64,000 bases of DNA, taken from NCBI GenBank assembly GCA_032622095.1, contig CP136068.1:128593989-128657988 (forward strand). The letters run 5' to 3'. The notes under the pieces were generated by a model, which saw only the letters and a list, made by a program, of their open reading frames with translations, was not told the DNA's origin and did not search any database. This DNA comes from Siphonodentalium dalli. Lineage: Eukaryota; Mollusca; Scaphopoda; Gadilida; Siphonodentaliidae. Positions within the stretch are counted from its first letter, which is position 1, and each line of letters opens with the position of its first letter. A program made the position numbers and the translations under genes. Of the stretch, positions 1-64,000 are shown in pieces.

Positions 1-19
1 AAGTGGCTCTAGGATACCG

Positions 20-593
20 AGCTTGACGTTACCTTACGCCGATCCATAGGTCGAATACTGAATTGGTGCTGATTGGTGTGAATTTATCTGAGAACCTATG
101 AAAAGCACACTTAAATTGAGGCCGCATGGCTATTGTTGTGTGAACAAAACGTTATCTCTTTTTGACCCCCCCCCCCCCCCCCCCCCCCCATCGGGTTCAA
201 AATCGACACGATTGTATTAAATCTCCATGTACCCAAACGATGTTGCCGAACATAACTAATAGTGAAACATCGGGGGTATATGATTAACTTTTGAACTAGC
301 CGTTTCCGCCAATCGTGACGTTCTCGCACGCGGAGTTTGACGTCACCTGACGCCGGTTGCCCGGTCCTTAGGTCGGCAACTGAATTATTCTTATTGGTGT
401 GAATTTGTTCTGAAAAACACACTTAATTTAAGGATACATAGCTATTGGTGTGGGGACAAAATCGTTATCTCCGACAACATCCTGGTTACATGGAGATAGA
501 TACATCATGCATGTCTCTCTTTGAACCCCGAGGCTCGACAACCAGGTATTAAATATGCATGTACCCCGATGTTGCCGAACATAACTAATAGTA
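20..593 (+). repeat. Imperfect tandem duplication (~310 bp unit) with poly-C tract
   Basis: Two diverged copies, about 20-270 and 336-593, share in order TTGACGT..ACGCC, TTGGTGTGAATTTGTTC-like, CACACTTAA, a GTTATCTC block and GATGTTGCCGAACATAACTA. The first copy carries a run of 23 C at about 167-189. The minus-strand ORFs in both copies come from the repeat. Confidence 0.8.
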
Positions 594-699
594 TGTGCGT
601 CAAGTGTGATTGGCCACAATAAAAGTCGTGATTTATAACTGGAATAAATTTACACCCATAACAATATAAAACTAAATTTTATCCTGATATGTTATCACT

Positions 700-2210
700 A
701 AAGTCCTTTCTATCAGAACTACAATCTAGATATTTATAGAAGACATTGTTGGCACAGTGCCAAATAAAATTACCCTCTTTCGAGAAAACTGGTTTCTAAT
801 CATAGAAGCTCTTAACAAAACGTCAAAATACAATTAATATCTTATAAACATTGGACCATTGATTAATGGTTTTGGTAGCCATGCATCTCGTCTCGGTTGG
901 TGAAACACGGCTGACATCTTGAAATTGGTGGTTTGAATTTCCGATGCAACGTTGGAAGTCGGAATGTTTGTTTTTTTTTAAAGTTTTTATTGATCAAAAT
1001 TAAATGTATATAAATATATATTGTAACAAAATTAGCAAAAAGATTATCTCACACAAGCTCTTTTATCCCCAGGCTATCAATAACTTGCACACATCCTTTC
1101 ACTCACATGCTCAACTTGTACATAACGGCCCACCACACTGGCCAGGGGAGCCCACTTTAATCCAACTGTATTTATATGTCATGTATATAGAGGATCTACA
1201 ACGAGTCCCCAGTTTATAGCGAAATTTACAAAACGAGTCCAGTAAATTAGGTCTGGACCGAGCCTTTGGCGAGGTCCAGACTTAATTTACTGGACGAGTT
1301 TTGTAAATTCCGCTATAAACTTGGGACGAGTTGTAGATTCTATTTATTACATGATCCAAAACCTCGACAAAACATACTTAAATCAACAAATGGGACGCGA
1401 AACTAACATCAACTTCTATAAGGAATGCGATGACGTTTCACACAACTCTGCGTTGTTTGCACGCGCAAAGAAATAGTCCCATATAAATAAAGACTCTTTG
1501 GCGTATTTAATGGCATATATTTAATGACATAACATTTCAAACTCTTCATTCATTATAGTTTGTTGAAATTATATTGGAAGCCATAGTATTTTGAGACGTA
1601 GCGTACGGAATGTAAAGAAACCACAAACCGGAAGTCAAAGGTCACCTGGCACTATTTCCTGTTATTAAACGAACGTTTAATATCACAATTTATAGAATGG
1701 GTTTATTGAATGGAATAAAGGTAGGATCATGTAATAAATTGATCTCTCCTATACTTGGAGGTAATAAAGATATCTTTCTCTTTCACTCACCGTGACAAGT
1801 CTATAATTATACACTCTTCTGGTATGGGTCTCGCAAGCTATATTAGACATAGATTTAGTCAAAGAGCTAATTGGTCCAATGTTTATAAGATATTAATTGT
1901 ATATATAGCTCTTTGCTAAGTATAATGGGATCTTAATTTAATGTAGAAATAAGTTTTTTCCTTTCTGGTGGATCAACTCGGCGGTTCCTCGGCACTTATT
2001 CCTCTGGCCAATGCTTGTGAGTTTGAGAGATAAAGTTGGGTTTCGGTGTGAACGATATTTTGATACATCATGGTTTGTTTGCTTCTGACGTTTTGTTAAG
2101 AGCATCTATGATTAAAAACCAGTTTTTCTCGAAAGAGGGTAATTTCATTTGGCACTGTGCCAACAATTTCTCCTGTAAATATCTAGATTGTAGTTCTGAT
2201 AGAATGGCAA
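700..2210. mobile_element. Foldback element with ~125-bp terminal inverted repeats
   Basis: Sequence 705-866 returns in inverted orientation at 2085-2205 (about 120 bp, a few mismatches, around TTGGCACTGTGCCAACA and ATATCTAGATTGTAGTTC) and 1870-1905 (around CCAATGTTTATAAGATATT). The arms are interrupted by about 180 bp on the right side. The interior holds a separate palindrome at 1194-1340 and no ORF worth calling. Family unknown; no clear target duplication was seen. Confidence 0.75.
1194..1340. mobile_element. 147-bp palindromic MITE
   Basis: Arms TCTACAACGAGTCCC...CGAGTCCAGTAAATT and their reverse complement meet at a short centre near 1262-1275 (GGACCGAGCCTTTGGCGAGG). It sits inside the 0.7-2.2 kb foldback element. 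Confidence 0.85.
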
Positions 2211-2289
2211 CAAGCCATATTTCCGACTAAATCCTAAAAAGTTACCCATAATTCTGCTTTGGTAAGGAGTCGATTATTAAGGGCATTAC
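2203..2289. mobile_element. Half copy of the CAGTAATGCCC palindromic MITE
   Basis: Contains GCCATATTTCCGACTAAATC, TTACCCATAATTCTGC and GGGCATTAC, the right half of the palindromic family seen complete at 4731, 16559 and 28918. Its end lies directly at the donor of the PPxY gene exon 2296-2519. Confidence 0.85.
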
Positions 2290-2295
2290 ATGTAC

Positions 2296-2519
2296 CTTGT
2301 ATTGGTTTACTCTTGATTTCTTTGTTAATGTGACGAATCGTTTCGTCAATTCCTTCCAGCGTTTTCAGTGCGTATTGTGGCACCATGAATCCTCGGTTGA
2401 TTCGTCCATACGTGTACATCGCCATTGGTAAATCGACTGATGTTTCCTGTGGCGTAAAGCTCACATGTCCCAGCTGCTGGGGACCATTTCTGCTGTCCAC
2501 ATTTTTGATCAACCAAATC
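2296..2519 (-). CDS. PPxY gene, third exon
   Basis: 224 nt after a T-rich acceptor (TTTTTTTTAG). The first base completes AGG (Arg), giving ...VTGLR-IWLIKNVDS... across the junction. It continues with GPQQLGHVSFTPQETSVDLP, INRGFMVPQYALKTLEG and IDETIRHINKEIKSKPIQG. The donor (GTACAT) is weak. A CAGTAATGCCC-type MITE starts about 6 bases downstream; reading through would add roughly 20 MITE-derived residues before a stop at 2234. Confidence 0.75.
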
Positions 2520-5500
2520 CTAAAAAAAACAATGTCTATTATATATTTTGGAACTTCTGTGTCTGTGTGTATCTGTGTGTGTTATAGGCGCGAAAACTGT
2601 TCAACCCACCCGACTCAAATTTGGAATGTATGACTACTTTGATCCCGGAGACAATATGGGCGGGTCCAATTTCACGTGCGGCCGTGTCTTTGACCTTGAC
2701 CTCGCTCATATACGCACATATAGGCATGTTTCTCGACCTCGACCCATCCGACACAAATTTGGTATGTATGCCTGTTTTGATCCCATGGGCAATATGGGCG
2801 GGTCCAATTTAACATGCGACCGTGTCCTTGACATTGACCTCGCTCATATAGGCTCACATAGGTATGTTTCTCGACCGATCGAATAATAGTTTGTCCAGAC
2901 GCTGTATATTATGTCCAGACGGAGGCGATCAGAAATAAATCCCTAAATAGCACAGACGAAGTCGGGCATATCAGCTAGTTCCCTATAAACCGAAGCTCAA
3001 ATAAGAACATATTGGTTGCCGGCAACACGTAGACACGTAGTTGTATGTAAGAAGACAAAGTCTTCTATAGCACCACATCATATTGGGGTGTCGGTTGGGT
3101 TGATGTTGTTTTGGACTGAATCCCACATGTTACTCTTCTATAACGGACTCATGGGCCGGGGTTATCTTGTTTGCATGTCTTCGAATTAGGTCAAATGGAA
3201 GCTTTGTGTACACTGTTACAATTATTTATTCCTAACTGATTTTGATCAAAACCCCATGGAATTTGATAAAAAAAAACATTGACTTGAGCCAATTATTCTT
3301 GTTTTGATCAATACCAATTGGTTATGAGCCAAACGTTCTGATTTTGATCAATTTCATCTTGGTTTTGAATCGGCGTTATTTTCGTTTGAACATACCCCTC
3401 TTGTTTGGGACTGCACCAGATGTTTCTACCGTATCCGTATCTGTTATCCAAATTATTTTATAGAGCCGGAGCATGGCAATTCGCGGGATATCTGTTCCGT
3501 TACGTAACAACCTGCCCGCACTCTTTTTCTTAATTGGGCACCTTATACTGCGTTATCGCTAACGTTTCTTTATGGTGGTCAATTAACCCTTTACCCAACA
3601 GAACGGCCCTGTGCCAATGCATTCTCTTATATATGCGAGTCGACCATAGGTCGCCTCGCATATATAAGAGAATGCATTGGCTTAACACATTAAAAATTAT
3701 AAAATTGTTAAAGAATGTAAGAAAAAATGGTAAAAAGTGTTAACAAAATATTTTTTTTAGGCCAATGCATTCTCTTATATATGCGAGGCGACCTATGGTC
3801 GACTCGCATATATAAGAGAATGCATTGGCACAGGGCATAACTGTAACTATCACAATGTGGTCAAGGAGCCGGTTCCAATGATATCCATATTTGTATGGTT
3901 CTATTGAGACAGACCGAAGATATTTTAGGCTGCTGAAGCTTTATTTGGCCGGTTTTGGCCGGTTTGTTGGGTAAAGGGTTAATGCACAGTAGGCTCATGT
4001 TTGGCATCATAACGGACTGTCTGATGGATGTTGGTTGGAAGATAAATTTCGGTAAGTTATTTCTTTGTCTTATATTCGAAATCTATACCAGCAGACTCAA
4101 AACGCCATATCATTTACAAACTTCTAATTTATTTTGTTAATTCCACATTTATTCCACGCCATGGCAATTTCCAATTTACACCAGGTGGGTACACCACACT
4201 GTGCGTATAGATATACTCGAATTTTACACGAAGGGCTTGAAAATTTATATCCTGAATAGTTTACATGTATGTACAAGGACCTATTATACATGTATATAGA
4301 ACAGATTTATCAGGGGGGGGGTCGGAAAAAAATTCCAGGCACGTATGAACATTTTAATTTTTTCCGGCCACGGGGGACCCACCCACCCAATTTCTTCCGT
4401 TTCCGGCCTTTTTTTCCAGGCAATTTTGGACACCCACCCTTTTTTTTCCGTTTCAGGAAGTTTTTTTCGGTCAGTTTTGGACACCCGCCCCCCTTAAATT
4501 TGAGAAAAATTATCAATTGAGCAACCAAATAGCTGATTATCCTGCATTATCATAATTTATTGCGCGATATTTGAATAGAACAGTGCATACTGAGATAACT
4601 ATACTATTTGAATTTATCATATAAGTGTCATTAATCAAGAAATGTGTCAACATAATCACATTTCTAGGGATATATAAGCAGAGTACAAATTTCAGATTAT
4701 TTGATATTTTGATATTTGCTATGTGAAATACAGTAATGCCCTAATTAATCGACTCCATAACCACAGCAGAATAATGGGTAATTTTATTTTAATTTCCGAC
4801 TAAATCCTGAAAAATTACCCATTATTCTACTGTGGTTATGGAGTCGTTTAATTAGGGCATTACTGTATTGCTGGAATCAAATTGTTTATCAAAACATGTG
4901 GAAATACAACTGTTCATCCCAGTTCATCCCAGTTTGAAGAATAATGATAATACCAAACATAACCATGATATACATGCGTGACTCTTCTTGGGGCATCTCA
5001 GAAACCAGAATTGAGGAAACATGTTATAGCGTGTAATGGCAGGCTTGTAGCCACTGCCTGAAGTAATAGGCTTCGTAATAATTGGGAATAATATGGATGG
5101 ATAGCCCAATTTCACTTCTTTTTTGCTCACGATATCAGTGACGATAAAATCTTCGTTACTGTGATTAACATTACAAGCTGATCCACATTAACATGGAAAA
5201 CAATGTGAAATTGTTCAAGCTGGCCCGGCTGGCCTTCAATTTATTTGTTAAGATTTTATGTTTTACGTTGTCAAAAGTCTATTTTATTCCATTATTTATT
5301 ATATCTTTATTTCCATGTCACATATGGTCAAGTGTGCTTTCATTTTATTGCTTATTTTCAGCTGAGTTCTGCATAGTTATTCTTATTTTGTTGTATCAGT
5401 AGATGGAATCCTGATTAAATTTTATTTTTCCAATAGCGCAGTGTCTAGTTCTATCAAGTTGAATTTGGGTTATTGTTGGCCATTGTGCAACTGATCCAAC

Positions 5501-7920
5501 TTCTGATAACCTCTATATGTAGTATAGCATTAGTATTAACTATATATGACCTGTTTCTGTTCAAAACACATCAAAATAAGACTCAATAGTAGGAATGGAA
5601 AAAAAATTTGGCATATGGAAAAAACTGTTTTTTGGACCCAAGAGACACCCACCCACCCCATCATACGTGCCTGGAAAAAAAATTCGACCACCCCCCCCCC
5701 CGGATTTATCGGAAATTTTCTTTGAAAACAAGCCAAAACAAAACAATTACTTCTAAAAACGCATGGTGTATACACATATTACGAACCTGATGTATCGTTT
5801 TACGTATATTGAATGAATTCAATTTTATCAAAACATATATTATCACTTTCAGACGCGGACATGGTTCAGAGATACCATCAGGTACATCTACGTTTTTGAC
5901 AACCCGGCGGATGCGCGGATATTTCCTTCGTGTGTATAACATAATCCGTCATATACACGGAGCCGTACGGCTGGAAATAGGAACATTTAACCGAAGAAAC
6001 ACAGCGACGCCATACAGTTGATGTTGCCCATACGTGTATACGTGCGCTTATTCTTGGAATTCTTGGAATTCTTAGCGCACGGTCGGGAAATGAGTAAAAT
6101 TGAATCGAAAAATATTGATGAGACTAAGGTGCTTAATTAGTGATCCAGATAGTATAACAGATAGAATATTGTCAACAGGGAGTATTTGCATTAGTTTTTT
6201 TGTTTTTTTGTTTTTTTGTTTTTTTTGTGTGACAATTTTCACATATTTGCCGAAGTAATGTCTAAAACGACAACACGTCAATTGTGTGCGACTGAATTAC
6301 ATCAAAATATGTCAATATGACTAAGAAATAATCAAAATTGGAACAACTTAATGCTATAGAAGTTGCGTACCATCAGTGTTGTTGAATCCTGAATTCCGGT
6401 TAAAGACATATTGTGGACTTGGTCGGGTGCGTTGAACTGATTAGTTGGTAATCATGCGTTATGCCAACCTGGGAAATGTAGCAGTCTACTGACATCGCCG
6501 AAAATTTCAAAGAAATCGACCATACCACTCCATAGAAAACATCGTCTGAACTACGCCCAATTGTAAATGTTTACATCTCGATTCGGGACGCAACTATCGG
6601 CGATAATCTAACACAAATGTCTTTTCGGCATCGAGAGTCATTGCATTTAATTAATATATAAGAATGACGGTGTGTATCGTCAATTTGGATTAATATTCGT
6701 AACAAATGACTACTTTGAGCAAGATTATTCTCAATTTCTATCTGATCACCCTACCAGAGTGTTTAACATCACTTTAAACCAGTTAACAAGGAGGTTTGAA
6801 ACCCTGCTTACCACGTCAAAATCAACCGAAGCCTTTCAAGCCAGCGTACCAGAGGTGCATGGGGTGACATTCCCAATGAAAACTGTTTAGCTATACGTCC
6901 ATTGACTTACCTTAGCCCCGTGACGAATACGTTGAAGCCGTATGTTGATTCTCGTTCAAGCATCACATTCAGGTCAACGATACCATTCTTCTCGAATTTC
7001 CGCTCAACTGGTTCGCATTTCCATGCTGCATATTGTGGATTTTCCCTCAGCCAGTGGTTACATTTCTCAACAAGAGACCTGTAGTTGTAAGTAAGTTGTA
7101 TGTTGTAATTACGCCCTATGGGTGTTTTCTCAGAAGGTGTTTTTAACTTTTTTAACTTGTCAATGGACCAATGGGCGAAATACATGTATGATTAAAATGT
7201 ACTTGGATATTTTCGTACGGTACTCGAACCATATGATTAGAAACTTACTTGTTTTATATTAGGGACGTTTCGTAAAACACAATGATAGAGTTGCGATTAT
7301 GTTTAGGGTACTATGTCATCAAATTACATGCAGATGCTCGTCAAAGTGTGCGCACATTGTGAAAAATACCATATTCCTACAGTACATTGTGCTGTAAAAA
7401 TTGTTTGAATTTTGAAGGACGCAACGTAATACATCTTTACATCAAATATTTTAAATTTTACATCCCGATGTTATCAAATCTGCTAGAGATTGCCTCTTTG
7501 GGAAACGTTGACCAATCAAATCCAGTCATGCAGAGAGTGATTCTGTATCTATGATCACGTAAGTGAAACAATAAATATAAATGTTAAAGACATCTTGTGG
7601 ACTTGGTCGGGTGTGTTGAACTGATTAGTTGGTAATCATGCGTTATATGCCAACCTGGGAAATGTAGCATTCTACTAACATCGCCGAAAATTTCAAAGAA
7701 ATCGACCATACCACTCCATGGAAAACATCGTCTGACCAACGCCCAATTGTAAGTATTTACTCTCGATTCGGGAAGCAACTATCGGCGATAATCTAACGCA
7801 AAAAGTTTTCGCCATCGAGAGTCATTGCATTTAATATATATGTGTGTGCATGCACATGCGTTATAATATATAGAGCACATATATACGAAAATATGGTAAT
7901 GTTTATGCTTGTTGCTTTTA

Positions 7921-7954
<34 letters not shown>

Positions 7955-9015
7955 GATTTGATCAATGTGGTCCAGTTAGTGGGGTTTGTGTTATGGATGC
8001 TACTTAGCCTCAAGAGGACTTAAACCAGTCTAAGACCTTTCCGACAAAAATCGACAGGTTCCTTGCGGTTTTTCCATTTCGGGAGTTAAATAATTGCAGT
8101 AACTTATGTGAGTTTGGTCTTCGAAAATAATAAGGGCGAATATATCTCAGTCTCAACTCGTGAATTTGTGAGCACTTAACTATAATGTGGTATTCATCGC
8201 CCAGTTCTAAATTACAGAGGGTACATTGCCGTTCCGAGTAGTCAACATTGTACCATGAGCCCTGTTCAACGGGTAGTTTGTGATTTCTTGTTCGAAACAT
8301 CATAAGGCTGTGTACAAATCTGTTGTTGTCCAGAGATAGGTAATGTTCTCTTTGGAAATTTGTCTTAATAATTCTATAAAATGCAAACTACCAGAGTGTT
8401 TAACTTCGCTTAAAAAATATATTCCGCGGATATTTACCCATTCTATATTACTTATGGCAAGTTATGCTTGTATTCATGCAGCGCAAAAAGTAGTTCCGGT
8501 TGCGTTCCGGCTTTTGTTTGTCATCTAGTAAATAGCTATAAGGTCTTCATCCATACAAATTTTTGTTCTATGGATTGGAAAATCTCACATTTATTTTCAC
8601 AAAATATTTGCGACAGTTTTGGGTTAAAGCTACTTCTACGGTGCTGGAATATGTCGAGACTGTCTGCGTCTCAAAAAATAACGACGAGTCGCGATTAGCT
8701 TTTCTTAATTCTTATCAGTAGTAGTTCCTTGTGCGAAAGGTGTCTAATTTATAATTGTGTCCGGATATACGCATACACATACCCAAAACATTCGAACTTT
8801 GGACGAATACGGTTGGCCACATCGCCTTCGGACAAACAAGCAGGCATGATATCGACGTATGCGAGGGGAGAAAGGTCCGAATTGTTCGACTGAACTGTTG
8901 ATAATGTTTGACCTCCCATGACATCTTCGTACGAAGGAGGTGCGTTGCCATGGATTCCTTTCTCTATGTGCTCTGGTAGCACGGTATCTGGCGAGATTGT
9001 GTCCATTGTGGTCAT
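2296..9015 (-). CDS. PPxY-containing protein of unknown function (3 exons, 3' end uncertain)
   Basis: Three minus-strand segments, 8783-9015, 6911-7078 and 2296-2519, join in phase (split Gly, then split Arg) into about 208 codons with no stop. The product starts MTTMDT, has a PPSYEDV motif near residues 26-32 (a WW-domain or Nedd4-type ligand), then two blocks: one around CNHWLRENPQYAAWKCEPVE with ESTYGFN, and one starting IWLIKN with PQQLGHV. I recall similar NPxxxVxxCETVE / ESTYG / GLRLWL proteins of unknown function as multigene families in invertebrates; this is from memory. No signal peptide or membrane segment is visible. The 3' end is unresolved: either a further exon lies near or beyond position 1, or the last exon reads into a MITE and stops at 2234. 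Confidence 0.75.
2560..2885 (+). repeat. Two-copy ~130-bp tandem repeat after a GT-rich run
   Basis: Two units each contain AATTTGG.ATGTATG, TTTGATCCC, CAATATGGGCGGGTCCAAT and GACCTCGCTCATATA, at about 2615-2745 and 2755-2880. The plus-strand ORF through them merely repeats the unit. It is like dispersed animal repeat tails. Confidence 0.75.
3583..3982. mobile_element. TTAA-flanked double-hairpin MITE (copy 1)
   Basis: Bounded by TTAA on both sides with termini CCCTTTACCCAACA / TGTTGGGTAAAGGG. Inside are two perfect hairpins (about 3610-3682 and 3763-3830), each made of GCCAATGCATTCTCTTATAT arms. Their central loops (GTCGACCATAGGTCGCC and its reverse complement) are mirror images. Cut-and-paste piggyBac-type elements use TTAA targets and CCC-starting ends, so a non-autonomous relative is likely. 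No ORF. Confidence 0.88.
4310..4500. repeat. G-tract dispersed repeat
   Basis: A run of G (about 4313-4321), then TCGGAAAAAAATTCCAGGCA, followed by CCACCCA / TTTTTTCCG alternations. Related copies lie near 5604-5703 (inverted), 20919-21075, 22401-22466 (inverted) and 22635-22750. The proline/phenylalanine-rich ORFs in it are not genes. Confidence 0.7.
4731..4865. mobile_element. CAGTAATGCCC palindromic MITE, complete short copy
   Basis: The ends CAGTAATGCCCTAATTA and their reverse complement enclose inverted arms that meet near 4795 (ATTTTATTTTAATTTCC). The same family occurs at 2203, 16559, 28394, 28918, 40707, 41056 and 60201. Confidence 0.9.
4950..5158 (-). CDS. Possible unassigned exon (unrecognised)
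   Basis: After a TCACAG acceptor there is an open stretch encoding NEDFIVTDIVSKKEVKLGYP, SILFPIITKPITSGSGYKPA and ITRYNMFPQFWFLRCPKKSH. The composition is protein-like, not low complexity. It lies on the coding strand inside the PPxY gene's second intron and its start phase would fit that gene, but the direct join of the flanking exons gives the better protein. I do not recognise the sequence; it could be an alternative exon or part of another mobile element. Confidence 0.3.
5604..5703. repeat. G-tract dispersed repeat, inverted copy
   Basis: CACCCACCCACCCCATCATA, GAAAAAAAAATTCGACC and a C run at about 5690-5702. It is the reverse complement of the unit at 4310-4500. The remaining sequence at 5160-6400 outside this repeat shows no gene; the short hydrophobic and basic ORFs there have no recognisable pattern. 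Confidence 0.7.
6400..6777. mobile_element. TTAA-flanked dispersed element (TTAAAGACAT family)
   Basis: It starts TTAAAGACATATTGTGGA, ends AACATCACTTTAA, and carries CAAAGAAATCGACCATACC and CATCGAGAGTCATTGCATTT. The same order recurs at 7583-7840 (truncated), 38038-38411 (complete), and inverted at 51655-51800 and 61964-62253. TTAA at both ends of the complete copies suggests TTAA-targeting transposition. No ORF is conserved among copies. Confidence 0.82.
6911..7078 (-). CDS. PPxY gene, middle exon
   Basis: 168 nt, acceptor AACTACAG and a perfect GTAAGT donor. It encodes SLVEKCNHWLRENPQYAAWK, CEPVERKFEKNGIVDLNVML and ERESTYGFNVFVTGLR. The first base completes the Gly codon left by the upstream exon. 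Confidence 0.8.
7583..7840. mobile_element. TTAAAGACAT-family element, truncated
   Basis: About 85-90% similar by eye to 6400-6660, ending after the CATCGAGAGTCATTGCATTTAA block, so the far terminus is missing. It lies in the first intron of the PPxY gene. Confidence 0.8.
7920..8303 (-). mobile_element. 5'-truncated LINE: ORF2 C-terminal zinc-knuckle end and (ATT)n tail
   Basis: The ORF at 8010-8303 encodes RTRNHKLPVEQGSWY, then CTLCNLELGDEYHIIVKC and RYIRPYYFRRPNSHKLLQL, ending in a stop. The fRT.NHKLPVE...CxxC...DEYHxxxxC...YYxxRPNxxK pattern is the C-terminal end of non-LTR retrotransposon ORF2 proteins. After the stop the minus strand runs into (ATT)n at about 7923-7955, a typical LINE 3' tail. 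The reverse transcriptase itself is absent. It lies inside the PPxY gene's first intron. Confidence 0.82.
8783..9015 (-). CDS. PPxY gene, exon 1 of those seen (likely start codon)
   Basis: 233 nt between TTTTGCAG and GTATGTG. ATG is the first codon after the acceptor and is the likely start, which would make any upstream exon 5' UTR. It encodes MTTMDTISPDTVLPEHIEKG, a PPSYEDV motif, an acidic/Ser-rich region and RPKFECFG. Its GC content is clearly above that of the flanking DNA. Confidence 0.75.
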
Positions 9016-10257
9016 CTGCAAAAATGAAATAATTACTGTATAGATCTTAGATAATTATATGGTACACCCCTCCCATGGCGACTAGTACATGGCTTTTCTA
9101 CATTGTGTTGGCAGTACATGTATTACAATTCTGAATTCTATATTACCGGTTAGGACTATACCTACTACTTCCATTGTTCCATACATCTTCCTTCGGTGCT
9201 TTCACAAACTTCCCTATATCCTTCTCTCTTCCAATTCGTACCCTCTCTCCCGTCAATATCTTCAATAATGTCCTTTATGTATATACTCTATTGCTTCTTG
9301 TAATAGTTTTTATAATATGAACTTGGAAATAAACTATGATTAAAGGCACGGAGGGCCCTCGCTTTTGGTATAATTTAGAAATAATAGTTACCAAATGATG
9401 AAAATCAGGGTATTCATATTGTGAGCAAGCAAAAACACACAGTAGCATGTTATATATTTTGGAAAATGTTTACTAAGACCAAGGAAATATGTTTATAAAA
9501 TGTTGGGAATCAGAAATTCACATATACAGTGGTATCATACATGGTCTCTACGAACTATACAAACACCATGGTGAGTATTATGATAATGAATATTTATGGC
9601 TCCATCATTATAATTACCATGTTGTTTGTATTGTTCATATGGCAAACAAGTGTATTTTTATGTTATTTGCATCGTTCATAGAGCACATGAGTGTTTTGCA
9701 CTAAGCCATGGCTCAAATTCATTCATTTGTTGCATATATTCTGTGGAGTATAAAAGGAGATGGTCCCAAAAATGGCCGGGTTTAGCGTACAGTACCCCTT
9801 TAACAGAAGCCGGTTTCTCAACTCTATTATCAGGCGAGTTACACATATATCTTTCATGGAAATGATATAGAGTATTTCGCCATGGTGTTGATGATAATTA
9901 AAAACTCACACAACCCTTGTCCCAATCCTTGATATTCCATTTTGATATCACCATACACAGTGATCAATTCCCGTCCCGCGCAATATATGTGTATCTAAAC
10001 TAATTATCTTTGTTGATTTCGCCTTGTACCGACTAACATCAAATGGAATACATATACAACTCTCGATTGTACTTGAAGTTTCGAATTAATTACGACTCAA
10101 TTATTTCTCTTATATATCAAGACTTGAGCATACTTGTAACTATCTGAACAATCTTAAATATTGTCATGGGAATACGACAGTTGCGATACAGAAACACTCA
10201 GCAGGTGACAGAGTAATCACTATATATGAATGAAGAACCAAGTGATCCACAAACAGC
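9016..10257. other. Intergenic, no gene seen
   Basis: AT-rich sequence between the PPxY gene and the minisatellite. Short ORFs lack codon structure or motifs. A pyrimidine-rich stretch at about 9170-9260 leads to AATAAA at about 9330, perhaps an old retrotransposon or transcript 3' end. Nothing else is supported. Confidence 0.5.
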
Positions 10258-10303
10258 ATGTACAGCAGATTCAGGGTGTGGGGAACAACAGGTACAGCAG
10301 AAT

Positions 10304-10334
<31 letters not shown>

Positions 10335-11425
10335 GAACAACAGGTACAGCAGAATCAGCGTGTGTGGAACAACAGGTACAATAGAATCAGCGTGTGAGGA
10401 ACAACATGTACAGCAGACTCAGTGTGTGTGGAACAACAGGTACAATAGAATCAGCGTGTGTGGAACAACAGGTACAGCAGAATCAGCGTGTGTGGAACAA
10501 CAGGTACAATAGAATCAGCGTGTGTGGAACAACGGGTACAGCAGAATCAGCGTGTGGGGAACAACAGGTACAGCAGAATCAGTGTGTGTGTGGAACAACA
10601 TGTACAATAGAATCAGCGTGTGTGGAACAACAGGTACAACGGACTCAGCGTGTGTGGAACAACATGTACAGCAGAATCAGCGTGTGTGGAACATGTACAG
10701 CAGAATCAGTGTGTGTGGAACAACATGTACAGCAGACTCAGTGTGTGTGTGGAACAACATGTACAGCAGAATCAGCGTGTGTGGAACAACAGGTACAGCA
10801 GACTCAGCGTGTGTGGAACAACATGTACAGCAGAATCAGCGTGTGTGGAACAACATGTACAGCAGAATCAGTGTGTGTGTGGAACAACATGTACAGCAGA
10901 CTCAGTGTGTGTGTGGAACAACAGGTACAACAGACTCAGTGTGTGTGGAACAACAGACTCAGTGTGTGTGGAACAACATGTACAGCCGACTCAGCGTGTG
11001 TGGAACAACAGGTACAGCAGACTCAGTTTGTGTGGAACAACAGGTACAGCAGACTCAGTTTGTGTGGAACAACAGGTACAACAGACTCAGCTTGTGTGGA
11101 ACAACAGGTACAGCGGACTCAGTGTGTGATGAACAACCGGTACAGCCGACTCAGTGTGTGAGGAACAACAGGTACAACAGACTCAGCAAGTGTGGAACAA
11201 CAGGTACAACAGACTCAGCTTGTGTGGAACAACAGGTACAACAGACTCTTCGCAGCAAGTGTGGAACAACTGGTACAAGGTACAATAGACTCAGCGTGTG
11301 TGGAACAACAGGTACAACATACTCAGCGTGTGTGGTGCAATAGACTCAGCGTGTGTGGAACAACAGATACAACATACTCAGCGTGTGTGGAACAACAGAT
11401 ACAACATACTCAGTGTGTTTGGAAG
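10258..11425 (+). repeat. 32-bp minisatellite (about 36 units)
   Basis: Tandem units of about 32 bp with a core like GTGTGTGGAACAACAGGTAC followed by AGCAGAATCAGC; a (GT)n run sits at about 10303-10333. The unit is not a multiple of three and lacks stops on the plus strand, so long overlapping plus-strand ORFs appear in all three frames with a 32-residue period (NNRYSRISVCGTT..., CVEQQVQQTQRV...). I read these as by-products of the repeat. It ends about 25 bp before the GPCR ATG. Confidence 0.92.
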
Positions 11426-11450
11426 CACGGATGTCTACGTGCAGCAAAAT

Positions 11451-13129
11451 ATGAACTCCACGGAAAGAAGTGGGAACGTTGAAAGCATCGCGCTCGTTGC
11501 AGATTGGTTATGGAGGACCGTGGGTTCCGTGCACTCTTAGAACAAATGTGTATAAATACTACACAAAATGTGTTACATTTGATCTTAAAAAAAATTGTGT
11601 AGAAATGACACATGACATATAATTATTAAATGTGTCGGTGGAATATCATCAACGTTGAATATGATTGAATATGTGAGTGTATCATAGTTATTAGATGAAA
11701 TGTGTTATATTGGAGACACAAAACTCGTAAAGGCTACAACAGAACAAACAATTGGCAACAGCTTTAAACTTTGTTATACACTATGTTTGTGTAAAAACTG
11801 AATAACACATAATTGTGTAGCACAAAGTTTTAAAGCAGCTGCCAATTTTTTATTATGGCAGCTTTTACGAGGTTTATGTCTCAAATCGAACATATCTCAT
11901 CTATTAAATATAATATACTCACATATTCACTCATATTCAATGTTGAGAAAATTCCACCGACACATTATGTCATGTTGCATTTCTACACAATTTTGTTTAA
12001 GATCAAATGTAACACATATTGTGTAGTATTTATACACATTTGTTCTAAGAGTGTGATACTCATTTCTGGAACTATCGGGAACATTCTAGTGATAGTTGTG
12101 TTCAAGAGGAAGACGATGCAGAAAACACCGATGTATATAAGTTTTATTTGCCTCTCAATCTTCGACACTTTAGATTTACATTTTGCAGGTACCTGGAATC
12201 GTGTCGAGTATCGTGGAATTTGACGTCCAGGCGATCAGCACATTGACATGTGTGTCATACTGGTTTTTATCTTACACACTTACGGGGGAGTCGACGTGTA
12301 TTCGCGCTATTTTGGTAGTATAGAGAACCATGGCCGTGTTGTTTCCTTTAACCAGCCCAAAATTGACGAACAAGAGAATGGTAATTGAACTGACAATAAC
12401 AACGTTGCTGAATGCTACTCTGAGCGCTCACCAGTTGGGCAGGATAACTTTCGGAGAAGGGCCTCACAGAAGTTGCCTGTACGGAGGAAGTCAATGGTAG
12501 TTAATTATCGTGGATTAAATTGGATTACTATCATTAGGTGGTTAGTGCCTTTCACGATTGTCCTGGTCGGCAACATGGCCCTATTTGTTTCAATGCGAAA
12601 AACTAGAAAAACAGTAGCAATGTTTAGAGATGAAAATAACTCGAGCGAACGAAGAGACTCGAATTCGACCATTTCCATTCTGATTGCGACGACCGTGCAA
12701 TGCATGGTTTTCAACCTACCCGGAAGCCTATTCATGTTGATTTTAGGAGTTGGTCCATATTATAAGGAACTCAACACGATTAAACTCCGGGCAACTTATT
12801 CAATGCTACTCCTTTGGATCGCATTCAACACAAGTCTGAACTGTTTCACATACACAGTAAGTAGCAGTAGGTATCGGTGGGGGTATGCAACGCCATCGGG
12901 CGGAACTCGACGAGAAAGAACAAGGCGACGTCGCCTGCTCCACGAACAATTGAAGCTGAACGACAAATTTAGAAACTGGTCAAAGACAAACTTTTTCAAA
13001 AATGATTCTTTCAAAATTTGTCTGGACAATGTCTTAGAAATTCGTTTACATGCGATTTATGTGACACCTCAATTTGACATCTTTCGTAATGAAATACTAC
13101 TGATAACAATTACAAATTGGTTATGGTAG
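11451..13129 (+). pseudogene. Rhodopsin-class GPCR pseudogene, interrupted by a MITE
   Basis: A single-exon class A GPCR can be followed end to end. ATG at 11451 starts MNSTERSGN (an N-glycosylation site). TM1 is ADWLWRTVGSV, then, after the inserted MITE, ILISGTIGNILVIVVF with the TM1 Gly-Asn. TM2 is TPMYISFICLSIFDTLDL, and TM3 LTCVSYWFLSYTLTG. The DRY position reads stop-R-T: TAG at 12321-12323 replaces the acidic residue. Next come TM4, an extracellular Cys (HRSCLYGG), TM5 WLVPFTIVLVGNMALFV, TM6 ISILIATTVQCMVFNLPGSL, TM7 LLLWIAFNTSLNCFTYT and helix-8-like SSSRYR. Defects are the 522-bp insertion in TM1, a frameshift near 12182-12192, the TAG, and a second frameshift near 12480-12497. It looks like a member of an invertebrate peptide-receptor-like expansion; the ligand is unknown. 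Confidence 0.88.
11532..12053 (+). mobile_element. 522-bp palindromic MITE inserted in GPCR TM1
   Basis: It begins CACTCTTAGAACAAATG and ends with the exact reverse complement. The two arms (about 11532-11740 and 11850-12053) are inverted copies with small indels; further inverted sequence fills the centre. The flanking host bases TG occur on both sides (11530-11531, 12054-12055), a 2-bp target duplication. Removing the element plus one TG restores VGS-V-ILISG across TM1, which fixes the insertion point to the base. No transposase ORF. Confidence 0.9.
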
Positions 13130-13448
13130 TCGCATAATGACCTACAACTGCTAACAATTACGAATTGGTTATGGTAGTCGCATAATGAACTACTACTTAT
13201 AACAATTACGAATTGGTTATGGTAGTCGCACAATGAACTACTACTGCTAACAATTACGAATTGGTTATGGTAGTCGCACAATGAACTACTACTGCTAACA
13301 ATTACGAATTGGTTATGGTAGTCGCACAATGAACTACTACTGCTAACAAGTACGAATTGGTTATGGAAGTCGCACAATGAACTACTACTGCTAACAATTA
13401 CGAATTGGTTATGGAAGTCGCACAATGAACTACTACAACTGCTAACAA
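13085..13448 (+). repeat. 48-bp minisatellite (about 7.5 units)
   Basis: Tandem 48-bp units containing CTAACAATTACGAATTGG and TTATGGTAGTCGCACAATG. Because 48 is a multiple of three, the minus strand is open through the array as a 16-residue repeat (SSSSLCDYHNQFVIVS). It starts within the last codons of the GPCR pseudogene. A coding role is not supported. Confidence 0.92.
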
Positions 13449-14009
13449 ACACGAAATTAAAATTCCGAATTCATATAAACAATGTACATGTATATAACCA
13501 TGCTCGGAAGATTCTTGGAATTATAACTAGAACATTTCAACAGTCGGATGCTGATACATTCAGGAAGTTATACGTTCAATTCAAATTAAATTAAATTTAT
13601 TAGTATTCTGATCATCAAGGTAGATATAACAGAAACATGGTTATTACAAATATCGATGCAAATATAAATTTGTTTTGCATGAATGCACATTTAGATATAT
13701 AATATAGTTGTGTGTCTTGATCTGTATATAATTATATATATTTTTTCTGACAGATTATTGTTATTAATTTCGGCGTAATGGTTACGTGTTCGGTCACTGG
13801 ATATGGATTTTGAATGGTTTAAGTGATTCAGCCTCAAGGGGAGATTGTAGTATATACTCTTGGCGCTTATCAAATAAGCGCATCTACAGCGATAAACTAT
13901 TATATTGGTGTTGGGGTCCTTCTTTATACAATTTGGTACATGTAAGAAACAAATATGTTATATCGGTATATTTTGAAAGTGTGTTACTTGTTTGTCTGAA
14001 AGTGTAGCT

Positions 14010-14240
14010 TCAAGAGTTCCGAAATATATCAATGATCTTTTTTATAAAAACTGAGAGATTCTTGGTAATTCTTCTGTTGCGGTTATTGAATAGTGCTGCT
14101 AACTTGTTAGCGTTTGGTCTCTGGTAATAGTATGGTCTCAGGTATTGTACGCGTATGTCTTGGAGTTCAATACATTTAAGGATGACATGATACTCATCGC
14201 CACGTGACAATGGTAAGATCACCAAACTATAGCCCCACAA
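14010..14240 (-). mobile_element. LINE ORF2 C-terminal fragment
   Basis: Encodes RGDEYHVILKCIELQDIRVQ, YLRPYYYQRPNANKLAALFN and LSVFIKKIIDIFRNS before a stop. It matches the fragment at 8010-8303 over GDEYH..I.KC and RPYYxxRPNxxKL. 5'-truncated relic. Confidence 0.78.
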
Positions 14241-14527
14241 TTACAGAACTTGAGCAACAGAAACAGACTATAGTGAGATTTAATTAGATGTTGGTGAAAT
14301 TCAGGCGACTACGTGGCCATTTAGTCAAAACTTATAAATATATCACTGACCATTAAAATGTTAAAACAGAAACTCTTTTCCAAAGTGCATTGTATGGTAA
14401 TACAAGAGGACACAGTCAGAAGCTACAACTTCGTAATGCAACACAGATGTAGCAAAAATACTTCTTCTGCCAAAGAGTAGTGATTTTGTGGAACAATTTG
14501 CCACATTTCGTCGTTGGTGTTGGAACT

Positions 14528-14952
14528 TTAACCCTTTACCCAACAAAACGGCCAAAAACGCCCAAATAAAGCTTCAACAGCCTAAAATATCTTCGGTCTG
14601 TCTCAATAACACCATACAAATATGGATATCATTGGAACCGGTTGATTGACCACATTGTGATGGTTACAGTTATGCCCTGTGCCAATGCATTCTCTTATAT
14701 ATGCGAGTCGACCATAGGTCGCCTCGCATATATAAGAGAATGCATTGGCCTACATTCTTTAACAATTTTATAATTTTTTCTTACATTTTTTAACAATTTT
14801 TATAATATTTTTCTACATTCTTTGACAATTTTATCATTTTTAATATGTGTTAAGCCAATGCATTCTCTTATATATGCGAGGCGACCTATGGTCGACTCGC
14901 ATATATAAGAGAATGCATTGGCACAGGGCCGTTCTGTTGGGTAAAGGGTTAA
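14528..14952. mobile_element. TTAA-flanked double-hairpin MITE (copy 2)
   Basis: TTAA at both ends, termini CCCTTTACCCAACA, and the same two mirror-image hairpins as at 3583. They lie at about 14674-14750 and 14852-14923, with AATTTTATAA repeats between them. Confidence 0.9.
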
Positions 14953-15208
14953 CCGATTTTAAAAGGATGATCGACTCCTATCTATACGACAATAAAATAT
15001 GAATTTTATTGTTGAAACCCCATTTTGTGATATTGTATTACATTTATTGCTATTCGAGTCCGTTTGTGAGAAAATATTGCCGTTCAAACTTATTGCCACT
15101 CGCAGTACGGTGCTATGATTCTGTTTGCTGTCATTAGTTTTTACTTACACGGACATGGTTCATTCGGGCTTGCATACTATGTGTGAGTAATTTGGAAGGA
15201 GATATAAG

Positions 15209-16085
15209 ATACACCCTAAATCTAGTTGGATAAGAAGTTATCCAACAGTCAATCAACCGTTGTATGCCCACAGCACCTATCTACGTTGTGTGGAAAGTTG
15301 CATGACAATTTTGTTGGATACACTTTTACACAACGTTGCATATATATTTACTACCAACGGTTGTATGTTAATTATACAACGTGTTGGATGAAATTTCACA
15401 CAACACTCAATCAACGTTAATTGCCCACAGCACCTATCTACGTTTATTGAACTGTTGGGTGTTGGGTAGAGTTGGATGACATTTGTTGATTGGAAAGTTT
15501 AACCAACTTTGATTGGAAAGTAAAATGGGGCAAGACGTCGTGGATAGCTTTGCCGGTATAGTATACCTTTGTTATAATTATTCTTTGTACGATAAACTGA
15601 TTATGTAGACTTTATGTGTTGAGTGTATGAGTGTACTACTGTAGTCAAATTAGTGCCGTCAGCTGTTGTGTAAATTTGTAAACTTCAAAATTTGGCAAAT
15701 AGCCAAATATAAATAAATATACACTCAATACATAAAGCCTACATAATCAATGTGTCGTACAAAGAATAATTATAACAAAGGTATACTATACCGGAAAAGC
15801 TATACACGACGTCTTGTCCCATTTTTCAGTCGCTCAGGGGTTTTTTTCACGCAGTCGTCCATATTTGGAGCCAAAACTCGCATGCTCGCCCGCACCGGAA
15901 ACGCGCTGCTATTGGATGACCCGGTCATGTGGCTGTTTCATCCAATGTTGTATGAAAGTAATACCACAGAAGACAGTTCACGCAATCAGTTGTGTACATC
16001 GTACTAAACGGTTGGATAATAAGTACACAACAAATTCGCACCCAACGAGTTGTATACAACGTTCATCCAACTAGATTTAGGGTGT
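15209..16085. mobile_element. Non-autonomous DNA transposon with 20+ bp TIRs and a nested palindrome
   Basis: Terminal inverted repeats ACACCCTAAATCTAGTTGG (15212 onward and ending about 16084) flanked by TA suggest a Tc1/mariner-type target. The phrase GCCCACAGCACCTATCTACG occurs twice in the left part. A second element is nested inside at about 15520-15830: its arms (GGGCAAGACGTCGTG, GGTATAGTATACCTTTGTT) are inverted around the centre near 15675. No transposase remains. Confidence 0.78.
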
Positions 16086-16267
16086 AGGTTGACAAATACA
16101 AGAAATATCGATATACCGGCTGTATATTCTCTGAAAAATACTTTCCATAGTCGATGCACATCTATATATACTTAATTGCCTATCGTACATGTATACGCCC
16201 ACCAAGCCCACCATTACGTTATGTAAAACTTGAAGAAACATTATACTAAACTAACGGGCACAACATG

Positions 16268-16545
16268 ACGTTATATTGACGAAATAACGGAGATATGAAG
16301 AAATTTAAAAAAAAAAAAAAAAAAATTTAAAAAGCTCTTTTTTACCGAAGAAATTTATATTTACTAAATAGCAAAAAGCTATTTTTAAAGAGCGTTTTTT
16401 TCCTTTCGAAAAAGTGATTTTTAAGAATAACCCCCCAAAATCCACACACCACCAACTATAGGTGAATTTGACTTATATACGACCGAAGTTGATCATTTTT
16501 GATGTTGTAAATTGTTTCAGAGATCTCCGTTATTTCGTTGAAAAG
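16268..16545. repeat. Short inverted-repeat element
   Basis: GACGAAATAACGGAGAT at about 16271 is inverted at about 16518 (ATCTCCGTTATTTCGTT). In between is a poly-A run (16303-16326) and AAGAGC/GCTCTTT pairs. The same TCTCCGTTATTTCGTC phrase is repeated in tandem at about 20625-20700. Confidence 0.55.
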
Positions 16546-16558
16546 AAAATACGTTCTA

Positions 16559-16731
16559 CAGTAATGCCCAAAGTAATTGACCACTTAACCACAGCAGAAT
16601 TATGGGTAATTTTTCAGGATTTAGTCGGAAATATGGCTTGTTGCCATTCATCGGAAAGCTCTCGGCTAAATCCTGAAAAATTACCCATAATTCTGATGTG
16701 GTTAAGTGGTCATTTACTTTGGGCATTACTG
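16559..16731. mobile_element. CAGTAATGCCC palindromic MITE, complete copy
   Basis: CAGTAATGCCCAAAGTAA and its inverse bound the copy. The arms include AACCACAGCAGAATTATGG and TTTAGTCGGAAATATGGC, and they fold back at about 16648-16660. Confidence 0.9.
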
Positions 16732-16799
16732 TATATGGCATTATTGGGTTATCACCCATCCGATACTGTGTCCGTATGGCATGACCATTATTAAGATGC

Positions 16800-18185
16800 A
16801 TATAACAGTGGTGAGGTCGATGTTCGTATACGGTAGAAATTATCTATATATAGATTATAAACAATGACTGTTATTATATACGTATTTATATCTGATAATG
16901 CTATGCGAATCGGGTGGTCTAATATCGTCTGGTTTCAGGTTATCAATATCCGACCATGCTTACCTTCACAGGTTAAATCCGCACACGTTCGATTGACTGT
17001 TCCAAATAACAGCGATTTAACCGTTTATAATGTGTATCTAAAATTAACATTTTGAATAGTACGTATGATACTATTATATTCTGCGTTAGAGTGAATACAA
17101 CTCTAATAACACGTGTACTCAAACTAGATCAATACAGTGCTATATCCCAGTCCGTTGCCATAATAGATCATTATGTTGACTCTCTCCTCGCGGGAGAGAA
17201 TGGCATTGTGTTTGTATTATTTACAATAGCTGTGTGGTCATTCAAAGTAATAAAACAGAGTTACGTCCCCGACTATTCATAAAAAATAACACACATAAAT
17301 GGTTAAACTCCAGGCAGTGTTATCTCCCATCGCTCCTCTGAGATACCACTGCCATAAGGACATTAATTTGTAAGGAATTCTTACGTGTTTTTAGTTCTTA
17401 TGTTTTGGGATTAAAATTGTCTATGTCTGGCTCAGTTCAAATTGTTCTTATCAATACCGAAAGAATTACCATTATTGCAAACTTAAAAAACAATTTGGTG
17501 GTCAAAACAAGATAATAGGTGAGTAAATAGTAGTAAATACAGTTCCGCGACGATATGTAAAAATAGATTTATCGTCTGCAAAGTACACTCACTGTGGCAG
17601 TCAGGCAGTGATATATCACAACGATAGCGTAGAGGGCGCTGTATGGAGTTTGATAAATGGTTTTCCATACGGCGCTATCAGTATACTGCATTAAAGACAT
17701 TATTCACGCCAATCGGGTGTATACTGGTGGGGAAATGTTAGATCGCCATGTGTCGCCGAATGAGCCGTGTGTCTGTGGAGCTTTTATAAATAGATAATTG
17801 GTTTTTCCTTTTTCCGGTTGTGACAATTCGCAGTAGGTCCATGTTTGCGGAGTTCTATTTGCGGAGTTCCCAGAATTCGCGGAGATCGCCTAAAATGGTC
17901 GAAATATGTTGATTTTAATGAGGGAACGGGTGCGTATATGTCAATTGATACGTATTTTAAACAAATAACGACACGATCATCATAACAGTGGTTTGTTCTA
18001 TCAATCATATCATGATCATGATCATCATAATACGTAACAAGTCTTGCGACTTTTCGTCCCTATATAACATTATTTGCAATGCTTGTTTACAAATATATCT
18101 ATCGTCATTCGGTATTTACGTGTTAATTTACTTTAGTAAAAAGGGAAATAGTATTCAAGGGAAATAGTATTCAACCAACTGATAG
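16800..18185. other. Intergenic, no gene seen
   Basis: AT-rich with only short ORFs lacking motifs or splice-consistent structure. Small local palindromes (for example ATCATGATCATGATCAT near 18006) are present. I see nothing I can name. Confidence 0.5.
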
Positions 18186-18189
18186 ATGC

Positions 18190-19738
18190 TATAAGTCTGA
18201 TCATGCCATGCTACTGTGCCAACAACCTTGGCCTTGATGTGGAATGTCAATCTTCACCTCCTGCTCTAATCTGAGCATTGCTGAATGCGCTCGTGAACGC
18301 GAGACGAACGGCTATTAAAACGACGATAGCAACAGCGGTTGAAATAAAAATGCTCAGCATTCGTTTTCGTTTTATCTCATTTATTTTTGAATATAGAATG
18401 TCACTGTTGTTATCCAAATCGAACAATTAGGCTTCTGATTAACTAGTATTGAGTTAACTTGATATTAATTATTGAAATAAATATTGATGTTGGCAGATGT
18501 TGGCATATTTTTTTCATGATAAAGAACGAAATATCTCTCTATCAATTTTCTTTGTGGAATATACACCTATTTCGTGCTATATTTTTTTTTAGTAAATCTC
18601 GTCATATTTACTTAAAGAGCGACCCAGTACTAGCTAGCATATATATTTATGTGTATGCCACCATCAACAATGATGTCTGCAATAAAGAGCGTTTACTGTT
18701 GTATAATTTCTTTGTGAATCATAAGCCTTTTTGTTTATTTTATTCCGATAGGCCTATATTTAGCTTTATTTAATAATGCATTTAAAAGTAATTAATAAAC
18801 TAGAGTGCATTGAATAAAGAGCTACCATTCTCTAACTGATTAAATTACATAGATCGCCAGCCCTTTTATTTATTATAGTGATATGCTTTAAAGAAATATA
18901 AGGGCTGGCGATATCATGTAATTCAATCAGTTAGATAATGAACGCTCTTTATTCAATGGCATACCTAAAATAAAGAGCGTTTAGTCAGTGGGACATATAC
19001 ATGTAAGTAAGTGCGTGCTATGTAAACTAAACAACTGATTGTTACAATAAACGGCTTTCAAGGCTGGACAAAAACACACTCAAAAATGATTAAATTTGGT
19101 TTATTGTATAACTATATAAATACAGAGGTTATTTTTTTTAGAATTTTCTATTCTCTAGCTAGCGTCAAAATAAGAGCGTAATATTAGCCTTCCCAGGGTT
19201 CCCTATCTATATGGTTCACTACCCTAGTTCAACACAAATTAACAGTTCAAAACTACACGACAAGTAGGATGTTCAATTACGCTATAAATCTAATTGATTT
19301 TCTGAAATGTGTAAGACTGATCAGTGTGACTTTAATATACAAATAGAAAGCAGATTATAATTTAGTTTCATCAAACTGAATCCTACTGTTCCCACGCCAT
19401 GGAACAAAACGCTCTTTATTATAAGTGTCAGTTGTGTGGTCCACTGAGTCTAATTTTGAATATACGTAAGCTCTTTGAAATATTTTGATTCTATTGCATT
19501 AGCACAACATACACGTCGCATATTATATTTAATGTTTGCAAGCAGTTTTACCAAATATACCTTCATATACCATGCTTCAAACGCACAAACATACAGATCA
19601 GTGATAGACGGGCTTTCGATCTTTCGATCATCATACCGCACCAAGGGGAGAAACTCTATCTTGCATGTTTGAAAGTTGGCACAGTAGTGTGGCACGCTAT
19701 ATCAAGGCCAAGGTAGTGTGGCATGATCAGACTTATAG
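18190..19738. mobile_element. Possible 1.55-kb element bounded by ~38-bp inverted repeats
   Basis: ATAAGTCTGATCATGCCA...CCTTGGCCTTGAT at about 18191-18239 is inverted at about 19701-19738. The interior holds a separate palindrome (18808-18965) and scattered AATAAAGAGCG phrases. No transposase ORF; the minus ORF at 19450-19695 has no recognisable motif. Confidence 0.5.
18808..18965. mobile_element. Palindromic MITE
   Basis: ATTGAATAAAGAGC, TCTAACTGATTAAATTACAT and ATCGCCAGCCCTTTTA on the left are matched by the inverse on the right, with a short AT-rich loop near 18872-18895. Confidence 0.78.
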
Positions 19739-19878
19739 GAATCACTGAACTAAATGGTTTCCCATAGGCGACAGTGTTAACGTTTCGGCCAAATTTACTG
19801 AATTGAAGCCTGCAGGCCATACCAGTGATGTTTACCCAGCTAGATTGACATCAGTTGATCACGAAAATGCAAGAAAAA

Positions 19879-20300
19879 TCATAGGTCATGTGCACAGGGG
19901 CCTGTAACGCGCTCCGCTGTCCGCCCCCCTTTTGCACTGCCCATATACGCCGCCCTATATACGCGCCTTCTTCGCGTTAATGGAACATTATATAGACAAG
20001 GGGCTCTGTAGAAATTCAACGTTTCATCATCGCTTGGAAGTCGCACAAATTTAGCCCATTCACCCCAGTAATGATAACGATATATACACGGATGGATCGG
20101 CAAAGAATTCATCTTTCAATAAATACCACAAACTCCCATCAGAAACATTCATACACGTTGCATTTGATAAAATTTTAAACACCGAATATTGTCTCCGGAG
20201 AGCGTATTTTTTAGATTTGATCTGGCTCAAAATCAATGGCCGACATGTGCCTCTAAATTCACCACCCATACAGTTTACTATCATTAAAAACCGACCAAAG
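19879..20300 (-). other. Unrecognised protein-like open stretches
   Basis: Two overlapping minus-strand ORFs in different frames (20060-20284: GTCRPLILSQIKSKKYALRR; 19879-20112: AKFVRLPSDDETLNFYRAPC) have less low-complexity bias than the surroundings. No family is recognised, no splice structure was found, and they may be a decayed gene or element. Confidence 0.2.
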
Positions 20301-20918
20301 GATCAACTAAATATCTGGAACTTAGTGATTTCTTGTCGGATAATAATTTATTTACTCATACAAATCAACACATTGTCAGTAAACAATTCTAATAGAGGAG
20401 AAATCTGTCGATAATTCCAACTTTAAAAAAAATAATTTGTCAAGTCACACAGTTCCTAATTTTAATATTCATTGTGACCTGACCTTTCCGTGACTGACAT
20501 AATAGAAACAGCTAATCACCGCCAAACAGATCAACTTTTGTGAAATATAAGTCAAATTCTTCCCTTGGGTGGGTGGGCTTGGGGGAGGTTTGGGGTACGC
20601 TCTTTAAAAACACTTCTTCGAATATTTCCGTTATTTCGTCAACAACTCTTCTTCAAATATCTCCGTTATTTCGTCAAAAACACTTCTTCTCATACAAATC
20701 ACCGTTATTTAGCAAATTAATATTATTTATAGAGTTATTGCCCTTCATATTAAATATGAAGCTAACATGCAGGATTAGAAAAACATGTCTTCATTTAGTG
20801 GACAATCCCAAGCTCGCGTGCCACGCGTGGTTGGATTGTCCATTTATCAATGACCATTTTAGGTACCGATTGTCCATTTATAAGTGGACAATCCTTGAAG
20901 AATTGCCTGGTTAAGACC

Positions 20919-21075
20919 GGGGGGGGGGGGGAGGGGTCGGAAAAAAAATTCAGGCATGTATGGCATTTTTTCCCTTTCGATCATTTTTTGTACCCACCCA
21001 CCCCCACCGCCAAATTGTTTTCCGTTTTCGGCAGTTTTTTTCCGACCATTTTTCAACACCCACCCCCCCTTTTAA
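20919..21075. repeat. G-tract dispersed repeat
   Basis: A G run at about 20919-20935, then TCGGAAAAAAAATTCAGGCA and CCACCCACCCCC blocks, close to the copy at 4310-4500. The ORFs here are not genes. Confidence 0.72.
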
Positions 21076-21829
21076 CACTAAAACAGAGATTTGCCGGGGG
21101 AAATTCACTGTAAACAGCTGTATATGAATGTCGGTGCATACTATTTATCATGGATGTTAACATGGACATGTAAATAGGAATGAGTCATTTTGAGGTCATT
21201 CGGCCAAAAAAACATGGCTGCCAGCGGCCATCTTGGATTTCAAAATTTGCAACAAAATACAACACGATAACTGCCTGCAGTCAGTTTACCAGTTAGAATT
21301 ACATTATTTCTCTCATTCAAAGTGGTTTTGAAGCCCAACTCATTGCCAAACACTAAAACGAGAGGCCGATCACGATCGGCAGATGTTAACCCATCCCTTG
21401 GCGATAGTAAATTACTATGATCGGAATCATAAATGAGAGTTTTGGTGTTGAATTATAGAGTATACTTTTATGTACTATTATAGAAAAATTATTTGAATTT
21501 ATGGGTCACTAGCATTTATATAAGAGAATGCACTGGTACAGCTAAACCACCACAGCCTTGGGTTAAATATGAAAGGTGGCCAGGACATGGAATACTTGGG
21601 TTAAGAGAGTTTACAATAACCAGAGTAAGAGTGCAAATTAATTAGATAGAGCTACTGCCTATAAGCCTGTGTCCTGTCCCTCAAAAACATAGCTGGTTTC
21701 ACCTCACACTAATGTCTAAAAATAACTCTAATTATCAATAACTCAGATACCTTTTGTCTCTCACAGAGTTAAAGTTTTACTGCTGGTAATCAATTAGTTG
21801 TTGACTGCTATGGTTATCTGTTCAATTCT

Positions 21830-22330
21830 TAGTTGAAAAAGGGCCATAACTCTGGTATAAAATGTTGGATCTAACCCATATTCAATCTCGATTTGTATTT
21901 TGAGTTGAGAAACTCGCATGCAAAATTTCGTTCTTATCCGTTGAAAAATGGTTGATTTATCAAAATATGCAGAAATTCTATGTCAAAGAGCCATAACTCC
22001 ATTGAAAAATATCGGATCAAACCCATATTCGAACTCGATCTGTAATTTGGTCCGAGAAACTTGCATACCAAATTTGATTCTGATCAGATAAAAAAAATTT
22101 GAGTTATGGTAGCATGCATGAATTCTAAGTCGAAAAAGGGCCATAACTCCGTAAAAAAAACTCGGATCGAACCCATATTGGAACTCGATCTGTATTTGGT
22201 GCTGAGAAATTCATATACAAAATTTGGTTCCGATCAGATAGAACATATTTCAGTTATCGCACCATGCGTAAAGTGTCTACAGGCAGACAGACAGACAGAC
22301 AGACGGACGGACGGACTAACGACGAGTGGT
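21830..22330 (+). repeat. Divergent ~150-bp tandem repeats ending in (CAGA)n/(GGAC)n
   Basis: GGGCCATAACTC-type phrases recur at about 21842, 21988 and 22140, each followed by GGATC.AACCCATATT..AACTCGATCTG and GAGAAACT.GCATAC.AAATTT. The array ends in (CAGA)n and (GGAC)n at about 22285-22320. This is a common non-LTR or SINE-like 3' structure in invertebrate genomes; no protein is implied. Confidence 0.72.
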
Positions 22331-22394
22331 CATTCCGGACAACGACACTATGTTTACCATACTATGGTATGGGTAAACATAAAAACAAGCAGGA

Positions 22395-22750
22395 AATTTT
22401 TTTTTTGACCACCCACCCACCCCGGCATATGTGCCGGATTTTTTTTTTCACCCCCCCCCCCCCTGGTTAAGATACATAAAATGTCAACTGATTGAAAATT
22501 ATGAACGTAATCTTTTCGACAGTCTGAAGTCGTCCTCATCTACCAGAGCTATATTATACAGCAACATAAAGAACTCGATTAAAATGAATCGATATCTAGT
22601 ATATTTGCCAGCCCATTTATCTAACTTCTTACAGGGGGGGGGGGGGGGGGGGGTCGTAAAAGAGTTGCGAGACGTGGGGGTGTTTTTTTTACACCCACCC
22701 ACCCTTTCTTGCATTTTTTTTCATAAAATTTTAAACACCCACCCCAAAAC
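22395..22750. repeat. Facing G-tract dispersed repeats
   Basis: An inverted copy (22401-22466, CCACCCACCCACCCC and a C run) and a direct copy (22635-22750, a 19-base G run followed by GTCG and CACCCACCCACCC) of the family at 4310. About 170 bp of ordinary AT-rich DNA separates them. Confidence 0.7.
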
Positions 22751-22899
22751 CCGAAAGCTTTATGTTGGTCCCCTCTGTAAAAATGACCAACCGCTCTATA
22801 TTGGTCCCTTCTTTGAAAGACCAAATCAAATGTTTCTTCCTGTTTACAAACATGTGCAAGACAAATATTTTCTTGGCTGATAATTATGCGATAATCAGC

Positions 22900-23960
22900 A
22901 GTAATCAGCGATAATCTCAACTAAATTGAACTCTAAGCAATCAACAAAGGTAGAATATGATGTGATTATATTGGTAAATTTATAACCCAGCCTAGTCATT
23001 CTGTGTGAGTAGATGAAAAATATGTTAAATCCCCTGGAATAACAACAAAAAATAACTAGGGCCAGTGTTAGGGCCTATAATAGAATAAAAAATTACACAA
23101 AATTAAATTTATCTTTTTTTTTTATGACATCAACCAGCATCAACTAGTAGGCCTATAGAGCCTATAGTAATACCAAAAAGGAAAATGTGCATATGAACCA
23201 GTGTACGAATTAGCTTTTACGTATGCCTGCATGACCACCGACCCGACCTCGCATTACGACTTAGGACTAGGCCTAAAATGTTTAACCCTTTGAGTTTGAA
23301 CGCGGATGGTAAATTTAGTGCCAAATCCATATACACGGATGTGCACTTTAGTGACATGTGACCGTGGAGACGAGGTCACAGTAAGCGTAACGTCATTGTG
23401 TTGGTGTAGGGAAGATAACTCCAATTTGGTCTTCTGTTTACATTATACCGGCTGTACTCTTGATTTACTATTTTATGTCTACCTGTGTCTACTATATTTT
23501 ATTAACTATACATTATTCTGATACATTATGAGAATAATCAATTTTAGTATACAAAAACTGATACAAATACTTATTTCATACATTACACTCATGCATCAAC
23601 TCACTGTATGAGTAAAGAGACTGTCATGAAGTATAAGAATTATTGTAATATTCTGTCATGAGTTGTTAGCTGATATTGTCAGACTGCATTAAGTTCACCC
23701 TACCCTAGAGCTATCTGAAGTATTTTTTTTATTGAACTACATCGTGAACTAGACAATTTTCAATATAAAAACTGCCAAGCAAGCTGAAACAGACACAATG
23801 AAAATAATTTGCGCGCAAAAAAAATCAATGAAAATTTTGGGACCCACCCCCACAATATTCACTATTTTTTTTATTTTATATCAACTTATGGGTGTAATTA
23901 TAACAATATTGAATGTATTAGTGCTTCTCATATTGCAACAAGCCACAACATATAAACAAA
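22900..23960. other. Intergenic, no gene seen
   Basis: AT-rich sequence with short ORFs; none shows motifs or exon borders that I can defend. Confidence 0.5.
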
Positions 23961-24093
23961 TATGTTTAAAACAGTTGAAAATATGTCAATGAAAAAAAAA
24001 TACAAAAAAAGTGGTCAAAAACTGTTTCCGGCCTCGTTTAACCACCCCACCCCCATCTCATGTCTCGTAAAACAAAATTGCCCCCTCCCTTGC

Positions 24094-24390
24094 TTCTTAC
24101 TGAAAATACGAACATCAAACCATAAATTGCCAGTTGAAAAGAATAGATGGACGAAAGGAAAAGATAATAATGATTTAAACTGTGTTTTGTGCAGCAATAG
24201 CCCATGTGATGAGTACCATTTTATGATCATATGCCAAGAGCTGAAAAACTTACGCAAATTATATAATCCAAAATATTACTGGGATAATCCGAACCGCAAT
24301 AAATTCCATGGACTACTTTCTCTTGAAAACATAAGCGTTCTGAAAAAACTGAGCATATTTATTAAATTGGCATTGAAAAAGATTTCTTAA
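24094..24390 (+). mobile_element. LINE ORF2 C-terminal fragment
   Basis: Plus-strand ORF ending at 24390 with RTSNHKLPVEKNRW, CVLCSNSPCDEYHFMIICQE, YNPKYYWDNPNRNKF and LSIFIKLALKKIS. It has the same domain as the fragments at 8010 and 14010 but is clearly diverged from them, so at least two LINE lineages left 3' ends here. Confidence 0.78.
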
Positions 24391-24479
24391 TATATTATTA
24401 GATATACAGATGAAATGTATCTATCTATCTACTATGATATCTATATTTCCAATTGTCTGTCTGTCAGTCTGTCTGTGTT

Positions 24480-25870
24480 CTATACAAATTCACAGGGGAC
24501 CAGCTAGATGGCACAAAAGGGGTCTAATATGGGTAACTTTTTACGAGAAAGATAATGGCGAGGGTTGGAAGTTTCTAAAGTGACGCCGTTGTTGTCAGGG
24601 GCAGAAAAGGTGGAGGGGCAGAAAAAAAAATTGTCGCCGATTGCCACCAAACTTATATATAATCATCCCCATAATATGAGGAATCTAATGGTGTGGCTTA
24701 AATATGTCAAAAGTGGCGTCATTCCAGTCAGGGGTGTACTGAAAGGGAGAGGGGCACCAAAATTGATACACAATATTTTTAACGCCAATTTCCACCAAAT
24801 TGATACACATTCTTACCCATGATATGAGGAATCTAATCGTGTGATGTTAAAAGACGTCATACTGGTGCTGCTTTGGTGAGAGATGGTGGTGGGGTGGGCA
24901 CTAATTTGATAAAAATTTCTTTAGTCGCGGATTAGCAGTTTAGTACCAAACTTTCAAATAATAATCTCCATCATATCAGGAGTCTAATTGTGTGGTTTAA
25001 AGATGTTAAAGGTGGGGCCATTCGAGTCAGGGGTGCCTAGAGGGTGAGAGGGACACAAACATTGATAAACAATATATTTAGCGCCGATTTCCACCTGATT
25101 GATACATATTCTTCTCCGTGATACGAATAATCTAATTGTGTGGTTTAAATGCGCCAAATTGGTGCCTTTTGGGTGAGAGATATGCAATGGTGGCCCTAAA
25201 TTTGATACGAATTTTTATACTCGCCAATTTTCATAAATTTTATATATATATCATCTCTATAATGAGTCTAAGTGTGTGGTTTAATGATGGCGCCGCTTGA
25301 GTCAGAAATAGGGACGGGAGGGTCACCAAAAACTTATAAAAATATGTTTAGTGCCAATTACCATCAAACTCATACTCGTTCATCTCAAATGATACAATGA
25401 ATCAAATATTTGCGAATAGCTGTCTGCATTCTATATATATAACTTTAAGGGTACAATCGAGATGGCACCAAGGCGGTCTAACAGGGGTAACTTTTTACGA
25501 GTAAGATAATGGTGCGGGTTAAAATTTTCTAAAGTGACGTTGTTGGTGTCAGGGGAGGGGCTATTTTTAGCACAGATTTCGACCAAATTGATATATTATT
25601 CTTCTCCGTGATGCGAGGAATATAAACGTGTGATTTAAAGACGGGGAATTGGTGCCGTTGTGTGAGAGATGGGAGGGGGGGGGGGGGGGGGGGGGGAGGG
25701 GGGGGTAACAAATATGATAGGAATTTGTTTAGTTGCCGATTACCACCAAACTTATATATAATCATCTCCATTATATAATGCATGAATCTAATAGACGTGG
25801 TTTAAATGTGACAAACGTGGGCGCGGTTCAAGTCATGCATTAGGGGAGTTGCACCAAAGTTGATACAAAT
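24480..25870 (+). repeat. Divergent ~145-150 bp tandem repeat array
   Basis: Units share GCCAATT.CCACCAAA.TGATA, CAT.TC...ATGATATGAGGA, ATCTAATCGTGTGGTTTAAA and GTCAGGGGTG..GAGAGGG. Unit landmarks recur at about 24676, 24822, 24975, 25123, 25263, 25612 and 25784. A G-rich run lies at 25673-25706. The flanks begin with CTGTCTGTCTGT. Confidence 0.72.
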
Positions 25871-25874
25871 ATAT

Positions 25875-26215
25875 GCAGAATGAGGTCCCCAGAGGGTGAA
25901 TTTAGTGACGCTATCCCGCATAGCGGACTAGCATCACTAAATTCACCCTCTGGGGACCTCATTCTGCTTAGGCCCTCAACTGATATGGCAGACCTAGGAT
26001 CAGATTGAAGTTCCCCAGTTGAAGTTGGTGATGTTCACCCATTGGGCGCCTCAATAATGAATTTTATCTTCTGCAAATTAGGGGATATAGAAACTTCCTA
26101 TAGAAGGGAAATGTAACTAAATCAATCTTAATTTGATGCTATAGATACTTCCCAGAAGATGAAGCCTAAGCAGAATGAGGTCTCCAGAGGGCGACTTTGG
26201 TGATGCTAGCCCGCT
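25875..26215. mobile_element. Composite palindromic element (CAGAATGAGG family), cut by a satellite
   Basis: A complete hairpin at 25875-25971 (CAGAATGAGGTCCCCAGAG and its inverse) is followed by the internal segment with CTGATATGGCAGACCTAGGA and GTTCACCCATTG. The start of the second hairpin (26169-26215) then runs straight into the 142-bp satellite. Confidence 0.8.
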
Positions 26216-26219
26216 TTGT

Positions 26220-27655
26220 CAAGGGTGGCCCAACCGAAAATAACATATAATAACCGAAAACCGCAACCCTCTAGCCCGTGCGGTTGCCACAGTAGGTGGC
26301 CAAAGTGGCAACCATAGCCGTTTGGGCATTTATGAACCGATTTGGACCAAATAAACGGTGGTCAAGTATGGCCCACCCGAAAATAACATATAATAACCGA
26401 AAACCACAACCCTCTAGCCCGTGCGGTTGCCACAGTAGGTGGCCAAAGTGGCAACCATAGCCGTTTGGGCATTTATGAACCGATTTGGACAAAATAAACG
26501 GTGCGGTAGGGTGGCCCACCCGAAAATAACATATAATAACCGAAAACCACAACCCTCTAGCCAGTGCGGTTGTCACAGTAGGTGGCCAAAGTGGCAACCA
26601 TAGCCGATTGGGCATTTATGAACCGATTTGGACCAAATAATCGGTGCGGTAGGGTGGCTCACCCGAAAATAACATATAATAACCGAACACCGCAACCATG
26701 TAGCCCGTGCGGTTGCCACAGTAGGTGGCCAAAGTGGCAACCATAGCCGTTTGGGCATTTATGAACCGATTTGGACCAAATAAACGGTGGCCCACCCGAA
26801 AATAACATATAATAACCGAAAACCACAACCGTCTAGCCCGTGCGGTTGGCACAGTAGGTGGCCAAAGTGGCAACCATAGCCGTTTGGGCATTTATGAACC
26901 GATTTGGACCAAATAAACGGTGGTCAAGGGTGGCCCACCCGAAAATAACATTATAATAACCGAAAACCGCAACCCTCTAGCCCGTGCGGTTGCCACAGTA
27001 AGTGGCCAAAGTGGCAACCATAGCCGTTTGGGCATTTATGAATCGATTTGGACCAAATAAACGGTGCGGTAGTGTGGCCCACCGGAAAATCTAATATAAT
27101 AACCGAAAAATGCAACCCTCTAGCCCGTGCTGTTGCCACATTAGGTGGCCAAAGTGGCAACCATAGCCGTTTGGGCATTTATGAACCGATTTGGACCAAA
27201 TAAACAGTGGTCAAGGGTGGCCCACCCGAAAATAACATATAATAACCGAAAACCGTAACACTCTAGCCCGTGCGGTTGCCACAGTAGGAGGCCAAAGTGG
27301 CAACCATAGCCGTTTGGGCATTTATGAATCGATTTGGACCAAATAAACGGTGGTCAAGGGTGGCCCACCCGAAAATAACATATAATTACCGAAAACCGCA
27401 ACCCTCTAGCCCGTGCGGTTGCCACAGTATGTGGCCAAAGTGGCAACCATAGCCGTTTGGGCATTTATGAACCGATTTGGACCAAATAAACAGTGGTCAA
27501 GGGTGGCCCACCCGAAAATAACATATAATAACCGAAAACTGTCACACTCTAGCCCGTGCGGTTGCCACAGTAGGTGGCCAAAGTGGCAACCAAAGCCGTT
27601 TGGGCATTTATGAACCGATTTGGACCAAATAAACGGTGCGGTAGGGTGGCCCACT
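26220..27655 (-). repeat. Satellite of ~142-bp units (about 10 copies)
   Basis: Highly similar tandem units contain GGCCCACCCGAAAATAACAT, CTCTAGCCCGTGCGGTTGCC, GTGGCCAAAGTGGCAACCAT and GAACCGATTTGGACCAAATA. Unit starts fall near 26227, 26369, 26511, 26655, 26790, 26931, 27077, 27218, 27360 and 27506. Variants lack the GCGGTAGGG stretch or carry GTCAAGGG instead. Minus-strand ORFs (MPKRLWLPLWPPTVATA...) simply follow the unit. Confidence 0.93.
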
Positions 27656-27891
27656 CATAAGAACAAAGTCTGTCTATATCTTACTATTCCTTCTGTTTAT
27701 GGCGGTTTTTGACGGAGGTGAATATTTTCACAGCATACCCACCACCAATGCCGCCCGTATCTTTAAAAGTAACATATGCTAGATAATATAATTGCTAAAC
27801 AACGCTCTGGATATACAGCACAAACGCGTTTTTGAAGAGTGTGTATACTCTTTCCGTGTTAATGGCCCAGAAGAGAAGTGTGATTGAAATC

Positions 27892-28170
27892 TTAGAAACT
27901 TAGAAACCTAGAAAGATATAAATCAAATATATTTAACTGTGGTAAAACTGAAATAAATGGCGACCCCTGTTCTTCAAACAACCGATTCTGTATGTTCCAC
28001 AATTTAATACACCCAACTGGGTCCACTTCGATCCAAATTTCAGATGCTACTTCACTCAAATGATCACATATTATTTTTATATTTACCGCATAAAAACTCG
28101 TCGGGTCTGCTAATATTTTATTAGTCCTGCCGAGACTTGGAATTGAATAACTACATTTTACGGCACACAC
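27892..28170 (-). other. Unrecognised ORF
   Basis: 93 codons containing SIPSLGRTNKILADPTSFYA, VNIKIICDHLSEVASEIWIE and VDPVGCIKLWNIQNRLFEEQ. The composition is like a soluble protein, but I recognise no family and see no convincing splice borders. It could be a decayed exon or an internal piece of a transposon ORF. Confidence 0.25.
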
Positions 28171-28393
28171 ATTCCAAGGTAAGTTATGTTACTATGAGGT
28201 AAATGGAATGGAATTTTATGTATATTATATTTTATCCCCAAGCCAAAGAAATAGTAATTTAGGAAAGTTAATTCAGATTGTGGCTCTTTAGCCATTGCTC
28301 CGATGTTGTTGACACCATTCAGGTCGGTGACACTGGGTTTACGGAGATGTACCCATCATTGAAATCAATATACTTATAAGAGAGTTAAACAGC

Positions 28394-28497
28394 TACAATA
28401 ATGCCCTAATCAATCGACTCCTTAACCACAGCAGAATTATGGGTAACTTTTCAGGATTTAGTCGGAAATATGGCTTGTTGCCATTCATCGGAAAGCT
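28394..28497. mobile_element. CAGTAATGCCC MITE, left half
   Basis: AATAATGCCCTAATCAATCG through TTGCCATTCATCGGAAAGCT; the copy stops at the fold point and the right arm is missing. Confidence 0.85.
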
Positions 28498-28917
28498 CAG
28501 GCATATGAAACCTTGGGAGTCAAGAATGATCTTTAAGTTGTAAAATATGTATATTTTAGATTATCACATTCTTTGAAAACAGGTATATAGTATATATAAA
28601 TTCATTACATAATTTCTTGTATAATTTATTTGCTCAACCAAATTATTATCCTAGATCCAGTCGAACTGAATTTTATGTTTATATCATCCCAAATGAAAAA
28701 GGAATGGATGCGGGGACAGACGGACTAAGAACATACTAGTAATCTTGCCGTTTTTTAGAAAATGAAAATGCAAAATGGGTGTCAATGAAGCCAGTAATAA
28801 AATTCATCAAGAATATTTTATTCAACAAAACAATGAAAGCACTGATCACGAACAAAACTAATTTCAATTTACTGACGCTCTGATGGCATAACCCTTTGGT
28901 GAGTAGAACGACATATA

Positions 28918-29130
28918 CAGTAATGCTCTAAGTAATCGACTTCTTAACCACAGCAGAATTATGGGTAACTTTTCAGGATTTAGTCGGAAATATGGCTTGT
29001 TGCCATTCATCGGAAAGCTCTCGGGGAGAGCTTTCCCATGAATGCCAACAAGCCATATTTCCGACTAAATCCTGAAAAGTTACCCATAATTCTACTGTGG
29101 TTAAGAAGTCGATTACTTAGAGCATTACTC
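28918..29130. mobile_element. CAGTAATGCCC MITE, longest complete palindrome
   Basis: Both 105-base arms are present and nearly identical, meeting at GAAAGCTCTCGGGGAGAGCTTTCC (around 29010-29033). It gives the full-length consensus for the family. Confidence 0.92.
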
Positions 29131-29139
29131 TATATCGTT

Positions 29140-30165
29140 TCAGGAAATGTAATTTTTATGTAGACATAACTTCAATTAATCATCTGATTTATAAATAAAT
29201 TGTATAAGAGATATTTTGATTAATATAATGTCCCAATGTATAAGTGTAATAGATTATGATAGCACATGTAAACAGAAAATACACATCAATTAAATCAAAT
29301 TATTGGACTCCTTTGACCCGAATTTGTTAATAATTATTGCTATGACGTGACGTTAAACTCACACATGACGTCATGTATATGACGTTATAAATACTCTCCA
29401 AAGGGTTAATGCTATGGAAGGTGTTCAGCTGGAAAATCATATATCATTTATAAAACCATTATTACCAAGGAGAACATGAAATGAAAGTGTCAACGACACT
29501 GTAGCTCATCTTGGGGAGGCATTAAAGATGGTCTATCTCTTTGTAAACATGTGCTATATATAGTTGCCAGGGTATAAAATATTAGATATGAATCAAAGAC
29601 CCCTGTCCGGAAATGCTTCTATCGATAAATATTGATTATACTTAAAATATCTTCTGGTCTAAAAATGTGTAGTTGTTTAGCTAATGAACAATAGTGGTTA
29701 ATGTTAGCAGAGACCAGAAATTTTGTCACAAATAAATGTTAATTAGGCTCATTATCGCTTATAACTATGTAATAAAACAATACAAACAACCAATCTGGGA
29801 CATTTGACATTCGCAGCATGTCTATGAGAACACCCTAATGATCTCTATCGTTATATGGTATCGCCGGAATGGTCTGTTCTAAAAATAGTACAATAAAGTG
29901 TTTCACTTAATCATCTCATTTTATAATAAAATGTTCAAAAATATATAATAGATTAATTGATAGAACCGTTTCCGGACATGGGTCTTCAATTCATATTTAT
30001 TATTTTATACTGACGAAACTATTTCAAAATTGTTTTCTGAAGAGATATCCATCTTTCATAGTATGTTGAGCAGTCAAAGAATGGAATGATTAAGGAAAGT
30101 CAAAAAGATTCAGTGAAGGGATTGTATTGAGCAGATGAAATTTCCTTCACATTTCAAACAATTCT
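29140..30165. other. Intergenic, no gene seen
   Basis: AT-rich DNA with no ORF or structure that I can support. Confidence 0.5.
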
Positions 30166-30169
30166 CCAA

Positions 30170-30960
30170 TAAATGTGGTCTGCAGTTTGTGCCAATGGAT
30201 TCAAATGTGAAATCCAAAATGGCTACTGGCAAATTTTGGAAACATTTGATGGTTCACATCTAGAGGTCACACTGAAGATAAATATGAAGTTTGGGGACTA
30301 TCAGATGAGGGATGTGGCATATAGGGTACATCTACCAAAGGATTTAGTCATGCAAAGAGTAAAATTCAAGATGAGTGCCGGTGGCCATGTTTTTCATCAG
30401 AAATTTTTCAAATTTGATAGCTTCTATCTAGAGGTAATCCTAAAGATGCCTGTAAAATTTCAAAACAATTCTCCAATAAATACGGGTGCAGGGTCTGCCA
30501 GGAATTCAAATGTGAAATCCAAGATGGCTGCTTGGTGCCATATTTTTTTTTTAAATTCAGAAAAAAACAATGGCTCCCATCCAGAGGTCTCCCCGAAGAT
30601 CCATATAAAGTTTGGTAACGATTGGATGTGGGATGTAACATATAGTATAGGGTGTTCCGAAGAATTTAGTCATGCACAGAGTAAAATCCAAGATGGCCAC
30701 CAAAAAAATTTGAAAACATTTTATGATTTTCATCTAGTTGTCACCCCGAAGATCCATATGAAGTTTGGTGATGACTGGACAAGGGATGTGGTCTATTGGG
30801 TGTGCTAAAGGAGATGATTCTAAACATGCCTGTAATTTTCATAACATTTCTCCAATAAAAGCAGGCTCCATGGTGTGCCGATTGATGGATTAAAATTTGA
30901 AATCCAAGATGGCTGCAATGTTTTAACAAGGTACGAAGGAAATTCCTTCTGCTTAGGCCT
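30170..30960 (+). repeat. Divergent tandem repeats with AAATCCAAGATGGC landmarks
   Basis: GAAATCCAAGATGGCT-type phrases recur at about 30213, 30515, 30687 and 30899. Each is followed by CATCTAGAGGTC..CCGAAGATC, ATATGAAGTTTGGTGATGA and a GGGATGTGG block. Further copies lie at about 35670-35815 and 47955-48030. The 211-residue plus-strand ORF is a by-product of the repeat. Confidence 0.72.
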
Positions 30961-31713
30961 CAACTGCTATGAGAGACATTAAGGATCAGATTGAAGTTCC
31001 CCGGTTGAAGTTGGTGATGTTCACCCATTAGTCATCTTGATTGTACATTGTCATTGGGAGACTCACATATATAAGAGAATGCATTGGCATGGAGTTTTCG
31101 CAAAATTTCAGGCAAATGCAGTCATGGAATGGTTAATCTTTGTGTATCTGTATGTGTATTGTGTTTATGTTATGTTTGATTTCGAATAAAATATTGTTTA
31201 CACTGAATCATAAGGAATAATCGTGGTAGTGACAAACTGTGTTGGTGGCTATGCCTATACTAAAAAGAAAGTCACAGCGTTCATTGTTAATCTATTCCTA
31301 ATATGGCAAAACTAAAGGTTTCGTCAGTTATCTTATCCTGCCTTCCAAATTCTGGAAATTTGTGAGACTCTCACCTAAATCGGGAAAGGTAACATGAATG
31401 GCGGAAAAGTCTGGTAAGTAAATGTCCCGCTTTGTCAATTCTAGAGCGGGTTCAGGCGGGTTGGGAAAAGTCCAGGATACTCTCCAAGGAAGTCTCAGGC
31501 TAGTGAAAATATGAGAATGATATTCATTAATAAAATAAAATTTTTTACATTAAGTAATTGTTTCGATCATTAATTTGACAATGAACACAAAGTGAATGCT
31601 TCAATCACTCGTTATATGAGAATGAACAGAAAATGAATGTTTTGAGCACTAGGAGTGCAATCTGAATGATTTTATCACCATGTTATATGAAGATGAATAC
31701 AATGTAATTGTTT

Positions 31714-32094
31714 TTAACCCTTTACCCCAACAGAACGGCCCTGTGCCAATGCATTCTCTTATATATGCGAGTCGACCATAGGTCGCCTCGCATATATAAG
31801 AGAATGCATTGGCTTAACACATTAAAATTATAAAATTGTTAAAGAATGTAAGAAAAAATGGTAAAAAAAGATTTTTTTTAGGCCAATGCATTCTCTTATA
31901 TATGCGAGGCGACCTATGGTCGACTCACATATATAAGAGAATGCATTGGCACAGGGCATAACTGTAACCATCACAATGTGCCGGTTCCAATGATATCCAT
32001 ATTTGTATGGTTTTATTGAGACAGACCCAAGATAATTTAGGCTGTTGCAGCTTTATTTGGCCGTTTTTGGCCGGTTTGTTGGGTAAAGGGTTAA
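31714..32094. mobile_element. TTAA-flanked double-hairpin MITE (copy 3)
   Basis: TTAACCCTTTACCCCAACA to GTTGGGTAAAGGGTTAA with the two mirror-image hairpins at about 31745-31812 and 31882-31950. One mismatch (CTCACATATA) weakens the second hairpin. Confidence 0.9.
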
Positions 32095-32592
32095 CACCCG
32101 TTATTTGAACACAATGTCAATGTTGTATGAAAATGAACACAATGTGACTGTTTCCATGAGTTATAATATGAGAATGAACACAGTGAATGATTATAGATTT
32201 CCTGTACAATTTAGCACCCCCAAATTACTATTTCCTCAGCTTCGGGGATGAAACATATTTTATTTGAGTCGAGGAACCCACCCTTCAAAGCTCTAATTAT
32301 CTTTGAAATCTAATTATTTTCAACACCTCGAATTCCATATATGGTGATGCCTGGTTCAAACTGGAATTCAGCAGCACATGTCATCACAAATGTAAATAAA
32401 CATCCTCTTTCATGTCTGATCAGCAATGTATTATGACTTGTCTGTGTTCATAAATAGAACATGATTACTGAATCAAGAATAAGTATATCTACATGTATGT
32501 ATCCACATGCCAACTATCACAAGATACTGTCACTTATGTTTCTGGGGATAATTTTCGTTTTCTATTATAAGGAGAATCATTTCCACTTACCG

Positions 32593-32769
32593 TTAACCCT
32601 TTAAGTGCCAAGTCTGATTTTTGTATCAACCCATATTTCCTTGATAATTTTTCAAATTTATTAGAGCTCTTTCCATCAATGTATCACATTATTATAATCA
32701 ATAAATTTGAAAAATGATCAAGGAAATATGGGTTGATACAAAAATCAGACTTGGCACTGAAAGGGTTAA
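32593..32769. mobile_element. TTAA-flanked single-hairpin MITE (AGTGCCAAGTC family)
   Basis: TTAACCCTTTAAGTGCCAAG and its inverse enclose AAACCCATATTTCCTTG-type arms and a short loop near 32670-32690. Related copies are at 33422-33644 and 41723-41899. Confidence 0.88.
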
Positions 32770-32879
32770 ACGTGACATCCGTGCATATCGGTGGAATGTT
32801 TGCTGGACTGACAACTATTTGAGGTGTAGAAAATAAATAGATTTAACAATCGAAATTATAATAGCTTCGAGCTTTGAAG

Positions 32880-33330
32880 TATTTGTTACCAGACTCAAAT
32901 CTAATATTTTTGACCCCCGAAGCAGAAGAAATAGTAATTTAAAGGTGTTAAAGGTACTCAATCTGAATCCGTGGACCCCATATAAACAGATTCCAACAAC
33001 AACATTTTTAGAAATGCCGCTTCAGTTATTAGAATCAATTAATTGTTATCTAAGTACAAAATTGCCCAAAATATGTTATTTATCAACGTGTTGTTCGACG
33101 AAATTTGGCCTTATTATCAATAGAAAGCCTCTTGATTTTAGACTTATTCACCTTCATCCGCAATTTGGACCGTCAGCTCGTTGACTGTTTACTGGGCCAC
33201 TAATAATTCTCGATGGCGAAATATAATAGATTTAAAAAATAAATATCTAATAACTCTGAGCTTTGATTGGTGGGTTCCTCGACTCGAATAAAATATTTTT
33301 TACACCCGAATCCAAATAAATAGTAATTGA
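32880..33330 (+). repeat. Dispersed repeat (AAAGGTACTCAATCTGA family)
   Basis: GAAGAAATAGTAATTT, AAAGGTACTCAATCTGA, GACCCCATA and TTGGTGGGTTCCTCGACTC. The same order occurs at 37488-37925 and inverted at 52497-52966. Family type is unknown; no ORF is conserved. Confidence 0.68.
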
Positions 33331-33359
33331 GGGGCGCTTAATCTGATTATGCATCTTTA

Positions 33360-33706
33360 AATCAGACAAGCCATCTGTAAATCACTATTTTGTTATATAT
33401 GAGGATGAAAATGCAAATGGTTTAACCCTTTAAGTGCCAAGTCCGGTTTTTGTATAAACCCATATTTCCTTGATCATTTTTCAAATTTATTGATTATAAT
33501 AATGTGATATATGATGGAAAGAGCTCTTAGAGCTCTTAGAGCTCTTTCCATCAATGTATCACATTATTATAATCAATATATTTGAAAAATGATCAAGGAA
33601 ATATGGGTTGATACAATAATCGGACTTGGCACTGAAAGGGTTAAACCATTTGCATTTTCATCCTCATATATAACAAAATAGTGATTTACAGATGGCTTGT
33701 CTGATT
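33360..33706. repeat. 347-bp palindrome centred on a TTAA MITE
   Basis: A TTAA MITE of the 32593 family (33422-33644) forms the core. Its flanks are also inverted copies of each other: 33360-33421 (AATCAGACAAGCCATCTGTA...) is matched base for base by 33645-33706. The centre reads GAGCTCTTAGAGCTC with no spacer. The core arms have a few mismatches, while the outer 62-bp arms appear identical. Confidence 0.9.
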
Positions 33707-33759
33707 CTGGCACATCTTAAATTCAACTATTTATTAATAACAACTCTGCACATAAAATT

Positions 33760-34300
33760 GTCAGAGTCTTCACCTACGCCCGTGCTATGGAATGTAGTGC
33801 GGCCCATCCAGAAACAACGAAATAAACAAAACATACTGTCTCTGCGCATTTGGCTATAGCAGAATAGCGGTATGATGGCGCATCGAATCACATTGAATCA
33901 CACGCTCTGCCTTACGGTTGGTTGTTGTTTTTTAAACAACTAACAAACTAACACTATTTTAAAATTATAACACGGGCCCCGCTCCTTTTTCAGCGCACCA
34001 GATGACACGCTCAGCTCAACCATATATTAAAGGGACCCACCGGGTCACCCCTCACACCCCATATTAAAGCTCGTGGGCCCTTCCCCAAATAATCCATCCA
34101 ATCAATTCAATCAAAGAAATAACATTAATTCATTATGTCGGCTTTTGCCGTGTTCGGACATGACTATTTTCTATGTGCTATATCTCCAACAACAACAAAC
34201 CGTGGGGTGAAGGAGAAGATCACTCGATCTTTTCGACCATCCCGGGCGCTTCGCGCCCATCTACTCACTTTATTTATAGTTATATTTTATCTCACATAAC
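33760..34300. repeat. GC-richer dispersed repeat with ACCGGG/TCGATCTTTTC blocks
   Basis: CGTGGGGTGAAGGAGAAGAT and ACTCGATCTTTTCGACCAT, with an upstream CCATATTAAAGCTCGTGGGC segment, are partly repeated at about 39293-39350 and 50050-50225. No tRNA-like promoter boxes are convincing. No gene seen. Confidence 0.5.
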
Positions 34301-34949
34301 TATCTGATTGAACCTAATCCACGCTTGTGATTGGTTGCTTGACATTCACTATTTCCATTAGTTCCGTCCCCAACACGATAATCCACTTCCTAATTTTAGC
34401 ACATCCACTATCACTGGGAAAATCCAGAAATATATTCTTAGCATGCACACTATTCTGGGGAGGTAATTTGAAATTCATCTCTGCCTCGCTGGAAAAGTTC
34501 CAACATTTCTTTATCCGAAATGTCTTTGTATTCGACAACTTGAGCACAATAAATGATCGTAAGCAAATTCTTTATTTTATTTGTAGTTCCACGTCTTTGA
34601 TGTGAGGATTTATCCTGTTCCTGTATTTGCTGATCAGAACATTGCTTCGATATTTTTTGTTCGTACTTATCAAAATTTTCAAAGACATCTCGGTAGAAAA
34701 AGTATTAAATTGTTCAAGAGTTAACATGATCTGTTTGTGAATTGTTTGACATTATGGAATCTGGGAAAGCATGAAGAATGTTTTATAAAATATAATAATT
34801 ATTACGTTGTCATTGACTATGCTAAATAGTGGTCCTTGGTGGAGGAATAGTACCCTCATGACTATTTTGGCATAGTCATGTGTACTGCCATTTTGGGAAT
34901 TTGATAGAAGAGGAATAATTCAAAATTATTCTTCACAAAAATGATTCAA

Positions 34950-35560
34950 AATGCTTTGCGGGATAGCATCACTAAATTCATCCTCTGGGGGACCTCATTC
35001 TGCAAATGATAGACATACTATTTGCAGGCTTGCTCCTACCACAATCTGCTCCGTCACCTGAACAGACTGTTAGATTTCATCTTCTTGCTGAGAACTGGAG
35101 CTTTATTCGCTGTCATCCATGCCGGGAGTTTACGCTTCATTCCTTGTGATTCAGACTGTGATTCAGTTCCCTGGGAATCAGAAGGTGCACCCTGAAATTT
35201 AATAAATGTTATATTAAATGGAGACCAAGTCTGAGTTTTGTGTGCCTGTCATTTGCAGAATGAGGGTGAATTTAGTGACGCTATCCCGTATAGCATCACC
35301 AAATTCACCCTCTGGGGACCTCATTCTGCATGGCCTCATCTGCTATGGGAGACATAGACCCAGATTGAATATCCCAAATGGTGAATATTGTAATGTACAC
35401 CCATTGGGAACCTAGATTATTCAATGTGTCGTCTGCCAATTTGGAGATATAAAGAAACTAAACTAAAAAATAAAAATAGAATCTATGCGGGATAGCATCA
35501 CTAAATTCACCGTCTGGGTACCTCATTCTGCAAATGACAGGCACATTAAACTCAGGCTTG
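34950..35560. mobile_element. Composite CAGAATGAGG element fragments around the WRN last exon
   Basis: A half hairpin at 34959-35006, a complete hairpin at 35257-35330 with the internal segment (GAATATCCCAAATGGTG, CACCCATTGGGAACC), and a half hairpin at 35485-35545 (ending CTCATTCTGCAAATGACAGG). The WRN terminal coding exon lies between the first two pieces. Confidence 0.75.
35054..35191 (-). CDS. WRN: WRN terminal exon (q): basic nuclear-localisation tail and stop
   Basis: 138 nt including TGA at 35054-35056. It encodes a Ser/Gln-rich linker, then [20 protein letters not shown] and KMKSNSLFR. Vertebrate WRN ends 'RKRRLPVWFAKG...KKL...GGLFS', so both the KRKLPxW block (nuclear-localisation type) and the LF-ending tail are kept. 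Acceptor TTTCAG. No obvious poly(A) signal stands out before the repeats that follow. Confidence 0.92.
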   Translation of the reverse strand, partial: GAPSDSQGTESQSESQGMKRKLPAWMTANKAPVLSKKMKSNSLFR

Positions 35561-38500
35561 ATGGAGACTGTATGCCAATTTCATTAAATTCATGGTAACA
35601 ACAATGATCTAATATCATTAATATGTGGAAAAATTATTTATTTGAGTCAAAGATGTCTTGTGTAAATTTTCAGGTTTGAAATCCAAGATGGCTACTGGCA
35701 GCCATGTTTTTAAACAAATTTCAGAGAAAAGGGGAGGCTCCCATCTAGAGGTCTCCCCGAAGATCCATGTGAAGTTTGGTGATGATGGAATGAAAGATGT
35801 GACCTGTAGTGTGTGCTAACGGAAATTGTTGACGGATGCACGGATGTACAGACGGATGGATGGACAGACAAACTGATTACATAATACAACCTTTTTTCAA
35901 AAGGGTGTATAAAAGGTGTTATTTTGTCATTTTGCCATTTACCATTATCATAGCCATTACATCATGAACAGAAACATAATATCAATATCCAATTGTAGAT
36001 AAATTGGTGTTTGAGTATAGAACTTTTTGAAAATTTTGGATAAATTTTAAAATATTTGTTTTATGATGCTCTCTTTGTGTGGTGAGGGGGGGGGGGTGCC
36101 TGAGAACACAGAATATTTTTATTCATTTACTTGGCCTTAGATCATATATTTTCTCTCACCTTTTCCACAACAAGGGGTTCGACGATAGTCGAGGAAGACA
36201 CAGATTCTGGAGGAATACTGAGGACTAGAGTTCCGCCCTGGCTAACTTCCTGACCATATTTCTGCACGAGTTGCGCGATGACGACTTTGATGTGGTGATA
36301 CTGGACATAGTCTGGGAGAATGTTCTTGATTTGTGTCAAGGAACTAATGTCTGCAATGAAAAGAAAATATATTATTCAATATTCATGCTATCTGGCTGTG
36401 CTAACACATGGGTTAATACAGGGCATCTGTGTTAGGAAGTTTTTTCCAACTATTATCTGACAACCACCCCTTAGAAGCAAAACATTTAATTTGAATATTA
36501 GCAGGACCCTACAGTATTACATTTATATATGTTGGTTTACTGAGACTGCAAACTACATACCCTGATACATTCGTAACCATAAACACAATTAATTTTTTCT
36601 AGTCTAAAGTGCAAGGCTCAAAATAAGTGGCCGGTCACAGTCATTGTCCAATGAAAAATAGCTTACGTCCAGTGCACTTCTGTATCTGTCGGACATTTTG
36701 TCCCATGCAAATTTTTAAACAATCTGTATCCATGGAGCCACTACTGGCCAAATAGGACATTGAAGGTAAAACATTGTTCAGTACTGTAACTTATGTATAG
36801 ATCCATTCTAAACCCACTCTTTGATCAAAATAATGTGTATTTACCACTTTGGACATGACATTGTCAAATTGATAATCTTAATTAAAATTATAATTTTATT
36901 GGTGCGATAATTTAGTTCTGGTTCAGGTTTTAATTTTATACAATATTTCATCTAACGGAAGATAGATAGAACACGTGTTTCGAAATTCGTGTAAATGAAA
37001 TGTCAAAAAGAATTCTCGATGCACGTTTGATTTTATTCATTGAATTATTAAACACATAGTTGTACTGATATGATATTTGACCTTGAATTGTCCTGTGATT
37101 ACATAAATAATACAGGACCATTAAATCGGTTTCAGTAAGTCACATGTCCTATCATTCTGAAAAATTGACAGGCATCATTTTAGAAATGACCAGCACCATC
37201 CATTTGGTCAAAAATAAATTATTTTGAGCCTTGCTAAAGTGAGAATAGGGAGAAATCACTCAAATGCTCTCTACTCTGAGCGAGCACCTAAAATATCTAA
37301 AACAGAAAGCTATACCTCCTTGTATCGATGGACCGCGAATGATGTCTGTGATCATTTCTTGCATTTTAGCCGAGAGCCCCATCCTTTTGACATCCACAGA
37401 TAGTCCCACCTTGAGGGCCTCACATAGATGAGTCCCGACTGTGGACGTCTTCAGTCCTCTAGATGACGCTACCTCCTCCTGAAATGCATAAAAGGTACTC
37501 AATCTGATCAGACGGTCCCCATATCATCAAGTTACAACAAAAACATTTCTTCAAAATACACTTTTGTTATCAGAATCAATTAATTACAAAAAATAATGCT
37601 AACCGCTGTCAACTATGGTATCAAATTTCCCAAAACGTGTTATTTATCAACATGTTGTTCAACAAAATAAGGCCATATTATCACTTGAATATCACGAAAT
37701 TTGGCCGTATTACCACTTGAGTTTAGAGTTATCAATCTTCATCTGCAATTTTGTCCATGACAGTCAATTTGACAACTGTTTTCTGGTCCACAAATAATTA
37801 TCCATTTCGAGAAAAAACAAATTTAAAAAATTGATATCTGATCATTCTGAGCTTTGATTTTTGGGTTCCTCGACCTGAATCAAATATTTTTACCCCCAAA
37901 GCCGAAGAAATAGTAATTTGGGAGACTCACATATATATAAGAGAATGCATTGGCACACGCTTTTTCTCAAAATTACAGGAAGCTCTAGTCAAGAAAGGGT
38001 CAATCAAAAATGATAGAATGAAACAAGTGTGAACTGGTTAAAGACATATTATGGACATGTCAGGGTGCATGAAATTGATAAGTTAGTATTTGGGCACTGT
38101 GCCAACTGGAGGAATGTAGAATTCTATTAACATCCTCGAAAATCTCAACGAAATCAACCACACCACTCCATAGAAAACATTGCCTGAACAAGGCGCAATT
38201 GCAAATATTTACATCTCCATTCGGGATGCAACAAACAGCGATAAACCAACGCAAATGATTTTGCCATCGAGAGTCATTGAATTTAATTGAGATATAAGAA
38301 TGACGGTGTGTCTTTAAAATTTGGATTTATATTCGTAAAAATAACTATTTTGAGCAAGATTATCTAAATTTTTATTTGACCACTCTACCGGAGTGTTTCA
38401 CATCACTTTAATGTTAGGACACACAAGTTGATTATCTGTTTCTCGGACACTATTAATTTTCAAAATAGTCCGGCAAGATTTTATTTTTATAATATACAGT

Positions 38501-41500
38501 AATTACTGTACCTAGAAAATTACCCAGTTCACAGGTTTTTATTCCCCCTCTTTACAACAGAAATTTCCCTGCAGACAGGTATTTATGTGAACTTCGGAAT
38601 TATAACAAAAACATTGATCGGTATGAAAATGACATTTCTTGAACAGCCCAAGTAAATTTAGTTTTAAAAAACCAGAAATAAAACTTTATTTTTATCAGAA
38701 ATATTAACAAATGGAAATATCAAACACAAGTTAAAATGTGTCTAGTTAGATTTATGGCCAGTAGTGGACAGAGATTGTGGACATCACATTGTAAAACCGA
38801 GTGGCAGGATTATTTATTATTTTGATTTTTCGGTGGGCCATAAAAAGCACCCAGCAGACCATATTTTTATGAAGAGGCAGATGTCTGAGAAACAGAAAAT
38901 TAATTTTGTGTTGGCTCTACTGCACAAGTTTGTTGTGACAAGATGGTACATTAACGAAAGCCGTAGGTTCAAGGAGCATAACACGGAATAACAGTGCAAT
39001 AACTATAACATACAGTAAAACATCTCCAAACTGGACCCTCTATTAACCGAATCCCTCTCCATATTGAACGATTTCAATTCACCCAAGTGCATTCTGACTA
39101 AAATTACCTCTATAATCCAGAAACTTTCTATTCCGAACATCGGACAGCTTTTCTAGTCCATAAGTGAACAAATACATTAATTTTTACCTCTGAAATCCGA
39201 ACACGGAAATCAACACCAACTGAACGTACATGCTATAGATTTGACATACTTGATGCTGAGCTCTTATTGGCTTTGGCGAGAGAGATTAGTTGGTGTGAAG
39301 CGCTTGTGATGGCCGAAAAGATCGAGTGATCATCTCCATCACCCCATTGGCTTTGGTGAAAACTGCGGATCCTTTATAATTAAAGCTGTATTGGTGACAA
39401 TACACTGCCATCGTGTACTTTTAGCGAGCTTCATTAGTGTTTTGTTTGGACAGTGGTCGTAAAAATAAAAGTCCACCTCAGCATAATGATTGATTTAAAA
39501 ACATACAGGTATTATCGGTGCTCTATTCTCCGTGAAGTCACCAATGTTCACCCAATGTGTCAAATAAGCATAGTCATCTAATATAACACCTGCTGTTATA
39601 ATCCGGTTCAAAGCGTTCGCCGAACAAATATACACTAATTAAATCTGGCTGTAAGTTTATTCAACAGTACGACACTACAAAACATGCGCTACATTAATAT
39701 TTTCGGCGACATTTTCAAATCATCGCAAAATTTTTCATTTTCAGTCTTATCTATATACCGGTACATGTATTACTATTATGTCTTATTAATATACCATGTT
39801 TTAACTCTTATTATACTATGTTTTATCTATGTTATTTATATTTTATTTGGTACTTTATTGAACAAAGTTAAATTCAATAATGAGTTGGTTGTGCTTCGAC
39901 AACTCTTAATAATGACGTCAGTACATTCCGATCGTAGTACGATTTTCTATAAACTTTGAACCTTGAAAACTTTAACTTGTAGTATTCTGAAAGTCAGCTT
40001 GATACATGTATTGCTACATTTAAATGAACAAATTAGTGAATTAGGTTGAATATACCTCAAAAAAGGCCCACTTAATTTTTGAACCCCCAGAAAATTTTAT
40101 AAAAATATATGCCATATTATATACCTTTGGAAAGAGGAAGTTCCAAAACATTGTATTATGAACTTATTTGGTATAATAAACTGTGAATACGTTGTTTTTG
40201 TTGTGCTCTGTGCTCAAGTTTCATTGTTTTCAATGGAAGGGGAATATCTTTATATCTTAAGATATAGAATTAATCCACTTCCATTGAAAATACATTTTTA
40301 GTTTGAATTCTGTTACATTCTGGGAGCCATAACGGGGGAAATCTTTCTATGATTTCAGCTGTTTTCTATTTCTCTATGGGCATCTTCTGAGACACAGACG
40401 TTTCAAATGGTGATGAATTATAGTATTTTAATCATATTTTATAGCATAGATTGTTATTAAAACGGTATATCAAGGCACTATATAAAACATAATTGGTGAC
40501 TCGAAAATTAAATGGGCCTTGAATACATTTTCCACTAAAAGTAATCCATACCGTAAGTAAAAAGTAAAGGGCAAGACATTTATTTTTATTGAAGTATTGA
40601 AGCATTCTGTATTGTGCTGTATTTCCAGGTATTTCACAAATATATTTAAACAAATGGTTGTGTGATAAACTGATATCAATTTGACCGCGTGTAAGCTCTC
40701 ACTGAGCTGTCCGATGAATGGCAAGAAGCCATATTTCTGACTAAATCCTGAAAAGTTACCCATATTTCTGCTGTGGTTAAGGAGTCGACTATTTAGACAT
40801 TACTATACCAGTGTGCACTTACCATGCTCTTCTTGTCTTGTTCAAACATAAGGTAGGAAATTTTTTGTGTTTCCGTTAGGCGCCCTATGTTCTCTGATAA
40901 ACATGACGAATTCTGAAGATGAAAAATAGTACCCAGCGATGAACAAAGATCATTTCACCAAAGGTCTTCGCAATGGGCACATTAGAAAAGTCAGGGATGT
41001 TTATAAAACAACTATCATGAACAAGTACATGTAAAAATATATCAACTTTGTTGTCATTAATAATCGACTCCTCAACCACAGGAGAATTATGGGTAATTTT
41101 CAGGATAAGTGTCGGAAATATGGCTTGTTGCCATTCATCGGAAAGCTCTCAGTGAGAACTTTCCGATGAATGGCAACAAGCCATATTTCCGACTAAATCC
41201 TGAAAAATTACCCATAATTCTCCTGTGGTTAAGGAGTCGATTATTATCCAATACCATTTTGTATGGGTACTCTACTTCGAAATGTCTTTACTCATCTTTC
41301 CGTCAACCGATGCCCACCACCATTCCATCAGCAAAATGATGGTAAAATAAAAGCACCAACCACGGATATCCAGAACTCAATGTTTGATTTTCTGAAATTC
41401 TAGGAATCCAACATAAAATGAACTGTTCGAACTGGATTAAAGAATGTAAACGTGCGCTTGAACATTAGGCCTACCATTTAGCAGGAGGGCAATCCTTGCC

Positions 41501-44500
41501 CAGATAACAAAACAGTTGTTACCCTTTTCTCGTGAGACATGGGGATTTATTGACGCTCTCGACCTAGAATCTCAAAACGGAATCAGTCGGAAGGAACTTA
41601 TGTCTATAACCCCCGCCAAACTTCGTTTGCCGGGGATAACAATAGCTATGAGTGAATCCTATAGTATATTTTTTATAACAACATACAAGTAACATTAATG
41701 TGAGTGTGATGAACAATTGACATTAACCCATTCAGTACCAAGTCCGATTTTTGTATCAACCCATATTTCCTTGATCATTTTTCAAATTTATTGATTATAA
41801 TAATGTGATACATTGACATTATTATAATCAATAAATTTGAAAAATGATCAAGGAAATATGGGTTGATACAAAAATCGGACTTGGCACTTAAAGGGTTAAC
41901 CTCTTGGTAGCTTGTATCCAGAAACGCATTCATCTTGAGAGAGTTTTCCAAGCAGAAATCATCGATGGTTGTCAGCAGTGAATCTCCAAACTTGTTAATT
42001 TTCGCCTCAGGAAAGTCTTCTATTTTCAGCATGTTCTCTTTGTTGCTTGGCCTGAAAAATGATAAAAGATTCCAACTCAAAAATGTGCAAAGAATTTGGG
42101 GGCCTGGGAAGCTTCGAGTTTGATGCGATTCAAAGAAGTTGGGTGTGATTTGATGAGAAATCGGCACTGGAGATTCGAAAATTTGAGAATCGTTCATGGT
42201 CGGACACAATCTCCTCCTATTCTTCAAAAGATGACCTGATATTGGCACCCTAATTGCTCAATTAGATCGCTCAATGGTGAGTCGAGCCTCCAAATCAACA
42301 TTTCCAGATAAATAAAGATGAATAACTCTAGAGCGGAAAACCTGAATTGAGAATAATTACAAAGAGCTCTACGTTAAATGAAACATATCTGGCTAATTTT
42401 AAAAACCGAATGATATCCCTTTGTCCTAAAAGTACAGAGGAGAAAATAATACTGAGAAATAATGGTCCAGCCAAGCGATAATACTACAGGTGTGTTCAAA
42501 CATAGCTAATATGGGCAGGTTGATTAAAGGTCAATAGTGAGAACATTTTCAAGAATTATAGTCATGCGAAACATTCCTCTGGGTTGATCGATTGGGGATG
42601 AAAAATGAAAGTTGCTTAAATCAGATATCTCACAAATTTTATAGCCACATTAGCAGCAAAATGCCATTCACATATACAATAACTTTCATTGGCAGATTTA
42701 TTAATGTTATTTTATCAGCAATTAATTTGTCATAAATTAAGAAACAAAGATTTACAATTATGTGTAATTCATATCTTTTTCTGCTTGAAATTTGTTGCTG
42801 AATTTGCTCTATCAGTTGACATTTTCAACAATATTAGTTGAATTTTGAGTGGGCATAGGACTTGGTTACCAGCTTTTTAGTGTGATTCACTGAGATAAGC
42901 ACACAATTGTGTTTAAGACAAGGTCAACCTTTTTTAAATACAACTTACAAGCTGTGTGTCATCGGAAGTCATGTGTAAGCAGTTTCTCACCTGAATTTCG
43001 TAAGGTCAAGCAGTACTTTATTACTGGCGATGGAATGTGGCATGTAACCGTTATCCTGTGCCATCTCGTTTCTCTGTCGTACCAACTTAGCGTACAGGCT
43101 ACTCTGTAATGATAATTAGTTCAAAAGTTGAAATTCATGTAGGCTCATGTGAACTTTCAAGATTCGATTCAATATGAAATCACGCAACATGTTCCGAGTC
43201 GATTCAAAATGATTGTGAAAATTTGATAAATTTTCAAACCCTCCCACAGACTTGTGCATCTTTCTCTAATATATAAAAGAAAATGTCATTAAAACATAGC
43301 CTGTATCTCGTTTAACAGAAGGGAGATAACCACATACGTAAGTGTATTGCATCAATCATTAGGGTAAACAGCATTCTGGACTCCTTAACCTTTAACCTCC
43401 AGGCATACTCAGGGCTGGCATTATCAAGGAGGGCTGGTGGGCTGCCCGCCTACAGCCCGCGCAAAATTATTTGAGGAGGGCTATTAGCAGCCCTCCTAGA
43501 ATTGCCCAAGTATCAGATAACTTGGTTTGCTATTTGTCAATATCAAATGTAAAAGTGATATACCATAAATACAATGATGACAACATGGACTTTTCTGATC
43601 TCTTGTTATTAATAGCTTATTTAAATCATACTGTCATTGCTAAAGCACAATATATCTCAACAAAAACATGACATCATTAACTGGGGAGGGCTATAGCCCA
43701 CCTCGGCTGATTGAGGAGGGCTGTTCTTAGTCCGCCTGAATTTTTGAGAATGCCAGCCCTGCATACTTTGTGGAGACGGACGAGGCTTGTCGATTGTGGT
43801 AAACATGTGGGTTGTTGCAAATATGTCCAGAACAATATTTTGAGGCCTGATCAATACATATTTAATTGAAACTAAAATGCTAATTTATTTAAATAGGATA
43901 ATTACATTGGGCAGAACTGAACGGTGAGTGTAAGAATTTCAAAAAGTTCCCAATATTTAACATTTCTATCCAAAATCAATTTTCAGTTTGATATTTTTCA
44001 CTGAGATGTAATTATAAGTATTAATCACGTATCCTACTTAAACAGATTAAAGACATCATTCTGAATAACAAACTGTTCATTAACCCTTTCATGACACTGC
44101 GCTGGTGCAGCATTAAAGATCCTGTGCCAGCGCATTCTCTTATATATAGGGAGCCTCGCATATATAAGAGAATGCAATGGCTTACAAGGTCAAGGTGAAT
44201 ATTGTTAGACCAATGTATTCTCTTATATATGTGATGCTCCCTATGGGAGACTCGCATATATAAGAGAATGCATTGACACAGGGATTTCGCAAAAATTCAG
44301 GAAGCTCCAGTCATGAAAGGGTTAATTGCTTTCCTATGTTAGGAAACCAGGATTCCTTAACCCTTTACCCAACAGAACGGCCCTGTGCCAATGCATTCTC
44401 TTATATATGCGAGTCGACCATAGGTCGCCTCGCATATATAAGAGAATGCACTGGCTGAACACATATTAAAAATGATAAAATTGTCAAAGAATGTAGAAAA

Positions 44501-47500
44501 ATATTATAAAAATTGTTAAAAAAATGTAAGAAAAAATTATAAAATTGTTAAAGAATGTAAGAAAAAATGGTAAAAAGTGTTAAAAAAAGATTTTGTTTAG
44601 GCCAATGCATTCTCTTATATATGCGAGGCGACCTATGGTCGACTCGCATATATAAGAGAATGCATTGGCACAGGGCATAACTGTAACCATCACAATGTGG
44701 TCAATGCACCGGTTCCAATGATATCCATATTTGTATGGTGTTATTGAGACAGACGGAAGATATTTTAGGCTGTTGAAGCTTTATTTGGGCGTTTTTGGCC
44801 GTTTTGTTGGGTAAAGGGTTAACCCTTTCTTTACTAAATACTAATTGATGAATAGTTGTGGAAATGTTCAGAGAATAAGTTAACAAATAATAGTCTGAAC
44901 ATTTACCACCAATTAATATACACCCTTCTGTACAGACTGTACTTGTATCATCTGTTGTCTGCTTATATTACCCCTACAGATGAATAATAGACTATTCCAA
45001 TGTATACTTTTATAACAATGGGAGAATCCATTCAGTAAAGAAAGGGTTAATCACGGACCTGGAGTTGCGCAATCTTGAGGTCCTCCTCCGTGGGCTCTGG
45101 TGCTTCCACTTTAGGCTGGTTCTCTTTCTGCACCTGTATCATGTAGTTCTTTGGAGTCCATGTTGGTTTTGGTTGAACATGAACGGTGGGACTGGACAAA
45201 TAATGATTGCATCATTAAATATGAATCGTAAATCACAAACTTATATCAATTGCTCTACTTAGAGATTCATATGTTTGTGAGACGGCAGGATTGTGTTTAT
45301 AAAGCATGATAATTTTTTCAATATTTTCCATTAAATTTTTTATACCGGTACAGCATATCTATTCTGCTAAAATAAATACATACATATACGATAATAGCAT
45401 AATGTGTTTTGAAATGTGAGTTATCTCAATGAGTTAGAAGTATGATACTTCTAACGAGTTGAGATAACACACATCTCAAAACACTATGCTATTGCTGTAT
45501 TTATCTTATGCCGACTGACATTATAATTTTTGGGCAAATTAAGCCAAATTAATATCAGTTTTGAGAAGAAAAAAAACATGCAATTTGGTCATTTCGAAGA
45601 GTAATTCCCATTACGCATGAATACGCAGTTACAGTACATGTGATGAGGTCGCAGATTTATGGAACATTGGGGTGATTTGTCAGTAATAAACAAGATACAA
45701 GTCCTGATTTAATATTCATCCATGTTCAGAAATCGGAACTGAAATTCGTTCAATCAAAATGTCAATGTTCTCAAACAAAAAGCAAAGTCTTTCAAACTAT
45801 TATAGTTCAGAATTCACTAGATTGAAAATTAAAATGCACATTCTCAGAAAAGTGTACATCGTAAACTTTTCAAAATTGTGTGCGGTGAAAGCTGTCTAAA
45901 ATGACAGGCAAAAATAGCAAAAGCTAACCATTAGTCCTATTGCGGACACTTATTCATCTTTCATTGTATATGTAGCTACATTACTATTTTATTCCACTTG
46001 TATGCATTAATTTATTCGTTTAAACCATTTGAAATGCTAGAGTAGAAATTTCGAGGCAGGAGTTTTTGTTGAAAGTTGTCGTGAGTTGAAAGGTCACATT
46101 GCGCATAGTCCTTTCTTATATAATATAATACACATATGAAAGATATAGCTAAAATTTAATACAATGTATAACATCAAACCCGTATAACATAAAACAATAA
46201 TCTTCAGTATTACAATCAGGGAATTTTTGATAAATTTTGATAAATCATTAAACCTGAAAACTTTGTAAATGTGCAATTCTTACGTGAATGTGACGATTGT
46301 TTTTTTGACATTTTCTTCGGCAGCCATATCCGCATTAGGAATGAGTTCAAGTGGTTGTTTTCCCATCAACCAACACCTCGCCTGGTTTGACAGATCCACG
46401 GTTGAGCCAAACCCACCCTCAATGGCCTTCTCTCTCAGGTAACCCTCGCAAATCATGCACTTCGCTGTAATAATCAAATATTTAATGTGTGATGTCATAA
46501 TGGAACTAAGAATACTTCCAGATGTGAGTTTGGGTAACAAATGGGGCATTTATAGTGACACACAGAGTATCACCTGCCAAGGTCACTTTCCGCTGAGGTT
46601 TATTAATATTCTGATATGGCTTAATTTGAAAGATGTCTTAATCTGGCCTGTGATGGCTGAATAAAACCTGCATGAATACCAAAAATTATTAAAATTGGTT
46701 CATATTTGTTTGGAGTTGTCAAGTTGGACAAACAATATCGCGAAAAATTTACAAACTAAGGTCGATAACTCAGACAAAATGAAAAGTGTCATTGGGCACT
46801 CTTTTGAAAGTATTCGTGATGCCAAACCTCCATATCAAATTACCAAATAAAAGATATGATTTCCCGATAAACAAAGAAGGATAACTCTAAAATGGAAAAC
46901 GTGAACAATGTTATTTGCCCCTCTTTTGAAACCTCATGATGGTGAACAATCATACCAAATATATGAATGGATGGACAAAAAGCACACATTTTCAGATAAA
47001 CAAAATGGCTGTTGGAGACCATGTTTAAAAAAAAATTGACAGTTCCCATCAGGAGGCCACTCCAAAGCAGGCCTCAGCTCACAAGGCGACTCGGGCGAGA
47101 TTGTCGCCTTACTGTCGCTGACTTCGCCCTATCGTCGCTCTAAGGCGAAATCGAAGTCATTCATTTTTGTTCTAGTTTTTTCCCAGACATGTCCGTATAT
47201 AGATGAATTGTGGCGGCCATTCCAAAAAGAAACAGACGATGCAGAGACAAAGACCCAAGTGTTTAAAATAAAAAATAAAATATGACCTATTGTTTTGTGT
47301 TGTTATTCAGTCGCCTTTGTTCCCTTTGCGGTAATGAATGTTAATCACGAATGTTTTGACACGCTGAAAACACGATGAGATGTTCGCATCTGTGTTGTTA
47401 CTGACCATCGTGAGTGTCACAAATAAATGTTTTAATTAACTTATAAGACCGCATTTTTTGAAGAGACCGCTTCCGTAAATAAATGTCAAGTTTATTGCTT

Positions 47501-50500
47501 TAATCGGATTATACCATTGATGTTGGCATTAATTAAGGGAGGCCATTAATTAATAAAAGCTTTAGCAATAAAACTAAAAGCTTTTGCAACTCCTTTGTTA
47601 GTTAGTCCTTATAATACTACTTCCATTTAGTTAAAAATTAACTACTACTGTAACTTTATAATTGTCTTGCTTAAATGATATAGCTACACAAAACATTTCC
47701 AAAATTTTTAAATGTATAATAACAATTAATTAGGCTAATTTCAAATAAAGTCAAATTTTTTGAGTTTTATTTCTTATTTTATCTTTTTAAATTTGTTATT
47801 GATGTTATAAAATAAAGCGATATTTGAAAATTGTCAATTTTTGGTAGTCTCCTCACTTCTCCCTGAAGTCTCCCTAAATTTCCTGAAGTCTCCCTAAATT
47901 TCCAGGAGGAAGACTTCAAGTCTCCCTGTTCTGAACCCCTAGGCTGAGGCCTGCTCCAAAGATCCATATATGGTAATGATCGGATGAGGGATGGGACCTG
48001 TAGGGTGTGCCGAGGGATTTAGTCATGCAAACGTAAAATACATTTTCACACTAACTCCCATTGCTCAATAAGGGCTGTGAAATCAATGGACGAAAACCAA
48101 TGTTTGTAAATATACATTCCCCCATGTTGGTTCATTAGCATACCGAAGATCATCAAAATCTGACTAACAATGACTAAGATATAGAGCTTCAAAGTTGTTA
48201 CAGATGGACTCAAGGACAGACAGAGCCCATTTCTATATCCCCCGCCAAATGAACACCAAACTTTATTTGCGGGAGATAATGAGAAAGCAACTCTGTGCTA
48301 CAACACAATTGTCTGCATATCAAGATTTCATACTGACAATATCCATCAACTCACCACCGAGCATGAGCTTGATATAATTATAAGCAGTTTATATAAAAGA
48401 ATTTTATGTATTTATCTACCTATTTTAATCCCTAAACCGTAAGGGCGTGCAAATATAAAAATTTTTGGTCGAATCGAATACCTGTATAGAAATTCAAAAT
48501 CTAATTGAATATCGAATCAACATGTCACAAAATGGAATTGGAGATGGATCTTTTGTCTCATATAGATCGCTAAATAGATCACAATAGATAAGGATTGGGC
48601 AGCAGATTTTAAGAAAATATATAAACTTTACATCTCACAGCTAGTGATGAGCAAATGATCGGAAACAACAACGGAATCGGCCGATTGTGGCCCATCGGAT
48701 GACAATCAATACTTGGGTTTCAACATCGGCATTTCCGATTGTCTAAATATTAATCAGGTGCTTATTTTTCTTCAATAATTTGTTTTAAATATGACGATGT
48801 ATTGTTGAATCAATGACCAGTAAACATGGGGAAAGTGATACCAAACACAAACTTGATATACAGCCATGTCCTGTTCAATACCCCGGTCGTACCTGGGTCT
48901 ATGTTTGAACAATATATTACAGTGGGGATCGCCGGGGATCGAAGCATGTGACACTTTGGGTTAGAGCAAGGATGACGCCACGTTAACATGATTGCGCATA
49001 TCTTGATAATTGATAATCATAAATTATTGGCATACCGGAACAGTCGTTTCAGTCGATTCATTTCGTTAGCATGGTGATGTACACAAAGTACATCTCATGA
49101 GACTCATGTACGCCGATAGGTAACTTTATTGTTCGTCAACATGTAGACATTTTGATTTATGTATATCAGACTATCAAGAAAAGAATCAAAATGTAGATAC
49201 ATACGCAGTACAACAAAGCTATTTATATAGTACATACAGTGTAACACAGGTAGAAACTGTAGAAGCCGAAAGTACTTATCAAATATTCTCAGGACCCTAC
49301 CGAACTGAGCAGGAATCTGATAAAAAGAAATCAATACTAGGTATAATTGGAGACTCAAGACCGCCATGTGGCATTAAGAAACATATGCTTTGCCATAGGG
49401 ACCAGCATAGAAGACGACTTATTTTTCCTATTCTTGCTGATTTCACCCTAAATTTGCAGTCGCCGAAGTGCAAGTTGCCCTAAAAATTCCAAAGTTGACA
49501 GACGAAAATCGACAAACATTCATGCTACTTTATTCGCTTCGCTCTTTGAACCCTGCCTCCCCACAACGATCGACACCCTGACCCTGGGCTCCCAGTGGTA
49601 TTTTGACTTATTGTAGACAGTGTTTATGTGCAAGGTGTTGTATTGTATGCATTTTTTCTACCATAATTTTTATACCATTGGAAAGGTTATTAATTTCTGA
49701 ATTCAGCACATCAAAATCTATTTCAATATCTTAAATCCAGAAAAAGTTATAAAAAATTTAAAACTTGACTGGATTTATTATACAAACTGCCAATAAATGT
49801 TACGTAACGTCGCAATCCCAAAGTAAATACATGACGTTGTATGGGTTATAGCCAAAACAAAATCTGGTTGTTCACTAAATACCCCACTAAATAACTAAAA
49901 TTCAGATTTCAAACATTGTAACAAATTGACTTTCGATTTTCAGTTTATTAATTACAATACAATAGAGACAAAATTCAAAATTAATGAGTTTTATGACCCC
50001 CTTCCACACCCTCCCCTATCTACCTTGTTCTACTTTACAGATCAATCTTAGTGCTCCTGTTTTGGTGGCATCTAGCTAGGGGATTCCCACGGTATCCCCC
50101 TACCCAAAATTAAAGCCAGTGGGCTCAGCCTCCTTTGGCATTATTATGGTGATCATAACTCTATAAATAAATCAACAAATCGTGGGGTGAAGGAAATCAT
50201 TCAACTTTTTACCATTGCGGGCGCAACACAATTCATGACACTGGGAACCTGTATGATTATAATACTTACAAAACCCTTTCCACCATTTTTGATTTCTGTA
50301 CCTAAAAAATAAAAAATATATGTTGGCAAAAATAGTCGCCAGTACCAACCTTCTGTAAATACAGAAGAGCCCAAAACAAATATTAATGTGATTAACCCTT
50401 TCATGATGGGAGCAGCGCTGGTGCAGCATTAAAGATGCCAGTGCATTCTGTTATAATATATGTGAGTCTCCCTTAGGGAGCCTCACATAAATAAGAAAAT

Positions 50501-53500
50501 GCACTGGCTTACAAGGTCAAGGTAAATATTGTTAGGCCAATGTGTTCTCTTATATATGCGGCTCCCTATGGGAGACTCATATATATAAGAGAATGCACTG
50601 ACACAGGGTTTTTGCAAAATTTCAGGAAGCTCCAGTCATGGCCGCGTTAAATGCTTAACTAGCCGAGTGTGACTAAGATATAACTTATGATAATAACATT
50701 GGTGTTCACCTCACCTCATCATCATAAACACATAAAGAGTGGATCGCTTATAAAGTACAAGAGTGATTTTCGCAATGAAAAAATGTATTTTTATTATTTT
50801 AACAATTTCTTTACTAAATACTCATTGACAAGTAGTTCCCTTAACAAATGTTCAGATAAAAAGTTCAACAAGTAAATTTGTCAAAGTTATTATATGAACA
50901 TTTCTCCTTCAATTAATGTAATTTAATGGGAATCCATCTGCACATTTTTGTACATTTGTTGACTGTTAATTTTTCCTGGACACCCCTCCAGATGAATAAT
51001 ATCCATGTACCATCCAGATATATACTTTTATAATTTTGAGTCAGAGAATCCAGGCCACAGGAGCTTACGTCACTAATAAACAATCTATTTAGTATAGAAA
51101 ACGTTAACATTGTCTTTGTGTTCTGTTATATTTCATTATTTAACCCTTCTATGACTGGAGATTCCTGAAATTTTGCGAAACCATGTGCCATAGCATTCTC
51201 TTAAATATGGGATCTTCGCATGTATAAGAGAATGCATTGGCGTAACAATATTTACCTTACCTTGTAAGCCAGTGCAATCTCTAATATATGGGAGACTCGC
51301 ATATATAAGAGAATGCACTGGCACAGGATCTTTAATGCTGCACCAGCGCAGCTCCCGACATGAAATGTTAACCCTTTCTATACAAAATACTTACTGACGA
51401 GTAGTTCTCTTATGAAATGTTCCCACCAGTGAATATGAATCAATCTACTTTTGTATTATCTGTTTTTAAGTCTGTTGTCTGCTTTTGTATTCTGTACACC
51501 CTTCCAAACTAATAGTAGACAATTCCAATGTATACTTTTATAACTGAATGGGAGAATCCATTTAGTAAAGAGAGATTTAAAGATGGTGTAATCTGTTCCC
51601 TGAACAGTAAATTGGTTCAGGGGTATGAAAACATAATTTTGAGTCAGAGAAACATTATTTTTTCTTCACGTTAGATGGTGAAATCATTTGCGTTAGTTTA
51701 TCTCCAATTGTTGCATCCCGAATTGAGATGTAAATATTTACAATTGAGCGTAACATAGAACTTGTATAAAGAAATACTAATATTCCAGGTCGCCACAAAA
51801 TGATGCATGTAGTTACTAGTTTATTGTCTACACGATGTAAATCCGCCGCGATTGTGTTTAATACACACATATACCATCTCCAGCAATGACCAAGAACCGA
51901 AACTGTCATCAGCTCCAAGATATACGAAAATATCACGGAAATATTACGAAAATATTTTTGTCAGTTTTGAATTTGCGCAGCTAGTATGTCTTTAAAATGT
52001 GGCTGTTTTGGAACAATAAATTTTTTTTTTTTATTGAAAATTTAAATATAGTATATAAAAATAGAATTGTCTGTCATTTGCAGAACGAGGTCTCCAGAGG
52101 GTGAATTTAGTGACCCTACTCCGCATAGGTGGCTAGCATCACTAAACTCACCCTCTGGGGACCTTATTCTGCTTAGGCCTCATCTTCTGGGAATTATCTA
52201 TAGTCTCAAATTAACATTGTTTTTTAGTTACTTTCTGTTCAGTTTCTATATCGCCTAATTAATCAATGTGACTAATGGGTGAACATCACCAACTTTAACT
52301 GGGAAACTTCAATCTGATCCTTGGTCTCCCATAGCAGTTGAGGCCAAATCAGAATGAGGTCCCCAGAGGATCGAATTTTGTGATGCTAGCCCACCGTGCA
52401 GGATAGCATCACTAAATTCGCCCTCTGGGGACTTCGTTCTACAAATAACAGACACACTACTTCAAGGCTTGTTCCAGGAAGAGACAGAGCATCTTTAAAT
52501 GTAGTCAATCCCATCAGATGCTCCTAAATTACTATATCTTTGGCTTCGGGGGTAAAAACATATATGATTCGAGTCGAGGAACCCACCCATCAAAGCTCAG
52601 AGTGATCAGATATTGATTTTTTAAGTTTGTAATTTCTCGAGATGTGTAATAATAAGTGGCCCAGAAACACATGGTAAAACAGAGGGTCTCGGACAAAATT
52701 GCCGATGAAGATGGATAACTCTAAAATCAAGTGGTAATACGGTCAAATTTCGTGATACTTTAGTGATAATACGGCCAAATTTTGATGAAATATTTTTTGA
52801 CAAATAACAAGTTTTGGGAAATTTGATACCATAGTTGACAGTGGTTCGCATTATTTTGTTGCAATAAATTGATTCTGATAACTAAATTGTATTATGAAGA
52901 AATGTTGTTGTATCGTGATGGTATGGGGACCGTCTGATCGGATTGAGTACCTTTAACAACATAAATTAATATTTTTTCCTGACATACTTTCCAAATCCAA
53001 AGTCTTTATGCTTTGTGAACTGTTGTACTTTTTTCCCACCTAATCCGGTCAGGAAGTTTATTGACATTCCACATCCATATCGTCCTCCTAACGTCTGAAA
53101 ATACAAAATGAAAAGTTGAGAGGATCAGTGCTGACACTGGCTGTTTTAACCCTTTCTATTCTAAATGGATTATCCCGCCAGTTATAAAAGTATACAATGG
53201 AATAGTTTATTATTCTTTTGGAGGGTGTTCAGGATAAATTAGCAGATGACAGTCGTGACAAAAAGATAATCCAAGTGCTGAAGAATTCATATTCATTGGT
53301 TGGAAATGTTCAGATAATAAGTTCAACAAATTATGGTCGTTTGTTGAACTTATTATCTGAACATTTCCTAAGCGATAACTACTCATCAATGAGTATTTAG
53401 TACAGAAAGGGTTAATGTAATGCTTAAATTTTGCATTTTAAATTTGGTTGCAACGAGCCTTTGTCGGGGTCTGGTCTTGTCGATTGGAAATTTAGAAATG

Positions 53501-56500
53501 CGAACCAAAAAATAAAATGCTTACATTCAATTTCCGAGAAACTATCAATTCATTGATATAAATGTGGTGTTATGTCAGTGATTCTCAATAATAATATATA
53601 AACATGGCTATGCAATGACAAAACCAAGCCTTGAGATAGTGTCTGTGACAGAATGAGGTCCCCAGAGGGTTCATTTAGTGATGCTATCCTGCATGGTGGG
53701 CTAGCATCACAAAATTCACCCTCTGGGGACCTCATTCTGCTTAGGCCTCAACTGCTATGGAAGAATTTGGACCAAGAAGTTCCCTTGTTGAAGTTGGTAT
53801 TGTTCACCCATTAGTCACCTCGTTTATGTATTTTATCTTCTGCAAATTGAGGGATATAGAAACTGAACAGAAGGGAAAAAGTAACTAAAAATAACATTAA
53901 TTTGAGACTATAGATACATCCCAGAAGATGAGACCTTAACAGAATGAGGTTCCCAGAGGGTGAAATTGGTGATGCTAGCCCAACGTGCGGGGTAGCATCA
54001 CTAAATTCCCCCTCTGGGGAACCTTATTCTGCAAATGTCAGACACATTATTTCAAGGTTAGTTTTACCGATGAATTTGAGGGAATATAAAGGTCTGTCTT
54101 TATCTTCAAGGAGTTAGTTACCTGCACTGCCTTGAAGAAATCTTTAGCTTCTCGCGAGTAATCTGAGGGCGTGTCTTTGTATGATTGACAGTTGACTCCC
54201 CAGTCCTTCTTGTCATAATATCCTTGCTTTTTGGACATTTCCAACCTAGAATTAATTGGAATATCAATAATATTAAATTTTGGTGTATGCAAAGCTGCAC
54301 AGCAGAACCCTGAACCTGCATCATCTTTTTTTTGACATTTCCAATCTAGAATTAATTGGAATAATATTAAATTTTGGTATATGTAAAGCTGCACAGCAGA
54401 ACCCTGAACCTGCATCATAAAATATTAGCATAATTCTTATATGATGCCATCCAGTAGACTACAAAATATTTGCATTCCGTGTCCATGTGTTCTTTGTCAG
54501 TACATGGTTTCATGCATCATTATAATGGTAAATCAGATTTATTTTGACGAAAAAATATATTCTGCAATGATACCACAAGTTTCTACAGAGAAAAACTACA
54601 TATGTGAATCAAAATGATCAGATCTCATGAATTCACAGGATGTAGGCCGTTCATATTCTAAATGATCAAATTGTGCAAATAATAACAAATGCGGTATATA
54701 TGGGATGGTCAGTTTCGATAAATTTTCTTGAACAGGGTATAACATGAGAATAATTTTTTTACATTTGTTTATGTCCCCAATACCAGAGAACACAACAATG
54801 TAGAATATATTGACCTTCTCTTCTTATATGTGGAAACTAAACAAACTAATGTATTATTTCTAATGTTGTCACAACAATTTTCTGTTCCACCAATGTCATT
54901 CAAATTCTAGAATAGTATACTATTGATTAAAACCAACCTATTTCTACAGTTGTCACAGCAATTTTCCGTTCCACCAATGTCATCCAAATTCTTGTCCTCA
55001 AAATGTCCTAGCAACAACCTGTAACATAATTCATCCAACGAATTATAAAACCGACCTTATTCAGGACTGAAGATTTAAAATATTAAAATATTATTTTGAG
55101 AATCCCAAGTATTTCGGCACTAATGGGGTATCAACATGTTCGGAATATAATTGGTCTTATCCTCATCACTATAGAATTAGTGCACCAGTGGCCTTTATCA
55201 GATATAACCCAGTATAACATTCATTTTCTTCTGAGCATTTTTTTGTAATTTTTATTTCAACTTTAACCCTTCCATGAGTGTCCCAGAGCTTCCTGAAATT
55301 TTTTGAAAACCCTGTGCCAATGCATTAGAGGTGTGCGGTTAACCGAAAAAAACTCAAGTCGGTTTCGGTTATGTCCATTAACAGAAACCAAAGTCACAAA
55401 AAAAAACAGTACTTTCAGTTATGGCATCTAGCGTGCTTCAAACAAAAAAACATGGCCGAAAAGCCATCAATCAACAGCACCGTTTTGGGCTATTTAAAAA
55501 AAAAAAATTAATATGTAACGTGTGTAAGAAAATCATAAGTGCAGAGCATAGGAACACAAGCAACTTAAAGCGACATTTAGAGAAACAACACAAAAATGAA
55601 TACGAAGAATTAAAAAAAATCACAGAAATTCCAAGAAAGAAATAACTGAGCATACTTTCAGTTCCCCAGTCCAGCGATGCTAATCTCTAACCCCTCTGCC
55701 AGAAGAGCAGAATTCTGGGCCCCATTTCAGTTTAGGCATACTAATATTTATTATTTTAAACAATATTAATCATCAAACAGAACACTCGCCATACCGTAAC
55801 ACAGTTAAATGTAGTCCGAAAGACAACTTTGCCCCGAGACAACAATCACAATTTATCTATCTATAAGCTATCTCTTTAGAGCACACACAACAACGCCATG
55901 CAGGTGGTGGTCTCGGTGATTAGGTTCCATATGGGGACTATTAAATTCATGTCAATTTATCTATATGCTGTCATGCCATGCACAACTGCATATAGTTACG
56001 AACAAATTAGTTAGGGATTATACTGGGTATTTCATTATTTTGGAAAAGGGTCTGGGGCCCTGTAATTTGGAAAAATATACACCGCCCGTAGCAGGGTAAA
56101 CTGGGAACTTTTAGAATTGAAATACACAAATTTATCACGTGTCTTATAAGATTCTTATTGACAATGACTCGTCAATGAATTTATAGAGTTATCCTTCTTC
56201 CATTGTGATCTGCAAATTCACTGCTTAAATTTCCGGTTGAGAAAGCAGTTTGGCTATGCTGTAATCACGTTATAAAACATTTCGTTATCTTGTTATAGCT
56301 ATCGCTACCCCTGTTAATAAAGACGAAGGGCCCACTCAACCAATGATTGACATAAAGTCAAGTTGGGAGAATGAGATTGGGAATTTTCAGATGGTAAATT
56401 AGGAAAAGAAAAGTCTATTTTAGTATTTTGCATTGGGAATAGGGCCGAATATTTGCACCTGGTGCTACCCAGGTATTATCAATAGCCCCAATATCGTTAC

Positions 56501-59500
56501 ATCTCTGACATTTGACAGTTTAATTTGGAAAGGTATACCATTATCTATATATATTTTGTAATATACTACATTCAAGGTTTATTTAAAGTCAGTTTATTTG
56601 GCTGTATATCATAATGGTTAAATAAAACGGAAACTGAAAACTCGACTTCTATTAAAACCGAAAAGAAATTTCAAAACCGCACATCTCTACAATGCATTCT
56701 CTTAAATGCAAGTCTCCCACAGGGAGCCTCGCATATATAAGAGAATATATTGGCCTAACAATATTTACCTCGACCTTTTAAGCCAATGTATTCTCTTATA
56801 TAAGTGAAGCTCCCTATGGGAGACTAACATATATAAGAGAATGCACTGGCACATGATCTTTAATGTTGCACCAGCACAGCTCCAGTCATTGAATGGTTAA
56901 TGTCTCTATTCTGGCTACGTCTGTAGAGATCATGTTCCACCAGCTCAAAACATCAGAATGTTTTGAAGTTCTGATGGGGAATTTCATAACATTGAAAAAA
57001 TAACAAAAGTAATGTATTAGTTAATATCTGTTTAATAAATACGTAATAATGTATTTCAGAGTATACGAAGGTCCCAGCTCAACATTACATGATTTAGGCA
57101 ACTTTTGTGATCTGATTTTGTGGTAATCTCGAGCTGGGACCTTCAACTACTGTGAAATGCATTATTAAGGATGACATTAACTGAGACATATCGTCGCCAC
57201 ACAGTCAAAAGGACATACTATTTGCAGGCTTGAATATAATCATGGCTTGATCAAGCCTTGAAATAGTGTGTTTGTCATTTGCAGAATGAGGTCCCCAGAG
57301 GGTGAATTTAGTGATGCTACCCCGCATACCGGGCTAGCATCACCAAATTCACCCTCTGGGACCTCATTCTGCAAATGACAGACACACTATTTCAAGGCTT
57401 GGGCTTGATCTAGACACTGGGCAATTCCTGACCATGATATCTGGAACGACATAAGTGTCACATACCTGCGTCTGCAGCCTGTAGTATCCAGGTATTTCTG
57501 CATCCTTGCCATCATTTTAAGTTTGTGTGTTCGGAAGCTCTCTGACTTTATATCATTTATGAAAAACCTGGGAAAAAAAGAATTTTTATTTGGTACCAAT
57601 TTGAAGCTTCACCAAAGCTACAATTTTTTGAGCAGTTACTTGAAAAATGAGCATAATATAAATGTGAAAAACTCTTTCAATTACAAGCTTCACACAATAT
57701 TTTCAAAAATTATACAAACAATCATTTATTCTTGTGATCTGCAGATTTAGACCATTGGATGAAAATACAGAGATGTCACTTTTGTGATACAACATAATTC
57801 TGTTAAAGGTTGAAAGTTTACACGACCATGAATAGTTTAAACCAGAGGTGTGACTGTCCTAATAAGACTAAAGATAACCCCGCACATTGCACAAGGGCTA
57901 CAAAAAAGTAGCCATATTACAAGGAGATGGCTATTTCGATCCTCAAATTATGTATACTTAATTGGGAAGAAGGAATAATATATGTTGATAAATACACAAA
58001 ATATCATTATACCAATCTCGTAATCGCAGGTACGCAGGTTGCCATGGTTGTAAAAATCTGTGCCAAGTTTCATAGAAATTGACGAGGAAACGACGGAGTA
58101 CAAGATTGCACAAAATGACAAAAGGGAGATAATAATCAGTAAAAAAGATTGGTTGGATCTCATAATTGCAGGTGCACAGGTTCAAGCCTGAGTTTAGTGT
58201 GCCTGTCATTTGCAGAATGAGGTCCCCAGAGGGTGAATTTAGTGATGCTATCCCACACAGCGGGCTAGAATCACCAAATTCTCCCTCTGGGGACCTCATT
58301 CTGCATGGCCTCCTCTGTTATGGGAGATATAGACTCAGATTGAAGTTCCCAAATGGCGAATATTGTGATGTACACCCATTGGGAACTTTGATTGTGCAAT
58401 GTGTTGTCTGCCAATTTGGGGATATAGAGAAACTAAACTAAAAAAGAAATAGAATCTTTGTGAAGAAGTTTCTATAGAAATTTGATGATAAATAAACTTT
58501 CCAGAGAAAATGAGGGCTAAGCAGAATGAGGTCTCCAGATGGTGAGTTTAATGATACTAGCCCACTATGCAGGATAGCGTCACTAATTTCATCCTCTGGG
58601 GACCTCATTCTGTAAATGACAGATACACTAAACTTGCACAGGTTCCCATGGTACTAAATATCTGTGCCATGTTTAACAATAATTGCCTCAACAATTAAGG
58701 AATACAAGATTTGACAAAGTTACATCCACAGACGGATGGACTGACTGACAGAAAAACTGCTAGCATACCTCCCATAACTTAATTACAGGGGGTATAGAAA
58801 TGTTCACTACTTGGGAGTGGCACATTTTCAAATACCCATGATTCTACGATTTTCAGCCGAATATCAGAGTGTGACATTGCTAAGAAAACCAAGTTAAAGT
58901 CATGAAATTTCTACAGAATTCTAAAGCCGATAGACTTCCAACAGATTATATAATTAAACATTCGGGTTAATATAAGCTGAAATTTCCACAGAGCATACCT
59001 GGCAGTGTTGAAGTCTGCAGATGAGTAAAACACGTGGCATTTGCTGGGCATACCATCCCGACCAGCTCGACCTATCTCCTGGTAATAGGATTCTATGTCT
59101 TTGGGGCCTATAAATTACAAAATTATGCAGATTAGAGAACCAAATAAGATTTCTGATCGCGTGTGATTTAATATTTTATTTCTTATTTCTGGGGCACACG
59201 CCAGCAAAGCATTCCACCCCCCCGCATCGGCTAGCTCAGGATCTAATTTCAGTTGCCCGTGGCCAATATTTTCAAAACAAATATCCATAATTTCAAGCCT
59301 TGTAATAGTGTGTCTGTCATTTGCAGAATGAGGCCACACTGGGGACCTCATTCTGCATAGGCCTCATCTTCTGGGAAGTATCTCTAGTCTGAAATAACAT
59401 TGTTTTTAGTTGCTTCTGTTACTATATCCCCTAATTTTCTGAAGATAAAATGCAAAATCGATGCGACTAATGGGTGAACATTACCAACTTTAACTGATGA

Positions 59501-62500
59501 ACTTCAATCTGATCCTAGTTCTCCGATAGCAGTTGAGGCCTAAGCAGAATGAGGTTCCGAGAGGTGATGCTAGTCCACTGTGCAGATATAGCATCACTAC
59601 ATTTACCCTCTGGGGACCTCATTCTGCCAATGACAGACACACTATTTCAAGGCTTGATAAGTTTGTTGATAGATTCTGTTATTTATTTTGTCCGAAATCA
59701 CCCAATCATCACGAATACAATTTTGACAGAGATTGCAGTCTCCATTCTATAATATTTTTAACATGTTTGAACATATTTAACAATTAGAGTAATGAATTGG
59801 AAATCTGAACAGGAAAATGTGCCTGTTCAATCTAACTTCCACCCATGTTCATACAAAAAGTACCATAATAATTATTTACCCGAACATTTTAAATGCAAAT
59901 TAAAAAGGTTGCACGCGCGGGGTATCAGGACCATGCATGCAGGCCTGAGAAATGGGAAATTGACTTAACAAGGATGAACATAATGTGTCATATGACAGTA
60001 CATGTAGCAAACATTACAAACCTCCATAGTGGATGACACGTCTGACGTCTGGTTTATCTATTCCCATTCCAAAGGCAATGGTCGCCACAATTACCTGTAA
60101 TTGGAGAGGTTAACGGTTAATTTTAAAGATGAAGATATATTGGAATCCCAATAAGTCTAAATAGTTACAACACAATACATAGCTTGCTACTTATGATATA
60201 CAGTAATGCCCTAAGTAATCGACCCCTTAACCACAGCAGAATTATGGGTAACTTTTCAGGATTTAGTCGGAAATATGGCTTGTTGCCATTCATCGGAAAG
60301 CTCTCGGGGAGACATGAAGCCACTATTAAGAAGAGTGATAAAGATTCAAATACTCCATTATCAATTTAATTGTCGTCAAATTCTACTATACATGCTGATG
60401 CATAGCGTAATTTTTCTTAAATGTGTTGACCTATTTTAGACATTGAAACTGGGAGCTGTCTCTTATGTTTTTACCTGTATGGTATCTGTGACAAATTTAT
60501 TGTGGGCATCTTGACGCTTCTTGAGATCTATGCCGGCATGGTATGGAAGGCAGGGAACACCAAGACCTGAAATCATATTGTCAAAACTATTATAAAGCAA
60601 ATATTAATGCACATGACAACGTAATTCATAGTAAGACACTGCGTCTATCAATATGATATATCTATATATCCAAAGTTACAAATCCCAGGATTTGGACCCA
60701 TTTTGGATTGGCATGATACTAGATCAAATCTGAACTTTTAAGACCATACCAATATCCTAGTGGTTAAAATACTGCAATATGAGTAGTGCTTAAATGGATA
60801 TCTGGTTGACAACCAGTTATTGTCGCCAATCAGTTGAAGGAAGTAAAGTCAACCGATTAACCAGAATGATATAAACAGCTGGAAAATGTATGCAGGTCTT
60901 TAATCAGTGTCGTTGGTTTTAAATATCAATATTGTCACAAACATTGTCACTCAAATACAAATAGGAGATAGTCACAATCAAGTGTACTCAAAGTCAGAAT
61001 CCTATTAAATCAAAAGTATTGCAGGAATTGAAAGTTACAAAGTCACGCTTTGGTGGTCCAACACCAAAGATGCATGATATCGTCTTTGATCTTCCAATGT
61101 CCAAGGAAAACATGCACTGAAATGTTGGAAAAGATCAAGATAATCCCTTTCAACATCTTCTCATGCATGCAAATGAGACTGCATTGTCATTTGACAACAG
61201 TTTCTGTCCAGTGGATCTTTAAAGTAACATAAATGCAAAGATCCAATGTGTTTGACACATAGTCACAGGCTGATATTAATAAACAGTTGCTGTGAATGTT
61301 CAACATGACCACATACACTGACATTTTACGAAGGTGGGAAATCTGGATTATTATTTGTAGTAACTGATATCAACAATATTTTCAACAATATTAATATTGG
61401 CTGAACGACATCGCAGCTTGCGAGTTTTTGCTTCAGATTTACAATAAATTGACCCATGCGAACCATTTAATGCGGAATTTAAGGAATATTCAAAGATATT
61501 GCTTGCTTTTTAAGTACTTTTAAAGATTGAAATCTGTTTAAGCGCATTTAAAGGAGGCGGTAGAAATTTAAGCACTTTTTTTTGCATACAAATCCAGGAG
61601 ATTCGAATCTAATTGAAAACCCCTGATTCGCAGGGCCCTATTCTCTCCCTAGTTTATTAGTTCATTTTCAAGGCGATAACTAGAAAGTGTTGTTTTTGAA
61701 GAAAAGTATGTTATACGACAAAATTAACCAATACTTGCACTTGATTTTCAATGAATACACTAGTTTGAAGATGTTAATTTTTTTTATGTAAGACATTGTT
61801 TGTGAAAGATTTAGTTTTTGAAAAATGTGCCAAAGCTGAAACAAGCCAAGAGGTTAAGGGACCCAAGGCCTTCGCAGTCGGTAACTGTGCAAAAAATATA
61901 TAACTATGTAAAAACATCACCACTAAGAAGAAAACGAAGAAATAGATAAACTTTGTTCTTTTATTAAAGTGATATGAAACACTCTGGTTGGGTGATCAAA
62001 TAGAAGATAGAGAATCATCTTGCACAAAGTATTTATTTTTAAGAATATTAATCCAAATTGACAACAAACACCATTGTTCTTATATATTAATTAACTTCAA
62101 TGACTCTTGATGGTAAAATCATTGGCATTAGTTCATCACCGATAGTTGCGTCCCAAATCGAGATATAAATATTTACAATTGAGCATAGTTCAGACAATGT
62201 TTTTTATTGAGTTGTATGGTTGATTTCTTTGAGATTTTTGACGATATTAGCAGAATGCTATATTCCCCCAATTGGCATAGCGCCTGTGTACTGTACTAAC
62301 TTAACAGTTTCGCGCACCCGAACAAGTCCATAATACGTCTTTAAATATTGATTGCTCTCCAATAACGAAATTTTGTGTGTTGAAACCATAGTTATGTAAA
62401 CAAAACTGTTACAGCGATTTCTCAACAAACATCGCAAATCATGTAGTAAGTTCAAATATTTTAGTCTGAATATGATTTTCAGAATGTTTTTGACATTTCC

Positions 62501-63835
62501 CAATGTTTACCGCCAAGTTTTGATTAAAGTTTTGCATTTAATTGGGCTAATTGGCGATTTATCATTAATTCTACTGCAACAGTAGTATTTATTTAACAAT
62601 GAATTTGACATGCGAAATTTCATTTATTGGAGCGTTTAATATTAACACTTCCATGACTGGAGCTTTTTCGAAAACCCTGTGCCAATGCATTCACTTATAT
62701 ATGCAAGACTCCCATAGGGAGTCTCGCATATATAAGAGAATGTATGGCCTAACAATATTTATCTTGACCTGGATATACAGCCGTTCGAGTCTTGATCAAA
62801 CTAGAGGTGTGACTGTCCCAATGGGATTACGGATACCCCCCTGTTTTTAAAATACTAAGATGTCTCACATGTCAGTAAACATTTAGTTAAAATAATAAAA
62901 TAACAGTTCCCATTGCAGGTGTACAACCATAACCCTAATCTTAAACCTATTGACCGAAAAATGTAGGAATAAAAGCTCAGACAAAATTATGCATGTTGCA
63001 AAAAAAGTTTCTAAGTCGAAACAGGGGGGATAACTCCACCAAAAAATGTCGGACAGACGTCATAATCGCAGGTGCACAAGTTCCCATGGTACTAAATATC
63101 TGTGCCACGTTTTAAAAAAATTGACCGAAAAATGTAGGAATAAAAGCTCGGACAAAAGTATACATGTTGCAAAAAATTTCTAAGTCGAAAAAGAGGGGAT
63201 AACTCCAGCAAAAAAAGTCCGACAGACGTCATAATCGCAGGTGAACAGGTTCCCATGGTGGTTGATGTCTGTGCCAAGTTTCACGGAAATTTATCAAAAA
63301 ACGACTGAGAAAAACTCCGGACAAATTTGTGTCCACGGACGGACGATGGACGACGACGACGGACGGACGGACAAGCTGACTCCAGTATACCCCCCCCTAA
63401 CTTCGTTGCGGGGGGTATAATTATAAGATGAGAGGAATTGAATGATAACACCTTTATAGACTCATTAGTGTATAAGGCACACAAGCATTCGGCCTTCTGT
63501 GAAGCCTTTATCTTGTAAGCCAGTGTATTCTCTTATATATGAAGCCTATGGGAGACTCGCATATATAAGATAATGCACTGGCACATGATCCTTAATGCTG
63601 CATGAACCCACATCGAAGACATTGAGTCCCTTTAAAATAAGTCGTGTGTAGTAGCCAATCAGAAAGCTAGAACTTACTGCTTAGTGTTGCAGCAACATCC
63701 ATTGTTGACTTTTTGGACAGACAATATACGATGGTTGGTCCATCAAACATTCGCTTGTTACCCTGTTTCTCCATGAGTGATGAAAGGTCTCGTGCTATGT
63801 CACTTTTCTTATACACAGTCAGAAATAAATTGGGG
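35054..63835 (-). CDS. WRN: WRN-type RecQ DNA helicase, 3' part of gene (17 exons, partial)
   Basis: Gene-level entry; the exons are listed separately. Seventeen minus-strand segments, nearly all with clean AG/GT borders, join in consistent phase into about 678 codons ending in TGA. Domains in order: helicase lobe 2 with motif IV, the YHAG motif, motif V (FGMGID) and motif VI ([10 protein letters not shown]); the RQC zinc-binding site (one Cys, then CCDNC); the RQC winged helix; HRDC; a WRN-like C-terminal extension; and a basic tail ending KMKSNSLFR. The whole series aligns by eye, in order, with the remembered C-terminal half of vertebrate WRN, including the KRKLPAW tail, which other RecQ paralogues lack. 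The family unwinds forked, quadruplex and recombination intermediates in the nucleus. Helicase lobe 1 and any exonuclease domain must lie beyond 64000, so the exonuclease cannot be judged. No frameshift or internal stop was seen, so the gene looks functional. Confidence 0.93.
36160..36350 (-). CDS. WRN: WRN exon (p): C-terminal extension, end
   Basis: 191 nt encoding [20 protein letters not shown], then [14 protein letters not shown] and a Ser/Thr/Val-rich low-conservation end. It matches '[27 protein letters not shown]' in WRN. Acceptor TTGCAG, donor GTGAGA. Confidence 0.9.
37316..37478 (-). CDS. WRN: WRN exon (o): C-terminal helical extension
   Basis: 163 nt encoding [20 protein letters not shown], then [20 protein letters not shown] and [13 protein letters not shown]. 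It aligns with WRN '[49 protein letters not shown]'. A dispersed repeat starts about 10 bases upstream of its acceptor. Confidence 0.94.
37488..37925 (+). repeat. Dispersed repeat next to a WRN acceptor
   Basis: AAAGGTACTCAATCTGATCA and GGTCCCCATA to GCCGAAGAAATAGTAATTT, the same family as 32880. It starts about 10 bases from the acceptor of the WRN exon at 37316-37478. Confidence 0.75.
38038..38411. mobile_element. TTAAAGACAT-family element, complete
   Basis: TTAAAGACATATTATGGAC to CATCACTTTAA; colinear with 6400-6777. It lies in a WRN intron. Confidence 0.85.
38764..39240 (+). other. Unrecognised ORF followed by possible pogo/Tigger-like terminus
   Basis: A 75-codon ORF (38764-38991) contains [20 protein letters not shown] and ends with a stop. 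From 39014 the sequence CAGTAAAACATCTCCAAAC and CTCTATTAACCGAATCCCTC resembles the ends of pogo/Tigger elements, from memory. The link between the two is a guess; the opposite strand of the WRN intron is the only context. Confidence 0.3.
40707..40803. mobile_element. CAGTAATGCCC MITE, half copy by a WRN donor
   Basis: GAATGGCAAGAAGCCATATT, ACTAAATCCTGAAAAGTTAC and AAGGAGTCGACTATTTAGAC. It ends about 20 bases from the WRN exon at 40823. Confidence 0.85.
40823..40912 (-). CDS. WRN: WRN exon (n): C-terminal extension
   Basis: 90 nt, exactly 30 codons, phase 0 at both ends. It encodes [20 protein letters not shown] and then QDKKSM, matching 'LSQSMAITYSLFQEKKM' in vertebrate WRN. Acceptor TTCAG, donor GTAAGTGC. 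Confidence 0.91.
41056..41246. mobile_element. CAGTAATGCCC MITE, both arms, ends eroded
   Basis: AATAATCGACTCC.CAACCAC to its inverse, folding at GAAAGCTCTCAGTGAGAACTTTCC (about 41150). The outer CAGTAATGCCC termini are lost. Confidence 0.87.
41723..41899. mobile_element. TTAA-flanked single-hairpin MITE forming part of a WRN donor
   Basis: TTAACCCATTCAGTACCAAG to CTTGGCACTTAAAGGGTTAA, same family as 32593. Its right TTAA (41896-41899) supplies the T and following bases of the 5' splice site of the WRN exon ending at 41901 (minus strand G-TTAA-CCC). Confidence 0.9.
41901..42051 (-). CDS. WRN: WRN exon (m): HRDC domain, second half
   Basis: 151 nt encoding [20 protein letters not shown] then [17 protein letters not shown]. 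It corresponds to WRN '[32 protein letters not shown]'. The donor GTTAAC overlaps the TTAA target site of a palindromic MITE that fills the start of the intron. Confidence 0.92.
42310..42985. other. WRN intron, nothing recognised
   Basis: AT-rich DNA between the two HRDC exons with no palindrome, TIR pair or coding signal that I can support. Confidence 0.45.
42991..43103 (-). CDS. WRN: WRN exon (l): HRDC domain, first half
   Basis: 113 nt encoding [20 protein letters not shown], then [17 protein letters not shown]. It matches the HRDC start in WRN ('[37 protein letters not shown]'). HRDC is an auxiliary DNA- and protein-binding module. Acceptor TTACAG, donor GTGAGA. Confidence 0.94.
43410..43761. 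mobile_element. hAT-like short element, 352 bp
   Basis: Terminal inverted repeats CAGGGCTGGCATT / AATGCCAGCCCTG, flanked by direct CATACT repeats (43404-43409, 43762-43767). The two ends also share GGAGGGCT phrases. CAGGG-type ends fit hAT elements, but the visible duplication is only 6 bp. No transposase. Confidence 0.7.
44090..44325. mobile_element. TTAA-flanked two-hairpin MITE (CCCTTTCATGA family)
   Basis: TTAACCCTTTCATGACACTG to CAGTCATGAAAGGGTTAA. Two hairpins with GCATTCTCTTATATAT arms and CCCTATGGGAG-type loops. Relatives: 50392-50650, 51140-51371, 55263-56900 (interrupted), 62641-63632 (interrupted), and fragments at 31055-31130 and 37918-38000. Confidence 0.87.
44357..44822. mobile_element. 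TTAA-flanked double-hairpin MITE (copy 4, longest)
   Basis: TTAACCCTTTACCCAACAG to GTTGGGTAAAGGGTTAA with two mirror-image hairpins at about 44388-44453 and 44602-44668. An AATGATAAAATTGT-type spacer is duplicated relative to the other copies. Its right TTAA is shared with the next element. Confidence 0.9.
44819..45050. mobile_element. TTAA-flanked MITE (CCCTTTCTTTACTAAATAC family)
   Basis: TTAACCCTTTCTTTACTAAA to TTCAGTAAAGAAAGGGTTAA with inner inverted GAATAGTTGTGGAAATGTTC-type sequence. It shares TTAA 44819-44822 with its neighbour and ends 8 bases from the WRN exon at 45059. Relatives: 50805-51060 (eroded), 51368-51580, 53146-53415. Confidence 0.87.
45059..45191 (-). CDS. WRN: WRN exon (k): linker between RQC and HRDC
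   Basis: 133 nt encoding [20 protein letters not shown] and a charged stretch ([13 protein letters not shown]). It aligns only loosely with the variable linker before HRDC, but both phases fit the neighbours. The donor is an atypical GTCCGT, and a TTAA-type MITE begins 9 bases into the intron. If the donor were skipped, the frame would end at a stop within four codons. Confidence 0.82.
45393..45495. repeat. 103-bp hairpin
   Basis: AATAGCATAATGTGTTTTGA, GTTATCTCAATGAGTT and AGAAGTAT on the left are mirrored on the right, folding at TATGATAC-like bases near 45446. A few mismatches. In a WRN intron. Confidence 0.85.
46284..46464 (-). CDS. WRN: WRN exon (j): winged-helix beta-wing
   Basis: 181 nt encoding [20 protein letters not shown], then [20 protein letters not shown] and on to KKTIVTFT. 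It aligns with human '[29 protein letters not shown]'. The Phe in GGFG falls where WRN has the aromatic tip of the beta-wing that separates duplex ends; this is my alignment by eye. Acceptor TTACAG, donor GTAAGAAT. Confidence 0.93.
47068..47953. mobile_element. hAT-like non-autonomous element with 8-bp target duplication
   Basis: 886 bp with perfect 11-bp terminal inverted repeats CAGGCCTCAGC / GCTGAGGCCTG. The flanking 8-mer CTCCAAAG is duplicated at 47060-47067 and 47954-47961. The element splits a dispersed repeat: the flanking text ...GGCCACTCCAAAGATCCATA becomes continuous once it is removed. The left part is rich in TCGCC/GGCGA pairs. No transposase ORF. Confidence 0.88.
48440..50050. 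other. WRN intron, nothing firmly recognised
   Basis: AT-rich DNA with scattered short ORFs. The minus ORF at 49104-49367 is hydrophobic and has no family signature. No paired terminal repeats were noticed. Confidence 0.45.
50270..50301 (-). CDS. WRN: WRN exon (i): 32-nt micro-exon with WWK motif
   Basis: Only 32 nt, between TTTTTTAG and GTAAGTATT. It encodes [10 protein letters not shown] and completes split codons on both sides (Lys from the previous exon, Ser into the next). The WWKxF motif is a hallmark of the WRN winged helix ('ESWWKAF'). The perfect donor, phase and motif make it secure despite its size. Confidence 0.9.
50392..50650. mobile_element. CCCTTTCATGA-family TTAA MITE
   Basis: TTAACCCTTTCATGATGG to CCAGTCATGGCCGCGTTAA with two CTTATATAT hairpins; the right terminus is mutated (GCCGCG for AAAGG). 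Confidence 0.85.
51140..51371. mobile_element. CCCTTTCATGA-family TTAA MITE
   Basis: TTAACCCTTCTATGACTGG to CGACATGAAATGTTAA, two hairpins. It shares its right TTAA (51368-51371) with the following element. Confidence 0.84.
51368..51580. mobile_element. CCCTTTCTTTACTAAATAC-family TTAA MITE
   Basis: TTAACCCTTTCTATACAAAA to TTAGTAAAGAGAGATTTAA. It abuts the element at 51140-51371 through one common TTAA, the same arrangement as at 44819. Confidence 0.8.
51655..51800. mobile_element. TTAAAGACAT-family fragment, inverted
   Basis: GATGGTGAAATCATTTGCGT, TTGCATCCCGAATTGAGATG and AATATTTACAATTG in reverse order relative to 6400-6777; the ends are missing. Confidence 0.7.
52065..52460. mobile_element. 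Composite CAGAATGAGG two-hairpin element
   Basis: Hairpins at 52080-52172 and 52353-52445 (GAGGTC.CCAGAGG, TAGCATCACTAAA, CTCTGGGGACC) flank an internal ~180-bp segment with CTTCTGGGAATTATCTATAG and CACCAACTTTAACTGGGAA. The outer flanks carry GTCTGTCATTTGCAGAA and TACAAATAACAGACACAC. Confidence 0.83.
52497..52966 (-). repeat. AAAGGTACTCAATCTGA dispersed repeat, inverted
   Basis: Reverse-complement copy of 37488-37925, ending GATTGAGTACCTTT at about 52966, some 20 bases from the donor of the WRN exon at 52988. Confidence 0.75.
52988..53094 (-). CDS. WRN: WRN exon (h): RQC winged helix, first half
   Basis: 107 nt encoding [20 protein letters not shown] then [16 protein letters not shown]. It aligns with the human stretch 'ILGEKFGIGLPILFLRGS...FGTGK', part of the DNA-binding winged helix. 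Acceptor TTTCAG, donor GTATGT; two bases are carried into the next micro-exon. Confidence 0.92.
53146..53415. mobile_element. CCCTTTCTTTACTAAATAC-family TTAA MITE, full palindrome
   Basis: TTAACCCTTTCTATTCTAAA to TACAGAAAGGGTTAA with a strong inner hairpin (AATGTTCAGATAATAAGTTC and its inverse near 53308-53368). Confidence 0.86.
53626..54060. mobile_element. Composite CAGAATGAGG two-hairpin element, most complete copy
   Basis: AAGCCTTGAGATAGTG, hairpin 53650-53740, internal segment with CTGCTATGGAAGAATT and GTTCACCCATTAGTC, hairpin 53940-54032, and ACATTATTTCAAGGTTAG at the far end. The terminal CAAGCCTTGAAATAGTG-type repeats are inverted. Confidence 0.84.
54122..54245 (-). CDS. WRN: WRN exon (g): linker into RQC winged helix
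   Basis: 124 nt with donor GTAACT. It encodes [20 protein letters not shown], then [21 protein letters not shown]. It takes the place of the WRN 'DTSWDFGPQAFKLLSAVD' stretch leading into the first winged-helix helix. Phase 0 at its end. Confidence 0.9.
54235..54419 (-). repeat. Two-copy ~90-bp tandem duplication at a WRN acceptor
   Basis: GACATTTCCAACCTAGAATT...GCTGCACAGCAGAACCCTGA at 54235-54325 is repeated at 54335-54419 with a few changes. The unit includes the first coding bases and acceptor of the WRN exon at 54122-54245, so a second, decoy acceptor sequence lies about 100 bases upstream. Confidence 0.85.
54867..54910 (-). pseudogene. Degenerate tandem duplicate of WRN exon (f)
   Basis: About 44 bases nearly identical to the inner part of the exon at 54938-55018 (the stretch encoding the [10 protein letters not shown] region), differing at roughly four positions. 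The copy has lost its acceptor side and runs into unrelated sequence with a stop. It lies in the intron just after the real exon, so it looks like a short local duplication rather than a usable alternative exon. Confidence 0.75.
54938..55018 (-). CDS. WRN: WRN exon (f): RQC zinc-binding cysteines
   Basis: 81 nt encoding [20 protein letters not shown] followed by CDNCRN. The CCxxC cluster supplies the other three zinc ligands of the RecQ zinc-binding subdomain. Acceptor TTACAG, donor GTTGGT. A degenerate second copy of the inner part of this exon lies just downstream at 54867-54910. Confidence 0.93.
55326..56689 (+). mobile_element. 1364-bp hAT-like element with 8-bp target duplication
   Basis: Terminal inverted repeats TAGAGGTGTGCGGTT / AACCGCACATCTCTA (one mismatch) and an exact CAATGCAT duplication at 55318-55325 and 56690-56697. 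Subterminal AACCGAAA / TTTCGGTT motifs repeat on both sides. It retains a BED-finger ORF but no catalytic transposase domain, so it cannot move itself. Confidence 0.9.
55421..55645 (+). CDS. BED zinc-finger ORF of a hAT-like element
   Basis: 74 codons from ATG to TAA. After a basic start and an aromatic HRFGLF stretch come Cys32-x2-Cys35, then His52-x4-His57 in ICNVC ... [14 protein letters not shown], the BED-type zinc finger that heads hAT transposases and binds transposon ends. The hAT dimerisation and catalytic parts are absent. The ORF is intact in frame, but expression is unproven. If made, it could bind element ends without cutting. Confidence 0.82.
   Translation: MASSVLQTKKHGRKAINQQHRFGLFKKKKLICNVCKKIISAEHRNTSNLKRHLEKQHKNEYEELKKITEIPRKK
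57035..57170. repeat. Inverted-repeat element
   Basis: AATAATGTATTTCAGAGTA and GAAGGTCCCAGCTC are inverted at CGAGCTGGGACCTTC and CTGTGAAATGCATTATTAA, with ~45 bp between. In a WRN intron. Confidence 0.8.
57250..57402. mobile_element. Single-hairpin CAGAATGAGG element, full palindrome
   Basis: CAAGCCTTGAAATAGTGTG to CACACTATTTCAAGGCTTG with GAATGAGGTCCCCAGAGGG arms. It shows the family's true ends and lies about 65 bases from the WRN exon at 57466. Confidence 0.88.
57466..57567 (-). CDS. WRN: WRN exon (e): start of RQC zinc-binding region
   Basis: 102 nt encoding [20 protein letters not shown], then [14 protein letters not shown]. It matches the WRN helical hairpin 'KLKMMAKMEKYL' that precedes the zinc site, and its Cys is the expected first zinc ligand. 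Acceptor CCCAG, donor GTATGTG. Confidence 0.94.
57950..58165 (-). repeat. Dispersed repeat with ATAATCGCAGGTNCACAGGTT
   Basis: CTCATAATTGCAGGTGCACA, GTTGCCATGGTTGTAAAAAT and CTGTGCCAAGTTTCATAGAAA. The same phrases recur at 58630-58800 and, as tandem copies, at 62780-63420. It is a frequent invertebrate repeat with a GGGGGTATA 3' end. Confidence 0.65.
58190..58640. mobile_element. Composite CAGAATGAGG two-hairpin element
   Basis: Hairpins at 58215-58307 and 58524-58617, with an internal segment containing GTTCCCAAATGGCGAATATT and AGAAACTAAACTAAAAA. Confidence 0.82.
58999..59107 (-). CDS. WRN: WRN exon (d): helicase motif VI with arginine finger
   Basis: 109 nt. It encodes [20 protein letters not shown] and then [26 protein letters not shown] is RecQ motif VI, which contains the arginine finger needed for ATP hydrolysis; every key residue is present. 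Acceptor ATAG, donor GTATGC; both split codons match the neighbouring exons. Confidence 0.96.
59303..59660. mobile_element. Composite CAGAATGAGG element, first hairpin deleted
   Basis: CAAGCCTTGTAATAGTGTGT, a truncated first hairpin (59325-59358), an internal segment (CTTCTGGGAAGTATCTCTAG), a second hairpin at 59545-59628, and CACTATTTCAAGGCTTG. Confidence 0.8.
60022..60094 (-). CDS. WRN: WRN exon (c): helicase motif V
   Basis: 73 nt encoding [20 protein letters not shown] followed by IHYG. This is the RecQ motif V block that couples ATP hydrolysis to DNA binding; vertebrate WRN has [22 protein letters not shown] at this place. Acceptor TTACAG, donor GTTTGT. Confidence 0.95.
60201..60312. 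mobile_element. CAGTAATGCCC MITE, left half
   Basis: CAGTAATGCCCTAAGTAATC through GGAAAGCTCTCGGGGAGA; stops just past the fold point. About 100 bases from the WRN exon at 60022-60094. Confidence 0.87.
60475..60566 (-). CDS. WRN: WRN exon (b): YHAG helicase segment
   Basis: 92 nt with TTTCAG acceptor and CAG/GTAAAA donor. It encodes [20 protein letters not shown] and continues to FVTDTIQ. This is the RecQ lobe-2 segment around the invariant YHAG. Phase joins exon (a) through a split Ser codon and ends on a complete codon. Confidence 0.94.
60600..61960. other. WRN intron, nothing firmly recognised
   Basis: Between the YHAG and motif IV exons. No coding exon is needed here by phase. No palindrome or TIR element was identified apart from the copy starting at 61964. 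Confidence 0.45.
61964..62253. mobile_element. TTAAAGACAT-family element, inverted
   Basis: TTAAAGTGATATGAAACACT, CATCACCGATAGTTGCGTCC and TTGATTTCTTTGAGATTTTTG. Reverse of 6400-6777, far end lost. Confidence 0.8.
62641..63632. mobile_element. CCCTTTCATGA-family MITE interrupted by a GGGGGTATA repeat
   Basis: Left part 62641-62770 (CACTTCCATGACTGGAGC, one hairpin) and right part about 63505-63632 (TTATCTTGTAAGCCAGTG, second hairpin) are separated by about 0.74 kb of CAGGTNCACAGGTTCCCATGG-type repeat. That repeat ends (GGAC)n and CTTCGTTGCGGGGGGTATA at about 63420. Confidence 0.7.
63678..63835 (-). CDS. WRN: WRN exon (a): helicase motif IV
   Basis: 158 nt, bordered by a TTCCAG acceptor and a GTAAGTT donor. 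It encodes [17 protein letters not shown], then [20 protein letters not shown], matching the start of RecQ helicase lobe 2 (motif IV, 'PTIIYC' in vertebrate WRN). It enters with one base of a split codon and leaves with one. The preceding exon should end in CG to complete the expected Arg and was not found in the last 165 bases. Confidence 0.93.
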
Positions 63836-64000
63836 CTGGAATGAAATTATCACAGACTGTCACATTATTCAGGTCAATTTATCATAATGAAAATGTCGCC
63901 TCTGGCACTATTTATCAATAGGAAGTCCTACCTATTAACATATCATAAATCACAGACTGGAAGGTGGAGTAGATGACTCCTGTTGATCAGTGAGTAATTT

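Follow-up and report, generated by a model that had tools for sequence, protein, structure and literature searches.

It is a long-standing question why certain MITE families attain copy numbers in the tens of thousands. The closest precedent for the elements described here is provided by the coral CMITEs of Acropora, which are about 100 bp long, contain a 75-bp core, and occur in an estimated 1,600 copies or so (Wang et al., 2010; PMC2872659). CMITEs are flanked by TTAA duplications and have CCCTTT-type ends, and the internal region of their families is more conserved than the terminal repeats (PMC2872659). The origin of the CMITE core is unknown, and a role in transposition has been suggested (PMC2872659). 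A further study reports internal sequences that affect MITE mobility (PMC9921582), and it has been described that piggyBac and piggyBat transposases bind subterminal palindromes via dimers of their C-terminal domains (PMC11707139). We analyzed a 64,000-nucleotide stretch of Siphonodentalium dalli DNA with a G+C content of 36.8% (the whole stretch is termed the window), together with the genome of 2.23 Gb in nine contigs, and found that TTAA elements resembling CMITEs carry a hairpin module that recurs in families whose ends are unrelated and whose target duplications differ.

Hairpin elements in the window

The sequence-only reading of the window had listed four TTAA copies of one element with common ends, and this was confirmed: four MITEs of about 400 bp each (381–466 bp), here termed E1, have inverted CCCTTTACCC ends. 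The first copy (3583–3982, forward strand) has TTAA on both flanks and contains two hairpins. Hairpin 1 (3613–3681, forward, 69 nt, loop TCGACCATAGGTCGC, outer side CCCTGTG) is followed by an AT-rich spacer (3682–3760, forward), the length of which varies between copies because of indels, by hairpin 2 (3761–3829, reverse), which is inverted relative to hairpin 1, and by a tail (3830–3956, forward) that carries subfamily-diagnostic variants. The other three copies are located at 14528–14952 on the reverse strand (hairpins 14681–14749 and 14854–14922), at 31714–32094 on the forward strand (hairpins 31745–31813 and 31882–31950), and at 44357–44822 on the forward strand, the latter with an expanded AT-rich spacer (hairpins 44387–44455 and 44601–44669).

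The predicted inverted pair of mirror-image hairpins was found as such, with a length of 69 nt instead of about 65 nt for each hairpin. Each begins with an arm of 27 bp that pair perfectly, continues with one mismatch and a further 5 bp, and is closed by a 3-nt loop. The arm, which had been taken to be about 30 nt long, is a perfect 27 nt and does occur exactly four times in each of the copies at 3583 and 14528; in the copies at 31714 and 44357, one arm of the four differs by one mismatch. Together with their flanks, the two hairpins of the first copy form 80-nt inverted repeats of 99% identity. The terminal inverted repeats fit CC[C/T]T (CCCTTTACCCAACAGA / CCCTTTACCCAACAAA). No ORF of at least 110 aa was found inside the E1 copies of the window (381–466 bp), an Rfam search of the window gave no match, and there was no match to viral contigs. 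The 33 independent copies from the genome that reached the right end all finished with GGGTTAA followed by unrelated flanks, with the TTAA of the left ends being already included in the selection. The classification of E1-type elements as MITEs is secure.

A second family near position 44090, for which the E1 arm sequence with other ends had been noted, turned out to be real. This family, E2, is represented by a TTAA element with CCCTTTCATGAC ends and two diverged hairpins of the E1 kind (44080–44325, forward), by older copies at 50392–50640 (forward), 51140–51371 (reverse), and 56690–56901 (reverse, two hairpins), and by two fragments with one hairpin each at 62641–62770 (reverse; hairpin 62681–62749) and 63505–63602 (reverse; hairpin 63519–63582). 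E2 copies are 85–92% identical, and the family is older; three-hairpin E2 copies also occur (L059). Apart from these elements, the window contains tandem arrays at 26218–27654 (143-bp unit, about 10 times) and 10328–11424 (32-bp unit, about 34 times).

One module in families with unrelated ends

The exact 37-nt left end of E1 was found 15,809 times genome-wide and the reversed control pattern not once, so the repeat is not due to chance, and the best 40 copies of the genome are 98–99% identical across the full element. The hairpin itself is far more abundant: its core start CCCTGTGCCAATGCATTCTC, counted with a non-C fifteen bases upstream, has 147,916 exact occurrences genome-wide. The module can be described as CCCTGTGCC-hairpin-GGCYTAACA, usually present as an inverted pair beside the terminal repeats, and was found in E1 and at least three further families, namely E2, E3, and E5. 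E3 has a TTAA target, CCCTTTGAGTGCCAGG ends, and a single hairpin, with 14,971 exact ends and 11,046 exact end-plus-hairpin contexts genome-wide. E5, which came from a random genome sample, is a 465-bp non-coding and nearly palindromic element with GTGACCCGCC ends, of which 9,813 exact 38-nt ends were counted genome-wide. All 10 E5 loci read had 4-bp AWWT target duplications (ATTT, ATAT, or AAAT). As Sola2 elements have target duplications of ATAT, AAAT, or ATTT (PMC3627910), those of E5 fit Sola2 and not piggyBac.

In a comparison of E1 with one half of E5, the hairpins were identical at 69 of 69 positions, the mismatch and the asymmetric loop among them, whereas the ends were unrelated and the adjacent spacer had 11 mismatches at 68 aligned sites, with 14 gap positions in 82 columns. 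The orientation of the hairpin relative to the element ends was fixed in nearly all of the 234 hairpins gathered, with the CCCTGTG side facing the element end and the asymmetric loop almost always the same way round. We also considered the hairpin as an independently mobile element and rejected this as the main process, as nearly all of the 100 core contexts listed were a few recurrent family contexts and not random flanks. Two loci (L180 and L181) were exceptions; both of their contexts occurred twice, a repetition probably due to segmental duplication. These two loci and the E5 element at L047:3134–3600 have a common central segment, GGGAGCCCC...GTGTCGTCTGCTCATG...GGGGCTC, which is a second inverted motif.

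Private and inherited changes in the hairpins

For the analysis of mutations, 60 E1 regions of contig C1 (0.1–10.9 Mb) were chosen solely by their exact 37-nt left end, and 54 copies were used after five segmental duplicates and locus L140 had been left out. The first 37 nt, which were fixed by this selection, were excluded from the rates, and the rates apply to E1 in this one 11-Mb stretch. All substitutions taken together, divergence from the consensus was 0.68% in the arms, 0.84% in the loops, 3.4% in the spacer, and 3.8% in the tail, which bears out the earlier observation that arms are better conserved than spacers. As the loops are conserved like the arms, base pairing alone does not account for the conservation.

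Changes seen in one copy, termed private, occurred at 0.50% in the hairpins and 0.64% in spacer plus tail, and this ratio of 0.78 (bootstrap 0.49–1.17, Fisher p 0.28) is not a significant difference. Inserted copies therefore decay evenly, and we see no sign of selection or strong conversion in them. In contrast, of the variants present in at least three copies, the tail had 13, the spacer had 16, and the hairpins had none, and the ratio of private to shared sites was 32/0 in the hairpin versus 35/13 in the tail (Fisher p 0.001). Since no hairpin variant was present in three or more copies, constraint or homogenization acts on the source lineages, i.e., those that spread. The module is thus nearly invariant in amplifying lineages and subject to ordinary decay once inserted. 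This also divides the earlier proposal that the stem is selected or gene-converted, which is supported by inherited variants (0 in hairpins versus 29 in spacer plus tail) and not by inserted copies; likewise, divergence of arms and spacers at the same rate, which had been named as part of the outcome speaking against that proposal, agrees with the private changes, in which hairpin and other DNA did not differ significantly, and disagrees with the variants in at least three copies. Deletions of at least 10 nt were frequent in hairpin 1 (6 of 54 copies) and hairpin 2 (about 9 of 51), yet all of them were private among the 54 copies. Some tail deletions were seen repeatedly, but they are located within short direct repeats and may have arisen more than once. 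This difference in deletions gives weak support to constraint during spread.

The fixed subterminal placement, the presence in families with different target duplications, and the way in which private changes differ from inherited ones all fit a cis module that is used in mobilization. The explanation that we favor, to which we give an even chance of being correct, is that the hairpin is a subterminal palindrome that is portable between families and acts in cis when non-autonomous MITEs are mobilized. Nested insertion or recombination may have carried the module from one MITE family to another, and the module would be kept through its action in cis while the element is mobilized or copied. Most likely, it would serve near the ends as a dimeric protein-binding palindrome or form a structure while the DNA is single-stranded.

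Palindromes are prone to recombination and template switching, and it is conceivable that a functionless hairpin was recently spread or homogenized among active source elements by these processes and would thus be of more recent date than the spacer and tail sequences beside it. We rate this account as possible, though not probable. The above-mentioned deletions identify the hairpins as hot spots of recombination and deletion, one copy (L118) is a recombinant between hairpin 1 and hairpin 2, three-hairpin elements exist, and TTAA families without the hairpin thrive, all of which speaks for such a spread. However, both hairpins would have had to be swapped in every E1 subfamily that has tail variants of its own, with retention of orientation and mismatch, the private mutations give no sign of strong conversion in inserted copies, and the older E2 hairpins have retained the same plan, with two-sided changes relative to the stems of E1, E3, and E5.

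The two-sided changes were analyzed in a set of 12 hairpins, some of them from E2. They affected five stem pairs, in 8 cells versus 3.2 in shuffles, and 0 of 500 shuffles were as high, in a test in which related sequences can exceed shuffles without selection. Template-switch repair of palindromes gives the same two-sided pattern. As kinship or such repair could produce these paired changes, they support the view that a palindrome is kept and do not support an RNA function. In principle, the palindrome could even be kept by mutation alone, with template-switch repair perfecting imperfect arms and generating paired changes without selection, and the two-sided E2 stem changes fit such a correction. 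We consider this unlikely, as the process keeps arms alike but by itself lets the sequence drift between families, whereas the hairpins of E1 and E5 are identical down to the asymmetric loop and the mismatch. Finally, the strong predicted fold (−55.5 kcal/mol and z −15 for the E1 hairpin, z −13 to −15 for E1 and E5) and the paired changes between E1/E3/E5 and E2 stems would be compatible with a transcribed hairpin that yields dsRNA or small RNAs acting in trans, in silencing or its evasion, and favoring its carriers, but this is unlikely as well in view of the lack of an Rfam match in the window, the freedom of inserted copies from constraint, loops that are as conserved as the arms, and a benefit to the producing element that is hard to see at more than 100,000 copies.

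Candidate transposases and known systems

The target duplications and end motifs point to piggyBac-type transposases as the probable movers of the TTAA families and to a Sola2-type one for the AWWT family, and autonomous partners would be expected to have TTAACCCTTTACCCAACA or AWWT-GTGACCCGCC as end motifs. The genome contains many piggyBac ORFs, some of them intact (of 649 candidates, 116 were scored and gave 128 piggyBac matches). A TTAA transposase with matching ends, as sought by the sequence-only reading, was not found among the piggyBac loci read within this scored set: neither a CCCTTTACCC end nor the hairpin was present in 10 loci with 1.5-kb flanks or in the 3' flanks of 20 others, which speaks against a cis module. 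One locus (L040) was considered as a CCCTTT-ended piggyBac and rejected, as its presumed relatives among the other listed loci were without that end.

When E1 ends with other interiors were searched, the first filter gave deletion derivatives only, and a loosened filter revealed a longer TTAA family, TTAACCCTTTACCCAACAGTAATA, among 666 matches. This family has the first 19 nt of E1 in common and no hairpin in the 600 bp read, which is a further point against a cis module, and no recognizable transposase was found in the pieces read. Its ends (L183–L186) cluster at C1:163–179 Mb; L183 is an inverted pair of about 930-bp left ends, flank included, and the copy in L186 adjoins sequence resembling the spacer of a hairpin MITE. 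An E1 relic of about 53 bp, with little beyond the two ends, was seen in L084–L090 (C3:283.08–283.11 Mb and 294.10–294.13 Mb), embedded in a repeated block with at least seven occurrences.

Also against a cis module, TTAA MITEs that lack the hairpin but have similar ends reach comparable numbers: TTAACCCTTTMAGTGCCAAG ends have 12,523 exact occurrences genome-wide, most of them standing in pairs too short for a hairpin pair. Because such elements thrive, TTAA MITEs as a group do not depend on the module. In the window, TTAA MITEs of this hairpin-less kind are located at 32593–32769, 33422–33644, and 41723–41899, with CCCTTT(A/C)AGTGCCAAG ends that are related to those of E3. Another TTAA MITE family (CCCTTTCTTTACTAAA and similar) is present at 44819–45050 and 53146–53415, and its first member stands back to back with the E1 copy at 44357–44822, with one common TTAA. 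A 161-bp TTAA MITE with CCACAGCAGAATTATG ends at 28944–29104 also occurs in L010 and L015.

It would be unexpected for two unrelated transposases, of different superfamilies, to bind one site, and this would favor either a host factor or DNA structure or else the null hypothesis that the hairpin has spread recently. More specifically, the palindrome might raise mobilization whatever the transposase, via a host factor or DNA structure, and have been passed between piggyBac-type and Sola2-type MITEs, a version that we regard as rather doubtful. In any case, one module recurs in MITEs of apparently different superfamilies, and the comparison of private with inherited changes tells constraint during spread apart from constraint on copies already inserted. 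Should the module act in cis with more than one transposase, amplification would have a general signal in it; should it be a passenger, it would clearly exemplify a palindrome that hops from one element family to another.

With the CMITEs, compared here by description of the cores, the elements share TTAA, CCCTTT-type ends, and a core that is more conserved between families than the ends (69 of 69 positions for E1 and E5). Unlike in CMITEs, the core forms a near-perfect hairpin of 69 nt, which usually stands in an inverted pair, has more than 100,000 exact starts, and is also present in an AWWT-duplicating element. E1 resembles piggyBac-type TTAA MITEs in its TTAA duplication, CCCTTT ends, and lack of coding capacity, and differs from them by the extra subterminal hairpin module, with no same-ended transposase found among the loci read. 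E5 is likened to Sola2 by its 4-bp ATAT, AAAT, or ATTT duplications (PMC3627910), but is a 465-bp non-coding, nearly palindromic element. Palindromes near the element ends are also known from piggyBac and piggyBat, where they are transposase-binding motifs; those sites have 14–19 bp (PMC11707139), whereas the palindrome described here has 69 nt and is also found in a non-TTAA element. Highly conserved domains of SINEs such as the V domain, the function of which is unknown, are also present in MER6 MITEs (PMC6887750), and the hairpin module is similar in being one conserved internal domain across otherwise unrelated mobile families. In contrast to the SINE domains, which are not described as hairpins, it was found only in DNA-transposon-like elements.
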